Assembly (NCBI GenBank): GCA_021927905.1
Contig: BLLK01000029.1
Span: 434,001 to 498,000 of the forward strand
Length of the DNA stretch: 64,000 nt
Reading direction: 5' to 3'
Origin: Chaetoceros tenuissimus
Lineage: Eukaryota; Bacillariophyta; Thalassiosirophyceae; Chaetocerotales; Chaetocerotaceae
The first letter of the stretch is position 1, and each line of letters begins with the position of its first letter. The notes beneath the pieces were generated by a model that saw only the letters and a program-made list of their open reading frames with translations, did no database searches and was not told the DNA's origin. A program made the translations under genes and the position numbers. This document shows positions 1 through 64,000 of the stretch, one piece after another.

Positions 1-955
1 ATTTTTCAATGTGAGATTTCTCAGTAAACCTACACACCATCTTATTCCTTCACCTTCAACACTAAATGCCTTGCTCATTAAGAAAGGCTGCTGATCACGC
101 ATTAATTTTTCGATAGACCTCAATAAAGACAATGGATTTTCAAGACATGGTATTTCATTTCCATAGGATCCTCGCTGCCTTGGCGGTGTTGGCTGTCTTG
201 TGGTAGTTACATGTCTTGACGTTGCAAACGTTTCCCAATCTTTGGCATCTATACTAGTGTTGAGCAATGCAGGTTGTCTCGCATTTGATTTTGTGTGATC
301 TTGTTCAAAATTTTGAGGGGTAAACATGATTACAGGTTCAACAGCTTCTGGAAGTAAAGTTATATTCATGAGTAAAATACAGCAGAGATAAGTCGCTTCT
401 GGGATCTGAAGTCTTATGACATTCGAGACTTTTTCAAGAAGTGCATGAAAATGACGATGCCTGATCATTGCAATTTTATTCTCTTTTGGAATTGATAAAT
501 TATTGAGCAAAAGTATGGACTGTCTTCTTATTTCATCCAGTCTTTGGTTTCTTTCTCTATTAGATTGCATGTCATATGAACAATCTATGCAGTTGGTCAC
601 AGCTTCCAGGAGTTCAAATTCATTTGAACAAATCATTTCTACTCTGCAAGACCAGGTGCTTAGATTATGATGCAAAATGTGACAATACCATATTTCATAT
701 TTCTCATACATACCTATTGCACTCATTTTTCGACAGCTCGTGTAGTGTCTTCAAAGAATTTATTTTTTTATCAAGCCAATCTATCGATGAAATGGAACTA
801 TCTTTTTGTATTATATCCAATAAAGTCGGTACTATTTGTAATAAAATCCCAGTATCCAACTCGGTTTCTATTATTTCTGAGTCATTTTCATCATTACCAA
901 AGTCGATACATAAACAGTGTTTGGGATTCATCCTTTTGAGTAATGAAGAAAACAT
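1..955 (-). CDS. ARM-like repeat protein of unknown function, 5' part, cut by left edge
   Basis: Two exons are readable. Exon 1 runs from the ATG at 955 to 714. A 70-nt intron follows (713 to 644; donor GTATGT, acceptor CTTGCAG; phase 2). Exon 2 runs from 643 to base 1 and stays open for 214 codons with no stop, so the gene continues beyond the window. The readable protein is about 295 residues. It is rich in Leu-Asn motifs such as LLNNLSIPKENK, LCCILLMNIT and CVGLLRNLT, which resemble armadillo/HEAT helices with the consensus L..LRNLS. I recognise no specific family. The frame upstream of 955 stays open for about 30 codons without another ATG, and a CTGTACACAG acceptor lies there, so a further 5' exon is possible. 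The splice junction and the open frame are seen; the ARM-like assignment is inference. Confidence 0.6.
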
Positions 956-1452
956 GATTTCCTCTTTGTCTTTGAGGCTACAAATAATATTGCTTGAGAA
1001 AAGATAGGGACTTGTTCTGTGTACAGAATTGTTATGGTATTACAAGCACATTTACTTTCATCTCTTCTCTGGAAATAGTAGTACCATCGTTTCTGTTCTC
1101 GTCGTACTTCATAGTAATTTGTACTATGTTCGTAGGTAGAATAGACATATCGTACGTAGAATCAGCTGTTAGAAACGGTTAAAAACCAGATAATAATAAT
1201 TATTCTTTCAATTTTTTATATGCTTGAAAATGAGTCTAAATACACATGAATAGAGCACTACGAATCATAAACTCCTCAAATGACTATTTATATATATATA
1301 TATGAAATACAAAGGTTGTGGGTAATTTGAGTTCATAAATATGATCCAATTCCAAAGGAAATATCAACATCTTCGTGGAAGGAGGCGAAGAAGGTTGAGT
1401 TTTTGTGGAAGATGAAATCAATTTTGAATTTCCTTATTACATATTCAAAAAA
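956..1452. other. intergenic spacer with TA microsatellite
   Basis: About 500 bp separate the start of the ARM-like gene from the stop of the helicase gene. Both genes are on the minus strand, so this should hold the promoter of the former and the terminator of the latter. A short (TA)n run lies near 1288-1303. I see no other feature. The short plus-strand open frames here start in odd places and have no coding character. Confidence 0.5.
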
Positions 1453-4400
1453 TTACATGCGTTGTTTTTTCAACGTTACTCCATTTTCTTTAGTGGAGAG
1501 CTGAGACAAGTTGCCTTCGGATTCAAGGAAACTTATAGGCACTTTCAATACAGCCTTATTATCCATTGCGTCATTGATGAGTTGATCCCAATAAGGGTTT
1601 ACTGAAATGCTTTCACATCGGGCTATGACTAGTAAAAGGTGTTTCGCTCTAGTTAGAGCAACATTCATTCTTCTGACGTCGCTTAAAAAACCGATCCCTT
1701 TGCTGCCTGAAGCTCTGACACATGAAAAAATTACAATGTTGGCCTCTCTTCCTTGAAAGGAATCCACTGTGTTCACCTCTACTGATTGACTATAATCATA
1801 TCCAAGTGCTTGTGAGAATGTTCTTCTCAAAAGGGAAGCTTGCTGAGCATATGGAGTAATGATACTGACTTTACTTGTCGAAACGTAGATCCCAAAGTCT
1901 CTCACGAGACTCTGATATATCTTGACTGCGAGGATGGCTTCCATTGAATTACATAAACTTGATCCGTCCCTCTCTTCACTCGAATCGAGGTCGAAAAGAG
2001 TCAAAGGCTGCGAAAAATATGAGTAATGATATGAAAAATATAAAGTAAAGAGAAATAAAAGTCTTACCTGTATCTTTGGAAGCTTGATTCGTAGTCTCTC
2101 CATGAGTGGATTTCCAAATGTAGGGTCTTTCACATTTGAGCCATCATGCAGATACCCACCATAAAAGATATGACGGGGAAATGCAGAAATTTTAGGATGC
2201 ATTCTATATTGTGTGTCCAAAAGATGAACCTCATGCCCTGCTTCTTCTAATCTTTGGAATAGACTTCTGTCAAATTTTGTAGTTCGACCAGATACATTGA
2301 AAATTGTCGCCGGTAGCTGCTGTGGATCTCCAACAAGAATGGCATGTGAGCTACCTAATTGTAAAGCAACCAATGTGGCCGGTTCCACTGATTGCGCAGC
2401 CTCGTCGACTACAACTACTTCGAATTTGGAACATGCTTCTAAAGCCATGCACCCGGCAGTACCAAGAGTTGTCAAGACAATGTGGGTTGTGTCTAATATA
2501 TGCGTCTCCAGATTTAAACGTAGTGACTCTCCAGATTTTTTCGCTAGAGAATATCTTTCAAGTTTAGACGATGCAGAATTAAATCTATCGACTAACTTCA
2601 CCAAACGCGACATGAATACTTTGTATTCGGGCTGTGACTTCGCTTCTCGAAATTTCTCACCGGGCTCAGGAGGTGGGGGTTTCTCGTAGGTTGTCCTCTT
2701 TTCAAGATGATTTACATAATGAACTTGGCAATTCTCCTCGCACCTTATTTCCCATTCATTAGCTAGAGGATAGTCACATGCTGTTAAAATTGCAACTAGC
2801 CTACACCTCAATGAGTGAATTTCAGTCTGTAGTCTAGTGAGCTCGGATTTATAGCCAGCCATAGCACTCTGAACTCTGCCGGGATCCTCCATCTCTGTCA
2901 TTAATTCTTTTACTCTTGATTCTAATGAAACATCCTTCACAACTTGACTCTGGCCAACTCCTATTCTTACTATACTCGGATTGTACCTTCCTCCAGAACC
3001 ATCAATGAACCCTCCTTCCATGATCTTTTGAATTACATTGTCAATCGCATTGTTAGATGGTGCACAAACCAGCAGTCGCGGCTTTTGCTGTTGTGCTTGT
3101 GAAAGTGCTACTTTAGTGGCAGTTGCAGATTGAGTATTTTTTACATCGACAATAGTCTTCACGGTTGTGTAGTATTTATTGAATTGCCTTATATGTAAAG
3201 CGTTGAGAAGAGCTACCAAAGTTGTTGTTTTTCCAGTTCCAGGTGGACCCTTTATTAGCGTGAAACCACCTTTCCCATACTCTTCACACGCAGCAGCGAT
3301 GGCTCCTAACTGAGAATCATTGAACTTCTTTCTGGCATATTTAGCGAATCCTTCTCCCAGTGCTGCCTTTCCTCCGAGTTTCTTGATATAGTCATCTTTC
3401 TTCGGTTTCATTACTGATCTATTGGAAAGGATATCTGACAGGTGATCAAGATTGTCCTTTGCCCTGGTCATCTTTTTGCAAAGCACATATGGAAGCATGG
3501 AAATTGTATTGACTCTAGAGAGAGCAGTGAACTCTCTTAGGCTTGTAACATTTCCTCCAAGTTTCAATAAGTACACTTGCTCAACTTTCTCTTTTTTGCA
3601 AAATTTTATCCACTGCTGCCGAGATATTCTAATTTTGCAGCCATCCAATGTCCTTCTAGAATATTCTACATGACCAATAATACCTTTGAGACTGGAGTCG
3701 AAAACCTTAATACTGTCACTACTTGCATTCTTCCACATAGATCGCACCAGTTGACCTTTTGATGCCTTGACAAATACTTCTTTCGTTAATGCAAGACACA
3801 CAACATCACCAGATACAAAGCTTGGTCCCATGACATTATTCTTTGGAGATGTAATGACTGTCATTGCATCAACATTTGCACCAACATCTTTGCCAAATGG
3901 TTTAATATTTGTAAGGACTGGACCGGTCCCATCTCCTTTCTTTGAATTTCTATTATCGCGACCTGTATTTTCTCTCCATGGCAAGTTTGCACTTGCATCC
4001 GATAGAAACTGAGCTCTGGTCTCTGCCAAACACAGAGGAGCCCAATATCGTTGGTATTGTCTCCGACTTTGAAATATTTCTGGTATAGTTTTTGGTATAT
4101 TTTCAATTGTCCTTTCATTCAATAACAACGACGTCGGAGGTTCTTTTCGCCTTTTTCTAGAAACCTGCGGTCCGTCATCTGAATGTTCATTTGTGCTTGT
4201 GATATCCATACCCCCTCTTTCTTTATCCCAGTCCTTAAAGAAGTCCCAATCTCTCAAATTTCTATAATAATCATCCATATCCAGTATAGACCCATTTTTA
4301 TCTTCCTCTTCATCTAAAGTGAATTTATTTGCCTTCACAGTCTGTTTCAATTCTGATTTCGTGACACCGGCCTGATTTAGTAGCGAGGACAATCGCCCTC

Positions 4401-4851
4401 CTGATGCAATAGTCTTTTGAGTATTAGTAGAATTTGCTTTTTGGTTGATTGCCTGTATTCTCGATCTTGAAGCAGCAATTTCATCACTAACTCCTTTCGA
4501 ATTACTACTCCTTTTGGTAGGTCGTTTCATTGTAGGTCTTTTTGTTGGAGGTGGAGGTGGAGGCGGACGAACTCCATCGCATTTTGTCAAGTCAATCACT
4601 TTGGAACTATCAACTTTTTTTGGTATAGCCTTTTTGTTTTGTTTTCCAACTTTTGATGGTTTTTTCTGATCAATCAATGAACTCAGTGATGTACCTTTTC
4701 CATTATTGGAGGACGAGGATAATGTGATTTTAGGTGGCGGTTGAGATGGCTGTGATGAAGCTTCTGATTGCCTGCTGATTTCTCTTTGATGCGAGAGAAC
4801 TCGTTGCTTCCGCAGTATTTCCTCCTCTTTGGGAGACAACCGTTTTGACAT
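1453..4851 (-). CDS. SEN1/senataxin-type superfamily 1 helicase with WW-like insert
   Basis: This is an Upf1-like SF1B RNA/DNA helicase. Motifs appear in order: Walker A GPPGTGKTTT (about residue 535), Walker B VVVVDEAAQS, motif III VGDPQQLPAT, motif IV QYRMHPKISAFP, motif V VNTVDSFQGREA and motif VI RRMNVALTRAK. SEN1 relatives act in transcription termination and R-loop removal; that role is known for the family and inferred here. The basic, Ser- and Pro-rich N-terminus (about 250 residues) looks disordered. A WW-like module sits between motifs I and II (2671-2754). The ATG at 4851 is used; a slightly longer frame begins only at a TTG. A 60-nt intron (2008-2067; donor GTAAGA, acceptor TCGCAG) has no stop and is a multiple of three. 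Spliced protein: 1,112 residues. Divergently transcribed from VPS35. Confidence 0.88.
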   Translation of the reverse strand: MSKRLSPKEEEILRKQRVLSHQREISRQSEASSQPSQPPPKITLSSSSNNGKGTSLSSLIDQKKPSKVGKQNKKAIPKKVDSSKVIDLTKCDGVRPPPPPPPTKRPTMKRPTKRSSNSKGVSDEIAASRSRIQAINQKANSTNTQKTIASGGRLSSLLNQAGVTKSELKQTVKANKFTLDEEEDKNGSILDMDDYYRNLRDWDFFKDWDKERGGMDITSTNEHSDDGPQVSRKRRKEPPTSLLLNERTIENIPKTIPEIFQSRRQYQRYWAPLCLAETRAQFLSDASANLPWRENTGRDNRNSKKGDGTGPVLTNIKPFGKDVGANVDAMTVITSPKNNVMGPSFVSGDVVCLALTKEVFVKASKGQLVRSMWKNASSDSIKVFDSSLKGIIGHVEYSRRTLDGCKIRISRQQWIKFCKKEKVEQVYLLKLGGNVTSLREFTALSRVNTISMLPYVLCKKMTRAKDNLDHLSDILSNRSVMKPKKDDYIKKLGGKAALGEGFAKYARKKFNDSQLGAIAAACEEYGKGGFTLIKGPPGTGKTTTLVALLNALHIRQFNKYYTTVKTIVDVKNTQSATATKVALSQAQQQKPRLLVCAPSNNAIDNVIQKIMEGGFIDGSGGRYNPSIVRIGVGQSQVVKDVSLESRVKELMTEMEDPGRVQSAMAGYKSELTRLQTEIHSLRCRLVAILTACDYPLANEWEIRCEENCQVHYVNHLEKRTTYEKPPPPEPGEKFREAKSQPEYKVFMSRLVKLVDRFNSASSKLERYSLAKKSGESLRLNLETHILDTTHIVLTTLGTAGCMALEACSKFEVVVVDEAAQSVEPATLVALQLGSSHAILVGDPQQLPATIFNVSGRTTKFDRSLFQRLEEAGHEVHLLDTQYRMHPKISAFPRHIFYGGYLHDGSNVKDPTFGNPLMERLRIKLPKIQVRLLFLFTLYFSYHYSYFSQPLTLFDLDSSEERDGSSLCNSMEAILAVKIYQSLVRDFGIYVSTSKVSIITPYAQQASLLRRTFSQALGYDYSQSVEVNTVDSFQGREANIVIFSCVRASGSKGIGFLSDVRRMNVALTRAKHLLLVIARCESISVNPYWDQLINDAMDNKAVLKVPISFLESEGNLSQLSTKENGVTLKKQRM
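2008..2067 (-). other. 60-nt in-frame, stop-free intron in helicase gene
   Basis: It is bounded by CAG/GTAAGA and TTCGCAG/CC on the minus strand. The enclosed 20 codons are hydrophobic and aromatic and interrupt an otherwise conserved stretch just before the last helicase motifs, which is why I call it an intron. Retention would insert 20 residues without shifting frame. Confidence 0.8.
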
Positions 4852-5401
4852 TATTGCAAGGGGAAATGTACAAAAGATGTCCAATTATAGAAGCTCGTTT
4901 GATGGTATCGGCACTATGAAGAAAGATATGAATGAGAGAACAGGTTTTTTCAAACAAAAATGAGGTGACTTCTGTGGTTTGATTATTGATTGAGATTATG
5001 ATTTTATTGATCCTAAGTTAGATAAAAGTTGGCATTGCTCCATTTTGGGACTGGGTCGGCCGATACAGATGTCCATTTGGGTCGGTCACTAAGTAGGATG
5101 GAGAACTCCTACGTACAGAGAACTTCAAACACAACAACAGAAAAGCAAAAAACAAAAGAATCTTTTTCATTATTAGCTAATTCATTCCATAAAAACTAAA
5201 ATCATAAAGAGAAAGGACGACTCCTTCCGCACCTAATTAAACAATTAGATAGCCCTTTTTTCCTCTTGGTAGAAATTGGACTGGCTCAGCGGAAAACTCA
5301 AAGAGAAAACGCCTTTACAGATAGGGTCAGAAGAGTATATCTGGATCAATTGAGAAGATAGAAAACAGAAAAGTAACACATTCTGTGCAGCTTCTATCAC
5401 T
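4852..5401. promoter_or_regulatory. divergent promoter region, helicase / VPS35
   Basis: The 550 bp between two head-to-head starts must hold both promoters and 5' UTRs. It is AT-rich, with a GC-richer patch near 5045-5110. No specific binding site could be assigned by eye. Confidence 0.5.
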
Positions 5402-8400
5402 ATGTACGGAGTCCCTAATACCGGGATGCCACAGGGAGCCCCACCTCAGCCTCCAGGAGTTCCACCACCACCTCCAGGTCAAAACAACGATATGATGTAT
5501 AACAATGCAAGCAATGTTATGAGCGCAAATCCTAATCAATCTGCTCCAACTCCTGGGAGTTATGCTGCAAGATCACAAGCAGCATATGCATCAGATGCGA
5601 ATAATAACATGAATATGAATACAAATAATAATCAAGCAAATGCTTATCCATATCAGCAAAATCAGAATCGACCTGATATGCAGCAACAGCAATACGATTA
5701 TGGATACCAGCAGCAGCCACAAAATATGAGTGCGAATACGATGAATCCTGATCCCTCGCAACAGCAACCAATGCAGCAGCAACAATCTCAAATGTCTATA
5801 CCACCAAATATGCCAAATTATCCACCTCAGCAACCAGCACTACAACAGCCAATCCAGATGCCACAGAACCAGTTTCAAGTTCCTCAGCAACAAGTGCAGC
5901 AACAGCAGTACCCTCAGCAACCATATTCCCAGCCATCTCCATATACACCACAGCCTCAACTTGATAGCGAGCAAGTGCTCTTGCAGCAAGCTACTCGTAG
6001 AATGCAAGAGTCAACTCACATCATGAGAGGAGCTATGGAAGCAAATGATTTATCTACCACACTTGACAGAGCCGCTGCAATGTTGGGAGAGTTGGGTGAC
6101 CCAAAACATCATCACCATCATCGTCATCATCATGGACATCATAATCATGAACCAAAAGCTGTAATGAGTCCAAAGCACTACTATGAGCTTCATATGATGG
6201 CTTTGGACGAATTACCGAATTTGGAAGAATTCTTTTTGTCCATTACAGCGCCATCCTCCGAGGGATGTAATATTCCAAGAGTGAAATTTACAATGGAGGA
6301 GATTTATCAAGCTGTCCAATTTTGTCCAAGGGCGGTGCCTAGATTATACCTTCAAATTTGTGCAGGAAGTGCACTTATTCGCAGTACCACTATGGAACAG
6401 GATGATGATGCAAATGCACAAATCAAAAAGAACATGACAGTGAAGTCTGTGTTGAAAGATTTGAGAGATAATGTTAAATGCGTACAATGCCCTATTCGTG
6501 GATTGTTTCTGAGACATTACTTACTGCAGGCAATGAAAGATAAACTGCCTGATGATGGGGAAGAAATCGGGCAAGATGTAAATCAACAAGCTGATAACAT
6601 CGAAGCAATGAGTGCCAATAACAATAATGATTCCAAAGAGGTTATTGGAACTACGGTAGATGACACTAATTTCACAAATGAAAGTTCTATTGCTCAAACA
6701 AAGCGTAGTAATGCAGTGGATGATTTGATGGGTGGACTTGGTGTTGATTCGAATAACATGCAAGGTGGATTTATGGACGAACCAATCATTTCTGCACCGG
6801 CTGCCGCTCCTCCAGCAGTTCCTGATATGGCGCCTGTACAAGAATCGTCACCAAATAGTATTGCCCTCGTGGATGCAGTAGAACAGGACGATCCAAATGC
6901 TCCTGGTACCGTAAAGGATTCATATGAATTTGTTTTGGCCAACTTCATTGAGATGAATAAGTTGTGGGTACGTATTCAGCACCTTCCTGGAGACTCCAAG
7001 ACAAAAGAAACCAAGCGTAAGCGTGAGAGGGAGCGTAATGAATTGAGAATGATGGTTGGCACGAACTTGGTAGTTCTTAGCCAATTAGAAGGAGTCACTT
7101 CTGCAATTTACGGAACTGTGATACTCCCAAAGATACTAGATCAAATTGTCGCATGCCACGATCCTCTCGCACAGGCCTACTTGATGGATTGCATTGTTCA
7201 AGTTTTTCCGGATGAATTTCACATTCAGACTTTGGAAGTTGTTCTTAGTGTATGTCCAAAGTTGAGAGAAAAGGTAAACATCAAGACTATCTTGCAAAGT
7301 GTTATGAATCGTATGGCAAACTACTACGCAGATGAACTTCTTTTAAACGATGAAGAAGATACCCATGGTGTGAAGATGAGTGTGATGATGGATTCCTACT
7401 CTATGTTTGATACATGTATTCAGAATGTGTTGAATGCGAGAGGTATAAAGTTGACAGCCAGGGAGGCTATTCGATTAGAGTCTGCTTTAGTTGACTTTAC
7501 ATTGAAGTGCTATCCAGGTCAAATTAATTACATTGACAATTGCCTTCGTGTATGCGCAAGTGCTCTTCGCGGTGAAGGACAACATGGTATTCTCGCTCCA
7601 GATGGTGTGACAATGCAACCAAATCCTATTCCTCTTGATGATAGAGCCATTAACGAACTGGAAAGGATTTTGTCACTTCCTCTGGAGGAACTATCATTAG
7701 GAGTCCTTGATCTTGAACACTATTCCGAATTGCTTGAGCTTTTACCCTGGGAAAATCGTAAGCAGGTAGCAACTCAATTGTTAGAAGTGTTGGATGAATC
7801 TGGAGCAACAATATCAACAGTAGCAGAACTTGACCAACTTTTCTCTATTATTACTCCTTTACTTCGGAACAGTCCAATAAATGGAGGTGGAGTGAATATT
7901 AGTGAGAAAGATAAGGACCTCATTGCAAAAGTCATACATATAATCTACAATGAAGACACAGATCTTCATTTTGAAGTTTTAAATGCCGCCAAAAGAAATA
8001 TTGTTACTTGTGGAGGTGGTGCAGAAAATTTGACTCCTGTTTTCTATGCCTCAATGAATCTTCTTCATCGTGTACGAGATGTTGAATTCCCAGAAGTGGG
8101 ATATGAAAAGGATGGAAAATATAATTGCAGTACACAAGAAGAGAGTGAAGACAAACAAGACCCCGTTGATGTAACTGAGAACAAGTCTACTGAAGGAGAT
8201 CCCGCCGTTCATAATGAAAGTAAAGAAGATGACTTGAGTTATGGCGAGGATAAGGAAGAAGATGATTTGAGCTATGGGGATGTTTCGGATCAGGCTGGTG
8301 ATATTGTGAAAAAGGACAGCGTCGAGGAACTTGCTGATGAAATCGAACAAATGATTACGATTGACGATAACCTAGCGCAAAAAGATGAAGAGACAAATCA

Positions 8401-9289
8401 GGACTTAGTAGAGGAAGTAGAAGAAAAGCAAGATGAGTTGCAGTCAAATATTCAAGGTGACTTATTTGCTGATTCACCATTAGAAACTCAAGAACAAGAA
8501 AAAGAGGAAGAAACAGTTTCCCCTCCAACTTTTGACAAGCAAGTAACTTGTCGCAAAATTTTTCTCTTCATTCAAAATCTCGTTGCTGGTTTGAAAAATC
8601 TCAATGTAGAGACGTGCTTTATTCTATCTACCGAAGCTGCTGCAGCCGCAGATTGCTGTGCCAGAGTTGTTATTTCTAGAGGCGGTACTTGCGATTTTTC
8701 TTCAATTGCTTATACTTTCCTGTCTGAGGCTTTCCTCGCATATGAAAGTGGTATTACTGACTCTAAGATGCAAGTGAGCACAATTTCCACTATGATAGGT
8801 ACTCTTTTGACATGTAAATCTTTCAATATGAGCGACTATGAAACACTCATTACGAAGGTTACTCAATATGCAGCTCGCCTTTTGAAAAAGAATGATCAGT
8901 GCAAGATGGTTATGCTATGCTCTCACCTTTTCTACACTTACGACGACGTTGAAAATAGTTACAAGAATTCTCAAAGAGCTCTAGAGTGCTTGCAAAGGTC
9001 ACTTAAGGTTGCTGATATTTGTGTTTCATCTAGTCCTGGTGATCTCCAGCTGTTTGTCGATATCTTAGATATTTACCTCTATCATTTTGAAAAGTCGAAT
9101 CCTATCATCACCGACAAGTACATTTCTGGTCTCATTGCCCTAATAAATCAGCATATTGGAGATATTGGCCTTTTGAACCCAGCTATTGTAGCAGCAAAAG
9201 ACCATTTTGTACACATCGTGAAATACATCAATGAGAAAAGGAGTCGTGATGTGAGATTTTCAAGTATTGCTTGCAATATTACCATGTGA
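5402..9289 (+). CDS. VPS35: retromer subunit VPS35 with long low-complexity extensions
   Basis: VPS35 is the alpha-solenoid core of retromer, which recycles receptors from endosomes to the Golgi. The family signature is clear: YYELHMMALDELPNLEEFF, the VPS26-binding PRLYLQ motif (residues 313-318) and QCPIRGLFLRHYLLQ. Helical repeats follow to the C-terminus. At 1,295 residues in a single exon it is about 500 longer than typical VPS35 (near 800). The extra length comes from a Q/P/N-rich N-terminus (about residues 1-185), a histidine cluster (236-249), a variable stretch after the PRLYL region (about 385-490), and an acidic D/E/K-rich insert between solenoid repeats (about 905-1045). The frame is continuous across all of these. 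The start at 5402 is the first ATG and is followed directly by the proline-rich leader. Confidence 0.9.
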   Translation: MYGVPNTGMPQGAPPQPPGVPPPPPGQNNDMMYNNASNVMSANPNQSAPTPGSYAARSQAAYASDANNNMNMNTNNNQANAYPYQQNQNRPDMQQQQYDYGYQQQPQNMSANTMNPDPSQQQPMQQQQSQMSIPPNMPNYPPQQPALQQPIQMPQNQFQVPQQQVQQQQYPQQPYSQPSPYTPQPQLDSEQVLLQQATRRMQESTHIMRGAMEANDLSTTLDRAAAMLGELGDPKHHHHHRHHHGHHNHEPKAVMSPKHYYELHMMALDELPNLEEFFLSITAPSSEGCNIPRVKFTMEEIYQAVQFCPRAVPRLYLQICAGSALIRSTTMEQDDDANAQIKKNMTVKSVLKDLRDNVKCVQCPIRGLFLRHYLLQAMKDKLPDDGEEIGQDVNQQADNIEAMSANNNNDSKEVIGTTVDDTNFTNESSIAQTKRSNAVDDLMGGLGVDSNNMQGGFMDEPIISAPAAAPPAVPDMAPVQESSPNSIALVDAVEQDDPNAPGTVKDSYEFVLANFIEMNKLWVRIQHLPGDSKTKETKRKRERERNELRMMVGTNLVVLSQLEGVTSAIYGTVILPKILDQIVACHDPLAQAYLMDCIVQVFPDEFHIQTLEVVLSVCPKLREKVNIKTILQSVMNRMANYYADELLLNDEEDTHGVKMSVMMDSYSMFDTCIQNVLNARGIKLTAREAIRLESALVDFTLKCYPGQINYIDNCLRVCASALRGEGQHGILAPDGVTMQPNPIPLDDRAINELERILSLPLEELSLGVLDLEHYSELLELLPWENRKQVATQLLEVLDESGATISTVAELDQLFSIITPLLRNSPINGGGVNISEKDKDLIAKVIHIIYNEDTDLHFEVLNAAKRNIVTCGGGAENLTPVFYASMNLLHRVRDVEFPEVGYEKDGKYNCSTQEESEDKQDPVDVTENKSTEGDPAVHNESKEDDLSYGEDKEEDDLSYGDVSDQAGDIVKKDSVEELADEIEQMITIDDNLAQKDEETNQDLVEEVEEKQDELQSNIQGDLFADSPLETQEQEKEEETVSPPTFDKQVTCRKIFLFIQNLVAGLKNLNVETCFILSTEAAAAADCCARVVISRGGTCDFSSIAYTFLSEAFLAYESGITDSKMQVSTISTMIGTLLTCKSFNMSDYETLITKVTQYAARLLKKNDQCKMVMLCSHLFYTYDDVENSYKNSQRALECLQRSLKVADICVSSSPGDLQLFVDILDIYLYHFEKSNPIITDKYISGLIALINQHIGDIGLLNPAIVAAKDHFVHIVKYINEKRSRDVRFSSIACNITM

Positions 9290-9691
9290 AGAAATTCATT
9301 TGGAAGGAATGGACATATTAGTCAAAGTGGATATAAAAATAAAACCTGATGTCTAGTGTCTAGCAAACTAACTAAATCAAAAATCAAAAATGACGATCAA
9401 AATCTTCTCTTCCTTTTAAAACGGAAAAAATCTGTCAAATAGGCCTTTTCGAGGTCTAACCGTCGACTCGACTCAGCTCACAAAGTGCTTAGTACCTTAT
9501 GTTCAACCCGTATCTTCATCAGTCTGTGTGTGTACATACTCGTAAAATATTTGCTCTTCATATTTATTTTGAGTGCAATTGATAAATCTATTTGAACCAA
9601 TTCTCTTGTTGGCTTCAAATAAAAAGCTTCAAGAACTACATTCATATTTTCCAAAGAGAGGGAACATTATTTTCTGATAGGATATCGTAGA
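9290..9691. other. intergenic region upstream of the ether-lipid fusion gene
   Basis: This 402-bp stretch is AT-rich, lies 3' of VPS35 and presumably contains its terminator and the promoter of the next gene. I see no open frame or repeat in it. Confidence 0.45.
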
Positions 9692-12600
9692 ATGGCTACC
9701 GAAAACAATGGCCTAAAAGATGTGTTTGACTCTGTCGTAGCATTGGTGCAGAATTCTTCATCTGAAGAATTTATTCCAAATGAAATCAAGCTGAATCTCT
9801 ATGGTCTGTTCAAGCGAAGCACATGTGGCATGACCTCTGACTATGAGTTGTCTGGTCCTGTAATGTGGAACATTGTGGCGACTAGGAAACGCAATGCTTG
9901 GAAAGAATACGATTGTATTGACGCTGATGAAGCTATGGAAAGCTATATTAAGTTGGTATGTGAATTTGAAAATCACACAGGTGATGAGGCAAGAGCACTT
10001 TATAAAGATTACTTGAGAAATAAAGTCGGTAGCAACACTCAAGAACAAGTTGAAGCCCGTATTGGTAATTCGCATGAGCGACCTTCTAAAAAAAATATCT
10101 ATGATCATGCAAATGAGAAATTGTCATTGATTGAAAAGTTGACTGGAATCAAGCCATTTCTACCACGTGGTCAGCTTGATATATCGTATTATCAACTTAT
10201 GTTTGCTCTCTCTAAATGCATTCGGCCAAATTTACCATTTTTAGAAGCACCCATGAGGGCAACGATTCGGTTGGAAAACGAAATAGAGGAATTATGGACA
10301 AAGCAAAGCAAGTCCAGGCTTCGTGTTATAACTGGATTATCAGTTCGTTCACTGGTTGATCTTTTGCTATTGAGTAAATCATACCCTAGAGGGTCTGAGG
10401 TTATTATTGTACCACCTATTGGGATTGAAGGGATGATGGATGTCATTCAGTTTCATGGACTGAAAATAGTACCTGTAGATATTCCTGACTATGAAATTGA
10501 TCCCATTGTAAAGGTAGATATTGAAAAGGTAAAAGCAAAGGTGACAAGGAAAACCGTGGCAGTTTTGGTGGTGCATCCGTTCGGATTAATTTGCATGAAA
10601 AGCAAGGAAGTCCAGAAGCTGCGTTATGCATTAGACGAGAGCACTTCATCACAGAAGATTGAAATATGGGAAGATTGCGCTGAATGCTATTCTGGAACAG
10701 ATAGATATCAGGGATCTGAATATTCAGATATTCATTTCTTTTCTTTTGGAACTATAAAAACTGCAACTTGTCTTGGTGGAGGGATATGTACTTTGAACCA
10801 TGATTTGAATGAGAATTTGACAAATACTTACACAAAAATGAAAAGAATACAACATACGATGCATTCACAACAAACCAACGTAGAATTTTTTCACAAAATC
10901 GCGAAAGCCACCACTCTCCTTTTTTTGTCAAGAAACCCAATTTTGCTTGGTGCAATTATACAAATTCTGTCAATATTTCGACTTGATTATGACCGTTTAG
11001 TGACATCAGCAGTGAAGGGGTTCCCCGCACAAATTGACAAAGAAAAATTCAAAACTCAAAAGGAGTGGAAAGTGGCGCGTGCACGAAATTTGATACAGAG
11101 ATTAAGAAGGTGTCCATCACCTGCTTTATTGGCTTTACTTTCTAATAGGCTGAAACAATCGTCTTCCACATCCAGAACCGTCGATGACCGAGTAGAGCGT
11201 TGCAAGAAAATGACTGAACTTCTGAAAAAAGAAGTTCCAAATATTGGTGTTCCAAAGGATGATGGATCACAACACTTGTATTGGCTCATGCCAATTCTAG
11301 TCAAAATGCCATTGAAGATATTTAAGGACATGGCAAGTGTAGGATATGATGTTCCTAATGGCACGTCACAGTTAGGATGTGTCACATCATTTCTGTTTGA
11401 TAAAGATGAATCCAATTTTGAGAGTTGTCCGAATACTGAACGGATGATGAATGATATATTGTACTTGCCAACTGCAAGTATAGATATTTCGAAGTGTGAA
11501 ATGAAGAAACTGGTTACCTTACTTCGACACTTTACAGAAAGAAAGACTACGGAAAATGCTATCAGAAAAGTCTCAAAGTCTAAGTGTTCCTTACAATCAT
11601 GCGGATTCTATGTTGTGATGATATACTTGCTAGTGAGAAACTCAAAATTTCGTTCAGATGCCATGTTGCTGATTAGAATCCTATCGCATCTTTGGTTATT
11701 ATTCAGTATGCTTGTAATAACATTGCATGTCCTGAGGACTTCCATGGGAAAATTCTACCTACAATGCTCAAAATCCTTTGCGAAATACAACGATATAGTG
11801 GTGAAAAGAAGTGGACATAAAACTGTCGAGACCTTTGAAGGTAATGGATTCCAAGTGTTGAGCCCTCCTGAAAATTTGAAACAAACATATGATTTGAATT
11901 TGCATACCGACATTTCCATCCCTGATTTTGGTGTAGTGACAGCAGACCAGTATAATAAAGTCGTTCTGACTGGAGCCACAGGTTTTATTGGATCTCTTTT
12001 GCTCCGAGAATTACTTATGCACCGTAAAAGATTACACATATCGGGAGGAGTCATCCTGATTATAAGATCTAAAAGAAACGAATCTGCCCTATTAAGGGCG
12101 AAGAAACTCATGTCAAAAGAAATGTTTTCATTTCTTTCCGATAACGAAAAAGACTCACTCGTACAAGTTTTTGAAGGTGACGTTTCCAAACCCAAACTTG
12201 GAATGAATTCAGAAGACTACCAAAAGCTTCGTTCTGATGAAAAAATATCACATGTCATCAACAGTGCCGCATGTGTTAATTTCACTGAACCATTACCTCG
12301 AGCAGCAGAATCAAATATAACTTCTGCACTTCAGTTGCAACAACTTTCCCAAGACATGCTTTCACGCCCAAAATATGTTTACTTAAGCACTGCGTTTGTG
12401 CACGGTGCAAGAACGGGATCACCCCAAAGTCCTCTTCAAGAGGATCTATTTGATTTTGGAAAGTGTGATCCTTTACATCTATATCAATCGATGATGCACA
12501 CTGAATCTGCTGCATCAGCAGCAATGAATCAATTAGGTTTTCCAAATACATATACTTTCAGTAAAAGTATCTGTGAGCATCTATTGTTGAGAAATAAAAA

Positions 12601-15600
12601 GGTATCGACAACAATAGTCAGACCATGTATAGTCGGACCAGCAGTGCAGGAGCCATTTGAGGGTTGGGCTGGAGACAAACCGTCAACTCTTGTTGCAGGC
12701 GCTTGTTTATATTTGAAGAATCCATACAATCTTTGGAGTTTCAGAAAAGAAAGAGCTGCTGTAATCCCTGTTGATGTTGTGTGTAGATTTGTAATCGCGA
12801 AAGCATTCGACACCTCTGTAGATGAGCGCGCTCAGTCAACAGACGAAGAAAGTGTAAATTCATCTGAAGAAAGCTACGTTTTTGCGAAAGAATCACGGGT
12901 CAAAAGAAAAGAAAATAAGATTGGAGCTTGTAGAAACATCTATACTGCTGCTTGGAACCATAATTCTCCTGCATCATCACAATTTCAATGGTATGCTTTT
13001 GCATGTGCCATAGTTCAACTTGCCTGTGCGAAAGGTCATGTCGGTATGACAATTACATACCTAGTGTTATTGATATCTTTCCGGCTCTTTCTAGCTTTGA
13101 ATCTGAGCTTAGGATCATTTCGAAGAATGCACACAATTTTGGTCCGGGTGCCTTTTAATTGCGTAAGGTATTTCTGTGATGTGCTGAAAATTAAACCATC
13201 TATCCTGCGAGATCTTGAGAGACTAGTGTCATTTCTGAATTTGCCGATTTTATTCTTCCCGTTCACATCATACACTTTCTCCTTCCAAAGTGAATTACAC
13301 GCACCAAAGGAATTTAATGCGGAAAGATATATGTTTTCATGTATTCTCGCTGCCGAAAAATTTGTTGAGAAATTAAATAAAAACAAAACGGATAACAAAC
13401 ATTCTGAAGATGATGAAAAAGGAAATGTTCTGATTGCAGGTAGTCGAGCGAAGCAACCGTTTTCGGACTTATTATGGTCCTTAACACAACCGCGAGGCAA
13501 CTACGCGATCAGACTCATTGGGTGGGTTATGATAAAAATTCTCCGATTGGTATCCAGCGAGGTAACTGTGGATATAGAATCCTTAACAAATGTCGTAAAA
13601 ATTGCAGAAGAAAGAAGAAAGCAAGCGAACAGTATTAGTGTCCTTATTGCACCTACACATCGATCCTACTTTGATTTTGTCTTGATAAGCTTCATAACAT
13701 TTGCTATGCCAGAGCTAGGACTTTCTATACCTCTTATTGCAGCTGCAGACGATTTTTCGAAGGTACCAGTCATTGGGTTGATGTCTAAAATGGCTGGGGC
13801 ATTCTTTCTGAAAAGAGGTAAAGGCTTTGTAGATCCAGCTCTGCGTGAACAGATTATAGTCTCTAAAAAAAGGATTAAAGGTGAAAGTTTCGGTGTTCTC
13901 GAAGTTTTCTTAGAAGGAAAACGAAGTAGAGATCGCCGTTTTGTTACTCCAAAGACTGGATTCCTAAAAAGCTTATCATCGACAAAAGGGGAGAATATTG
14001 TGGTACCAGTCACTATAAACTATGAATCCCTTCCAGAACAAGCTTGCCTAGCCAATGAAGTGGATGGGGATGCGAAAGGGAAGATGTCCTTTTTCAGTTT
14101 ACTCACGTGGATGAAAGTAAGTATTTGCGTACATTGATATTAACAACATTCTTGTAATTGGATATGTTCTTAAATATGTTCGCAGAGTGTTTTTAGGGAA
14201 AAGGTTCAACTCGGGAAGATCCATATTGTAGCAGCTTCTCCGATTCAAATGGATGAAAACTGCTCTACTGATATGAATGCTTTGACAAGTTTGGTCCAGT
14301 CATCTCAAAAGGATAAGATTCTTGTATCTCGGTATCATATTCGTGCATGTGCGTCGATTTTGGACGTAGATCCGACTATTGTTACCAAATCTATCAAACA
14401 GCAGAATATATGTCTGTGGAAGAGTGATTATGGAGAAGTAGAAGAATTGCCACATTCGTTAACTGAGAGATGGACTATTTTCCTTCATTTCGGACATTAT
14501 TATGCTAGCTTTTTAGGGGAGCAATATAAAAATTGGGCTTTATGGCTTGGAGCTCATCAAATTTCTTCGAAAGAGGAGATTGATTCATTAGATGATCATA
14601 CTATGCAAATTATATCATCTCTTCGATCTATATTTGATGAGGTAGATAACATTGTTGAAGATACTCTAGAGATGTTAAAGAGAAAGGGTTCCAAGTATCC
14701 AACCCCTGAACATTTGTTGCAGTATTGTCGCAGTGACGGGATGCATATCCCCACGCTTCTATACAAAGCATCAATATCGGTAAAGATCACTAAAGATCAG
14801 CACGTTGCCTTTGAATCTCTTCACGACCGGGAGGAACCGGCGACTCCACTTTTTGAAAATGATGAGAATAGTATAATGAATGAAGTCATGGAGCAAGAAT
14901 CGTTTGGATCTTGGGGATATAAAGATTCTGGTTTTGTTGTGCACGTCGACGATCGAGGAAAGAAAATTGTTTCAATGAAAGGTATAAGATATCAGATCAG
15001 TGGTCGTGATATGCCAAGACTTATCCCATTTCTTGAAGGAGAAACTGGTATTAGAGTTGATCCCACCAAAACTGTTTTACCGAAGAGGTGTAAACTCGAA
15101 ATATCTCAAACTGGTCTGAGCTTGGAGCTCATCAAAAGACTAATTTCAAGTTTATCGAATGATAGTCAAAGACTTAGTACGTCAGATATCGAAAGAGCGC
15201 GCCATGGTACTGGTCATAGTCAAGAAGACATGTACATGATAAGAACCGGGGGGCTTTCGAACATGAGATTGCCTGATGTCGTAGTGTATCCGGAGACAGA
15301 AAATGAAGTGAAATTGCTTGTATCATTGGCAGTGGAGGAAAATCTTTGCCTAATTCCATTTGGGGGAGGAACGAATGTTACCCATGCCACTTGGTGTCCA
15401 TTAAAGAAAATCGATTCGCGTCCAATGATATCTGTGGATATGAAGAGAATGAATAAAATTCTTAAGTTTAATGAGGAGGATTGTACCCTCCACGTCCAGG
15501 CAGGTATCACCGGTGCTGATCTTGTTCGTGAAATATCTAGCATGGGATATACTGTAGGACACGAGCCTGATAGTATAGAATTCAGTACGTTGGGTGGATG

Positions 15601-16666
15601 GATAGCAACCAAAGCTAGTGGTATGAAACAGAACAAATATGGAAATATTGAAGGAATTGTGAAGGAAGTTCGAGTGATTAGTTCTAGTGGAGATCTCTGG
15701 CAACACGATGACTGCAATGGTGCATCATTTGCCAGAGTTTCGACTGGTACCGATTTAACATCTATCGTGCTGGGATCTGAGGGTTCGCTTGGAATCATTA
15801 CAAGTGCCATAGTGAAAGTCTGGCCTTTACCAAATGTGAAAGATTATGAAAGCGTTATTCTACATAACTTCGAAGACGGTCTTCTCTTCATGAAGGGAGT
15901 ATCGAGACTTGGAGCTTTGAAACCGGCTAGCGTGAGACTCCTAGATAATACTCAATTTAGACTGGGTCAGGCTCTCCGGTCGAATGAATCCATGTTAGAA
16001 ATCATGAAGAAAAATGCTAAGAAAATGTTCATCTCACTTCTATATGAAACCTTTCATATTGAAAAAATGGTTTGTGCTACAATTACATTTGAAGGTTCAA
16101 AAGATGAAGTCAATCTTCAAATGGAAAATATTCGTAAGCTTTCCATTAAATATGGAGGCATTTGCGCTGGGAGAGAAATTGGTAGAGCTGGTTATGATAT
16201 GACTTATGCTATCGCGTACATACGTGACTTTGCGATGACATATGGGTTTTTAGCTGAGTCATTTGAAACTTTCGTTCCGTGGTCAAAATTAAGGTCAATG
16301 ATCAGTGCTACTAAGGAACGTCTCAAGAAAGAGCATGAGGATAGAGCACTTCCAGGGAAACCTATAATTACTTGCCGGATAACGCAACTTTATGATGAAG
16401 GAGTTTGCGTATATTTTTACTTTTGCATGAATTTTGAGAATGTAAGAGACCCAAGCTCTGTTTTTGCTATGATTGAATCTGCAGCTAGAATGGAAATTTT
16501 GGCTCAAGGTGGATCTCTTAGTCATCATCATGGGATTGGAAAACATAGAGCATCGATGATGGACAAGGTCAACTCAGAAGATCTACGCTGCGTCCTGATG
16601 AAGATGAAAGAAGCAGTTGATCCTGCTAATGTTTTCGGTGTTAGAAACGGAAGCTATTCTCATTAA
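9692..16666 (+). CDS. multifunctional ether-lipid synthase: ACBP / DegT-like aminotransferase / FAR / GNPAT / AGPS
   Basis: Two exons (9692-14116 and 14186-16666) joined by a 69-nt phase-0 intron (GTAAGT to TTCGCAG) give 2,301 residues. Domains in order: acyl-CoA-binding protein fold (8-92; LYGLFKRSTCG, WKEY, AMESYIKLV); DegT/DnrJ-type PLP aminotransferase-like (about 165-615; D328 in WEDCAE, Lys356 in FGTIK); hydrophobic segment near 662-681; fatty acyl-CoA reductase (about 750-1215; TGATGFIG 760-767, Y954xxxK958); GNPAT-type acyltransferase (about 1240-1700; HRSYFD 1323-1328, FLEGKRSR 1406-1413); alkyl-DHAP synthase (about 1780-2301; FGGGTN 1867-1872, HEPDS 1934, HHHG about 2255). FAR makes the fatty alcohol, GNPAT makes acyl-DHAP and AGPS swaps acyl for alkyl using FAD. 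The role of the aminotransferase-like part is unknown. The C-terminus SYSH is not a PTS1 signal. Confidence 0.9.
14117..14185 (+). other. 69-nt intron in the ether-lipid fusion gene
   Basis: Donor AAA/GTAAGT and acceptor TTCGCAG/AGT, phase 0. Reading through hits a TGA, which is why the gene looks like two open frames. The 21 codons from 14186 to 14248 join the two frames and complete the GNPAT motif KIHIVAASPIQMDEN. Both halves of the acyltransferase therefore lie on either side of this intron, which proves one gene. Confidence 0.9.
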
Positions 16667-16788
16667 AATAGTTAAAAATACTTCTATAAAGTGTAACTTA
16701 ATCACCATAGAATAATTCAAAAGAACAATAAGTACACATGCGATTGACTAGGATTACCTAATTTAAATTCATCAAATCTCAAATCTAC

Positions 16789-17405
16789 TCAAAACTTGTC
16801 ATCATTAGTAGAAGCTGAAACCCTGGATATACCTTCTTCATCACTCCAAGACTTTGACTCTTGTGTAAGTGAATTCCTCTTCAAATCAATATGGTCGCTT
16901 GAAGTGGCATCTACAATCTCTTTCCATTCAACCAATACTAGCTTCTCATTTCTAAAATATCGTTTATGATTTGTAGAGTGTCGACAAGTTTGTCGCCACC
17001 TGTAATCAATGGACTAGCATCAAATAATTCATCTATGAAGTCATCGGCTCTGTAATATCCACCTGCTCCGTCAAAAGTTCGTTCTACTCTTTCAACAAAA
17101 AAATCTTCAGCCAATCAAATTGGACTTCTTTCTCTATACTAACATCCTTATATGCTCTTTTTAAAACCCAATGAATACTCTCGTGAAGAGAAAGCAACTC
17201 TAATAAATCAAATGTCCCCTTTCGAATTGGGTTTGGTTTGAATTCAAGATTTGCAATAGAATATCGCCTTTTCCATGTCGTCGTCGCTGTAATTGTCGCC
17301 AACTGCTTTAATTTGAGTAGTATGAGTATTCATTCTGATGGTAACTCGAGAATTCAAAATGCCTAAACCTGATGAAGGCGCAATGGAAACAAAGGATAGA
17401 TTCAT
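16789..17405 (-). pseudogene. frameshifted gene of unknown family, possibly plastid-targeted
   Basis: An ATG at 17405 opens a frame with a short hydrophobic leader (MNLSFVSIAP) and a later NYSDDDMEK. The frame then has to change three times to stay coding: within GGAAAAGG, at the GATTTTTTTG run, and at TAGAAATGAG. The successive segments read RRYSIANLEFKPNP, then GTFDLLELLSLHESIHWVL, then AEDFFVERVERTFDG, then LVLVEWKEIVD, ending at a TGA (16789-16791). Each lesion looks like the loss of one base in or next to an A/T run. No GT-AG intron fits these points. The total span would encode about 205 residues. I do not recognise the family. Single-base losses in homopolymers may be assembly errors rather than decay, so this could be an intact gene. 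Confidence 0.55.
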
Positions 17406-18334
17406 TTTTATTCATTGAAAAAATTTCTTTTAAAATGCGAATATCTATTCTGCTTCTGTTTTCTAGGTGCCGTGGTTGCTAGCTGTGATGAAATTGATTT
17501 TTTATTTGCTTCTAATGGGAGCCGTACATTTTTAACGAAGAATTAACGTTTTTTTTCTGTCAACACAAAACCAAAACTATACGTAAGGTACTTTACTATC
17601 AACTTATGAAACGTTGCAATCCTAACACAAAACTAAACTAATATCTTATTACTTTATCGACTTTGAAACATTTCAATCCTATTCTATTCGTATGATGTGA
17701 CGCCCACAAATTACTTATTCAAATTATTTCAGAAAGACATCTTACATTGCCTGTAAACAATTTTCCTTGTGAATTTCAGTATATTTCTTCAACAAATAAT
17801 AATTCAAGGTCATGATTTCCATAAAAGTATGTATTTGGATAGACTTTTCTTGTAAAACTCGTTCAGCCAAGCGTAGGAAATTTCTTTCTCTTCGCCTAGG
17901 CTACGTCTTTGTAGTATGAGAAATTCTACATTGGCATTGTGAGCAAAAAGGAGGTCGAAGCAAGATGAACAAAGAGGACTTGCATTTCAGTTTTTATGAA
18001 CTAATTAAAAGCAGAATGGTAGAATGGCAGAATAATAAAAAATATGAAAATATTGAACGAAAAGGAACTGATGCCAGCTTAATTACTTCTTTTTGTCTTT
18101 TTTACAATGGCGCAGTACGTACTTTGATACCAAAGGATCGTTCGTGAATAAAAGTCGCATGGGGTAACTATGGTCACATTTTGCCGACACATTCACTTTT
18201 CGGTTCTCCTTTTACGTTGTACATAGTTTGTAGTAATGGGAAACGCCCTGTTGTTTGATAGGAAACCGTGATTCAATCAAGGCGTTCTAGGTATAAGAAA
18301 GAAAGGCGCGATCTATTTTGATAGTATCTAAATC
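17406..18334. other. intergenic region, no supported gene
   Basis: About 930 bp of AT-rich DNA lie between two divergently oriented starts. A 60-codon plus-strand frame at 17965-18147 has no recognisable features. A short plus-strand reading frame at about 18169, starting MVTFCRHIHFSVLLL, resembles a signal peptide. It could be an unrecognised 5' exon of the next gene, but no convincing donor was found. Confidence 0.4.
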
Positions 18335-21300
18335 ATGATGAAAAGAATACCCGACAGAATAAAAGATGTTGATGACGATGAGAATGATAGCTTCGAAGGT
18401 CACAATCTCCGGTCCTCTTTGCACAAAGAACTAGTTGAAGACAAAGTTTCTGAATGGAGCAATCCTACTGCAATTCTACCTCAAGAATTTTCTGAAGACT
18501 TATTACGAAGTACTCTTAGAAGAAGTAATGGTCTAAAATATAAAAATATGAAGAGCACACCCGAAAGAATAAAAGCGAGCAAGATTGAGTATACTAGTTT
18601 TGTTGATGACCAAGACACAAAACATGACATGGGTAAATCTGCACTTTCAGCTCGGTCAAATTCTAACGAGAGGCAAACAAGCTCTAACAACTATGAAGCC
18701 AATCAAATACGCAAGCTGAATATAGAACGAGTGAGAGGTGTGCATTATGTTGAATACGCTGTTGGTAGGCCGCAGCAACGACTAAGATTTGCTTTGGCTC
18801 TAAATAGTCCATACACTGTATTTCGATGTTCGCAATATGTACGTTACTTGCTGCATTATTTTCTTATATCTTTTTCCTTCCTGAACATAAATTCTTATAT
18901 TTTAAATACATTTCCATACAGGATTGTTCAAATGAAAATTGTGGGGTATCTACGTTTAACAAGTATCAGTCCAACACATTTGTTCCTATTGCATGTGATG
19001 CATGCGGTGAAGGTTCGTGCGTCAAAACAACAAGTGGTGAAGATAGATGTACTCTATCGACAGATGAATTCTCTTTATATTTGGTGAGTACTATGGGTTC
19101 TAATGGGGATGTGATACTTTTGGATTGTGTTAATCATTCTTTTTTAATAACTACTAGGCACGCGATTTCATCCAGACTGAAGATGGCTCCTTTGATATGA
19201 AATTCGGTTGTCAAATAGCTTCAAATGGATTTTTCAATAAAATTGAGCAAAGCGCCCATGGTATACTCGGGCTATCGATGGCTTCCACATCATTTCTCAA
19301 CCAGATGTTTAGAGCTGATAAAATTGAAAGCACGACGTTTTCAATATGCTTTGAAAGTTATAATGATAGAAATCTACTAAATGCAGGAACACTGACTTTG
19401 GGAGGGTATACTTCAAATTTCTTAACAAGTCCTATGATCTATATGGAAAACTCAAAGAAAGATGGCAAATACACTGTGATAATTAACAATGTTTACTTGA
19501 GAGAAGGGGGAGGACAGTCAGTAACTCCAGATGATAGCAATCAAAACGTGAGAAAGATTGTCTTTGATAAAGAAAGTGCAAATGAAGGTGCAGGTACTGT
19601 AATTGACAATACATACCAAGAAATTTCTTTGAATGTTGAGATGTCTACATCTTTCCGATTTGAATGGTCGAAAATGGCGAGGAGACCTTTTCCAAATCAA
19701 CCGATATATTTGCCTGATAACATCTTCTCACAATTACCTACAGTTTTGATTCAGATGAAAGCATTTGTTTCTTCTTCCCAGTTCACTAATCCCGATAATA
19801 TTGTAGGCATGGTTGGTACAAAGATCGATCCAGTAAGTGCTTATTTCATTTGTAGATCATACGAATATCACAGGATCTAGTTTCCACTCACAGCTTCTAA
19901 TTTACTTTCGCAGAGTTCACCACATGATGTTTTACTAGCAGTAAGTTTTTTATCATTCTTTCCATAACCATTTTACTATCTTCAAAATATTCATATCGTC
20001 CACCATTTTAGATTCCAGCTTCGCATTACATGCGCAAAGAACCAGATGGAAAGTACAAAATGCTTCTCTCGTTATCAAACCAAGATGGATCTATCCTAGG
20101 ATCTAGCGCTTTCCAAGGTCATCACTTGTTGTTCAAGACGGGGTATAATGATGTCTCAGATTATATAGGAATAGCGGAAGCATCGAGGTGCTCCGAATCT
20201 CCAGAACTCATGCCAAGTCCTCCGACTCCCAATCCTTATTCCGTACGTACTGAATCACCGATTTCAGTAGGAAATAATAGACAGCCAACCCAGTCGCCTA
20301 TTCCATCTTCTCCAGAACTTGGCGAAAAAGACAACAACAAAAGTTCATTTGTAGCTACCGGCTTCGAAACTTGGCACATTCTTGTGATAATTGGCGTTTT
20401 TGGTGTAATTCTTATAGCCCTTTTAGCTCTTTGTTGTCGTCGATCTTACAAGAAACGAAAGAAAAAAGAGAGCTATTTCGTCAACCATGCTGCCTTGGAT
20501 TCAAGTGACGAAGGTGATGGGGGTGAGAGTCTTGTTTCGTTTGGACTGAGAAGCCACTTGTTTTCTACTATTTCAAAATCGAAGGTGGATGACACTGGCG
20601 AACAGTCTGGTGACACCCGACCTTCCTCGTCCTCCGAAAATGATCTGAGGAGAAAGGGGACTGCTCAAGAGTCAAAGTTGGTGCAAGATGGACAATCGTA
20701 CATCAATGAACAATTCCAACCAATACTTCCGAATGCAGAACCAGTTCTAGCAGAACCTATACGTAATGAACCGCATGTTCCAAGTAATAACTTTCAAACA
20801 TTGCCTTCCACGAATAAGTCGTTTTTGGTAAACAAGAACGCAGATACATCCGATGACGAAGATGGAACATATTACTCAAGTAAATCAAGAAAGCATGCAA
20901 GGCGTGAACTGCAAAAATTAGCAAATAATAGTCGATATGAAGACGGTCAAATCAGAGATGATGTTAAAGACAGGACCAAGTCTCTACCCAGAGAGTCTCT
21001 AGAACGAAGCAATTTTGAACAACGCAGGACTTCGGTATCAGTCATGAGTAGCAGCCGCAATGATGGCAGTCGTAGAGGGTCTGGTGGTAATACAAAAGGA
21101 ATTAGACGAAATTCAAATGATAGAGGCATTTCTCATACACATCACGATTTCAGGGATTCTACTCCAAACGGAGAACCACGTAGAGCCTCTGATGATGCCC
21201 CTCGAGCAAACCGAAGACGGACTATGGATCTTGGACTTTCCAAAACATATCACGACTCTGCTGATTTCGATCAAAATCGGCAAGTCAGACGAAGGCAGAC

Positions 21301-22432
21301 AATGGGGATGGGACTCTCAAATACTCAACATGATCGAGGTGATATTGAAAGAGGCAGTAATATGCGAACAGTAAAAACTTCATTGGATATGAGAGCTTTG
21401 GATACAAATGTTAATAATACTGATTTGCGCCGACATTCTAGCTCGCTTGAATTTGCATCCCAGTCAAGATCGATGGAAGTTACAAAACGTTCGACAAAAG
21501 CAAGGACCCTTGAAAGAGCTCAACGAAGAAGCACCATGGACTTTTATGGCAAAAACAGCGGTGCTGGAGATTTTATACCCAATTTTGATAGATCTAAGGA
21601 TAGGGAAGGCACTGTCATTGGGCTACCTGGAGATGAAGATAACAATAGCTGCGTTTCGGGATTAACAGATATTGGAAGGAGAAGTAGAAATAACTCCATG
21701 AACCTCTCTAGAAGTAGACACAGTTCAATTGACCATTCAAGACGTGATAGTGATTATTCTGATGGCATGGATAAGCGGCGAAAGTCTAATGACACTGGAC
21801 GTAGTGGAAATTATGCATCTGGTAATGCATCTTATGCCAACGCCTCCCATGTGCTAGAACGACCCAACGACGCTTATGATAGTAATGGAAACGTATCAGA
21901 ATATTCCAATGGCGATTTATCGAGAAGTGTTTATCTTCGCAGCGATAATAGAAGGATGTCACAAAGTGGAATGTCTCAGGGTGCTCAGTCACACATTAGG
22001 CCTAGGCGAAGAAGCAACGAGAGTGATAGATATCATGACCACCTTGGGCACAGTGAAGGGTCACACAGAGGTCGTCGTTCTTCCCTTGTATCAATTAATG
22101 AAGCACCACCTAGAAATCATGAGCAGCAAAAGATAGATTCCAACATGATTTTTCATGAATATCCTGAACAATATAATGATAGATTAGAAGATGGGAATCG
22201 CCGTAATTCGAGAAGAATCGATACCTCCAGAAGTAACGGGAATAGGTCTCCTAATTACCGTCGAGGATCAACGCACCAAGGGCCACCGCGGACTCGAGAT
22301 AACCAAAGTTCTTATGGAACCAGTGTAGAATCTTTTCAGAGATTGAGGATGGAAGAAGAGATGAAAGAAAGAGGAATGGACGCACCGCCTCAATACAGAA
22401 TAATTCAAGGGGGGCGAAGGAATATTTACTGA
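18335..22432 (+). CDS. membrane-anchored pepsin-like (A1) protein with lost catalytic motifs and long basic cytoplasmic tail
   Basis: Five exons, all phase 0: 18335-18838, 18922-19083, 19158-19832, 19914-19940 (27-nt microexon) and 20012-22432, giving 1,262 residues. The pepsin fold shows in YVEYAVGRPQQRLRF, cysteine-rich STFNKYQSNTF, HGILGLSM, LTLGGY, AIPASHYM and FQGHHLLF. The first catalytic DTGS reads ALNS and the second reads DNTY, so aspartic protease activity is unlikely. A single transmembrane segment (about residues 577-598, LVIIGVFGVILIALLALCC) is followed by KKRKKK and about 660 residues rich in Arg, Ser and Asp, with many RRxS/RRxT sites and an internal repeat. Expected topology is ectodomain outside, tail in cytosol. 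No signal peptide is visible after the ATG at 18335, so an upstream exon may be missing. The function is unknown. Confidence 0.75.
19914..19940 (+). other. 27-nt microexon of the pepsin-like gene
   Basis: It is flanked by TTTCGCAG upstream and GTAAGT downstream and encodes SSPHDVLLA. This bridges GTKIDP and IPASHYM in frame and matches the usual run-up to the last strand of pepsin-like domains. Without it, the two neighbouring exons would still join in phase. Confidence 0.7.
21098..21346 (+). repeat. three degenerate ~19-residue repeats inside the pepsin-like protein tail
   Basis: Three copies share the pattern R-R-x-(S/T)-x4-G-(I/L)-S-x-T-x-H-D-x2-D: RRNSNDRGISHTHHD at about 21107, RRRTMDLGLSKTYHD at about 21211 and RRRQTMGMGLSNTQHD at about 21287. 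Each starts with a basophilic-kinase-like RRxS/T site. Spacing is 80-105 nt. Confidence 0.65.
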
Positions 22433-22737
22433 GCTAAAATTGAAAGAGACTGACATAACTCATAAACTAGATATATATTTACACTTTTTGGAATAAAATT
22501 GAATACTTTGTTTGCGCCTTTATTTTCATCTCAGTTGGCAATCAAACCACCCTTTCTCCTGAGATTTTTGTGCTTCTCTTTCTAGTGCAACTATCTTTAT
22601 ATAATATCCCCTTGATCTACATTTTTTATTTAGTGGGTTCATAGAGAGAGCCCTCACGCCCTCACAAGTTTTCTATCTCTCAGCTTACACCAACCATTCC
22701 ATGTAGATTCAGAGTACATCCAACATAAACATACTAC
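22433..22737. other. intergenic spacer
   Basis: This stretch lies 3' of the pepsin-like gene and presumably holds its terminator. It is AT-rich, with no open frame or repeat that I can support. Confidence 0.4.
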
Positions 22738-23390
22738 ATGACATCCGTGACACAAGAAATTCTCGACCTAGAGATGCATCTAAAGTGCATCAGAGAAAAC
22801 ATCATTGGTGACTGGAAGGATGAGACATGTTTGAAGGCTATATAATGAAGACGGTCCAGTCAACAATTGCTGATACTTTTGGACAGAGTCTTCATAGACT
22901 TGGAAAATTTAAGCCAAAGGAAAAAACAGCTGCAATGAAGATTTGGAATACAAAGAATCAACTTCAAATTCAGTCATTTGTTTGGAATGTCTCTCATCAT
23001 GCACTAAATAAAATACATTCCTTTGTTAACAAGAGAAGGTATGAGACCTATCCTGGTGTAATGCAATGGTTTCCTTGGGCCTGTAACCTACGAGACCATA
23101 ACAATCAATCTCTTATTCAGGCTATCTTCGCAGCTGGTGCAAAAGTAGTAAATGTGAAAATGCGCATGTCTTTGCACCCATGAGTGATGACCAAATCTGC
23201 CAAAAAGGACCCATTCACTACATTGTATCCCTTTACAGCGGTAGAAAGTGGCAAAGATGGTGACTTGGAGAAGACCTTTTATCTACTACGTCGACAGCCT
23301 GGTGTACTCGATCGGAGTGAAACTAGAAACGCAGATCAGGGTACAAAGACAGATGGGAAGAAGAAAAGAAAGAGAGATGACAGTGATTGA
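22738..23390 (+). pseudogene. decayed ankyrin-like repeat gene fragment (copy 1)
   Basis: The frame from the ATG at 22738 (MTSVTQEILDLEMHLK) ends after 35 codons. Coding character continues in another frame from 22827 (LHRLGKFKPKEKTAAMKIW, MQWFPWACNLRDHNNQSLI). It then needs a two-base excision after VVN and a one-base excision at CAAAAAGG to give VVNENAHVF, SDDQICQKDPFTTLYPF and DLEKTFYLLRRQPGVLD. The block with DP.T.LYPF and .LLRR.PG resembles the ends of diatom ankyrin-repeat proteins; that family call is from memory and only moderately sure. At least three frame lesions make it a pseudogene. Part of it (about 23110-23410) recurs inverted at 25450-25735. Confidence 0.6.
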
Positions 23391-23410
23391 ACAAGCTCAA
23401 CATGTTCCAC
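23110..23410 (+). repeat. left arm of ~300-bp inverted repeat
   Basis: From CTCTTATTCAGG at 23110 to about 23318 this matches the reverse complement of 25527-25735 almost base for base, with only a few substitutions over about 209 bp. Weaker similarity continues to about 23410. The arms are about 2 kb apart. Both arms carry the same two frame lesions. Confidence 0.8.
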
Positions 23411-23774
23411 TTATTGTTGTAGTCAAATAGTAATATTAAATATGATGAAACTATAACATACATTCTATAAATTTTTAAATTGTCTTGCCCTATCTTCGTT
23501 TCTTTTTGGCATTCATCTATTTAGATTGTACTTGTACAAAGCCAACTCTCATCAATCAAAATTCATGTGAAATAGATCAGACTTCATCGGGTGCTAAGGA
23601 GTATACATGGTACAAATCCAGCAGCCTTCATTAGTATAACATCAAATAGAACTTTGTTCAGACCATCACATTCTGTCGCAAATGTAAAGTTCAGACTTGG
23701 GCAAACGTCAAACATTTTCAGTGTTTAAACGATATTATTGACTTATCTATTGCATTACTGAAACATCATACAAT
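23411..23774. other. spacer, no feature seen
   Basis: AT-rich spacer between the ankyrin-like fragment and the WW remnant. No open frame or repeat is supported. Confidence 0.35.
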
Positions 23775-23955
23775 TTATATTTCTTGTATTTCAGCTAATT
23801 GATTTTCCCATACTACTGTCTTTGTTCTATCTAATGTATAGTAGGTAGTAACAATTCGAAGATGGATCTAATGCATTCGCCCAACCAATTGCAAATAAGT
23901 CTTCATCGGATACTACTTCCTCGTCACCATATCCTCCACCGGTGCTTGATGCCAT
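23775..23955 (-). pseudogene. small WW-domain gene remnant
   Basis: An ATG at 23955 opens MASSTGGGYGDEEVVSDEDL, followed by FAIGWANALDPSSN. One frameshift near 23850 is needed to continue as TTYYTLDRTKTVVWENQL and stop at 23775. Together the segments show a WW domain: W, then DP, then YYT, then T-VWE. The P after the second W is replaced by Q. The frameshift and its lone position suggest a dead copy. Confidence 0.5.
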
Positions 23956-23981
23956 TAGATATAGAGAGATATCGTCCTCGC
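23860..23981 (-). repeat. inner inverted repeat, left member
   Basis: The reverse complement reads GCGAGGACGATA, then GATGAAGACTTATTTGCAA, then TTGGGCGAA, which matches 25231-25320 on the plus strand. The two copies differ by small indels and substitutions. The pair is nested inside the ~300-bp inverted repeat. Confidence 0.65.
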
Positions 23982-24550
23982 TAGATAGATGGTTGCTTCG
24001 TTGTGTCCTCCTTCCTTTTCTGAAATCTATTATTATTTACAACATGGACTGTTGTTGAACGGGTGGTATAACTCAACAAACTTTTGTTTTTTCTCCATTG
24101 TTACAACATATCCATCTCCTACAAACTGACCACTGACCAATTCATCTCCCAATAGAGATGCAGTGTAAAGTGTAATAATAATAGTCTGGAGAGTTTGGAA
24201 CAAAGACATTCTGTCGGTTTTTTAGGTGATGCAGTCCCATTCAAATTTACTGGGAAATATTGAAATGTTATGAGAGGATGTACCAGGACTCATTGAATTG
24301 ACAGGGTGCGTCGCCAATCTTTTTGGTTTTCGTGATTTCCCTTTCCAACTGCTCCAGACATTGAATTCCAAATATTCCTCCTCGTAATAAGAATTAAAAT
24401 TATCATTATCACCTATCTAAACTATTTCATTCATAATATACTTTACTATCCTCCTTGAATCCATAAAAATATTGGATTATTAATGAAAACCTTAGTAGAT
24501 AATCATTGAACAACCAATGAGCATATAGTTTTTAAAAATTCATCCAATCT

Positions 24551-24606
24551 AATGTCAAGAAATAGATTCTGTTTTTTAAATGTCAAGAAATAGATTCTGT
24601 TTTTGT
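24551..24606. repeat. direct tandem repeat, ~27 bp x 2
   Basis: The unit AATGTCAAGAAATAGATTC followed by TGTTTTT occurs twice in immediate succession, essentially identical. Confidence 0.8.
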
Positions 24607-24782
24607 ATTATGATTGTCAAACTTTGGTTGAAATGTCATTTATTTTGTGTAGACTTTGGCGCCTTTTAGGAAATTACAAATTAAAATAGTATGCTACAGG
24701 GCAAGAAGATAAATTGTGAACTCTTTCCGAGACGGTAGACGATTATATAAAGAACAATCTCAATATCATTAATAAAAATTAA

Positions 24783-24885
24783 ACCTATTAATTAAATTAT
24801 AGTGGAGAAACATGTAAATCAAAACAATCACAATTTCATAAAACATATTAATTGAAATTATGGTGGAGAAGCATGTAAATCAAAG
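24783..24885. repeat. imperfect tandem duplication, period ~58 bp
   Basis: ATTAATT, then AAATTATAGTGGAGAAACATG, TAAATCAAA recurs as ATTAATT, then GAAATTATGGTGGAGAAGCATG, TAAATCAAA about 58 bp later. The copies differ at a few positions. Confidence 0.6.
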
Positions 24886-25230
24886 GAAACAAGCAGCGTC
24901 TTTATATGTACATGATACTTCGAGATATGGAAGGAATGAAAAAAACTACCACATCGTAGATTGACTTCTGTTGGAAAATTGTAAGAAATAGTACATACCA
25001 GAAATCAACAAAAATAGATCTTGAAGAATAATAAAAAGTTCCGTGCTTCTAATTTAATATTCAAGGTCATTCTCAATCACTTTTTATTCTCAACCAAAAT
25101 GAAGATTTGCATTGCCTATTTTGAGATATTGAGTTGTAGAATTACAATACTTCGATTTGAATTTATGAACAGATAGAAAATATCGTCAAATCAAGTAGAA
25201 TCGAATGTGTACCTTCCTTATTAACCACCA

Positions 25231-25320
25231 AGCGAGGACGATACTTCGATTTGGTGACGGAGAAGTACCATCTGATGAAGACTTATTTGCAACTGATTGG
25301 GCGAAGGCATGAGATTCAGA
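25231..25320 (+). repeat. inner inverted repeat, right member (WW remnant copy)
   Basis: GCGAGGACGATA, then TTTGGTGACGGAGAAG and GATGAAGACTTATTTGCAAC match the reverse complement of 23860-23981. Translated, it reads VPSDEDLFATDWAKA and then stops. It is a more decayed copy of the first WW exon. Confidence 0.6.
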
Positions 25321-25449
25321 GTCACATTAATACTTCTACTTCACATTAGATAGAGCAATATGCCTACAATAACCCCTGACACTTAATAAGGTTTATAGAA
25401 ATTATTTACACATCACAACTTCATATTTCTACATATTACCAGACTTCAA

Positions 25450-25880
25450 AACGTAGAGCAAGTTGAGTTTGTTCAATAACTTTCATTTCTATTTTTTTCT
25501 ACTTCCCACCAGTCATTGTACCCTAAACTCCAATCAAGTACACCAGGCTGTCGACGTAGTAGATAAAAGGTCTTCTCCAAGTCACCATCTTTGCCACTTT
25601 CTACCGCTGTAAAGGGAAACAATGTAGTGAATGGGTCCTTTTTGGCAGATTTGGTCATCACTCATGGATGCAAAGACATGCGCATTTTCACATTTACTAC
25701 TTTTGCACCAGCTGCGAAGATAGCCTGAATAAGAGATATAGTGTAGTAACTGGATCCTTTTCGCATATCTGGTCATCAGTCATCAATGCAAAGACATGCG
25801 CATTTTCATCTACCACTTTTGGACCAGCCACCTGTTATGGACTCGTAGGCTATATGCCCAAGGAAAACATTTCATAAGAT
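25450..25880 (-). pseudogene. decayed ankyrin-like fragments, copy 2 and a third divergent copy in tandem
   Basis: Reading the minus strand from 25880, a divergent copy shows FPWAYSLR, then KVVDENAHVF, TDDQICEKDPVTTLY with no frame lesion in that stretch. At 25735 it passes directly into copy 2, beginning CTCTTATTCAGG, which repeats copy 1 including its two frame lesions (extra GT after GTAAAT, extra A in CCAAAAAGG). It continues as AVESGKDGDLEKTFYLLRR, then diverges. The divergent copy shows what the undamaged reading frame looked like. Copies 1 and 2 were duplicated after damage. Confidence 0.65.
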
Positions 25881-26029
25881 TTTTTTAAAAAAAGCTTTGA
25901 TATCTAATAAATATAAAATAAAAACACAAAGACCACCGCAGAAATATTATTCTTATCCGATTCCTTTTGTCGGACAATACAAATACAGAAAATGACTCAG
26001 ACTTGGTTTCAAGGTTTATCTAGGTGTCC

Positions 26030-26580
26030 CTAAATCTCGTGCAACCAAGCATAGCTCCAGAAGCTCTGGGATGAAAGGTTGTCGTCATGTTCCACAGAAT
26101 CTGTCCTAGAGAATTCAACAATTTGCTGATCGTTCTCATTTTCATCTTTATTTTTTGAACTCAAACGCTGATTTGAAGGTAAATTTTCGTCTTCATTCAT
26201 TTCAAGTTTACTATTCTCCTTTTTCCTTTTCGAGCTGTTTTAGTCTTTCAAGAAGCTTTTCAACCAATACGTCTTTTCTCATGCTCCTTTTTGTAGATAT
26301 ATGCTCTCGACATGTTGGAAATGCTAGCTTTAATCTATCTAATCTTTGTGGGTCAATTACAATTTCAAGACAGATTGCACATTCAAAATCTTTTCAGAAG
26401 TTATTTCGCTCTCCTTTTCTATTTTCTTCTTCTCTTGAGCTATGATTCATCTTCAGATTTTGTAATGTACTTCTCCTTGTTGTTGTATTTTCCTAGCTTT
26501 TCGAGATTCTCTGCTAGTGCTGCAATCATCTTTGTGATCGCTTTCAATGTCTGTGTGTTTCTCCTTAATTTAAAGAAACA
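26030..26580 (-). pseudogene. RING-finger protein remnant
   Basis: Minus-strand frames give a helical segment (LKAITKMIAALAENLEKL), then after a stop and frame changes FECAICLEIVIDPQRL, FPTCREH and VEKLLERLKQLEKEKGE. Next comes ENSKLEMNEDENLPSNQRL in another frame, ending FWSYAWLHEI. FECAICLE with a later PTCRE is the start of a RING finger, but the middle cysteine and histidine ligands are missing. Several frame breaks and stops make this a pseudogene. Confidence 0.5.
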
Positions 26581-27020
26581 CTTGAAGAATATTTGTAACT
26601 TATCAGAATCGTCAAATTTACATCTAAAGGATCAAAGAAAACATGATTGAGAAAGCTATTTCGATATCAATATTATAATGATTCTATGGTACGATATCAA
26701 TGGCATTGACTCTTGCTACTCATCCATACCAACGCCATTGCTACAATGATTTCTTTGATTTTCCCAGGATTTACAAATCTAACAGTTTTTGTTCTTCATC
26801 GTTTTGAGCAATTGTTTGATATTTCACACAGCAGACGTGAAAAGTTGAGAAATGTTAAAGGAGTATAAAATAATCAATGTTGAAATCAAGTCGAAACCAA
26901 AGTCGCGGTGAACAATTAAGAGGAGAACTATTATTATGGAGATAGTTTTTTCTATATGATTTTGAAAACGGTTCAAGCTTTGTGATTCTATCATCTGTAA
27001 GCTTATATACCCCAATATTT

Positions 27021-27181
27021 TCAATTTGGTTTGCTGCCAGACTTCATCCGTCTGATGGTACTGCACCAATTTCCCAAAGATTTATTATTTTCATAATAAA
27101 ATGGTACATTGCAGTGTCCATGCTCGTTCTTGAAGTGTTGCAATTTTACTTCTAGATTCGTGTCTCGCAACAGTAGTAACA
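27021..27181 (-). pseudogene. helicase-associated (HA) domain fragment
   Basis: The minus strand reads LEVKLQHFKNEHGHCNVPF, then SLGNWCSTIRRM. HGHCNVP and LG.W...R are hallmarks of the HA domain (PF03457), which is abundant in diatom genomes. Only one domain copy is readable, with no start codon context and a stop soon after, so it is a fragment. Confidence 0.55.
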
Positions 27182-27210
27182 ACAGGTTGTGCATATTTGC
27201 ACTAATTAGT

Positions 27211-28189
27211 AAATATTTTAGAACTCTAACATGAACAGATGTTGGAAGAAGAGACAGTAGACGTAATGCGCAATTGAAGAAAGTGTGGAAAACAGCCACC
27301 GCAGAAATAATATTATTCCGAGTTTTCAATGTGAAAAAGTATTTTATTTACGATGAAAAAAATAGGGACTTGCTACGATATATTGGGTTACATGAGAATC
27401 AGGTAGCAGGCTCATGGCCCATGGAAACATTCCTCTGTTTACCGAAAAGTAAAAATTCTAGCAAATCCATTCCTCCATTTTTTTATTTTTCGGAAAGTTA
27501 AAAAATAATTACAAGAAATTTTCATCGCAACAATTTCAAACAAACTGGAGAGATCTAGAGCTATATTACATTCATTTGGAATAACTTGCGTAATCAAATA
27601 AGGTACGTTCTGAAAACTCAGGAAGAGTCTGTTTAGGATAACACAAGCGATTGGTTTTGATAGCCGTATTCCATTGCAAAAGAGCAAGTGACATTGGGGT
27701 CCATCTTCCATCACAATTGACAAAAAATGTGCATGGAAAGGAATATCCTATCGCTGATGATTTAGAATAATATTATGTTTGTATAGTAGATTTCCGTGGA
27801 TTTTTCAAGTGCCGGATTATAGCGAGGATTCCTAGAAGATAAACTAGAAGTTATTAAATATGTAAGATGATGCAATGCTCTATAAGTTAAGCTTCATTGG
27901 AATCCAGGGAGTTTCTTGGCTCTGTCTGACACTCGATAGATTGTGTTGGGCTGCTTGCTACTTGAAAGGAAGTTTTACTGTACTCTCTGAATGTTTCTGA
28001 TACTCAAGCGAAGAGAGATAATATCAGTGAAGCGAGATGCAAGAAACTCGGAAAGCATTTTGGGGAGATCCTGAAACTCAGAAGGAGCTTCTTTCAAAAT
28101 ACCCAATCAAGGCACTATCTTGACTTCCTCTAAATCTTTCCTAATTGCCATACGAGTAGATCCAAAATATCTATGTAAACACCTTTGAG
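27211..28189. other. non-coding or unrecognised decayed region
   Basis: A minus-strand stretch at about 27570-27715 reads DGRWTPMSLALLQWNTAI with no stop for 40 codons and may be another gene fragment. Nothing else is supportable. A 43-bp element at 28092-28133 is listed separately. Confidence 0.35.
28092..28133. repeat. short dispersed repeat, copy A
   Basis: TTTCAAAATACCCAATCAAG, GCACTATCTTGACTTCCTC is nearly identical to 30777-30819 (TTTCAAAATACCAATCAAG, GCACTATTTTGACTACCTCC). The pair is in the same orientation, 2.7 kb apart. Confidence 0.7.
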
Positions 28190-28807
28190 TTGCGCTACAG
28201 GTAGTAGCAGAAGAAGAAGGTGCCGAGTTGACCAAAGATAGTAAGCGCAAATCAGATACTTGGGTTGTGAGTGAAGAAAGACAACCTTGATAACTATGTA
28301 GGAAAGCCTATTTTTACATCTGATCGGCTTTTTATGATAAAGACCCATTGCCACATGGGGCGGATCGGCACTTTATATTGAAACAAACACAGGCAATTAA
28401 AAAAGAGGTACGGATGAAAAAGGCAAACCAAAAGGGGACGGTGGGTTGAAAGTGACAGGGCAGCTTGGAGAAGTCATGAACGAAGTTCTCAAATCTCTTA
28501 CACTGTAGCTAGAACAAGACTGGCCGAGATTGATCCAGATTCAAACTATTTTGATAACACTGATGTTCATATGCATGTTCTAGAAGGTGCAACTCCGAAA
28601 GATGGTCCATCAGCTGGAATTACAATGACTACAGCAATGTTGTCATTTGGCAATGACTGGTGAAATTAGTTTGACAGGCAAGGTTCTCCCAGTTGGTGGA
28701 ATAAAAGAAAAGCAGCTAGAAGAGCAGGTATTACGTGTGTTATCCTACCATCTCAAAATCAGCGTGATTATGATGAGATGCCCGATTACTTAAGAATCAA
28801 GATCTAG
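28190..28807 (+). pseudogene. Lon protease C-terminal fragment, frameshifted
   Basis: Segments in three frames match the Lon proteolytic domain in order: [83 protein letters not shown] with the catalytic Ser region, [18 protein letters not shown] with the catalytic Lys region, and [19 protein letters not shown] ending at 28807. At least five frame breaks and two stops separate them. The ATPase half is absent. Lon is an ATP-dependent protease of mitochondria, plastids or peroxisomes, so a functional copy should exist elsewhere in the genome. Confidence 0.85.
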
Positions 28808-29044
28808 CTAATATAATAAAATAGAAAGAATGTGCCACATGAAAATGAAGAATTTCTATGATCGACAATGTACATTGTAGACAGATAATATAAATTTTGA
28901 TGAAGCATCAATGTACTTATCTTTTACTACATTGTTACTATATAGTATTGGTTCAAGAATCAGAGATTTCAAAAGAAAAATTATGATTTTGAAAAGAGAA
29001 ATCATTTCATTGGATAAGAATTGTTATAGTTATATAAACTAAGT

Positions 29045-30073
29045 TTAGAAGACAACCTCGCCCATCATTTCGAGAATATACTTCTTCACAATTTCTTGCT
29101 CATCTACTTCTACATATGGATTGGCCTCCAGATATTGCAATGGAGTGACGTCAATCGAGTTTGGCTCACTGCATGTACCAAGACCTTGTTCTTTCAGTAT
29201 CGCAACGAGATCATTTTCCAGAGGAGGATTGACAGCGAAACATTCCCGATGCAGAGCGAATTCATCTCCTTGATTTATGTTCTTGATCCACTGATGGACT
29301 TCTTCTTCATTCTCATAACTGCCATATCTAATAGTAGGGAATGGAGAAGCTTCAAACAATGCCGTAGCCGCAATGGCATCATTTCCAAGTTGTGTGTGTT
29401 GAGGAACACTCAAAATGATCAGCTTTTTGCAACCCCAAAATGTCATCCACCCACCAATCTCTCTACATGATGGTGGAATGAAGATTGAAGTCAGCGATTC
29501 ACAACAACAGAATGCACAATTTCCAATGTTTTCCAGACTTTTTGAGAGTCGAACATATACAAGTTTGTAGCAACAATAGAAAACTCTCTGTTCAATTTTT
29601 TGTACTGAATCAGCCATAATGACAGTCTCGACATTGCTGCACCGTTCAAAAGTATTTTCAGGAATCACTTCTACTCCAGGTAAGACCATGATGACTTGCC
29701 ATTTCAATCTCTCTTCTTCACTGTAGACTAGATAGCCATTCTCTTCATCCCATAGCTTCTCTCCGTTGTAAAAGAGAGTCATCTTCCCTTTCCACATCCG
29801 GACTCCTGGTCCCTCCTTTACGATCGCATCCCATTCCGCCTGGGTGGGGTATTTTGAGCGCTTCGTCGTGGACGAAAGATCTCTTTTGGACAGTGCTTCG
29901 GCAACTGAATCAATCACATATTCTCTGTTGGACGAAAGATCTCTTTTGGACAGTGCTTCGGCAACTGAATCAATCACATATAATGCCAAATAGACTAAAA
30001 AGACCATTATCCAAAAGGAAGAGTCTAGCTCTAGACTGAATCGTTCAGATATCCATGTATCAATCAGAGACAT
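29045..30073 (-). CDS. membrane-anchored LRR_5 (BspA-like) leucine-rich repeat protein
   Basis: Single exon, 342 residues, ATG at 30073. A probable transmembrane anchor lies at about residues 20-36 (FWIMVFLVYLALYVI). It is followed by a 20-residue unit, YVIDSVAEALSKRDLSSNRE, and its repeat. After residue 110 come LRR_5-type repeats: VIPENTFERCSNVETVIM, IEQRVFYCCYKLVYVRL, IGNCAFCCCESLTSIFIP, EIGGWMTFWGCKKLIIL. This family is common in diatoms and its functions are unknown. The C-terminal 80 residues are acidic and not recognised. A decayed copy of the 5' end lies just upstream at 30120-30335. Confidence 0.75.
   Translation of the reverse strand: MSLIDTWISERFSLELDSSFWIMVFLVYLALYVIDSVAEALSKRDLSSNREYVIDSVAEALSKRDLSSTTKRSKYPTQAEWDAIVKEGPGVRMWKGKMTLFYNGEKLWDEENGYLVYSEEERLKWQVIMVLPGVEVIPENTFERCSNVETVIMADSVQKIEQRVFYCCYKLVYVRLSKSLENIGNCAFCCCESLTSIFIPPSCREIGGWMTFWGCKKLIILSVPQHTQLGNDAIAATALFEASPFPTIRYGSYENEEEVHQWIKNINQGDEFALHRECFAVNPPLENDLVAILKEQGLGTCSEPNSIDVTPLQYLEANPYVEVDEQEIVKKYILEMMGEVVF
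29871..29990 (-). repeat. 60-bp tandem duplication inside the LRR_5 gene
   Basis: The plus-strand unit beginning GACGAAAGATCTCTTTTGGA has period 60 (29871 and 29931) and is identical over at least 50 bp. It keeps the frame and duplicates 20 residues just after the membrane anchor. Confidence 0.9.
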
Positions 30074-30119
30074 ATCTTTTGTAATGTTTGAAACTATACT
30101 ATATCAGCAGCCTGAGCAA

Positions 30120-30335
30120 AGGCCCTCTGTTGGATGAAAGATATATATTTGGAAAGGTATTCGTTGACGAGATATAGTCTAATTGAAATTTACAAATCGC
30201 TCTCTGCTTGATGAAAGATAGAATAGAAGGGATGCCTGATGCCTTTTGGATACAAAAACCGCCAACACGACTAAAAAGAATAGATTCCAAACAAAAAAAT
30301 CTTGCTCTGAGCAAATCGTTTTCGAGTGCAGTTGC
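30120..30335 (-). pseudogene. decayed 5' copy of the LRR_5 gene
   Basis: On the plus strand, GTTGGATGAAAGAT and CTTGATGAAAGAT recall the GTTGGACGAAAGAT unit of the intact gene. GCCAACACGACTAAAAAGA, then TCCAAAC, TCTTGCTCTGAGCAAATCG parallels GCCAAATAGACTAAAAAGA, then TCCAAAAGG, TCTAGCTCTAGACTGAATCG. Similarity is partial, with several indels. It probably arose by local duplication. Confidence 0.45.
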
Positions 30336-30904
30336 CAATTTCTTTTGTATCAAGTATACATGTCATTTTTAATTATTTTAAACTATATTATATCTTGCTT
30401 GATCTCCAAAATAAATTGTCACAAGGCTGTAAACCAAATTGGCAAAAAGCTAGAAATTTTTAGAAAAAGTGAGAGTGGATGCCCGTGAGAAACAGATGCT
30501 TGTCTTCAAAAATCTTCAGCAATCATTATCTACATACGTACGTATGCATTGACAGTCATTTCTTGCTTTTGGAACGAAATATTTCATGTGATTCCTCTAT
30601 TGAATTAAAAAGAGACTAGAAAAGACATCAACATTTTAGAAGCCGTACTCCTCATATTGAATTTGAAAATAAAAGATATAGGCATAAAATGCATATTTGA
30701 AAAGAAAAGTAGAGATCATAAATTGCTAGTGAGAGCTGAGAAGATAGGATTTCGAGTTTAGTTGAATTTAAGCTTATTTCAAAATACCAATCAAGGCACT
30801 ATTTTGACTACCTCCAACAAACCCTTCATAACAAGTTCGCTAGACTACGTAGTACTGCAGACGTAAAAAAACACAATTATATTTAATCAATCCTAAAGTT
30901 CGCC
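30336..30904. other. spacer 3' of ClpB
   Basis: AT-rich. It contains the second copy of a 43-bp dispersed repeat (30777-30819) about 90 bp past the ClpB stop, and a TACGTACGTATG palindrome near 30535. No gene is supported. Confidence 0.4.
30777..30819. repeat. short dispersed repeat, copy B
   Basis: Near-identical to 28092-28133. This copy lies within the expected 3' untranslated region of the ClpB gene. Confidence 0.7.
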
Positions 30905-33900
30905 TTAATTGAATGCCTCAGACTCAGCGTACATGTCTGTGTCATCAAATTCTTCTACGTCGTCGTCATCAACAGTCTCAGCATCTTCAATTCTATCTAT
31001 GTTCAGTCCATTATCTCCAGCCGTGACGAGGATTTTATCCCCATCATTAAAGTCACCCCTTAGAATTCCCTGTGCTGTTGATGTTTCCAATTCTCTCTGG
31101 ATTGCTCTCTTGAGTGGACGAGCACCGTAGATAGGATCAAATCCAACATCGGTTAAATAGTCATACGCGCTATCAGAAAGTGTCATAGAAATGTTACGGT
31201 CAGCAAGGCGTTTGGACAAACGATCTACCTCAAGCTTGACGATTCCGCGGAGAGCATCCTTTCCAAGACTGTTGAAGATTACATTCTCGTCAATTCTGTT
31301 CAAGAATTCTGGTTTGAACTTTTCTCTCATTGCCATCTGCACCTTCTCTTTCATCAGTGCTTGAGATTCTGGATCAGACTTTCCTCCTAGCTCAAGAATA
31401 TCTTGACTTCCAACATTACTTGTGAAAATAACCACGGTATTGCAAAAGTTAACATTCGTTCCCTTTGAGTCAGTTACATGACCATCATCAAGGAGTTGCA
31501 ACATTATATTGAAAACATCTGGATGTGCCTTCTCCATCTCATCAAACAAAACTACAGAATAAGGTTTACGACGAACTGCGTCGGTGAGCTGTCCTCCTTC
31601 TTCGTACCCAACGTATCCTAAAATTTATGACAGGGTTAGACTATTCTAGTAAACATTGTCCAGAAAAATTAGCACTTTGTTTGTCTTACCTGGCGGAGCT
31701 CCAACCAATCTACTGACAGTATGCTTCTCCATGTATTCAGACATGTCAATACGAATAATTGCTTCCTCTGTGTCAAACATAAACTGTGCAAGAGCCTTAC
31801 AAAGTTCAGTTTTTCCTACACCAGTAGGTCCCAAGAAGACCATGGATGCAATTGGCTTTGTTGGATCGTTAAGGCCAGCTCGAGAACGCTGAATAGCTTC
31901 AGTAACGACCTGGATAGCTTCGTCTTGTCCAACAACTCTATCTGCTAAGATCTCTCCCATGCGAAGAATGCGATCACGTTCGCTCTCGAGCATTCTCTGT
32001 GGAGGAATTCCTGTCCATGATGCAATCACATTTGCAATATCATCAGCAGTGACTTCATCACGAAGCATTTTTTCTCCATTTGCAGTATCTGGTGCTGCTT
32101 CTTCGGCAGCTGCTTCTAGAGTTGCAAGCTCTTCTTCCAATTTTGGTAAGACAGAAAACTTAAGCTCTGCTGCTTCATTAAGATTATAATCGCGTTCAGC
32201 CTTCTCAATATCAAGTTGCACAGCTGCAATCTCTTCCTTCAAATCTTGGAGTCTGTCAACGCCTCCCCTTTCAGCTTCCCATTTCATTGTGAGTTCATCC
32301 GATCTGATTCGTAGGGAATCTATTTCGTTATCAAGATTTCTAATTCGGTCAAATACTGCTGCATCATTACTGTCTTCAGCGTCAGACTTAAGTGATAGAC
32401 GCTCCATTTCCAACTGGATGATCTTTCTGTCAATTTCATCAAGAATAGTTGGTTTCGATGTGAGTTCATTTTTCAACTTTGCACAGGCCTCGTCAACTAG
32501 ATCAATAGCCTTGTCTGGTAAAAATCTATCTGGGATATAGCGGTGGGACAATTTCGCAGCAGCCAAAAGAGCTTCGTCACGAATACGAACACCGTGGTGA
32601 AGTTCGTATCTTGGTTTGAGTCCACGAAGAATAGATACGGCGTCCTCTGGAGATGGCTGATCAACCATTACTTGTTGAAAACGACGCTCGAGAGCCTTAT
32701 CCTTCTCGATAAATTGGCGGTACTCATTCACAGTTGTAGCACCAATACATCTGATCTTACCACGAGCAAGAGCAGGTTTAAGTAAGTTAGAAGCATCCAT
32801 TGATCCTTGTGCTGCTCCAGCACCAACTAGGGTATGCATCTCATCAATAAACAAAACGATCTCTCCGTCACTTCCTTGTACTTCCTCTAAGACGGCCTTG
32901 AGACGCTCCTCAAACTCTCCACGCATTGTTGCCCCCGCAACCAATGCTCCAAGGTCGAGACCAATCAATTTACATGGTGGTTTCATGGAATCTGGTACAT
33001 CACCTGCTATCATACGCTGTGCAATTCCCTCTGCAATTGCAGTTTTTCCTACACCCCTGTTAAGGAAAATGATGTATGTGAGATTGTGATCATCTTGAAA
33101 AAGAAAGTTGTGATATGTTTTGCACTTACGGATCTCCAATCAAAACTGGATTATTCTTTCTTCTTCTGGACAAAATCTGGATTGCACGACGGATTTCGTC
33201 GTCACGTCCAATAACAGGGTCAAGTTTTCCCTCTGCAGCTTGCGCAGTAAAATCAATCCCATATTTGTCCAATGCATCATACATGTTCTCAGCTGTTCTG
33301 GAAGTAGCTGGACCACTCTTTTCACGTTCAGCTTGTACAGCAGAGAGGACATCACTATAGGATTTTCCAAGCTTTGAAAGAGCATCCTTTGTGAATTGAT
33401 CTTCTCTAGAGAGAGCAAGAAGCAACGCTTCTGATGAAACAAAAGAATCCTACAAGTAAAGGGAGCTTTAGAAACAAGATAACGAATACGTGAGACATTG
33501 TGTTGATGAACCAAAACTACTTACACCTAGCATCATCTTCGCATTTCTAGCAGCTTCAAGAACCTTCACCATGGAAGGGGTCATTACTTTCTGCGCCGAT
33601 GCATCCCCTGTGAGCTTAGGTTGCTTGCTCATGTGAACCTCCAATTGCTTGCTAAGTTTGACAGGGTCAATATCCGCTTTCAACAAAATCTTCTTGACAG
33701 CACTGTGTGCACTTTCAGCATTCTCTCCAGCGTTGTGTTTGGTTGGGCTAAGAAGGATATCAAGAAGCATGGCAGAGTCTACATTGTTTGAATCGTAGTA
33801 ATCAGCTGCCTTGGTGAGAGCCGCAACACAAGCCCATGCAGATTCTGTATATTTTCCCTCGTTGAAGTCATCATTTGCCATTTGAAGAGAAGTGAATGAT

Positions 33901-34091
33901 CTTCTTTGCTGCGCAAATGGATTAGTGGAACTTCCGATGATAGGAGCAAAATAGTTCTGGGTAGTGCTCAAGTTATTTGCATTCCTAGTCTCTACAGCTC
34001 TTGATGCACGATGTGGTGCAAAACCATGGACAGAAGATCCTAATAGTAAAGAAGCTAGGAGAATATTCTTGTATTTGTGTGAAAGCATCAT
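30905..34091 (-). CDS. clpB: plastid-targeted ClpB disaggregase (Hsp100)
   Basis: Four exons: 34091-33525, 33449-33130, 33056-31690 and 31617-30905, with introns of 75, 73 and 72 nt, giving 988 residues. The N-terminus ([19 protein letters not shown]) is a signal peptide ending in GFAP, as in diatom plastid presequences. Then come the Clp N-domain, AAA1 with Walker [14 protein letters not shown] (the codon for P is split by intron 2), the Glu/Leu-rich coiled-coil M-domain ([11 protein letters not shown] to [14 protein letters not shown]) that separates ClpB from ClpC, and AAA2 with [15 protein letters not shown] and [11 protein letters not shown] (split by intron 3). The C-terminus is acidic. 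ClpB with Hsp70 re-solubilises aggregated proteins in an ATP-driven way. Divergent from NOT1. Confidence 0.93.
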
Positions 34092-34616
34092 CGTAGATTT
34101 GTTTTTGTCTAATGAAATATATATACGTTTCCTTTTCTGTTTGTATTTCTTGTTTTATGAAATTGCCTGTTAACTGGTTTTATTATGGCAACTTTTGAAA
34201 AGATTTCTATGGAAGAATGCAATCAAGTCCTATCGTGAATTGATTTAGTTTTATGTGTTCGAGAGGTCGATGTTCGTGTGGTGACAACATGTTACCTGAG
34301 ATTTCGAAAGATTTCAAATTTTGGGGGCTATTGTAAAAAAGGCCTAGAATGAATTTTCAAAAAATCTCTCTTTTTCGTTTATGCTACCGTAGTGAAACTG
34401 GTTCTGAGAAATACTATCTATTTTCTTCCCTCTCCCTTCCCCTTCTTTTCCTTTTAGAACTCCAGAGATGGAATACGAAGAGCAGAGTGATGAAATAAAA
34501 ACGGATTCCATAGGCACAAACTAATAAGAACTGGATATAAACGCGTCTGTGTACTTCAATAAATTTAGAGAACTCAAGGCGTAGTAATAAATATATAATA
34601 TTGCAGGGGATGGCCC
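34092..34616. promoter_or_regulatory. divergent promoter region, ClpB / NOT1
   Basis: 525 bp between two head-to-head genes. Heat-shock elements might be expected for a ClpB promoter, but I could not identify a convincing nGAAn array by eye. A TTGCAG/GGG lies 9 bp before the NOT1 start and could be a 5' UTR splice acceptor. Confidence 0.45.
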
Positions 34617-37600
34617 ATGGTTCAGGGCATCAATAAAGGGGGAATAGATAAAAACAACATTAATTCCACAAGCCAGAACATATCTGCGAACGCACAGCAA
34701 CTTCCTTTTACATCACAGGAACAAATTGAATTGAACGCGGAAGTCAACGCAAATAAGAAGAAAGGCAGTACTAGAGCGGATATTGACTCTTACCTTCACG
34801 CGTATATTGCACAGCTGGTGAGTGATAGATGCTGTTTCTGTTTGTATGTTCTGTCCACTGTGTCTTTCATTTCTGCAGCAAGTGTTGGTCAATTGAACTG
34901 TTTTTGATGTTTTCTTGGTAGTGACATAAACTGACTTTTAATTTTAATCTAACCAACACATCATAGGCAAAAGGAATCAACGGTGATAACGTTCAGAGCA
35001 GTTTTGCGGAATTACAACTTTTGTCAAAATCTGAACCGCAAGTTATCACAGAATTTCTAGGGCATTTATTATCCGACCTCACTCAACACTTGGAGAAAAG
35101 TAACGCTGCAAAACTTCCACAGGGTAAAGCGAAAACCGAAGCTCTTCAACTAGTCCTTGCCAAATCAGCTAACAGCTACGATTTCCCAACTGTAGTTTGC
35201 ACGGCATTACAGCACACTCATAATATTGGACGAAGCGCAAACGCAGGTCTTGCTTTTACATCCCTAGTACAGTACCTCAAAAACTCAACCACTGTCAACA
35301 TTGGAGTTGTAATTCTTTGCACTTCTATCTGTTCAGGTTGGCGTTCGATATCAAACGATTCTTTAGTACTAGATCTTGCTACTCGAATTCTCCTAAGTGA
35401 TTTGGAGAAAGACATTGAATCCACAAATTGTAAAAATTACAGCACTGCCCTAAGAGAGGCTATTCTAATAGTATTGTCATCAAGCAAGGTAAGACTTACT
35501 ACCACACTTTTTCCAAGTTTTGTTCTACATTTTCACTCATCCCATTTCTTTTCATCACTAATATCAGGCGGTTGATACTCAGAGTCCGAGTGTACGACAT
35601 TTGATCAAAAAAATATCACTTGTTGAACCCAAACAAAATATTGAATTAAAGGCAAAAATGGCGGATCGTCTATCACCATCTGGAGCAGGTCTCATCACAA
35701 ATATTCTTGCTGAGTGCGGCCCAGCATGTGCACAGTCAGTGTTTGCCTTACGCGATACACTTCGCCAAATCAGAGGAAGCACTACATTGAATGAAGCTGT
35801 AATGGCTCATCTCATTCACTTTTTTTCTCAGAGGACTGATTGGAACCAAGGAAATATTGCACAAGTTTTAGCAGAAGACTACTCTCACTTAAACTGGGAC
35901 CAGGTAGCTCTGAGCTTTGATTTTCCAGAATTCCATATTCGCGATAGAGGGCATCTCAAATCATTTGTAGAACTGTACAAAGCTGCTGCGAAGAAGGTCT
36001 TTCCGGTGCAAGCTTTAACAATGTCTCAATGGTCAAATTCGTCAGGATTGCTTTCCTTCATTGAGAATTCCTTTCTCATGCCAGAATCGATTGTCTATTA
36101 CCCCTTGACAGAAGATGAGGAGAGAAATGCAGCAATTGCTGATCATTTACAGAACACCGTGTGCATAAATAAAAGAGCTTGGGCATCTCAGCAAGTTATG
36201 CTTCTTTTGATGAAGTTCTCAGATGACCCAAATCTTTTACCTCGTGTACAAAACTTGTTTCGAGATGGAATTGCCATTTATCCTGAAATCATTGTGTGCA
36301 CTTTCACTACAATCCTCACGCTGAATCTCCCAATCTTTGGAGAAAAATTAAAAAATGCAGTATTGCAAGAAATTATCAACGTGTTTTTCGTTTCGCCGAA
36401 AGTGCGCAATATTGTTGGTTCTATCAAGAGAGTTTTGGCTATCAGTGAGCAACTCACATTTATTTACATTCTTCAGGCTTGGAAAAATGCGCATGTTGAG
36501 AGTCGTGTGAATATTCTTGAAAATGTAGTTTCACTTGTTGCCAGAGTAGAACCAGATAACTATAGGCAATTGTTTCTGGGAGGGAATCGATACCAGAGTG
36601 ACAGGCGTGAGCTAAACCTTGGAGTTGCGATGTTTCTGCATGACCGCAATAAGCTTGGATTGGAAGATTACTTGAAATCTCAATTTGAATGCTACAAAAC
36701 TGATGCTGTCATTGATGTGATTTCTTTTATTTCAAAACATCATGATCATATGAAAGTTGTCAACTACGAAGCTAAGAAGTCACTTTTATGTGAAGCAACG
36801 ACTGTAATTTGCTTCAAGTTCCTAGAAACGCTTGAGGGTAGCAACATTTTAAGTCAAGCTTATACACCAAGTAATACTGGTATGACTTTGGGCGAAACTA
36901 AGAAAGCGCTGTGGAGAGAAATTTGCGAGAAACATCCTAGAATTAATGAACAGCTGAGAAATCCAACCAGTAAAGATGATATTGAAGAAGAGGCCAACAA
37001 ATATTTTCAACAAATCTACAAGGGAGAGAAAGATATTGATGATGTCATTCGAATGTTGACACAATTCAAGAAATCTGGGAACAGTAGAGAGAATGATATT
37101 TTCGCTTGTATGATTCATAATCTCTTTGATGAATACCGATTCTTTTCGAAGTATCCTGACAAGGAACTGAGAATCACTGGGATTTTGTTTGGTAAACTGA
37201 TTCAAGAGCAACTTGTCTCAAGTATTACTCTTGGAATAGCACTAAGATATGTGTTGGAAGCTCTTCGCAAAACCGGAAATAAGAAAATGTTTACTTTTGG
37301 TATGTATGCATTGGAGCAATTCAAAGATCGCCTTCATGAATGGCCACAATATTGCTCGCACATTGTACAAATTCAGGGCCTCAAGGATAACTATCAAGAA
37401 CTTGTCAATAATATTGAAGCAGCAAGACAACAACATGCTGGACAAAATGCTGGAGCAGGGTCAATTGGGAGTGTTACAAATGATTCAACCTCTGTTTCAT
37501 CCGAAAGTAAACATACAGCTAGAGTTCCATCCACTGTGAATGTACAAATCCCAAATGGAGTCATGCCCTCTTCACTAGACTCAGCTCCTCCTTCTCCAAG

Positions 37601-40600
37601 CAAAAGAGAAGCTGTTTTTGGTCCGGGATTAGGGAGAGCTGTTACAGAAAGTAAGGAAGATGTCCAGCATGAAGGACCTAGTGGACAGACAAAAGATCGC
37701 ATTCAGAAACTCATGAATAACGTTACCGCCGATAATGCTGAACAAACTGCGATGGAGGTGAAAAATATTCTTGATCGCAGACACTTCAACTGGCTTGGCC
37801 ATTATCTTGTTGTCAAACGAATTAGTTCTCAGGTGAACTATCATCATGTATATCTTTCTTTTCTTGAACATTTAGGGGATTATGGAAAAGAACTCTTTGA
37901 TGCAATCCTTTCCAGTTTATATTTAAATGTTGGAAGTCTTCTAAAGTCGAAAGAAATCACCTCTTCCTCAAACAAGCGTACTGTTTTGAAAACCTTGGGA
38001 AGTTGGCTTGGTCTGATTACACTTGCACGAAATAAACCAATTTTACAGATTACCTTGGATTGTAAAGAACTTTTATACCAAGGATATGAAACTGGAAGAC
38101 TAATTGCAATTACTCCTTTCGTTGCCAAGATTTTGGAGGGAGCGAAAAATTCTCAAGTTTTTCGACCACCAAATCCATGGGTGATGGGTCTGTTGGGAGT
38201 ATTTAGGTCTCTTTATGAAGTTGAAGACTTGAAGATGAACATTAAGTTTGAGGTTGAAGTGTTATGTAAGAATCTGGGATTGTCTCTCAGTGATATTCCT
38301 CTCCGTAGTGAGGATCTAGCCAAAAGAATTCCACCAAATAAAATCTCAAATCAAGACTTCAATGTGAAAAGCTCTGGTGTTAATAGCCAAAGACCAGGCA
38401 CTCCAGGTGGTGATAAAAGTGTGGGTGGTGCACCAGCAACCTCGACGCCATCTCTTAGACTTGGCGCATCCTCACCTGCTGCAGCTGGATCAAAACATCA
38501 ACAGACAGTTATTCCGAATCTTGATAGATATGTTACTATTAACCCTGATCTTGTACAGCTATTCCAGCAACTTGGACCAACCAGTTTGTTGGATGAGTCT
38601 AGTTTAAAGAGATGTGTTCCTATCGCAGTAGATAGAGCCATTCGTGATATCATTCAACCAGTTGTTGAGCGCAGTGTCACGATTGCATGTATTACTACCA
38701 AAGAAATTGTCACGAAGGACTTCGCAATGGAGAGTGATGAGAAGAAGATGAGGAAATATGCACAGCTCATGGTAGCCAACCTTGCAGGTAGTTTGGCACT
38801 TGTTGCATGTCGTGAACCTCTCAAGGTTAGTATTTCGACTCACTTGAAACAGCTTCTTGTGAATACTGCAGCAGGAAATACTTCAGGAACAAATAGTCAG
38901 GCTAGCGTGCTTGGTGAAGCTGCAGAGAATGTAATTGAACAATGTGTGGCAATTGTTTCACAAGATAACCTAGACCTTGGATGTACTCTCATTGAAAAGG
39001 CTGCTACAGAGAAGGCGGTACGGGATATCGAGGAGTCAATTTGCGACGATCTTGCCAAACGTCAAAAGCATCGTGAGATGACAGGAAAACCATTTTTCGA
39101 CATGTCGATTTTCAATCCAAACCAAAGATACCCAGAAGCACTCCCAGAGCCTTTGCGTCCAAAACCAGGTGGTCTTCGAAGGGAACAGTTACAAGTATAT
39201 GAAGCGTTCCATCGCATTCCTAGACAGCCTACTGCACAACAGAATAATTCTTTGAATTCAGCTAGTGTGACAGGTAGTGCCAGCGGCAGATTTAATTTTG
39301 AGCTTATAACTAACATTGCTACAAAGCTCGAAAATTCAGTCACGACCACTCTTGCCCAGTATGGGGCTCGTGCACCTGAGATTACTCTGAGTAAAATTCA
39401 TGCAGAGCATGACATCAAAAAATTAATTCTAGCTGCTAAACATATGACTATGGAAGTTGCTGAGAATGGGACATTATCTGCGGCAGAAAAGGACTCTGCT
39501 CTTGGTTTCGCACAGCACATTTTTAAGAGACTTTACGAATTAAGACTTTCCGAGCCCCTTCGTTTAGAAGCTTTTGTTGCTTTACTTGAAGCTCTCAATA
39601 TTTGTTGTCGTGATCTTGAGACCAATTTAGGCACATGGGCCACGTATGCTCCATCTGAGACTGATGCTCAGCGCAAGCTTCATCGTACTGTTCTTCTACT
39701 TCTTTTACGTAGCAAACTTCTTCAGGTATCTGGTTTGGATAGATACTTGTGTGAAAGAATTGACCGGGGTAGAAATATTGTTTGGCTCGAATTCACCATG
39801 GCCCTCATCCGCACTGCTGTTCATGAGAAAATTTTCAATTTGAAAGACTTACCTCAGACGATTGGCGTCATAGTTGAATTGAGCAAGAGTGGTGGTCAAA
39901 GCAATCAAATTGCGCAGTGGCTGAGGGTTGTTGAAGAGTCGAATCATGATAAGAATGTTACACAAGCTAGCACATCAGTCCTGAATGCATCTGTGCAAAT
40001 GAAGTCAGTGTCAACCAAGGCTTCACAGCCTTACAAGAGCAGTATCTCAATGACTTCTCTGGCGAATCTTGCTAGTGCACCAGCAAGAGCATTGGAGTCA
40101 ATTAAAACGACTTCGCGTGATGATCCGCAAAACTTGAAAGAAAGAATCATCATGCTTTTAGATGGATGGATGAGAATCATCAATGATGTAGGAAGCACTG
40201 AAAAACAGCTGCAGTATATTCAGCTCTTGCAGCAAAATGGAATTGGTTCTAATGAAGAACAAAACGAGCGCTTTTTCCGTGTCAGTACCGAAGTTCTTGT
40301 GGCAGCAGTTTTGAAGGACAGCAATGAGAAGAAGACACTGAATTACAACGTGATTGACAGCTATAGCAAGTTGATTGTAGCTTTAATGACAAACCTCAAT
40401 CCGAGTGGCAATAGCGATGATATTGGGAATCAGCGAGTAGCTCTTCTCAATCAAATTCTTGGTGTTACTATGCGTACAATGATGGCAAGTTATGAAAATG
40501 CGAAGAGATCAAGTGCTCAAAAGGTTCCGAAATGGGATCAGAGACCGTGGTTTAGACTTCTTCTCAACCTTGTCATGGATCTAAATTCCCCTAGTCCTAT

Positions 40601-41654
40601 TTTTGATCCAATTGGACGTGGGATCCGCAGAGTTTTTGGAAGTGCATTCCACGTTGTTCAGCCTCTAGTAATGCCAGGATTTGCTTTTGCTTGGCTAGAA
40701 CTCATTTCACATAGAATGTTTTTGTGCAACCTTCTCTCGGAAAAGGGACAGAATGGTTTTGGTCTAGCGCATCAGCTCCTCATTGATCTACTATTATTTT
40801 TGGAACCTCATCTAAAGCAAGATGATATGTCTGAGTCGATGACTAACTTTTTCAAGGGGAGTATGAGAGTTTTGTTGTTGCTACTTCATGATTTTCCTTC
40901 ATTCCTCGCAAGTTTCCATTTATCTTTCTGTAACGTGATTCCAGAGAATTGTGTTCAGTTGCGTAGTGTGATCCTCTCCGCAGTACCTCGTGGGATGAGT
41001 GTTCCTGATCCATTCACTCCCAACTTGAAGATTGATGTAATCCCTGAGATGTCCCAGAATCCAGCTATCCTTTCTAATGTTGTTGGTCCAATCAATGCTA
41101 TGCGCAATGACCTCGACAATTTTTTGAAGAATCGCCAGTCAACAGAATTCCTAAGAACTCTTCTACCACGTCTATACAAGGATGGTTCAAAGGAAATTGA
41201 TCACTGTAGAGTGAATGCGCTTGTTTTGTACTTAGGGATGCATGCAGTTGCAAGACAGCAAAACTCACAGATTTCAAATCACTCAGCAGAGATGGATATC
41301 ATGCAAAAGTTGATGGAATTAAATGATCATGGAAGGTACATTGTACTGAACGCAGTCGCAAATAATCTACGATTCCCCTCGAGTCACACACATTACTTCT
41401 CTTGTGTAATGTTGTTCCTTTTCAGTGAAGGCAAGGATGAAGGTGTGAGAGAGCAGGTCACTCGCGTGCTTCTCGAACGCCTGATTGTACATAGACCACA
41501 TCCTTGGGGTCTCGTCGTTACATTTATTGAATTGATCAAGAACCAACGCTACCAGTTCTGGAGTCATCCTTTTACGAGATGTGCAACTGAGATTGAAAAG
41601 GTCTTTGAAGGGGTTGCTAGAAGCTGCTTGACTCCAAGTGTTCAGAAGGATTGA
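34617..41654 (+). CDS. NOT1: CCR4-NOT complex scaffold NOT1
   Basis: Three exons: 34617-34817, 34967-35488 and 35568-41654, all phase 0 (introns 149 and 79 nt), giving 2,269 residues, close to human CNOT1. NOT1 is the platform that binds the CCR4-CAF1 deadenylases and NOT2/3 and controls mRNA decay. Seen in order: an N-terminal HEAT-like region; the MIF4G-type CAF1-binding region (KNILDRRHFNWLGHYLVVKR); the CNOT9-binding DUF3819 (VDRAIRDIIQPVVERSVTIA, LVACREPLKVSI); and the C-terminal NOT1 superfamily domain (PIGRGIRRVFGSAFHVVQPL, GFAFAWLELISHRMF). Ser/Pro-rich linkers separate them. The longer second and third open frames begin at TTG codons only because their true starts are splice acceptors. 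Start: first ATG in frame, 34617. Confidence 0.93.
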
Positions 41655-42068
41655 CACGAGTAAGTATCGCTACAAGGAAGGAAAACGCTCTTTTTGAAGC
41701 ATGTAACTACTGTACTACATAAATAATCAAGATGCATTAGAATAAAGAAAGTAGTGTTCCTTCTTAGATAATCGCAACCGTTGTTATTTCCAAATACAAA
41801 AGATCCATGATGATCATAGTCTAATCTGGTTTCGCCAGTATCATTACTATGATGATGAACTATTAACTCTTAATACATGAGGATCTTCTATACCAGCAGT
41901 TACATCAATATCTTGTAGTATTTCATTGTCATGCGAAATAACGTCTTCCTATCATATCATTATTTTTACGTTCTCAAATGCACATACATAGTGTACTTTC
42001 CTACTACCATGTACAAAAATATGCCACCGCACATGAGTTTGAACCATACAATTAATCGTGTACTCTCG
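41655..42068. other. convergent 3' intergenic region
   Basis: 414 bp between the stops of NOT1 (+) and glutathione synthetase (-). It must hold both polyadenylation regions. No gene is seen. Confidence 0.45.
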
Positions 42069-43978
42069 TCAACATAGGTACGGACTTGAGAGAGTTGCAA
42101 ATCCAGACGCAACTCCTCCTTCATCAACGTTACTAAACTTTGTTCGAAGAAGAAATCCCGAGTATTCATTATGGATAATCTTTCCATCAGATCCTCTTAC
42201 AATTGTTCCAAAGCAACCTAATTCGGATATACTCTCGCTTGGACCATTACCTTCTACAAGGCCTGCTCTTAAAAGAACTGCAGATTGCTTTGGTGGGAAT
42301 AGTCTCTGCATAAGGATGAATTCGGCCAAGTCCTCTCCTAGTGAAATGGTTCCATCCTTGTTCCTAGAAATATTCTCTCCTATTTTCTTCGCCATGTTGC
42401 TACCATAATAATTATACCCACCCCCTTCTCTTTGGGGTTTGAGAACATATTGATCTTCCTTGCCTGTAATGACTTCATTTACAGCTGCTAGATCTACATC
42501 TGTTACATCTTCACCTAAGGAATATAGCCCGGCAAAAGCCTCACGCATGTTTTCAATATCAATGATTTTTCCGATCTCATCTTTCCCAAAAAAGTTTTCG
42601 ACAACACCATGTCGGGCTAATTCTTGTTGAACTTTTTTGGTCCCTGCCAAGTGATATCTAAAACGCAAGTCGGAAATGAATGGAATCTGAAAATGCAAAA
42701 TTAGAATCACAAAAGGATAAACTTACCCTAAGTTTGGACATTTTGTAGCTCTGGATCTTTCAATAGTCTCTCGAGACTCCCATTCTATGCCGTCGTAACC
42801 ATCTGGGTAATCTGTGGGAGCATAACCGGCACGGAAATAAACCAAACTCACTTCATATTTTGTTGGAATTGATCCAACAGATCCATCTCCACTTGCATCT
42901 GGTGAAATATAGAGTGCTCCAGTGACTTCGTCCATTTTTAATTGAGATTTTGCTTTTGTAAGTGACATTCTCACCACTGGTACTTTGTGATTATTCCAAA
43001 GCTGAAACTCTAACATACGTTGGTCTACTGTGTTTGTTTCTCCCTCTTGAACCACGAATAACACAACGGTTGGGATTGATGGACTATATTTTGAAATGTA
43101 ATTCTCATGTGCAACATTCATGGCATTTGGTAGATTCGTGAGTGCAGGATTTGTAGGAACTCCTACCTCTGTATCTTCTCTAGCCGAGTACTCCTGTCCC
43201 ATGACAGCTTTTCGATTGGTGTCAAGCCATTCCTTCGCATAAAACAGAAATAAGTAAATTAATTGAAAGCCAGATTCTCCCTATTTCAACTTTTCCAAAA
43301 ACTCACCTCCAGTTCAAGGTCAAAGCGCTCAGTCAATTGTTTGTGTAACCCAGCGACATTAACTGCTAAGCCAGCAAATGAGGCTGCGATGGTGTTTAGT
43401 TCTACTTGCTTCAGTCCATAGCCATTATCAATATTTCCGTCAATAGGATTGAGCATGTAATCTGAACGAGTGATACCCAAGGCATCTGCTTCTTTTGCAA
43501 AGTTTGGCCTATTGTCATCTTCCTTCATGTAAATGTCAGTGTAGAGCTCCAAAAGCTTTTTGGTGTAATCATCTTTGCTTACAACACCATGTTCACCTCC
43601 TAGTGTATCATGTAAAAATGTGCCATCTTTACTGATTCTGTCAACCAACAGATTAAAATAAGGGGCGAGACATTTTGCATCTTGAAACGCCGAACTGGGG
43701 AATGCATTTGGCAAGAGTGAGATTGGAGCACATTGGTATGCTACAGACTTGGAATCCGTTTTATCACGTTTTACCTCAACTTGTAATCCATTTGCAGCAG
43801 CGTAGGAGTTTGCGTGATTTGTCAACTTTTCGAGTGGAATTTTCATGTTGAGAGCGCTCTTCTTCGAGTTGTTGCTTCGGGTTATTCTTGAATTAAAGTG
43901 TGGAAAAGAAATGTCAAAAGAACTTGAAAGAGTTGATGATGATGACAAAAGAAAGGTCAAAAAAGTACTGTAGTGCAT
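42069..43978 (-). CDS. GSS: glutathione synthetase (eukaryotic type)
   Basis: Three exons: 43978-43307, 43232-42727 and 42657-42069, with introns of 74 and 69 nt, giving 588 residues (human enzyme 474). It joins gamma-glutamylcysteine and glycine using ATP to make glutathione. Family motifs: LNPIDGNIDNGYGLKQVELN, YHLAGTKKVQQEL (formed across intron 2), the glycine-rich ATP loop LKPQREGGGYNYYG, and the substrate loop DEGGVASGF at the C-terminus. About 60 extra N-terminal residues begin MHYSTFLTFLLSSSS and end before MKIPLEKL. They look like a targeting sequence, but no clear AFAP motif is present, so the compartment is uncertain. The first intron ends in GCGAAG, an unusual acceptor. Divergent from SMC4. 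Confidence 0.92.
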
Positions 43979-44406
43979 CTTCTCTTCGAGGTAGTGATGT
44001 TCTTTTCGAAGAAACCTACAGAATCAAAATATGGTTCTTGGTATTTACTTGGTACTTGTGATGAATGATGAGTGAAACTCAAAGATCTTTCTACGTATTG
44101 TATGGTCAGGCAGGTCATCGGTGGTGATTATATAGCTAGCTCGCTAGATAGATAGGAAGGCACATCCTCCTAAATTGACTCATACCCGAAGAAGAGTAGT
44201 GGGTCAGTCTTGCAAGAGACTCCAAGACTTTTTTTGAAATTAGCTGATGAAATCAAATGAGAGCAACGGTGACTTTTTTTTAAACTGCAACTGCCACTAC
44301 TACACTTTGCAGTAGTACCATAACAGAATTGAATCAATCGTGTGATTAATTAAGCCAAGAGAAACATTGCAGTAGTACAAATCAATTGAAAATAAATAGT
44401 GCTGCA
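43979..44406. promoter_or_regulatory. divergent promoter region, GSS / SMC4
   Basis: 428 bp between head-to-head genes. A short duplication around TGCAGTAGTAC (44310 and 44371) is visible. No defined regulatory motif was identified. Confidence 0.45.
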
Positions 44407-47400
44407 ATGGACGCTTCAATGGAAATGACGTCGCCGTCCTCTCCTGCACCACAAGAGTCAAACTCTCCCATGACAAACTCTCCTTCTCCTGAAGAAAATG
44501 CTTCACCGCAACGATTGATAATCACTAAAATGATTCTTGAAAACTTCAAATCATATGCAGGCGAAAAAACGATCGGACCGTTCCATAAATGCTTCTCATC
44601 TGTCGTTGGACCAAATGGATCGGGTAAATCTAATGTGATTGATGCCATGCTCTTTGTCTTTGGAAAAAGAGCAAAGAAGCTTCGTCTTAATAAGGTCTCT
44701 GAACTTATTCATAACTCTGCTGCTTTCAAAGATAGCCCTCTGCAATACGCTAGGGTCTCTGTTTACTTTCAAGAAATCATCGACACAGGTGATGGAGACC
44801 AGGACTATCGTGTCGTTCCAAAGTCAGAAATTGTTGTGACCAGAATTGCAAAGAGAGATAACTCCTCACAGTACAAGTTGGACGGTAAAAATTGCTCGTT
44901 TAGACAAGTTGCCACCTACTTGAATTCAAAGGGTATTGATTTGGATAATAACCGCTTCCTCATTCTACAAGGTGAAGTAGAAATGATTTCCATGATGCCT
45001 CCTAAAGGCAAAACTGAAAATGATGAGGGATTGTTAGAGTATCTTGAAGATATCATTGGATCAAATCAATATGTTGATCAGACAAATGAGGCTGCACTCA
45101 AAGTTGAAGAGCTGACGGAGCATAGGCAAGAGAAGCTAAACCGTGTCAAGGCTGTAGAAAAGGAAAAACAGAGCCTGGAAGGAGCGAAACTTGAGGCGGA
45201 AGGATTATTGAGTAAAGATAGGGATATTCGTAGAAAGAAGAATATTCTATTCCAGATTCAGAAGCACAATTGTAGTAAAGAGAAGCAAAAGGATTTGGAA
45301 CAAAAAGCAGTGTTTGAGTCTCAGATCGAAGAGAACATTGTGAAGCTTGCAGCAGCTAAGAAACGTGCCGAAGAGATTGAAACTGGAATATCAGAGCAAA
45401 CTAGAGAGTACGATAGAGTACATGCAGAACTTGTCAAGACAAAGGAAGAATTCACTTCTTATGAAAGAAAAGATATTCAAATGAGAGAGGAAATGAAGCA
45501 TCTCAAAACCAACAAGAAGAAAATTGCCACCAAAGTTCAAAAAGAGGCAGCGAAAGAAGCAGCAGCATTGCAGAAGATTGAAGAGGCTAAGGAGAATATT
45601 CCTTTATTAGAGGAGGAGATTGAGAGACTTAATGCCGTAAAAGTGGAAGAAGATGCTAAGCTTGAAGAAATTTTTGAAGAGACAAAGGAAGTCACAGAGA
45701 AATTACGTGAGAAGCTTCAAAAGAAGACGCAAGAATTGTCTCCGGTTACGCAAGAAAGAGCTGTTTTCCAAGCCGCTCTTGATACTGCTACTACTGAAGT
45801 AAAACTACTAGAGGATTCCACAACTAGAGCAAAAGCTCAGGTCGAGGCTGCAGAGAAAGAGCTCAACTCTTTGGATTCAAAACAAGAGACATTGAAAAAG
45901 AAGGTTGATGAATATGAAAAGGAAGTTCTTGATGGCAAGCAAAGAATTGATGATGCAAAAAAGGAGGAAGAAAACCTAGCAGAATTAGAGAAAGATCTCG
46001 CAAAGAAATATTCAACGTTGACGGTAAGTAAAAAAACAAACGAACATTTGCGCAAAAGCATTTTACAAGTCCATCGTTAATTTTTACTTCCTTTACAGAC
46101 TCAGGCTGAAGAAGCCAAAGCAGCTCTTCAACATGAAGTAACACGATCTAAGGCGGTTAGAGGAATTCTAAAAGCTGCTAGAAAGGGTGGCGAACTTTCA
46201 GGTGTAGGGATTTTGGGACGCTTGGGGGATCTGGCGACAATCTCTGATCAATATGATGTTGCAATTTCAACTGCTTGTGGATTTCTAGACCATATTGTTG
46301 TGCAAACAACCGCTGGGGCGCAGCGTTGTCTTGCCTATCTTCGCCAAAATAATCTCGGACGTGCAAACTTTATTCCCCTCGATAAGATGAAGAAAGGTGC
46401 TCATGATAGAGTTGTAGAAACTCCTGAAAACGCTCCTCGTCTGTTTGATCTTATCACTCCATCCAATTTTGCTGTAACTCCTGCTCTTTACCTAGGAGTT
46501 GGGAATACTCTTGTTGCTCCAGATCTTGAGACTGCAACAAGATGGGCTTATGACTTTGGAAAACGCTGGCGTGTTGTAACACTTGATGGAAACCTTATTG
46601 AGATGTCAGGAACAATGCAAGGAGGAGGTAAATCGGTCCGAAGGGGAGGGATGAGGTTTACAAACTCTAGTAACGAAGGTTTCTCTAATGAAATATTGTC
46701 CGATGGATCCCAAGCACAAAGTGCTGAACTCGAGGCCCGCGCACAGAAAGTGTTTGAAGACTTGAAAAAGTGCCGCAGTGACCGCCGTAATTTAAATAGT
46801 GAAATTAGGGAACTTCAGAAACGAATCAAGAGTTTGACTGTTCAAATTCCAAAGTTGAAATTGCAAGTTGAAAGTTGTGATACTACAAGGCAAGAGTTGA
46901 CTCTGCGCCTCCCTGACCTTCGCTCGCAGTGTGAACTCTCATCTGAAGATGTAGAGAAACTCTCAAAACTTAGCAAGAAGGTTGAGAAATGCAAATTGGA
47001 TATGGCATCGTGTTCAATGCTTGCTTCAAAACTAGAGACTGAGGTAGCTAATCTTCAAAAATCTATTTTGGACGCTGGAGGGTCTCGCTTAAAAAAGCAA
47101 CAAAAGTCTTGTGAGAAGGTACTTTCTGACTTGAATGAAGCTACCAAGAAATTGAGTTCTTGCAAAGTGACCATCACCAGTTCACAAAAAGCTGCAGATA
47201 AAGCCAAAATGGCAAAAGAAAATTCTGAAAAGGAATTTGAAACAACAAAAGAAGCTCTGTCTAAAATGAAAGATGAATTCAAGAGCCTGGAAGAAGAGGC
47301 GCTTGCTGTCATGCAGGCCTATGAAAAAGTACAGGAACTTGAGTCTGAGAAGAAAGCATCTCTTGAGTCTGTCCTGAAGGAAGTTGAAGCTTTGAGAAAG

Positions 47401-48575
47401 GTGGAGTCTGAGATCAAGTGCAATGAAGTTGAATTAGTCGCGAAGAAGGATGCTTGTGAGAAGTCAATCTCAGAGAATGATAAGAGAATTGAACATTGGA
47501 ATCGTGAAATAAAGAATTTGCAGAAGGAAGAGGATAATGACGATGAGTATGACCTCTCTGATGATGAATGTGAGGAAGAAACAGTTCAGAAAAGGAGTGT
47601 CGAAGAACCAAGCCAGGATGCTGAGATGGAAGAAGTATCAGGGGAAAGTGGAGCGAAAACTAGTGAGAAGGAATCTGCATTGCCAACTTTTTCTGCCGTT
47701 GCGCTTGACCAATATGATATATTCGAGGTAAAGGATGATATAGATACATTGGAGATAGAAAGAGAAAAAATGGCGAAGAATGCAAACATGACTGCTATTG
47801 CTGAGTACAGGAAGAAAGAGGCAGATTATCTTGCCAGGTAAGTAAATGAGTTGTATCCTAGTGTAGAACAGTACTTGCATTTTCTCAACCTTATTTGATA
47901 TTCGCTAGGGTCGCTGAACTTGATGAGGTCACCGAGGCAAGAAACCAAGCGAGAAATGTACATGAAGACCTTCGACGACTAAGATTGGAAAAGTTCATGG
48001 ATGGATTTGGGCAAATCACGCTGAAATTGAAGGAAATGTACCAGATGATCACATTGGGTGGTGATGCAGAATTAGAGCTTGTTGATTCATTAGATCCTTT
48101 CTCAGAAGGTATTGTCTTCTCTGTACGTCCTCCAAAGAAATCATGGAAAAATATTTCTAACCTTTCTGGTGGAGAGAAGACCCTATCTTCATTGGCACTT
48201 GTTTTTGCTCTGCATCACTACAAACCTACACCATTGTATGTCATGGATGAGATTGACGCTGCTCTTGATTTTAGAAATGTTTCTATCGTTGCAAACTATA
48301 TCAAGGAAAGAACTAAGAACGCACAATTTATTATCATATCTCTCCGCAATAACATGTTCGAACTTGCTGATCGCTTGGTCGGTATTTACAAGACCAACAA
48401 CTGTACAAAGAGTATCACCATTGACCCAAAATCATTCTCTAATCAAGGAAGTGCTAGTTTATCTAAAACTCCAATCTTGGTTGAGAAAACAAATAAGACA
48501 ATCGCATCGACAAAGGAGAAGATTTTGGATAGCAGATCAGAAGTTGGAGATGAAAACATGATGGAGCTATTGTAA
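44407..48575 (+). CDS. SMC4: condensin subunit SMC4
   Basis: Three exons: 44407-46023, 46099-47837 and 47909-48575, with introns of 75 and 71 nt, giving 1,340 residues. SMC4 pairs with SMC2 in condensin and drives mitotic chromosome compaction. Seen: an SP-rich N-terminal tail with many possible CDK sites; MILENFKSYAGEKTIGPF and Walker A GPNGSGKSNVIDA; long coiled coils; the hinge (GILGRLGDLATISDQYDVAI, DHIVVQTTAGAQRCL); the second coil with an acidic linker (EDNDDEYDLSDDECEEE); then signature NLSGGEKTLSSLALVFALH and Walker B YVMDEIDAALD. FKSYAG and the hinge are SMC4-like rather than SMC2-like. A frame 21 nt longer begins only at a TTG, so ATG 44407 is taken as the start. Confidence 0.93.
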
Positions 48576-49258
48576 AGCAAAACGTGGGTGAAGGGGAATT
48601 GACACAGGATTCTTGATATCATACAGAACAAGAGTTGAAGTCACTGTTTGTACTAATCTATTTTAACAAATCACATTATACTACTTATGACTTTTCCATT
48701 TTTTGTAAAAACAATGGGATGATGTTGGATCAAGCGATAGCGTTGGATATTGATGTATTTCCTGACTTCATAGGTGGACTGAAAATGAGACGAAGTATCA
48801 TGAAAGATATGAATCCATCCCCGTACGGATTGTTGTAAATTGAATAGATTGGCCTCCGTGCAGGTAAAAGAATAACATAATTGTAAAGTCATTGATCAGA
48901 TAGATCTATCACATGTCTATTTCTAGATCAATTGCAAATATGAAAAAGAAATTGCGTGTTACTAACTAGTAACCTCGATTATTTTGTGAGACTTACGTCG
49001 TCACTAGGAAGAATTATCAAATTCATACAATCAATTATACCAGCATTTGTAATAGTTTAAAATACAGAATGCATCAATAATAAAATGTAAGAAGAGCAAA
49101 AGGAGTGAAGTGTCGAATCATTGTTTAACCTTCACATATATCATCGCTCGCATCGTAAGAAATCGAAAGATGGCAAATGCAATCTAGATAGAAAAATATG
49201 CTCTACAAACTTACAAAACGCAATTTTATTTTATTTGTATCAACGAAGATACAATTTC
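48576..49258. other. AT-rich spacer 3' of SMC4
   Basis: No supported gene. Short open frames here lack coding features. Confidence 0.4.
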
Positions 49259-50168
49259 AGAGTTTGGGAGCGTTTGATCTTGTTCGAGAGAACTTCCTCT
49301 CCTCAGGCGACTATCGCTACACCGACGATAAAGAACAAAGAAGGTTTGGGTAATTCTGTAAAAGTGATTTCCTCAAATAAGTCTTCACATTGCTTTCAAA
49401 ACTCGCGGTCTTTTTATTAGTAAATTGTACCATATCCTGTATTAACTTTGAGTTCATCTTCTTCCTTATTTTGTAAAATCCTTACGAAATTTGGCAATTG
49501 ATGAGAGTTTGGATAATCTCTCGATTCTTCCTAATCCAGTTCGTCATCTCCTTCTGCTTTATGCGCACCTCTTAAGTAACGTTAGGCAGTCCATGACAAA
49601 AAGTTTGGATGTTTGTGATGGTACACTCGGATATCACTGGTACTATCATTATTGTAGATCCGAGTTTTTGTCGCTGGTGGATGTAAAACAATTCATGTGA
49701 TGGAAAGATACCTTTCATCAAGTGCATGGCATCTAATCCTGATGATTGGTCTTTCAAAGATAAATGCAAAATAGAGCCATAGGAAACACTTCAATAGCAG
49801 CAGTAATCATACAGGAAGTAAGACGTGCTACTGTTTACCAGACCGGTACTAGCAGTATTATCGTATTCCGTGTGACAGTTGGTACCAATCAACTAACAAA
49901 TTCTGCAGCTGAGATCAGTGAAGAAATGTTTAGTACGGCATCAAACATGATTACTTTGGTCTCTCAAATGATGGCTTGCTCTTTTGACCACTTAATCTTT
50001 GCTCCTTCTACCTCTTCTAGCTTTTCCTATGGAGAAGATGGCGTTGTTGGAGGAACATTTACTTCCGATATATTGCAAACTCATCAAGCAACCGATGTTG
50101 AAATTGTCAAGACACTATACGGTTCTGACATGAATGAAGCCGACAACTATACCTCTCTTATCTCATGA
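49259..50168 (+). pseudogene. possible decayed gene of unknown family
   Basis: Several plus-strand segments look coding but lie in different frames with stops between them: FDLVRENFLSSGDYRYTDDK (after a TTTCAG acceptor-like site at 49258), LPNPVRHLLLLYAHLLSNV (about 49524), DGKIPFIKCMASNPDDWSF (about 49699), and an open run from 49764 with AAVIIQEVRRATVYQTG, FRVTVGTNQLTNSAAEISEE and MFSTASNMITLVSQMMACSF. Either a gene with several unrecognised introns or, more likely, a decayed gene. I do not recognise the family. Confidence 0.35.
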
Positions 50169-51529
50169 CCCAGTGGACATCTTTGGAGGAAGTTAGATGT
50201 GAATACCATTTAAAAGGGTAGAAGCAACTTGAATTTAGAAGGAAAAATTAATCCTACAACGTTTCAGAATCAGTGTTGGGACTTTCTCCAAGATGATCTG
50301 GCATAAAGAGTATAAATTCCTCGAAAGCAAAGCTAGATTCCCGCTCCTTCAGGAAGATTAGCTTTGATGTTCAGATTACCAGCTCTACCCCAGCAGATAG
50401 AAGGACGTAACCCTTCGAGAGACTCGTAAACAGAACATGTCCCTAGATTTGTCGTTATGATGAATATCTTTCCATTTGCCTGAAGAGATTCTTTAAGAAA
50501 TGAAAATTTGAGGTCCACGTGTACGCTGATAAATCTACCAATGTGCTTTCCCGATGGAATCAAAAATCCATATTTTTCTCATGTCCAGAGATCTTATCAT
50601 CACCTCTTCTTGTGCGTGTCGTGTAATGAATTGCTATAATTGTGTCCTGCTTCCTCAAGGAATATGATTGATACGATCCATTGGATAATGATTTTTAAGT
50701 ACTACGGTTTTATCATTTAATCATATAGTAGATTATTGACACTACTACAATATGAAGCATTCTTTGTTATCATGAACTTGGAATCTTTTCGATTAGCTCG
50801 CTTTGTAACAGATACATTGCATTCATACAGATACGACATAAAGAATGACCATGAATTACGAAAAATAAACATGTCTACGTATTCTATTCTAGATTTGTTG
50901 TCTCACTTTGATTCTTAAATAATTTATATGTTTCGCTTGACTTGCTTGGCATTAGTGCCAATAATGAAAACCATATTCAAATGGTGTTTGATTCAAGAGT
51001 CGAGTCTGTGAAGTTTCAGTTTCCTGCATTGAAAGAAATTCCTTTTTTGTCTTTTGTTATTTCATGTTGTAAAAAATCAGCCTTGTAGCTTTGTATCAAA
51101 TCTCATCAGTATAAAAAGTAATTGTGAACGAGTCTTCATCATTTGTCTTCACTAAAGCCATTAGATTTCACGGTGATAAAAAGACTTGGTACACGCTTTA
51201 TGTATTTACGGGTATCTACGAAAGAATCTCCTGTCCCCAAAACAAGATACTACTACTTCACGAGAAATCCTTCGGCCCCCATACCAAAGAATTCCTTCTC
51301 ACTCATTTTCATACCTACTTTACAAACTGACCTTCTCTAGAAGATCCGGAGGCATACCCTTGACCGACTGCTGAAGCTTTCGAAAGTGCTTTTCTGCAGT
51401 TTTATTTTGGATGTCATTCATCCTATAAAATAAAGTGTAATCAAAAGCAAAACATTATATCAGGATCTACAAACAAAGCATCTATTGCCATGTCGGTGCA
51501 TTGATGAAGTCGAGACTCAATTTCCGTCA
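50169..51529. other. non-coding or unrecognised region
   Basis: About 1.35 kb, AT-rich. Overlapping short frames at 51124-51374 in all three plus frames argue against real coding. A minus-strand frame at 50333-50563 has no recognisable features. Confidence 0.4.
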
Positions 51530-52538
51530 CATGAATAACAAATTTTTCAACCTTTTCTTTGTATTTATGAATTCAGCAATAGTCACGACCTTATATTCTA
51601 GTAACTGTGAAATCTGACCAATCTCTTTTCCCATTCTCATGTAGACCACGATTCGATGGGTATTTTGAAGAGATTTGTTACAAAAGAATTGCAATGCATT
51701 TTGAACAAATGCAGTATAGGATTGTCCAAGATTCATTTGCTCCATTTGCTTTTGTAAATTGTTTCTTCGGATTGGATTCCATCCACGAAACAAATCTGAT
51801 TTCAGACAGACTGGCTCAAATCCTTTCCACGCTATCGCTTGATTATCTAATTCACTCTCATTGAATACTACTTGAAAAGTTTGATCAAACATTTTCCTAA
51901 ACTCTTTAGTAGAAACAACTCCAAATTGAATATAGAACTGGTCACTTCTTCCAGCTGTCTTTTTATTTTGATGATTATTCCATGCCTCCATGATCTCTTC
52001 TTTATGCTTTTATTGTAAATCAGTAATTGCCATAGCTCTTGGTTCCTCTGCCACAATAAAAGTTTGAGTGTTGTAATTGAACTCAACTTCCACAGGGACA
52101 GCTTTCACAGGTGGTTGCTGTTCAATGCCTTTTTTCCTGAGGGCATAACGGCTTTCATGGGTGGCTCTTCTGACCTTGTCCACTTTCGAAAGAGATTATA
52201 AATATTCATCCCTCTTGAATCAAGAGATCTTTCTATTCTCTTTGAGATATCACAATTCTGCTTGCACACATCTTTATGTTTTGGCCAGTCCTCTTAACTT
52301 GGCAATCTCGGCTACAATAGAATCTTTTCTTACATTTTGAACAATAGCTTAATTTGAATCCAATACAAGCATTTCTTTTCAAGCAATTAGGGTTAGCACA
52401 TCCGATGACAGTTCTTTCAGGCTTGAGTTGAAGTCCCTTCTTCCCTTCTGCTTTAGTCTCCTTGCTAGCATTTAACTCTACTTTTTTCGAGTCGCCTTTG
52501 GATACTTTCTTGCATACACAGCTATGTGTGTCTTCCAT
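51530..52538 (-). pseudogene. MYND zinc-finger protein pseudogene
   Basis: The ATG at 52538 opens MEDTHSCVCKK, followed by the MYND pattern CANPNCLKRNACIGF, LSYCSKCKKRFYCSRDCQ. The last ligands, WPKHKDVC, appear only after a one-base frame change in the codon after CQVK, so the finger is split. That second frame continues (RGMNIYNLFRKWTRSEEPP) to a stop. A third frame carries FNYNTQTFIVAEEPRAMAI, then an in-frame TAA, then WNNHQNKKTAGRSDQFYIQF and a 150-residue helical C-terminus ending at 51530. Two frameshifts and a nonsense codon indicate a dead or wrongly assembled gene. MYND proteins often bind proline-rich peptides. Confidence 0.6.
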
Positions 52539-52764
52539 AGCCTTCTCTGACAGTAGCGGTTGCAGAAGAACACATCCATAAGAAATTTTGAATTGAACTA
52601 TTGATGAAGTTACGACCTATTTTATATTTAGCGTGGATGTATACTGTTCGTTATTTTTTGTATTACATTTTGATGTTGTGTTTAGAATATGGAGTTCTAA
52701 GTATCATACGCTAACGAACATGGCACGGCCGCTAGATGAAGATATAAGTTTGCTAAAATCTATA
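52539..52764. other. short spacer
   Basis: It holds the upstream region of the MYND pseudogene and the 3' region of the PP2C gene. No other feature is seen. Confidence 0.4.
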
Positions 52765-55700
52765 TTATTCTTTGAATTTTACAACTACAACAGTGATGTT
52801 GTCGTTAGATCCTAGCCCTTTTGCTAGCTGAGCTAATCTCACAGAACATTCTTCAGCACTAAGCTCTAGTTGGTACAATAGTTTCCGTGTAACTCTTACA
52901 GCATCATCTAAAACAAACAAATAAAGGAGTGAGGCAAAATGCTTTTCAGGACATATGATTCCAGAAGGGAACTTACCAGGATCAATAACATCCCAAAGAC
53001 CATCACATGCAATAAGGATAAATTCATTATTTCCATGAGATCCAAGTTGAAAGAATTTTAAACTAGGAGTAGATATGACAAGGTCACCTTCAAAGCAGCC
53101 ATTGTGTTCTTCGCTATGCAGCTCTCTATAAGTGTGATAATTTAAAAAGGCTGGACATTTCCATTCATTACTACTAGGGTCATTGTTTGCGTCTCCATTA
53201 TCTCTGTTGTATTCAGCTTTGTACTCTCTATCACCAATAGCTCTACTTACTGCTAGATCCCCACAAACTCGATATATATCTACTATTCTTGTTTGAATAT
53301 CATCAGTGTTCAATCTATCACCGAAGCATCTTAGAAATATTTCGAGAACGTCCTCATTGCCCCAATCCATTCTATGGAAGAGGCCAGCGATAGGAATTTC
53401 AGTTTCATGAGTTACCCAGCCGTTAGCAGACAATATTCGCTGCTTTTCAACAGGGGATGAAGGACAGTGGGATTCACTAACTTCTTTAAAGATAATACCA
53501 GTTTTGCTTCCTCCAATTTTGTTCAGTTCAAAATCTTGATGTTCAAGCACTGACCACCCGCTTGCCATTGCCCTGTCTGTGTTCTTTGTAGAAGAGGAGA
53601 AGACACCACCTGCATCCCCTACGCTCGCGATTGCGACATGGTCATCTAATACTAATACAATAATTGCAGTAGAACCAGAATACCAATCGCGACCATCGTG
53701 ACTGCAAAATAAACAGAAATCGTCATCAAGCCTTGAAACTGAGTCCATAAGAATTTCATTCAGTATACTCTCTGTGTCTCTATTTGCAAAATCATCATCA
53801 TCATAACCAATGCTTTCTTCTAGTAATATACCATGAAATTTTTCGGCAGCATACCTTGCAGCTTCATTTCCACAATGTCCATCAAATATAGCAAATAAAC
53901 CATGCTCTTTAAATCGATCAAAGTATGATTTCGAAGGCTGGAATGGGTCAATGTCATCAGATGGCTGTGTGAAAAAGAGGTCCGTAATGATAATATATGC
54001 ATCTTCATTGTACGGACGGATTCCACATTTCGAGACAGCTCCAACTTCTAATTTTTCTCCGTCAAAACCGTATGGATCAAAGTCATTTGTTGCCCTTATG
54101 CTATGTTCACGCTTGAATCTATCGTCACAGACAGAGGTACTGATTAAATTTGGGTCAGCGCACCCTCCTAACTTAAAGAAACTGACATCTTCTGTAATTG
54201 AACCATCATCATCTTCTGTACCGTCTATTTCGATGGGTTCATTGGAATCAGTGGATGACGTAGAGTCAAAATTAAGCGATTTTTCTTCGCTCTCTTCACT
54301 ATCATCAAAAGTATCTACAATATCAGCTTCTGCTGAGAACCTTTCTTTTACTTCATCTTCTTCCCGTCTGACTTGCTCCATAACCTCACTAACTAGATCG
54401 GGCTCAATATTTTTTATTTCACTCTCATCTGCTCTCATGTGGGGAGGTACGTATTTTTGAGCAGAGCTCTTATTTCTTAATTGGGGTGGTACATATTTTC
54501 CAGCACTTGGCCGAAACGCTTCAGTTGAAGATTTTTGAGGTGCACTCATAACGGTAGAACTTGCATTCTCTTCCTTTGGAGAGGTTGGATGAAAAGCATC
54601 GGATAATCGGGTACTGGATCGGGAAGTTGGCAATTTATTTACAGGAAATGCCTTTGGCGACAAAAGGTGGTTTATTTGTAGCGAGTCACTTGAACCTGCT
54701 CGGTTTCTAGTAGATACTTCATTAAATGGTTGTAAACCTGAAAATCTTTGAGGAGAAAGTGCGGGATCAGCTCCAAATGACCCACTTTTTTCAATGCCTC
54801 GAAATGATAATGATTTATCATGTGTTGGTCTTTGTGCTATGAAGGGGCCTATTGTCCCAGTCACATTGCATTTTTGATTTGCAGAATACATACTCATCAA
54901 ACCTTTGGGAGTGTAAGAGGCCGCACCAAGTTTGCTGAGAGAACTATCCTGATCTTTGGAACCAACAACATCAGCTAATTCCTTCATCAAGAAAACAAAT
55001 GCTTTCCGAATTTCCAGCAACCACGTTCGAACTTCGTCAATGTCTTTCGCTTTCAGAATTAATGTATCGAGGTCTTCATCATCTTGATCATCGTTTTCAT
55101 GATCTTCATCTTCTACTGATCTCATAGCAATCAATTCAAAAACTTTCTCCCCAAATTGCGCAGAAGTTTTGACTTTACCAACCATATTAAGTGCAACTCT
55201 CTTTTCCCAATAAACATTAGGATCATGGCAAAATGAGCCGCCAGTCTTCTCTTTTGAATTAAGCATAGGGTGAAGGTCTCTTGGCATCGGGGATTTGCCT
55301 AGATTGTCGAAATTATTAGCTTCATAGTTTTGAGGAGTTATTGGCAAACGTCTCCGCTCTAGTTCAGCTTCATGACTATTACCTATTTCAGCATTTCGAT
55401 AAAAATAAAGCACACCATCTGTAAGAACGCAATACTTTCTCGTCCATATATGCTTGTCCCAGGGATCAATGTAAACTTCTGGTACCTTGTTTTGAGAGCT
55501 CCCCCCTTTTGTATCATCATATTCTTGGAGATGTAATGGAAGATTTTTTGATATCTCCACCGTTGTACCGTTTCCAATTTGGATAGGTTCTGATGAGGAT
55601 TCTTTTTGAATAGCTATAGGTTTACTTTGCGCAACAGTTGGTGGAACAAAAGGTTTTCTAGTCTCTATATTTTCATCGCTTGGTGTTAATTGTGATACTT

Positions 55701-56183
55701 CTTCACGACTCAATGAATTTGCTGTGCTGGCTTTAGGATTTTTCTGCTTTTTGTTGTCCTGTCCAAAGAATGAAGACAGCATATTCAATGCTGCCCCAAG
55801 ACCATTTACTTCCTCTTTGACTTCAGTTTTCTTTGGTGCAGGTAAATCAGGTAATATTGGAACAGTTGGTAATACATCTTTATTCTTTTCTTGTTCGTCT
55901 TTCATGAATTTATCATCAATTCCATCTGTGATAATCTGCTCTTCTATCAAATTTGGTTCTTCTTCCGAGATCGTCGTTTGTGGTTTGTTTGACCGTTTCC
56001 AAAGATATCCACTGTATGTTCCAGTAGTTGTGTGACTACATGAAATAAATTAGTAACATTGTCATATTGGAAGCAAATTGTAAATTTGTAAACTTACCGT
56101 TGCATTCCCATTCCTACTAGATCCGATGAAGAATAGTTTTGGAACGATCTAGACAGCAGACTTTCCTCATTATTGTTTTGCAT
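52765..56183 (-). CDS. PH domain-PP2C protein phosphatase
   Basis: Three exons: 56183-56098, 56035-52977 and 52907-52765 (introns 62 and 69 nt), giving 1,095 residues. Exon 1 starts MQNNNEESLLSRS. Exon 2 opens with a PH domain (YSGYLWKRSNK, then HIWTRKYCVLTDGVLYFYRN, and AKDIDEVRTWLLEIRKAFVF). A disordered Ser/Pro and acidic linker carries two similar peptides, AGKYVPPQLRNKSS and AQKYVPPHMRADES. The C-terminal PP2C (PPM) Mn/Mg-dependent Ser/Thr phosphatase has CGIRPYNEDAY, IFDGHCGNEAA, YSGSTAIIVLVL, IASVGDAGG, AVSRAIGDREY, IACDGLWDV and SNDNITVVVV, so the metal-binding aspartates are present. The PH domain may recruit it to phosphoinositide membranes (inference). The second intron has no stop and is a multiple of three. 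The longest single open frame starts at a TTG inside exon 2 and is not the true start. Confidence 0.88.
52908..52976 (-). other. 69-nt in-frame, stop-free intron in PP2C gene
   Basis: Donor CCTG/GTAAGT and acceptor TTTTAG/AT, phase 1. It encodes 23 codons without a stop and splits DVIDP from DDAVRV, which are contiguous in PP2C enzymes (DGLWDV...DA). Retention would insert 23 residues next to the metal-binding DG. Confidence 0.82.
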
Positions 56184-56776
56184 GTTCTTTACTGATTTTT
56201 CCTCTAGACACTATTCCTTTGGTTATGTTGCTACTGTATGCTGAAGATCAGTCAATCAACAAAAAATCCCTTTATTATCACTTTTGTGTGGTTTAAATTG
56301 TTTTTGGATCAATCGGATCGGGGTTCTGTGTGATGTGAGATGGTACATTGGTACTTAAGCATCTCTCTCCCTATTTTTAGAGAGAATTTGATGATGGATT
56401 GATCATTTGATGCTAAAGAAAGGGGAGTGGGTCTTTTTTTGCACTTAAAGAACAATAGAAACTATCACTGTTGGAGAGGTATCTCTTTGCACCTCTGCTA
56501 TCCATACGTACGTACGTACGTACGTACACTCGATCACCACAACTTTTCACCACACAAACCACAAACAACATCGATCATAACAACACAACAAGTGAACTCA
56601 TTACAAGTTTTTGAACCGAAGAGAGATAATCTAATAATTGATGTTAAGAAAAGATAATAGATATAAAGGACCGAAGGGAGTCAAAGCTTTCTGTGCAAAG
56701 TAAAGAAGAATCTGAAAGACACATCCGCTTTAGTAATAGAATTGGACTGATTGAAAAGTGAAAGTTGAATAAGAAA
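56184..56776. promoter_or_regulatory. divergent promoter region with ACGT repeat
   Basis: About 590 bp between head-to-head genes. At 56503-56527 it contains a run of (TACG)n, a perfect palindrome with repeated ACGT cores. ACGT is the core of many bZIP sites in plants and algae; function here is inference. Confidence 0.5.
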
Positions 56777-58960
56777 ATGAATGACGATAAAGCATCATCA
56801 GATTGTCACTCATTATGCAATATTGCCATTGAACAGAGCAGATGCGAAGATTCATCTGATTCCATAGAAAATGTCAAAATTAAAGATTGTCAGACAGATC
56901 AAATCGTACTGGAGACATTGCCATCTGCATCAAACAATGCAACAGCAACGAGTAGTAAAAGTAGAAAAAGGCGAAGAATAGCATCAGAGTTAGAACAATT
57001 GACTAGGAATGAGCATAGGAAAACAACAAAGCCTGGCGTTGTTCAACTTTATGCATCTGAGTTTGACAATACAAATATCGAAAGTAATAACGATGATACT
57101 GGACCTTCTAGTAGGCCAAAGCGAAGGATCAAAGCCGTACAACGCTATGTAGATACACGGTACACTCATGCTGAACAAGTGAAACTGTTTGAGATGCAAG
57201 GGAAGTGTGGAACAGGTTTTCTTTGTCCACTTTGTCCTACACATCTAAGTTATGATAGAAAAAGTTGCTATAACTGTGGAGCCAAATGCTGTTATCAACC
57301 AGGAACTGGAGTAGTGTTATTGAAGGATAGAGAGGAGATTAGCAAAGTCGAAGAGTTGGCAAGCACTAGAAAGGTTGAGATTGACACCCAAAAGCAGGCT
57401 ATGAATAGAGAAAAAAACGATTCAACTATAAATGGAATGAATTCGTCGACCAAAAGTACAAGAATCCCCAGCCAACGATCAACACGGTCAAAGGTGAAAG
57501 ATTCGAATCAATTGATTCAAGGCTCAAAGCGAGTATCATTAGAATGGGCACAAGAGACTCTTTCACATGCAGTAACTCATGAGTGCGAAGCATGTATGCA
57601 ACTATTTTTACCATCATATCTGCAACGACACAGGAAACGTTCGCATGGAATCAGCTCTGAATTTGGCTGTCCATATTGCAGTGAATTATTTTCATCCATG
57701 GCTAAACGTGATGGCCATATCAAAGAAAAGCATCCCAAAAAACCAATACATCTCACAGATAAAGAAAAAGAAATGACTAAACTTTATCTTTACGACTGCC
57801 CAAGATGTGAAACCTCATTGACATACGGGGATCTGAGAGATCATTTAGATAAAGTTCATGGTGAAGACATCAACTTTATAAAAGACATGGTGACATGTTC
57901 ATGCCCATTTTGCTTGGTTGGCGATAAACCTTTACGGAATACTTTTACTTCAACTGACACACTAATGAATCATATTAGAAAGAATCACATTGGTTGCAAA
58001 ATGAAAGGGGAGAAATTGAAATTGAACGGACATGGAATTATCAAGAGGAACACAAGAATTGATGAAGCCGGCATAAAATTCCAATTGAATGAAAACTGTG
58101 CACCAAAACAGAAGAGTGCTCCAAAGAGAATTTCTAAAAGAGTAACAGAAAGAGCAGCAAAGTCAAAAGACCTTTTTGAGAAGCAAGAGGAAAGTACTAA
58201 CGAATCTATTGCTGATGAGTCTTCACAGGAAGATAATATTTACTGGTTTGCACTATTACCTGATGTTGCGATTCGAGAATCTAAAGTGAAGGGTATTCAT
58301 TATAGACCAGGGGAGCCCATTGATGATGTCATTGAAAGTATTGAAGAGAGAATCGAAATGATTCAGCAAAGGATGAATCTTATAGCGAAACAAGGAGATA
58401 AGAAATTGGAAGAAGATTATATCGCCGAAAATAAATTATATATCAAGGGGATTAGAGAAAGAACAAACAAGGCTGAAAGCGAAGCTCTCGAAAAGTTTAT
58501 GTACAAAGACAAATGCGAAGAACGTCAAAGATGGTTAGATTACGAATCCAGAACAAAAAAGAAAAGTCCTATCGAGATTGAGACTGAAGAGTTGATTTAT
58601 CGTCCAGTTAAATTTGTCAGTAGCAAGACCAGTAAACGTAGTGATAAATGTCCACTCGGAGTGGAGTGCGATTTATGCAACGGTTGGTATGCTACTAATA
58701 TCATCACGAAGGATGAGATATTGGCATCGGGGGATGACGTTCAGAAAGCAATCGAAAAGATAGTCACAAACAGCTCTGACAAGCCATTCATTCCAAGTAA
58801 AGGGTTTAGAAGAATTACTGATGATGATTTACCCGATGATCAAGACTATAGCACTAGCTCATCACGAGTTACAAAAGGTCGAACGACTAATGAAATCCCG
58901 AAATTGTTCGAGTTGAAACATACTCTTGAATTCATCAGAGACTTTAATAAAGGAATATAA
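56777..58960 (+). CDS. C2H2-like zinc-finger protein, function unknown
   Basis: Single exon, 727 residues, ATG at 56777 (the open frame extends 12 nt further only to a TTG). Basic, Ser-rich N-terminus with KSRKRRR. A Cys cluster (about residues 140-172) reads CGTGFLCPLCP then SCYNCGAKCC. Three finger-like units follow: HECEACMQLFLPSYLQRHRK, FGCPYCSELF with HIKEKHPK, YDCPRCETSLTYGDLRDHLD, and CSCPFCLVGDKP with HIRKNHIG. The C-terminal half is helical and charged (DDVIESIEERIEMIQQRMN), with a last CPLGVECDLCNGWYAT cluster. C2H2 fingers suggest binding to nucleic acid or protein. I recognise no named family. Divergent from the PP2C gene and convergent with TRAPPC13. Confidence 0.7.
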   Translation: MNDDKASSDCHSLCNIAIEQSRCEDSSDSIENVKIKDCQTDQIVLETLPSASNNATATSSKSRKRRRIASELEQLTRNEHRKTTKPGVVQLYASEFDNTNIESNNDDTGPSSRPKRRIKAVQRYVDTRYTHAEQVKLFEMQGKCGTGFLCPLCPTHLSYDRKSCYNCGAKCCYQPGTGVVLLKDREEISKVEELASTRKVEIDTQKQAMNREKNDSTINGMNSSTKSTRIPSQRSTRSKVKDSNQLIQGSKRVSLEWAQETLSHAVTHECEACMQLFLPSYLQRHRKRSHGISSEFGCPYCSELFSSMAKRDGHIKEKHPKKPIHLTDKEKEMTKLYLYDCPRCETSLTYGDLRDHLDKVHGEDINFIKDMVTCSCPFCLVGDKPLRNTFTSTDTLMNHIRKNHIGCKMKGEKLKLNGHGIIKRNTRIDEAGIKFQLNENCAPKQKSAPKRISKRVTERAAKSKDLFEKQEESTNESIADESSQEDNIYWFALLPDVAIRESKVKGIHYRPGEPIDDVIESIEERIEMIQQRMNLIAKQGDKKLEEDYIAENKLYIKGIRERTNKAESEALEKFMYKDKCEERQRWLDYESRTKKKSPIEIETEELIYRPVKFVSSKTSKRSDKCPLGVECDLCNGWYATNIITKDEILASGDDVQKAIEKIVTNSSDKPFIPSKGFRRITDDDLPDDQDYSTSSSRVTKGRTTNEIPKLFELKHTLEFIRDFNKGI

Positions 58961-58977
58961 AATAGGATATTCTTGAA

Positions 58978-60423
58978 TTAATCACTTTTATGGCCAAGCA
59001 CTAAAACGCTCATCAAATTGGGTTGTTTTATTTCCATACCACTGTTTAAGTCAACAATGTAGCATCCTCCCACATGGAAAAGACCTGGTACCATTGCAAT
59101 AAGCTTGACAGAACAGACTGCACTTCCCCCATTTGAGCGTACGACTCCAAGATTTTTGAAGCTCTGACCATATATAACAACTCCTGTCATCATTGGGAGT
59201 CTCATTTGCAATTGTAGATCCAGAGGTCTATTTGAATGATTGACCACAAGAAAATCAATATCAATATCAACACCTACTATCATTTCCGATGGTGGAGATA
59301 ATGGTTCAACTGTCACAGGGAACTTTTCGTCGAGTGGAACTGTTTTTTCACTATTCGAAGATGTATGCGTCGATCGATAGGCAGAATTTGCGGAGACATC
59401 GACAGAAAGACCACTGCCATAAACAACAAAACGACTACCATCATTTGGCGTCTTGCTTTCCTCACTTAAATTAACAGATGACAACGGACAATAAACAAAT
59501 GTAGAAGCTATCCTTCCTGCCTCTCCCATCGATTTATGCCATGTCACTATTGCTTTACCTAATTCATCTCCACTAGCAATTCCTCTCATATCAGCATCTT
59601 CACTTGCGGCATTCACTTTAAATAAATACCTTCGCGATTCCCCGGGGTCTAATCTACCTGAATCATCAAACAATTCAACAGCACTCATTTGTGACGAAGA
59701 TTTTGATGTTACTTGCTTCACTCGTTGTGCAGATAGACCAGTGAAGGGTTGGAAATCATTCTGTGAAATAGTGAGACCACTACCCTTGCCATTTTCAGGT
59801 GATGAAGCATTTTCAACAGCCAAACTCACAAAGCAGGTTGATTCACCTCCTCTCAAAGTCAACTCCCTTATATGTAATGGAGATGAAACTTGGAATCGAT
59901 AAAACTTCCTTAATAATTTTCTAGGACTTTCAGTCTCGGGATTTTCACCTTCACTTGATTTTTCATTGTAGGATTTTTGGCTTGGATCTGTACCACCATA
60001 TGAAACTTCTACACGTAAAATATGTTGTCCCGTTTCTTCAAGCGGTCTAGATATGATTGAGTCAAGTCCTTGCATGGGTTCTATATTTATAGGAACATAG
60101 TTCTTGCTTTCATTTGGTGTAGTTGGAAACTTATTTTCCAAAGGACTTGGCATTGGAAACCGTCTTGTTGGAGTTTGAAGTGTCGCAGATATTGATAGAT
60201 TTGTAACCTTTTCTGTTGAGCTGACATTCAATGCACCAAGATAAGCAGTAAAAGTCTCGCCTATATGAATTACACCAAAACTGTCAGGGAGAATAAGCGA
60301 GGAAGATAGGTGCGAACATGTTTGTGATGGGGTAGAGGTACTAGCCAACTCTGGAGCTTGGATTCGCATTACTTTCAGCATAGGCGTTGCTGACTCAGCA
60401 TAATTGCCATCTATAGAACTCAT
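58978..60423 (-). CDS. TRAPPC13: TRAPP complex subunit TRAPPC13 homologue
   Basis: Single exon, 481 residues, ATG at 60423. It matches the DUF974/TRAPPC13 pattern: LKVMRIQAPELAS at the start, FGVIHIGETFTAYLGALN, LQTPTRRFPMP, ETGQHILRVEVSYG, KFYRFQVSSPLHI, DPGESRRYLFKV, GKAIVTWHKSMGEAGR and DFLVVNHSNRPLDLQLQMRL. The fold is expected to be mostly beta. TRAPPC13 is a peripheral subunit of the TRAPPIII tethering complex, working in Golgi traffic and autophagy. A Ser/Glu-rich loop after VSYG is a local insertion. Divergent from peroxiredoxin Q. Confidence 0.85.
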   Translation of the reverse strand: MSSIDGNYAESATPMLKVMRIQAPELASTSTPSQTCSHLSSSLILPDSFGVIHIGETFTAYLGALNVSSTEKVTNLSISATLQTPTRRFPMPSPLENKFPTTPNESKNYVPINIEPMQGLDSIISRPLEETGQHILRVEVSYGGTDPSQKSYNEKSSEGENPETESPRKLLRKFYRFQVSSPLHIRELTLRGGESTCFVSLAVENASSPENGKGSGLTISQNDFQPFTGLSAQRVKQVTSKSSSQMSAVELFDDSGRLDPGESRRYLFKVNAASEDADMRGIASGDELGKAIVTWHKSMGEAGRIASTFVYCPLSSVNLSEESKTPNDGSRFVVYGSGLSVDVSANSAYRSTHTSSNSEKTVPLDEKFPVTVEPLSPPSEMIVGVDIDIDFLVVNHSNRPLDLQLQMRLPMMTGVVIYGQSFKNLGVVRSNGGSAVCSVKLIAMVPGLFHVGGCYIVDLNSGMEIKQPNLMSVLVLGHKSD

Positions 60424-60833
60424 CCTCTATTTTCCATAAAGAATTAGAAAAAAACAGAGTTGGATATGCTTTTGTTATAGTTATAGAAGTTGCCTGTACC
60501 CGAATAAGCTGTCATAGGTCATAGATAAGCTCTACTAGCTTGATACTTGATACTCTAGGAGGCGTTTGCTGTGGGAGAGGGGAGAGGGCTCCTCCTCCGC
60601 CTTTCTAAAAGGTCGGCTGTAAAGAGGGAGCCTACTAATGATAAGCTATTTTGGCCATGTCATTCCAAGAGACTTTTTTTAGAGAACTCTGACTCACAAA
60701 ATCCAAAACAGCAGATCTATCAAAAAAGGTGAACATTTTTATTACTTCCACTTGGCTCAGGCGAAGGCTTTATTCAACCATAGCTCAAATAATAACTTGA
60801 CTCGAATTCATTCTTACATTCTGTCGACTAACG
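60424..60833. promoter_or_regulatory. divergent promoter region, TRAPPC13 / PrxQ
   Basis: 410 bp with a purine-rich patch (GGGAGAGGGGAGAGGG near 60573). No defined site. Confidence 0.4.
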
Positions 60834-61493
60834 ATGTACATCAAAACTGCTCTTTTCTCACTTTTTGCTGCATCTGCAACCGCATTTGCACCAGCTAACA
60901 GCCAAGTGAAGTCAACTCAACTTAATCTTAGCGTTGGAGAGACTGCTCCAGATTTCTCTCTCACTGACCAGAATGGAAAGGTTGTAACTAGATCTTCTAT
61001 CAAAAAGCCTCTTGTTGTTTACTTCTATCCTTCTGACTCCACTCCTGGGTGCACTGTACAAGCTACTGAGTTTAATGAATCCATTAATGATATTAGAAAG
61101 ACTTATGGAGCAGAGGTCGTTGGTATCTCTGGACAGGGTGTTGAATCCAAACAGGTAAGCACTGACTCTGAAAAAAGTTTTTGAAACACAAGCAAAATTG
61201 ATAACTCTTCTACCTTTTCCTAGGCTTTCGCAAAGGAGCTTGGATTGACATTCTCTATTCTTGCTGACGAGAATGATGAGGTTCGAAACGCATTTGCTGT
61301 AAAGAAAGCTGCGTTTGGGTTCCTACCAGGAAGAGTAACTTATGTTCTCGATAAGACTGGGACATGTGTATCTGTTTATGACAACCTTGTAGATGCAAAG
61401 AGCCATGTTGAGCAAGCAACTGTAGCACTTGCTGAACTGAAGGAAAGTGCTCCTGCCCCTTCCAACCCTTTTGCATCATTCTTCAGCAAATAA
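60834..61493 (+). CDS. plastid peroxiredoxin Q (BCP type)
   Basis: Two exons: 60834-61154 and 61224-61493, one 69-nt phase-0 intron, giving 196 residues. The N-terminus [16 protein letters not shown] is a diatom plastid presequence with the AFAP cleavage motif. The mature protein shows the thioredoxin-fold start [18 protein letters not shown] and the peroxidatic site [16 protein letters not shown]. PrxQ reduces H2O2 and lipid peroxides with thioredoxin. The resolving cysteine that usually lies five residues after the peroxidatic one is Thr here. The only other cysteine is in [12 protein letters not shown] near the C-terminus. It may act as a 1-Cys enzyme or use a different partner cysteine (inference). 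Confidence 0.9.
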
Positions 61494-61585
61494 ATTCACA
61501 ATTAACGTATTAACGCAGGAATTATATCATTGTAAAGTTATATTTTAGCTATACTATTGTATAATAACAAACGATGATTGTGTTT
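61494..61585. terminator. short convergent 3' spacer
   Basis: Only 92 bp separate the stop codons of the convergent PrxQ and HCF101 genes, so the 3' UTRs probably overlap. Confidence 0.5.
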
Positions 61586-63343
61586 TTAAATTACATCGAC
61601 TTTGCTCCTAGCTTCTCTTCTACTTTGTAAAAGAGATCGAACCTGTTTGTATGGATATAGTGACTTGTGACCATCACTCCAATCTACACTCAAAGCATAG
61701 TTTCCTGTAGGGTTCATGGAAATCGGCTTCACAGAATCTGAAATATCTTCTGGTTTCAAAATCTGCCGACCAGAAAATTCTTCGACACAAGCTGCGCATT
61801 TACAATCTCTTCTAAGCTCAGCTGGTGGGAGAACATCGCCTTCTTCGTTTTCATCCCCGATACTTATTTCAAGCAGATGCTTTTCAGAATTATATGCCAC
61901 TGTTGGTCTATTTCTTTCATTTGCATATTGAACCTTCACTACTTCTCTAGCTACTGTTCCAGCAAGTTCTGTATAGACTCCAGCCTGTTCACTTTCAGGA
62001 TATTCCATCACAAAAGGGGTACCCGAGTCTCCATTTGCAGCAATCTTATCCATAAGGGGCACCGAAAAAGTATGCTCAATTCCCCATTGTTCTGATAATC
62101 TCTTTTTATGACCTTGACCAAATATGCGAAGTTTATTCTTTTCTTGAGAGATTGACTCCTTCAACGACGATTTCACAACATCAACTAACTCTGTTGCAAA
62201 ATTCTCATCTGTAAATCCCTTCTTCTGCAGAATTTCATCGAAAGCCTTGGTCATGATAGTTTCGTCAAATTTAGGTTCTTCATCAACCTCTAGATATGCC
62301 ATATTTTCAACAACTGAAACACATGGAACATTGACAGAATCAAACATTTCTATCCCACGTTCTACATCGACAAAACTAAGTTCCTGGGGTGTTGTTACAA
62401 TGACAGCTGCAGTTATATTCATCTTTTGACTTAAAGTAAGTTGAATGTCTCCAGTTCCAGGTGGCATATCTAAAATAAGATAATCAAGTGGTCCCCAGTA
62501 AGTAAGACTAAGAAACTGGTCTAGTAACTGTGTAATCATTGGTCCTCTCATAACCGCACTGCCATCATTCACATACCCAAAACTTTTGCATTTATATTCC
62601 ACATGGAAGGTGAGTTATTATTTCTTCTGATTACAAGAAATGTAACAGTATTGCCATGGCACTCACCTCATTAACTTCACACCATCTCTCTCTAAAGTCT
62701 TAATCTGTCTCCCAACAAACTCAACAGCATCAGTATCAGGTTTCACCATAGTTGGTAAACTCGGTCCATATATATCTGCATCGAAAATGCCTACTTCAGC
62801 ACCAAGTTTCTTCAAAGAGTAAGCAAGATTCACTGCTGTGGTAGATTTTCCTACTCCTCCTTTACAAGACGAGACTGCAATCACAGCTTTAACTTGAGAT
62901 AATCCAAAAGGTGTATCTGGCGAAGCACCAATTCGAGCTGGATCCGGCGCAGTCATTGATACTCTTGCATCACCATTAGTGAAATCAAGAGAGTTCACAA
63001 GAGCTTCACATTCCGATTTGAATTGATCTTTAATCGGGCACGCTGGAGTAGTAAGTTCCACGTCGAAAGATACTTGGCGCGTTTCTTCATCAATTTCCAA
63101 GTTTTTGATGAATCCCAAAGAAACAATATCCCTTTCAAGATCAGGATCTATTACTGTAGATAATTTTGACAACACTTTGGTATCCCAATTACTTGGAATG
63201 TTATTGTCATCTGTTGATGAAAATAGAACTGAATTATGTTCATCTACAGCAAATGTAGGATATTTCGATGATGGAGCGAATGCAGCTGCGTGAAGGGCAG
63301 AATGAATCAGTGCTATAGCTAGAGAACTTTTTCCAAATTTCAT
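61586..63343 (-). CDS. HCF101: HCF101, plastid P-loop Fe-S cluster carrier (Mrp family)
   Basis: Two exons: 63343-62667 and 62582-61586, one 84-nt phase-2 intron, giving 557 residues. A plastid presequence ([16 protein letters not shown]) precedes a MIP18/DUF59 domain ([30 protein letters not shown]), the Mrp/NBP35 P-loop ATPase ([34 protein letters not shown], then [16 protein letters not shown] across the intron, and [19 protein letters not shown]), and a C-terminal DUF971 with [12 protein letters not shown]. This three-domain order is typical of HCF101, which delivers 4Fe-4S clusters to photosystem I in plants. The intron ends in GCAAAAG, not the usual pyrimidine-AG, but the joined protein matches the family exactly. 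Confidence 0.92.
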
Positions 63344-63740
63344 TTTGCAGATATGATAACAGTTGCGTTAGATGCCTATTGCTAAATAGATGTACCTATC
63401 CAACAATGAGTTTGAGCCTTTTCTTGCTTTGGCTGTGTGCGTATTATGTGTTATGTTGTGTTTTTTTGTGATGTACGTGAGTGTGTGTGGGTCATCTTTC
63501 TTTTCTCCTCCATCTCTTCTTCAACTTCAATCCGGATCTATTATGTACCCCTTCTTGCATAGGTGGTAGAAACTAGGTCCACATTCCAATTATTGTTTGT
63601 GAAGGGAAAATACAAAAACAATGATACCGTAAATGGTCATTATCTGCTGCAGTTTTATTAAGAAATGTACATACTACAAAAGTTTCAAATGAATATGGCC
63701 GCAAGTTTTCAATGATTCTACTGTTCAAATTATTTAGATG
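63344..63740. other. promoter side of HCF101
   Basis: 397 bp with a GT-rich run (TGTGTGCG, TGTGAGTGTGTGTGGG near 63430-63490). No gene is seen. Confidence 0.4.
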
Positions 63741-64000
63741 TTATTTGACATTCATTGCATTCATGATCATACCAACGTCAAACTTAAAGTTTCCAAATAT
63801 CTCTGTTGGTTTAGTTTCTGGAAGGTTGCGTACCCATTCTTTCATTGAAACGAAATGCTCATTTTCTTGTATCTTCAACTCGGATTTTCGTTCTACCTGG
63901 TCTATTTTTTGCTTTTGACTCCTTGATGTTATTTCTCTGTCTGTCATGAAAACATCAGAATTACTGTTAGGCTCGATGGCATCGACAGCTGGAATCACAC
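63741..64000 (-). CDS. 3' end of an unidentified gene, cut by right edge
   Basis: The minus frame is open from the window edge to a stop at 63741, about 85 residues with charged segments (ITSRSQKQKIDQVERKSELK) and an ending of WVRNLPETKP, NFKFDVGMIMNAMNVK. No ATG opens it within the window; the apparent start is a GTG. It is probably the last exon of a gene starting beyond 64000. I do not recognise it. Confidence 0.4.
   Translation of the reverse strand, partial: VIPAVDAIEPNSNSDVFMTDREITSRSQKQKIDQVERKSELKIQENEHFVSMKEWVRNLPETKPTEIFGNFKFDVGMIMNAMNVK

Follow-up and report, generated by a model that had tools for sequence, protein, structure and literature searches.

A predicted five-domain diatom protein that joins the entry enzymes of ether-lipid synthesis to a PLP aminotransferase domain

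Results

Gene structure

The window, a stretch of 64,000 nucleotides from Chaetoceros tenuissimus, contains a two-exon gene whose predicted product is a single very long protein with five domains: an acyl-CoA-binding protein (ACBP) domain, a PLP domain, a fatty acyl-CoA reductase (FAR), an acyltransferase and an alkyl-DHAP synthase (AGPS). The features, all on the forward (+) strand, are as follows.

9692..16666, +, whole gene, two exons (9692-14116 and 14186-16666), 2301 aa from ATG to TAA
9719..9958, +, acyl-CoA-binding domain, residues 10-89 (Pfam PF00887, 4.6e-13)
10118..11581, +, fold-type I PLP aminotransferase of the DegT/DnrJ/EryC1/StrS type, residues 143-630, complete fold
10673..10675, +, Asp328, D in 263/264 PLP-domain rows
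10757..10759, +, Lys356, K in 264/264 PLP-domain rows
11663..11746, +, hydrophobic stretch between the PLP and FAR domains, residues 658-685 (Kyte-Doolittle scan)
11966..12790, +, FAR reductase domain, residues 759-1033, with TGATGFIG and YTFSK (PF07993, NAD_binding_4, 3.3e-44)
13628..14017, +, PlsB/GNPAT-class acyltransferase core, residues 1313-1442 (PF01553, 9.3e-15)
13658-13675, +, HRSYFD motif of the acyltransferase core
13913-13930, +, EGKRSR motif of the acyltransferase core
14117..14185, +, predicted intron of 69 bases, GTAAGT...CAG, phase 0, inside the acyltransferase domain
14873..16648, +, AGPS (PDB 4bby, 5.6e-136, exon-2 residues 230-821)
15272-15697, +, FAD_binding_4 in AGPS (Pfam, 5.8e-34)
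15830-16636, +, FAD-oxidase_C in AGPS (Pfam, 2.3e-30)
16523-16531, +, HHH motif in AGPS, conserved in relatives

Two open reading frames, at 9692-14137 and 14249-16666, share one frame. The 69-base stretch between the exons starts gtaagt, ends cgcag, lies in phase 0 and contains three in-frame stops; it reads as an intron, and with it removed one reading frame of 1475 + 826 = 2301 residues runs across the predicted junction. When aligned with relatives that are continuous at this point, some of them transcript-derived, the junction is free of gaps (slash at the junction: LLTWMK/SVFREKVQLGKIHIVAASPI in the query, LLKWFK/TARANKVNLGRIHISAAVPV in P0005). A conserved intron would cause the open reading frames of other relatives to lose homology at the same residue, and in several of them homology does break off there. 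P0117, which has an unrelated architecture, was dropped from this alignment and from the architecture tally given below.

It is highly improbable that the locus holds two genes or a broken one, with transcripts ending near 14137 and a separate AGPS starting from 14249. While the first frame is closed by a stop at 14135-14137 and the second starts with an ATG at 14249, the junction falls within the acyltransferase domain, which extends from exon 1 into exon 2, the GTAAGT/CAG signals are canonical, and relatives, including the transcript-derived P0006 (Chaetoceros sp. GSL56), P0036 and P0208 (Thalassionema nitzschioides), have the acyltransferase and AGPS on one chain. P0006 is at 53% to the query, with P0004 and P0005 closer. 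A pseudogene or frameshift was ruled out by the absence of any lesion, the intact motifs and the canonical intron.

The domains of the ether-lipid core

The original prediction of a single polypeptide combining FAR with a GNPAT-class acyltransferase and AGPS is borne out by the two-exon gene, which encodes 2301 residues, and by the domain matches to all three; the prediction overlooked the ACBP and DegT-type PLP domains, making five domains rather than three. The catalytic motifs that it named are all intact in the query and largely conserved among the relatives, and the Pfam profiles NAD_binding_4, Acyltransferase, FAD_binding_4 and FAD-oxidase_C all matched. The "pathway order" it described holds for FAR-acyltransferase-AGPS but not for the PLP domain, near the N terminus, or for the ACBP domain, which is found at either end of the chain in relatives.

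The N-terminal domain has an ACBP fold with Tyr and Lys at Y37 and K41, which we take to be the acyl-CoA-binding residues, and each is kept in 92 of the 93 rows having the column (92/93), five dinoflagellate rows being set apart. The hydrophobic stretch at residues 658-685, which has a similarly placed counterpart in 9/9 relatives scanned by the Kyte-Doolittle method, is a possible membrane anchor.

The reductase has an NAD_binding_4 domain with TGxxGFxG and YxxxK, the Tyr954 and Lys958 of which are found in 107/107 and 108/108 rows, respectively. It matches the solved FAR 7eoz at 2.1e-8, a search in which the reductase domains of natural-product synthetases score higher, and there is 28-33% identity to bacterial FAR-acyltransferase proteins. 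Its assignment as a FAR follows from these three lines together. Pfam gave no match in the protein to the Sterile domain (PF03015) found at the C terminus of FARs; one region with invariant Phe residues aligns to bacterial FARATs.

The acyltransferase contains HX4D and EGxRSR, and PlsB/GNPAT ranks above AGPAT (NCBIfam PlsB 6.5e-20 versus AGP_acyltrn 1.9e-9), with both scores under the curated cut-offs. With AGPS on the same chain, it would be expected to prefer DHAP over glycerol-3-phosphate. A FAR followed by a PlsB/GNPAT-class acyltransferase on one chain is the arrangement of a FARAT. AGPS was identified from its VAO-type FAD domain, its kinship to 4bby and the conserved FGGGTN, HEPDS and HHH motifs; a second AGPS was not found in this genome. 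The protein terminates in SYSH, which is not a PTS1, and a PTS1 ending of the form [SAC][KRH][LM] is absent from all 104 relatives whose AGPS domain lies close to the C terminus (0/104). Taken as a whole, the sequence very probably encodes an ether-lipid entry enzyme making alkyl-DHAP.

The PLP domain

The Pfam DegT-type match covers residues 233-374 (4.4e-15), and the domain has the fold-type I PLP fold with the Schiff-base Lys of the DegT/DnrJ/EryC1/StrS family. DegT-family dehydratases carry a His in place of this lysine. From what is expected of the family, Lys356 is presumably the Schiff-base lysine and Asp328 presumably pairs with the PLP ring nitrogen; Ser351 is found in 264/264 rows. 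The 264 rows, which include 3 duplicates (Gemmatimonadota loci), span diatoms, dinoflagellates and bacteria.

This pattern bears on whether the domain survives only as a remnant, non-catalytic or regulatory, in what would in effect be a one-chain FAR-GNPAT-AGPS with an acyl-CoA carrier. The PLP domain is more variable within the fusion than FAR and AGPS, and the algal fusions P0203, P0205, P0209, P0210, P0212 and P0213 are free of it, so it is not needed for the core. The fold is complete, however, and the Lys, Asp and Ser residues are retained across all three groups, such that a remnant seems unlikely.

Distribution of the fusion

All five domains occur in this order in 57/161 related proteins. 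The dinoflagellate forms mostly have no N-terminal ACBP domain. It had been thought that no fusion also held AGPS, but many diatom and dinoflagellate proteins do so, as do one from a green alga and one from a brown alga, both without the PLP domain. A fusion unique to this window was ruled out by these many relatives. In the PLP-free algal fusions there was no match to the bacterial SDR in place of the PLP domain, an observation that counts against action of the PLP domain on alkyl-DHAP.

Bacterial operons

In bacteria AGPS-FARAT is followed by an SDR reductase gene in 27 loci, and in 3 others, all from Gemmatimonadota, by a gene for a PLP enzyme from the subfamily of the algal domain. Of 38 genomes with a match, 30 loci were examined, four of which (L129-L132) show the FAR domain only. 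The PLP operons additionally have a PlsC-like acyltransferase; its absence counts in only 4 of the SDR loci, most of those in the second set ending inside or just after the SDR. In these operons the SDR may reduce alkyl-DHAP.

Ether-lipid genes are missing next to most of the bacterial relatives of the PLP domain, which likewise counts against alkyl-DHAP as its substrate: among 80 loci, FARAT lies beside PLP in 3 (2 with AGPS on the same contig), one further locus has an AGPS-like gene and others adjoin unrelated genes. A further point against it is that one SDR genome, G543, also encodes a full-length relative of the PLP protein on another contig (39%, 5.9e-72), with a relative at 35% in G131, so that PLP enzymes of this subfamily can occur in a genome together with the SDR.

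Discussion

A possible role for the PLP domain

The swap of reductase for PLP enzyme in bacteria hints at the role of the PLP domain. We propose a five-domain ether-lipid synthase in which the PLP domain transaminates the C2 ketone of alkyl-DHAP, a reading to which we give somewhat less than even chances; action of the domain on alkyl-DHAP, argued by analogy, is by itself tentative. The ACBP domain would hold long-chain acyl-CoA, FAR would convert one acyl-CoA to fatty alcohol, the GNPAT-class domain would acylate DHAP with another, and AGPS would swap the acyl group for the alcohol to give alkyl-DHAP. At the step where the known pathway would have a reductase, the PLP domain, last in the chemistry despite its near-N-terminal position, would then form 1-O-alkyl-2-amino-propane phosphate, which might be N-acylated to a ceramide-like ether amide. 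Alkyl-DHAP as the product, as originally predicted, fits the intact FAR, acyltransferase and AGPS motifs, but the intact PLP domain may carry it further. What the sequences show is the one frame across the intron, the intact catalytic residues, the single AGPS in this genome, the wide conservation and the bacterial reductase/PLP swap, while every reaction is inferred.

Alternatively, ordinary alkyl-DHAP may be made while the PLP domain converts either the FAR fatty aldehyde into long-chain amines or free DHAP into serinol phosphate. The PLP domain directly precedes FAR, pairing of a reductase with an aminotransferase for aldehydes is known in myxobacterial natural products, and enzymes converting DHAP to serinol phosphate exist. 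RtxA and Cj1437 are PLP enzymes that aminate the DHAP ketone, though with free DHAP as substrate and for rhizobitoxine or capsule. We nevertheless consider this rather doubtful. FAR-acyltransferase-AGPS fusions and operons without PLP exist, so the aldehyde presumably proceeds to alcohol; the AGPS reaction depends on the C2 ketone, so that early amination of DHAP would starve it; and the bacterial swap is with an SDR gene. The closest solved structures to the PLP domain are, moreover, mostly sugar aminotransferases, which act on ketones. The keto-sugar enzymes among them (ArnB, PseC and perosamine synthase; 15-21% identity among the matches listed) differ in being stand-alone enzymes on nucleotide sugars.

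The intact aminotransferase domain suggests that these algae may make a nitrogen-containing ether lipid. It is conceivable, if more speculative, that diatoms, dinoflagellates and, perhaps independently, some Gemmatimonadota make C2-amine ether lipids in this way, ether-linked serinol lipids that would be ceramide look-alikes made without serine palmitoyltransferase, and that a single algal polypeptide carries every step between acyl-CoA and the amino lipid. A 2-amino ether lipid is not known to have been reported from diatoms, a point against alkyl-DHAP as the substrate of the PLP domain. If the PLP domain does aminate alkyl-DHAP, there would be an undescribed lipid class to seek in plankton lipidomes, and the simple bacterial operon would offer a test system.

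Comparison with known systems

By domain, the diatom protein has the same three activities as animal AGPS, FAR1 and GNPAT, which are three separate, peroxisome-associated proteins and for which we know of no PLP partner. Fatty-alcohol supply, DHAP acylation and ether-bond formation would thus share one chain in major ocean algae. In animals GNPAT and AGPS form a complex (PMC9131029).

FARAT of Dictyostelium, rightly named in the original prediction, is a partial counterpart (PMC7375469, PMC13256971). FARAT/ART1 of Dictyostelium, Tetrahymena and other protists starts ether-lipid synthesis and, like the diatom protein, has FAR followed by a DHAP acyltransferase on one chain; the available text of these reports does not mention AGPS, PLP or ACBP domains for it (PMC7375469, PMC13256971, PMC3143110). 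The peroxisomal FARAT of Dictyostelium terminates in SKL, the diatom protein in SYSH. Another diatom, P. tricornutum, is reported to be without the other peroxisomal import route, PTS2 (PMC9244630, in the text available); with no PTS1-type signal on the diatom protein, ether-lipid synthesis may run outside peroxisomes there. Neither Thalassiosira pseudonana nor Phaeodactylum was reported to have a FAR-DHAPAT fusion in a 2011 paper (PMC3143110); fusions are present in other Thalassiosira species.

The Myxococcus MXAN_1676-1675-1674 operon, with separate AGPS and FAR-GNPAT genes and then an epimerase/dehydratase (SDR-type) gene (PMC9131029), resembles the 27 bacterial SDR loci found here. It differs from the algal protein in encoding separate polypeptides, and has an SDR at the place taken by PLP in the algal protein and the 3 Gemmatimonadota operons. 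The myxobacterial ether-lipid enzyme ElbD likewise unites several domains, FAR-like and acyltransferase ones among them, but it also contains acyl-CoA synthetase and ACP domains; AGPS is encoded separately in these bacteria, and no PLP domain is described in the text available (PMC9131029). The diatom protein has no Pfam match to acyl-CoA synthetase or ACP domains at E up to 1 and in this differs from ElbD. FAR-acyltransferase fusions are already known; among the open-licence PMC papers listed in searches covering fusions in ether-lipid synthesis, AGPS of algae, FARAT, ElbD and enzymes for serinol, none was seen on an algal FAR-GNPAT-AGPS or PLP fusion, which does not show that none has been published.

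Origin of the domains

In the trees, the algal PLP domain has closer relatives than the PLP genes of the operons, so the analogy between them is indirect. A Gemmatimonadota operon as direct source of the algal domain was rejected on this placement. A topology holding operon and algal PLP together was not rejected (AU p 0.053), and independent recruitment in algae and Gemmatimonadota is therefore favoured but not shown. For AGPS, the sole stand-alone eukaryotic protein in the tree was one from Phytophthora, and coverage led to the loss of P0212 and P0213, a sampling with which a single fusion event is not shown. Duplicate Gemmatimonadota loci were left out of this tree and of one other. The AGPS domains of the sampled algal fusions (26 rows) cluster together with support 99.

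Structure of the fusion gene

The open reading frame beginning at 9692 reaches a stop at 14137 and a second, at 14249-16666, is in the same frame. Removal of an intron at 14117-14185 (69 bases, GTAAGT...CAG, with three in-frame stops) gives a protein of 2301 residues. As the intron falls within the acyltransferase (AT) domain, a transcript ending there would break this domain rather than separate two enzymes. In Pfam, exon 1 contains ACBP, DegT_DnrJ_EryC1, NAD_binding_4 and Acyltransferase domains, and exon 2 FAD_binding_4 and FAD-oxidase_C. The original prediction of fatty acyl-CoA reductase (FAR), acyltransferase and alkyl-DHAP synthase (AGPS) on one chain is borne out for all three domain types, but was incomplete, as an acyl-CoA-binding domain (ACBP) and a DegT-type aminotransferase (PLP) are also present. 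Exon 2 is AGPS by sequence, matching 4bby at 5.6e-136. The acyltransferase matches the PlsB class (6.5e-20) ahead of AGPAT (1.9e-9), both under the curated cut-offs. The neighbouring genes are ordinary eukaryotic ones.

Neighbouring genes in the window (Pfam)
1453-4884, AAA_11/AAA_12 helicase
5402-9289, Vps35
35601-41654, CNOT1
44386-47841, SMC, split over two ORFs
58978-60423, TRAPPC13

Distribution and conservation

A search with the full-length protein gave 114 proteins, of which 113 (P0117 was left out) were classified with HMMs made for each domain from the alignment: 51 were ACBP-PLP-FAR-AT-AGPS, 42 ACBP-PLP-FAR-AT, 14 PLP-FAR-AT-AGPS, three FAR-AT-AGPS and three others. Many of the 42 end at the junction residue of the query or within the acyltransferase and, judged from their sequences, look to have been truncated at introns by gene calling of the bacterial type, so they do not show an absence of AGPS. 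A dinoflagellate query added 48 proteins: 15 PLP-FAR-AT-AGPS, nine FAR-AT-AGPS, six with five domains in the order of the query and 18 others, one of which has all five with ACBP last. ACBP is C-terminal in P0203 and the dinoflagellate-like P0181, P0193 and P0194.

Fusions occur in diatoms, including Thalassiosira, Cyclotella, Nitzschia, Skeletonema, Seminavis and Fistulifera, and in one brown alga, Ectocarpus (a partial protein). They are also found in dinoflagellates, including Cladocopium, Symbiodinium and Prorocentrum, and in the green alga Pycnococcus. The transcript-derived P0006 (Chaetoceros sp. GSL56), P0036 and P0208 (Thalassionema nitzschioides) carry acyltransferase and AGPS on a single chain. 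Within the window's genome the AGPS query found itself and two weak partial matches, and exon 1 itself and two partial FAR-like matches.

No PLP domain was found in the Pycnococcus and Ectocarpus fusions, P0203, P0209, P0210 or P0213 by our own HMM or by Pfam with E up to 1. In the brown-algal-type fusions P0210 (99-513) and P0212 (94-493), ACBP and FAR are separated by around 400 residues at the position of the diatom PLP domain; neither stretch has a Pfam match. Seminavis has the PLP-less P0203 and P0209 alongside a PLP-containing form, P0200.

The catalytic residues are highly conserved (rows with the column in question, five dinoflagellate rows being set apart): Tyr954 (107/107) and Lys958 (108/108) in FAR, His1323 (109/109), Asp1328 (108/109) and Glu1408 (108/108) in the acyltransferase, Asp1937 (65/65) and His2256 (59/60) in AGPS, and Tyr37 (92/93) in ACBP. 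In the PLP domain Lys356 is lysine in 264/264 rows and Asp328 aspartate in 263/264, three rows being duplicates.

The individual pieces are of known kinds. FAR-DHAPAT fusions are described from ciliates, Dictyostelium, Phytophthora and Naegleria, with two diatoms reported to be without (PMC3143110). A fusion that also holds AGPS had been thought unknown; the literature searched describes neither AGPS nor PLP as part of a FAR-DHAPAT chain, but many diatom and dinoflagellate proteins and those of Pycnococcus and Ectocarpus include AGPS. The domain combination, its spread and the aminotransferase appear to be new.

An aminotransferase in the place of a reductase

The PLP subfamily fused into the algal protein also occurs in some bacterial operons encoding FARAT (FAR and DHAP acyltransferase on one chain). 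Searching for FARAT gave seven matches in 395 Gemmatimonadota genomes, and 38, with 30 loci examined, in 377 genomes from the phylum to which L058, a Lujinxingiaceae, belongs (Myxococcota in GTDB). FARAT is directly followed by an SDR-type reductase gene (SDR) in four loci from Gemmatimonadota and in 23 from the second set (Pfam, run on three, gave PF01370), and by PLP in three Gemmatimonadota loci, L031, L036 and L044. L125 has neither, contig ends truncate L095/L100, L115 and L127, and L129-L132 show FAR only. The SDR loci yielded no match to PLP, but in the second set their sequence stops within the SDR or shortly after it. Genome-wide, SDR orthologues (47-100%) were present in all five Gemmatimonadota FARAT genomes that lack the PLP gene; the three possessing it had none (best 28-32%). 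PLP orthologues show the reverse pattern, with a 35% relative in one genome, G131. In the second set, 22 of the 23 genomes with an SDR have only short DegT matches; the other, G543, encodes a full-length relative (39%) on a separate contig. Because the assemblies are partly draft, these gene absences are not certain. A further PlsC-like acyltransferase is present in all three PLP operons and was not found in the four SDR loci extending 2.2-6.2 kb beyond the SDR, the other SDR loci being too short to tell. The SDR layout is that described for MXAN_1676-1675-1674 of M. xanthus (PMC9131029).

After AGPS, the textbook step is reduction of the C2 ketone of alkyl-DHAP (as outlined in PMC13256971), and the position of the SDR after FARAT fits this as a candidate role. 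An aminotransferase acting on keto groups, placed in that slot, may instead aminate the C2 ketone, and the acyltransferase of the PLP operons could then N-acylate the product; this scheme is proposed from position, fold and family chemistry.

Other bacterial partners of the PLP subfamily

Among 80 bacterial loci with PLP relatives, PLP directly follows the FAR-acyltransferase gene in the same three. L031 and L036 carry AGPS upstream on the same contig; in the L044 genome AGPS and the missing start of FAR are at the end of another contig (L091). In L033 an AGPS-like gene adjoins PLP. Domain HMMs found no AGPS, FAR or acyltransferase of this kind in the remaining loci, apart from weak matches to AGPS in three acidobacterial fusion proteins. 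As most loci have no ether-lipid neighbours, the subfamily is not dedicated to ether lipids. Ten of the 80 have an ALO/FAD_binding_4-type oxidase (assigned by BLAST, and by Pfam for L038 and L069), possibly forming an alcohol-to-ketone-to-amine pair with PLP.

PLP with an ALO/FAD_binding_4-type oxidase
Adjoining, six planctomycete loci: L038 (3404-6154), L046, L053, L059, L064, L066
Fused, four Acidobacteria loci: L063, L069, L075, L080

With L033 this makes 11/80 loci, and the subfamily is repeatedly paired with enzymes of the FAD superfamily, which contains AGPS.

Other PLP members are joined to a PF01553-type acyltransferase, by fusion or adjacency, with no AGPS seen (P0150, P0166; L058, L082); N-acyl serinol-type lipids are a possible product of such pairs. 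In betaproteobacterial L019, L021, L022, L023 and L035 and cyanobacterial L018, the gene immediately before PLP is glutathione S-transferase-like, five loci sharing one cluster (Pfam on L019 and L018).

Cellular location

The protein ends in SYSH, and no PTS1-like terminal tripeptide occurs among 104 related proteins whose AGPS domain lies close to the C terminus. For P. tricornutum, PTS2 import is reported to be absent (PMC9244630). A hydrophobic stretch precedes FAR in the query and in all nine relatives scanned. The enzyme is probably membrane-bound and non-peroxisomal. The window's genome also encodes a PF10520 lipid desaturase (L133, G000:C47:187470-187985; 2.4e-59), which could be the plasmalogen desaturase PEDS1 or plastid FAD4.

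History of the domains

The diatom and dinoflagellate PLP domains each form a clade with support of 100 and are joined weakly (67 and 81 in two trees). The operon PLP is nested among other bacteria (99 and 98 in two trees); forcing it together with the algal PLP gave p 0.053. P0197, a five-domain protein, has a divergent PLP of unsure placement. In the PLP tree, assemblies titled Bordetella parapertussis (L021, L022, L035, L043) are placed with further betaproteobacterial MAGs, and their titles look doubtful. The AGPS domains of the sampled algal fusions, with and without PLP, form a single group of 26 with support of 99.
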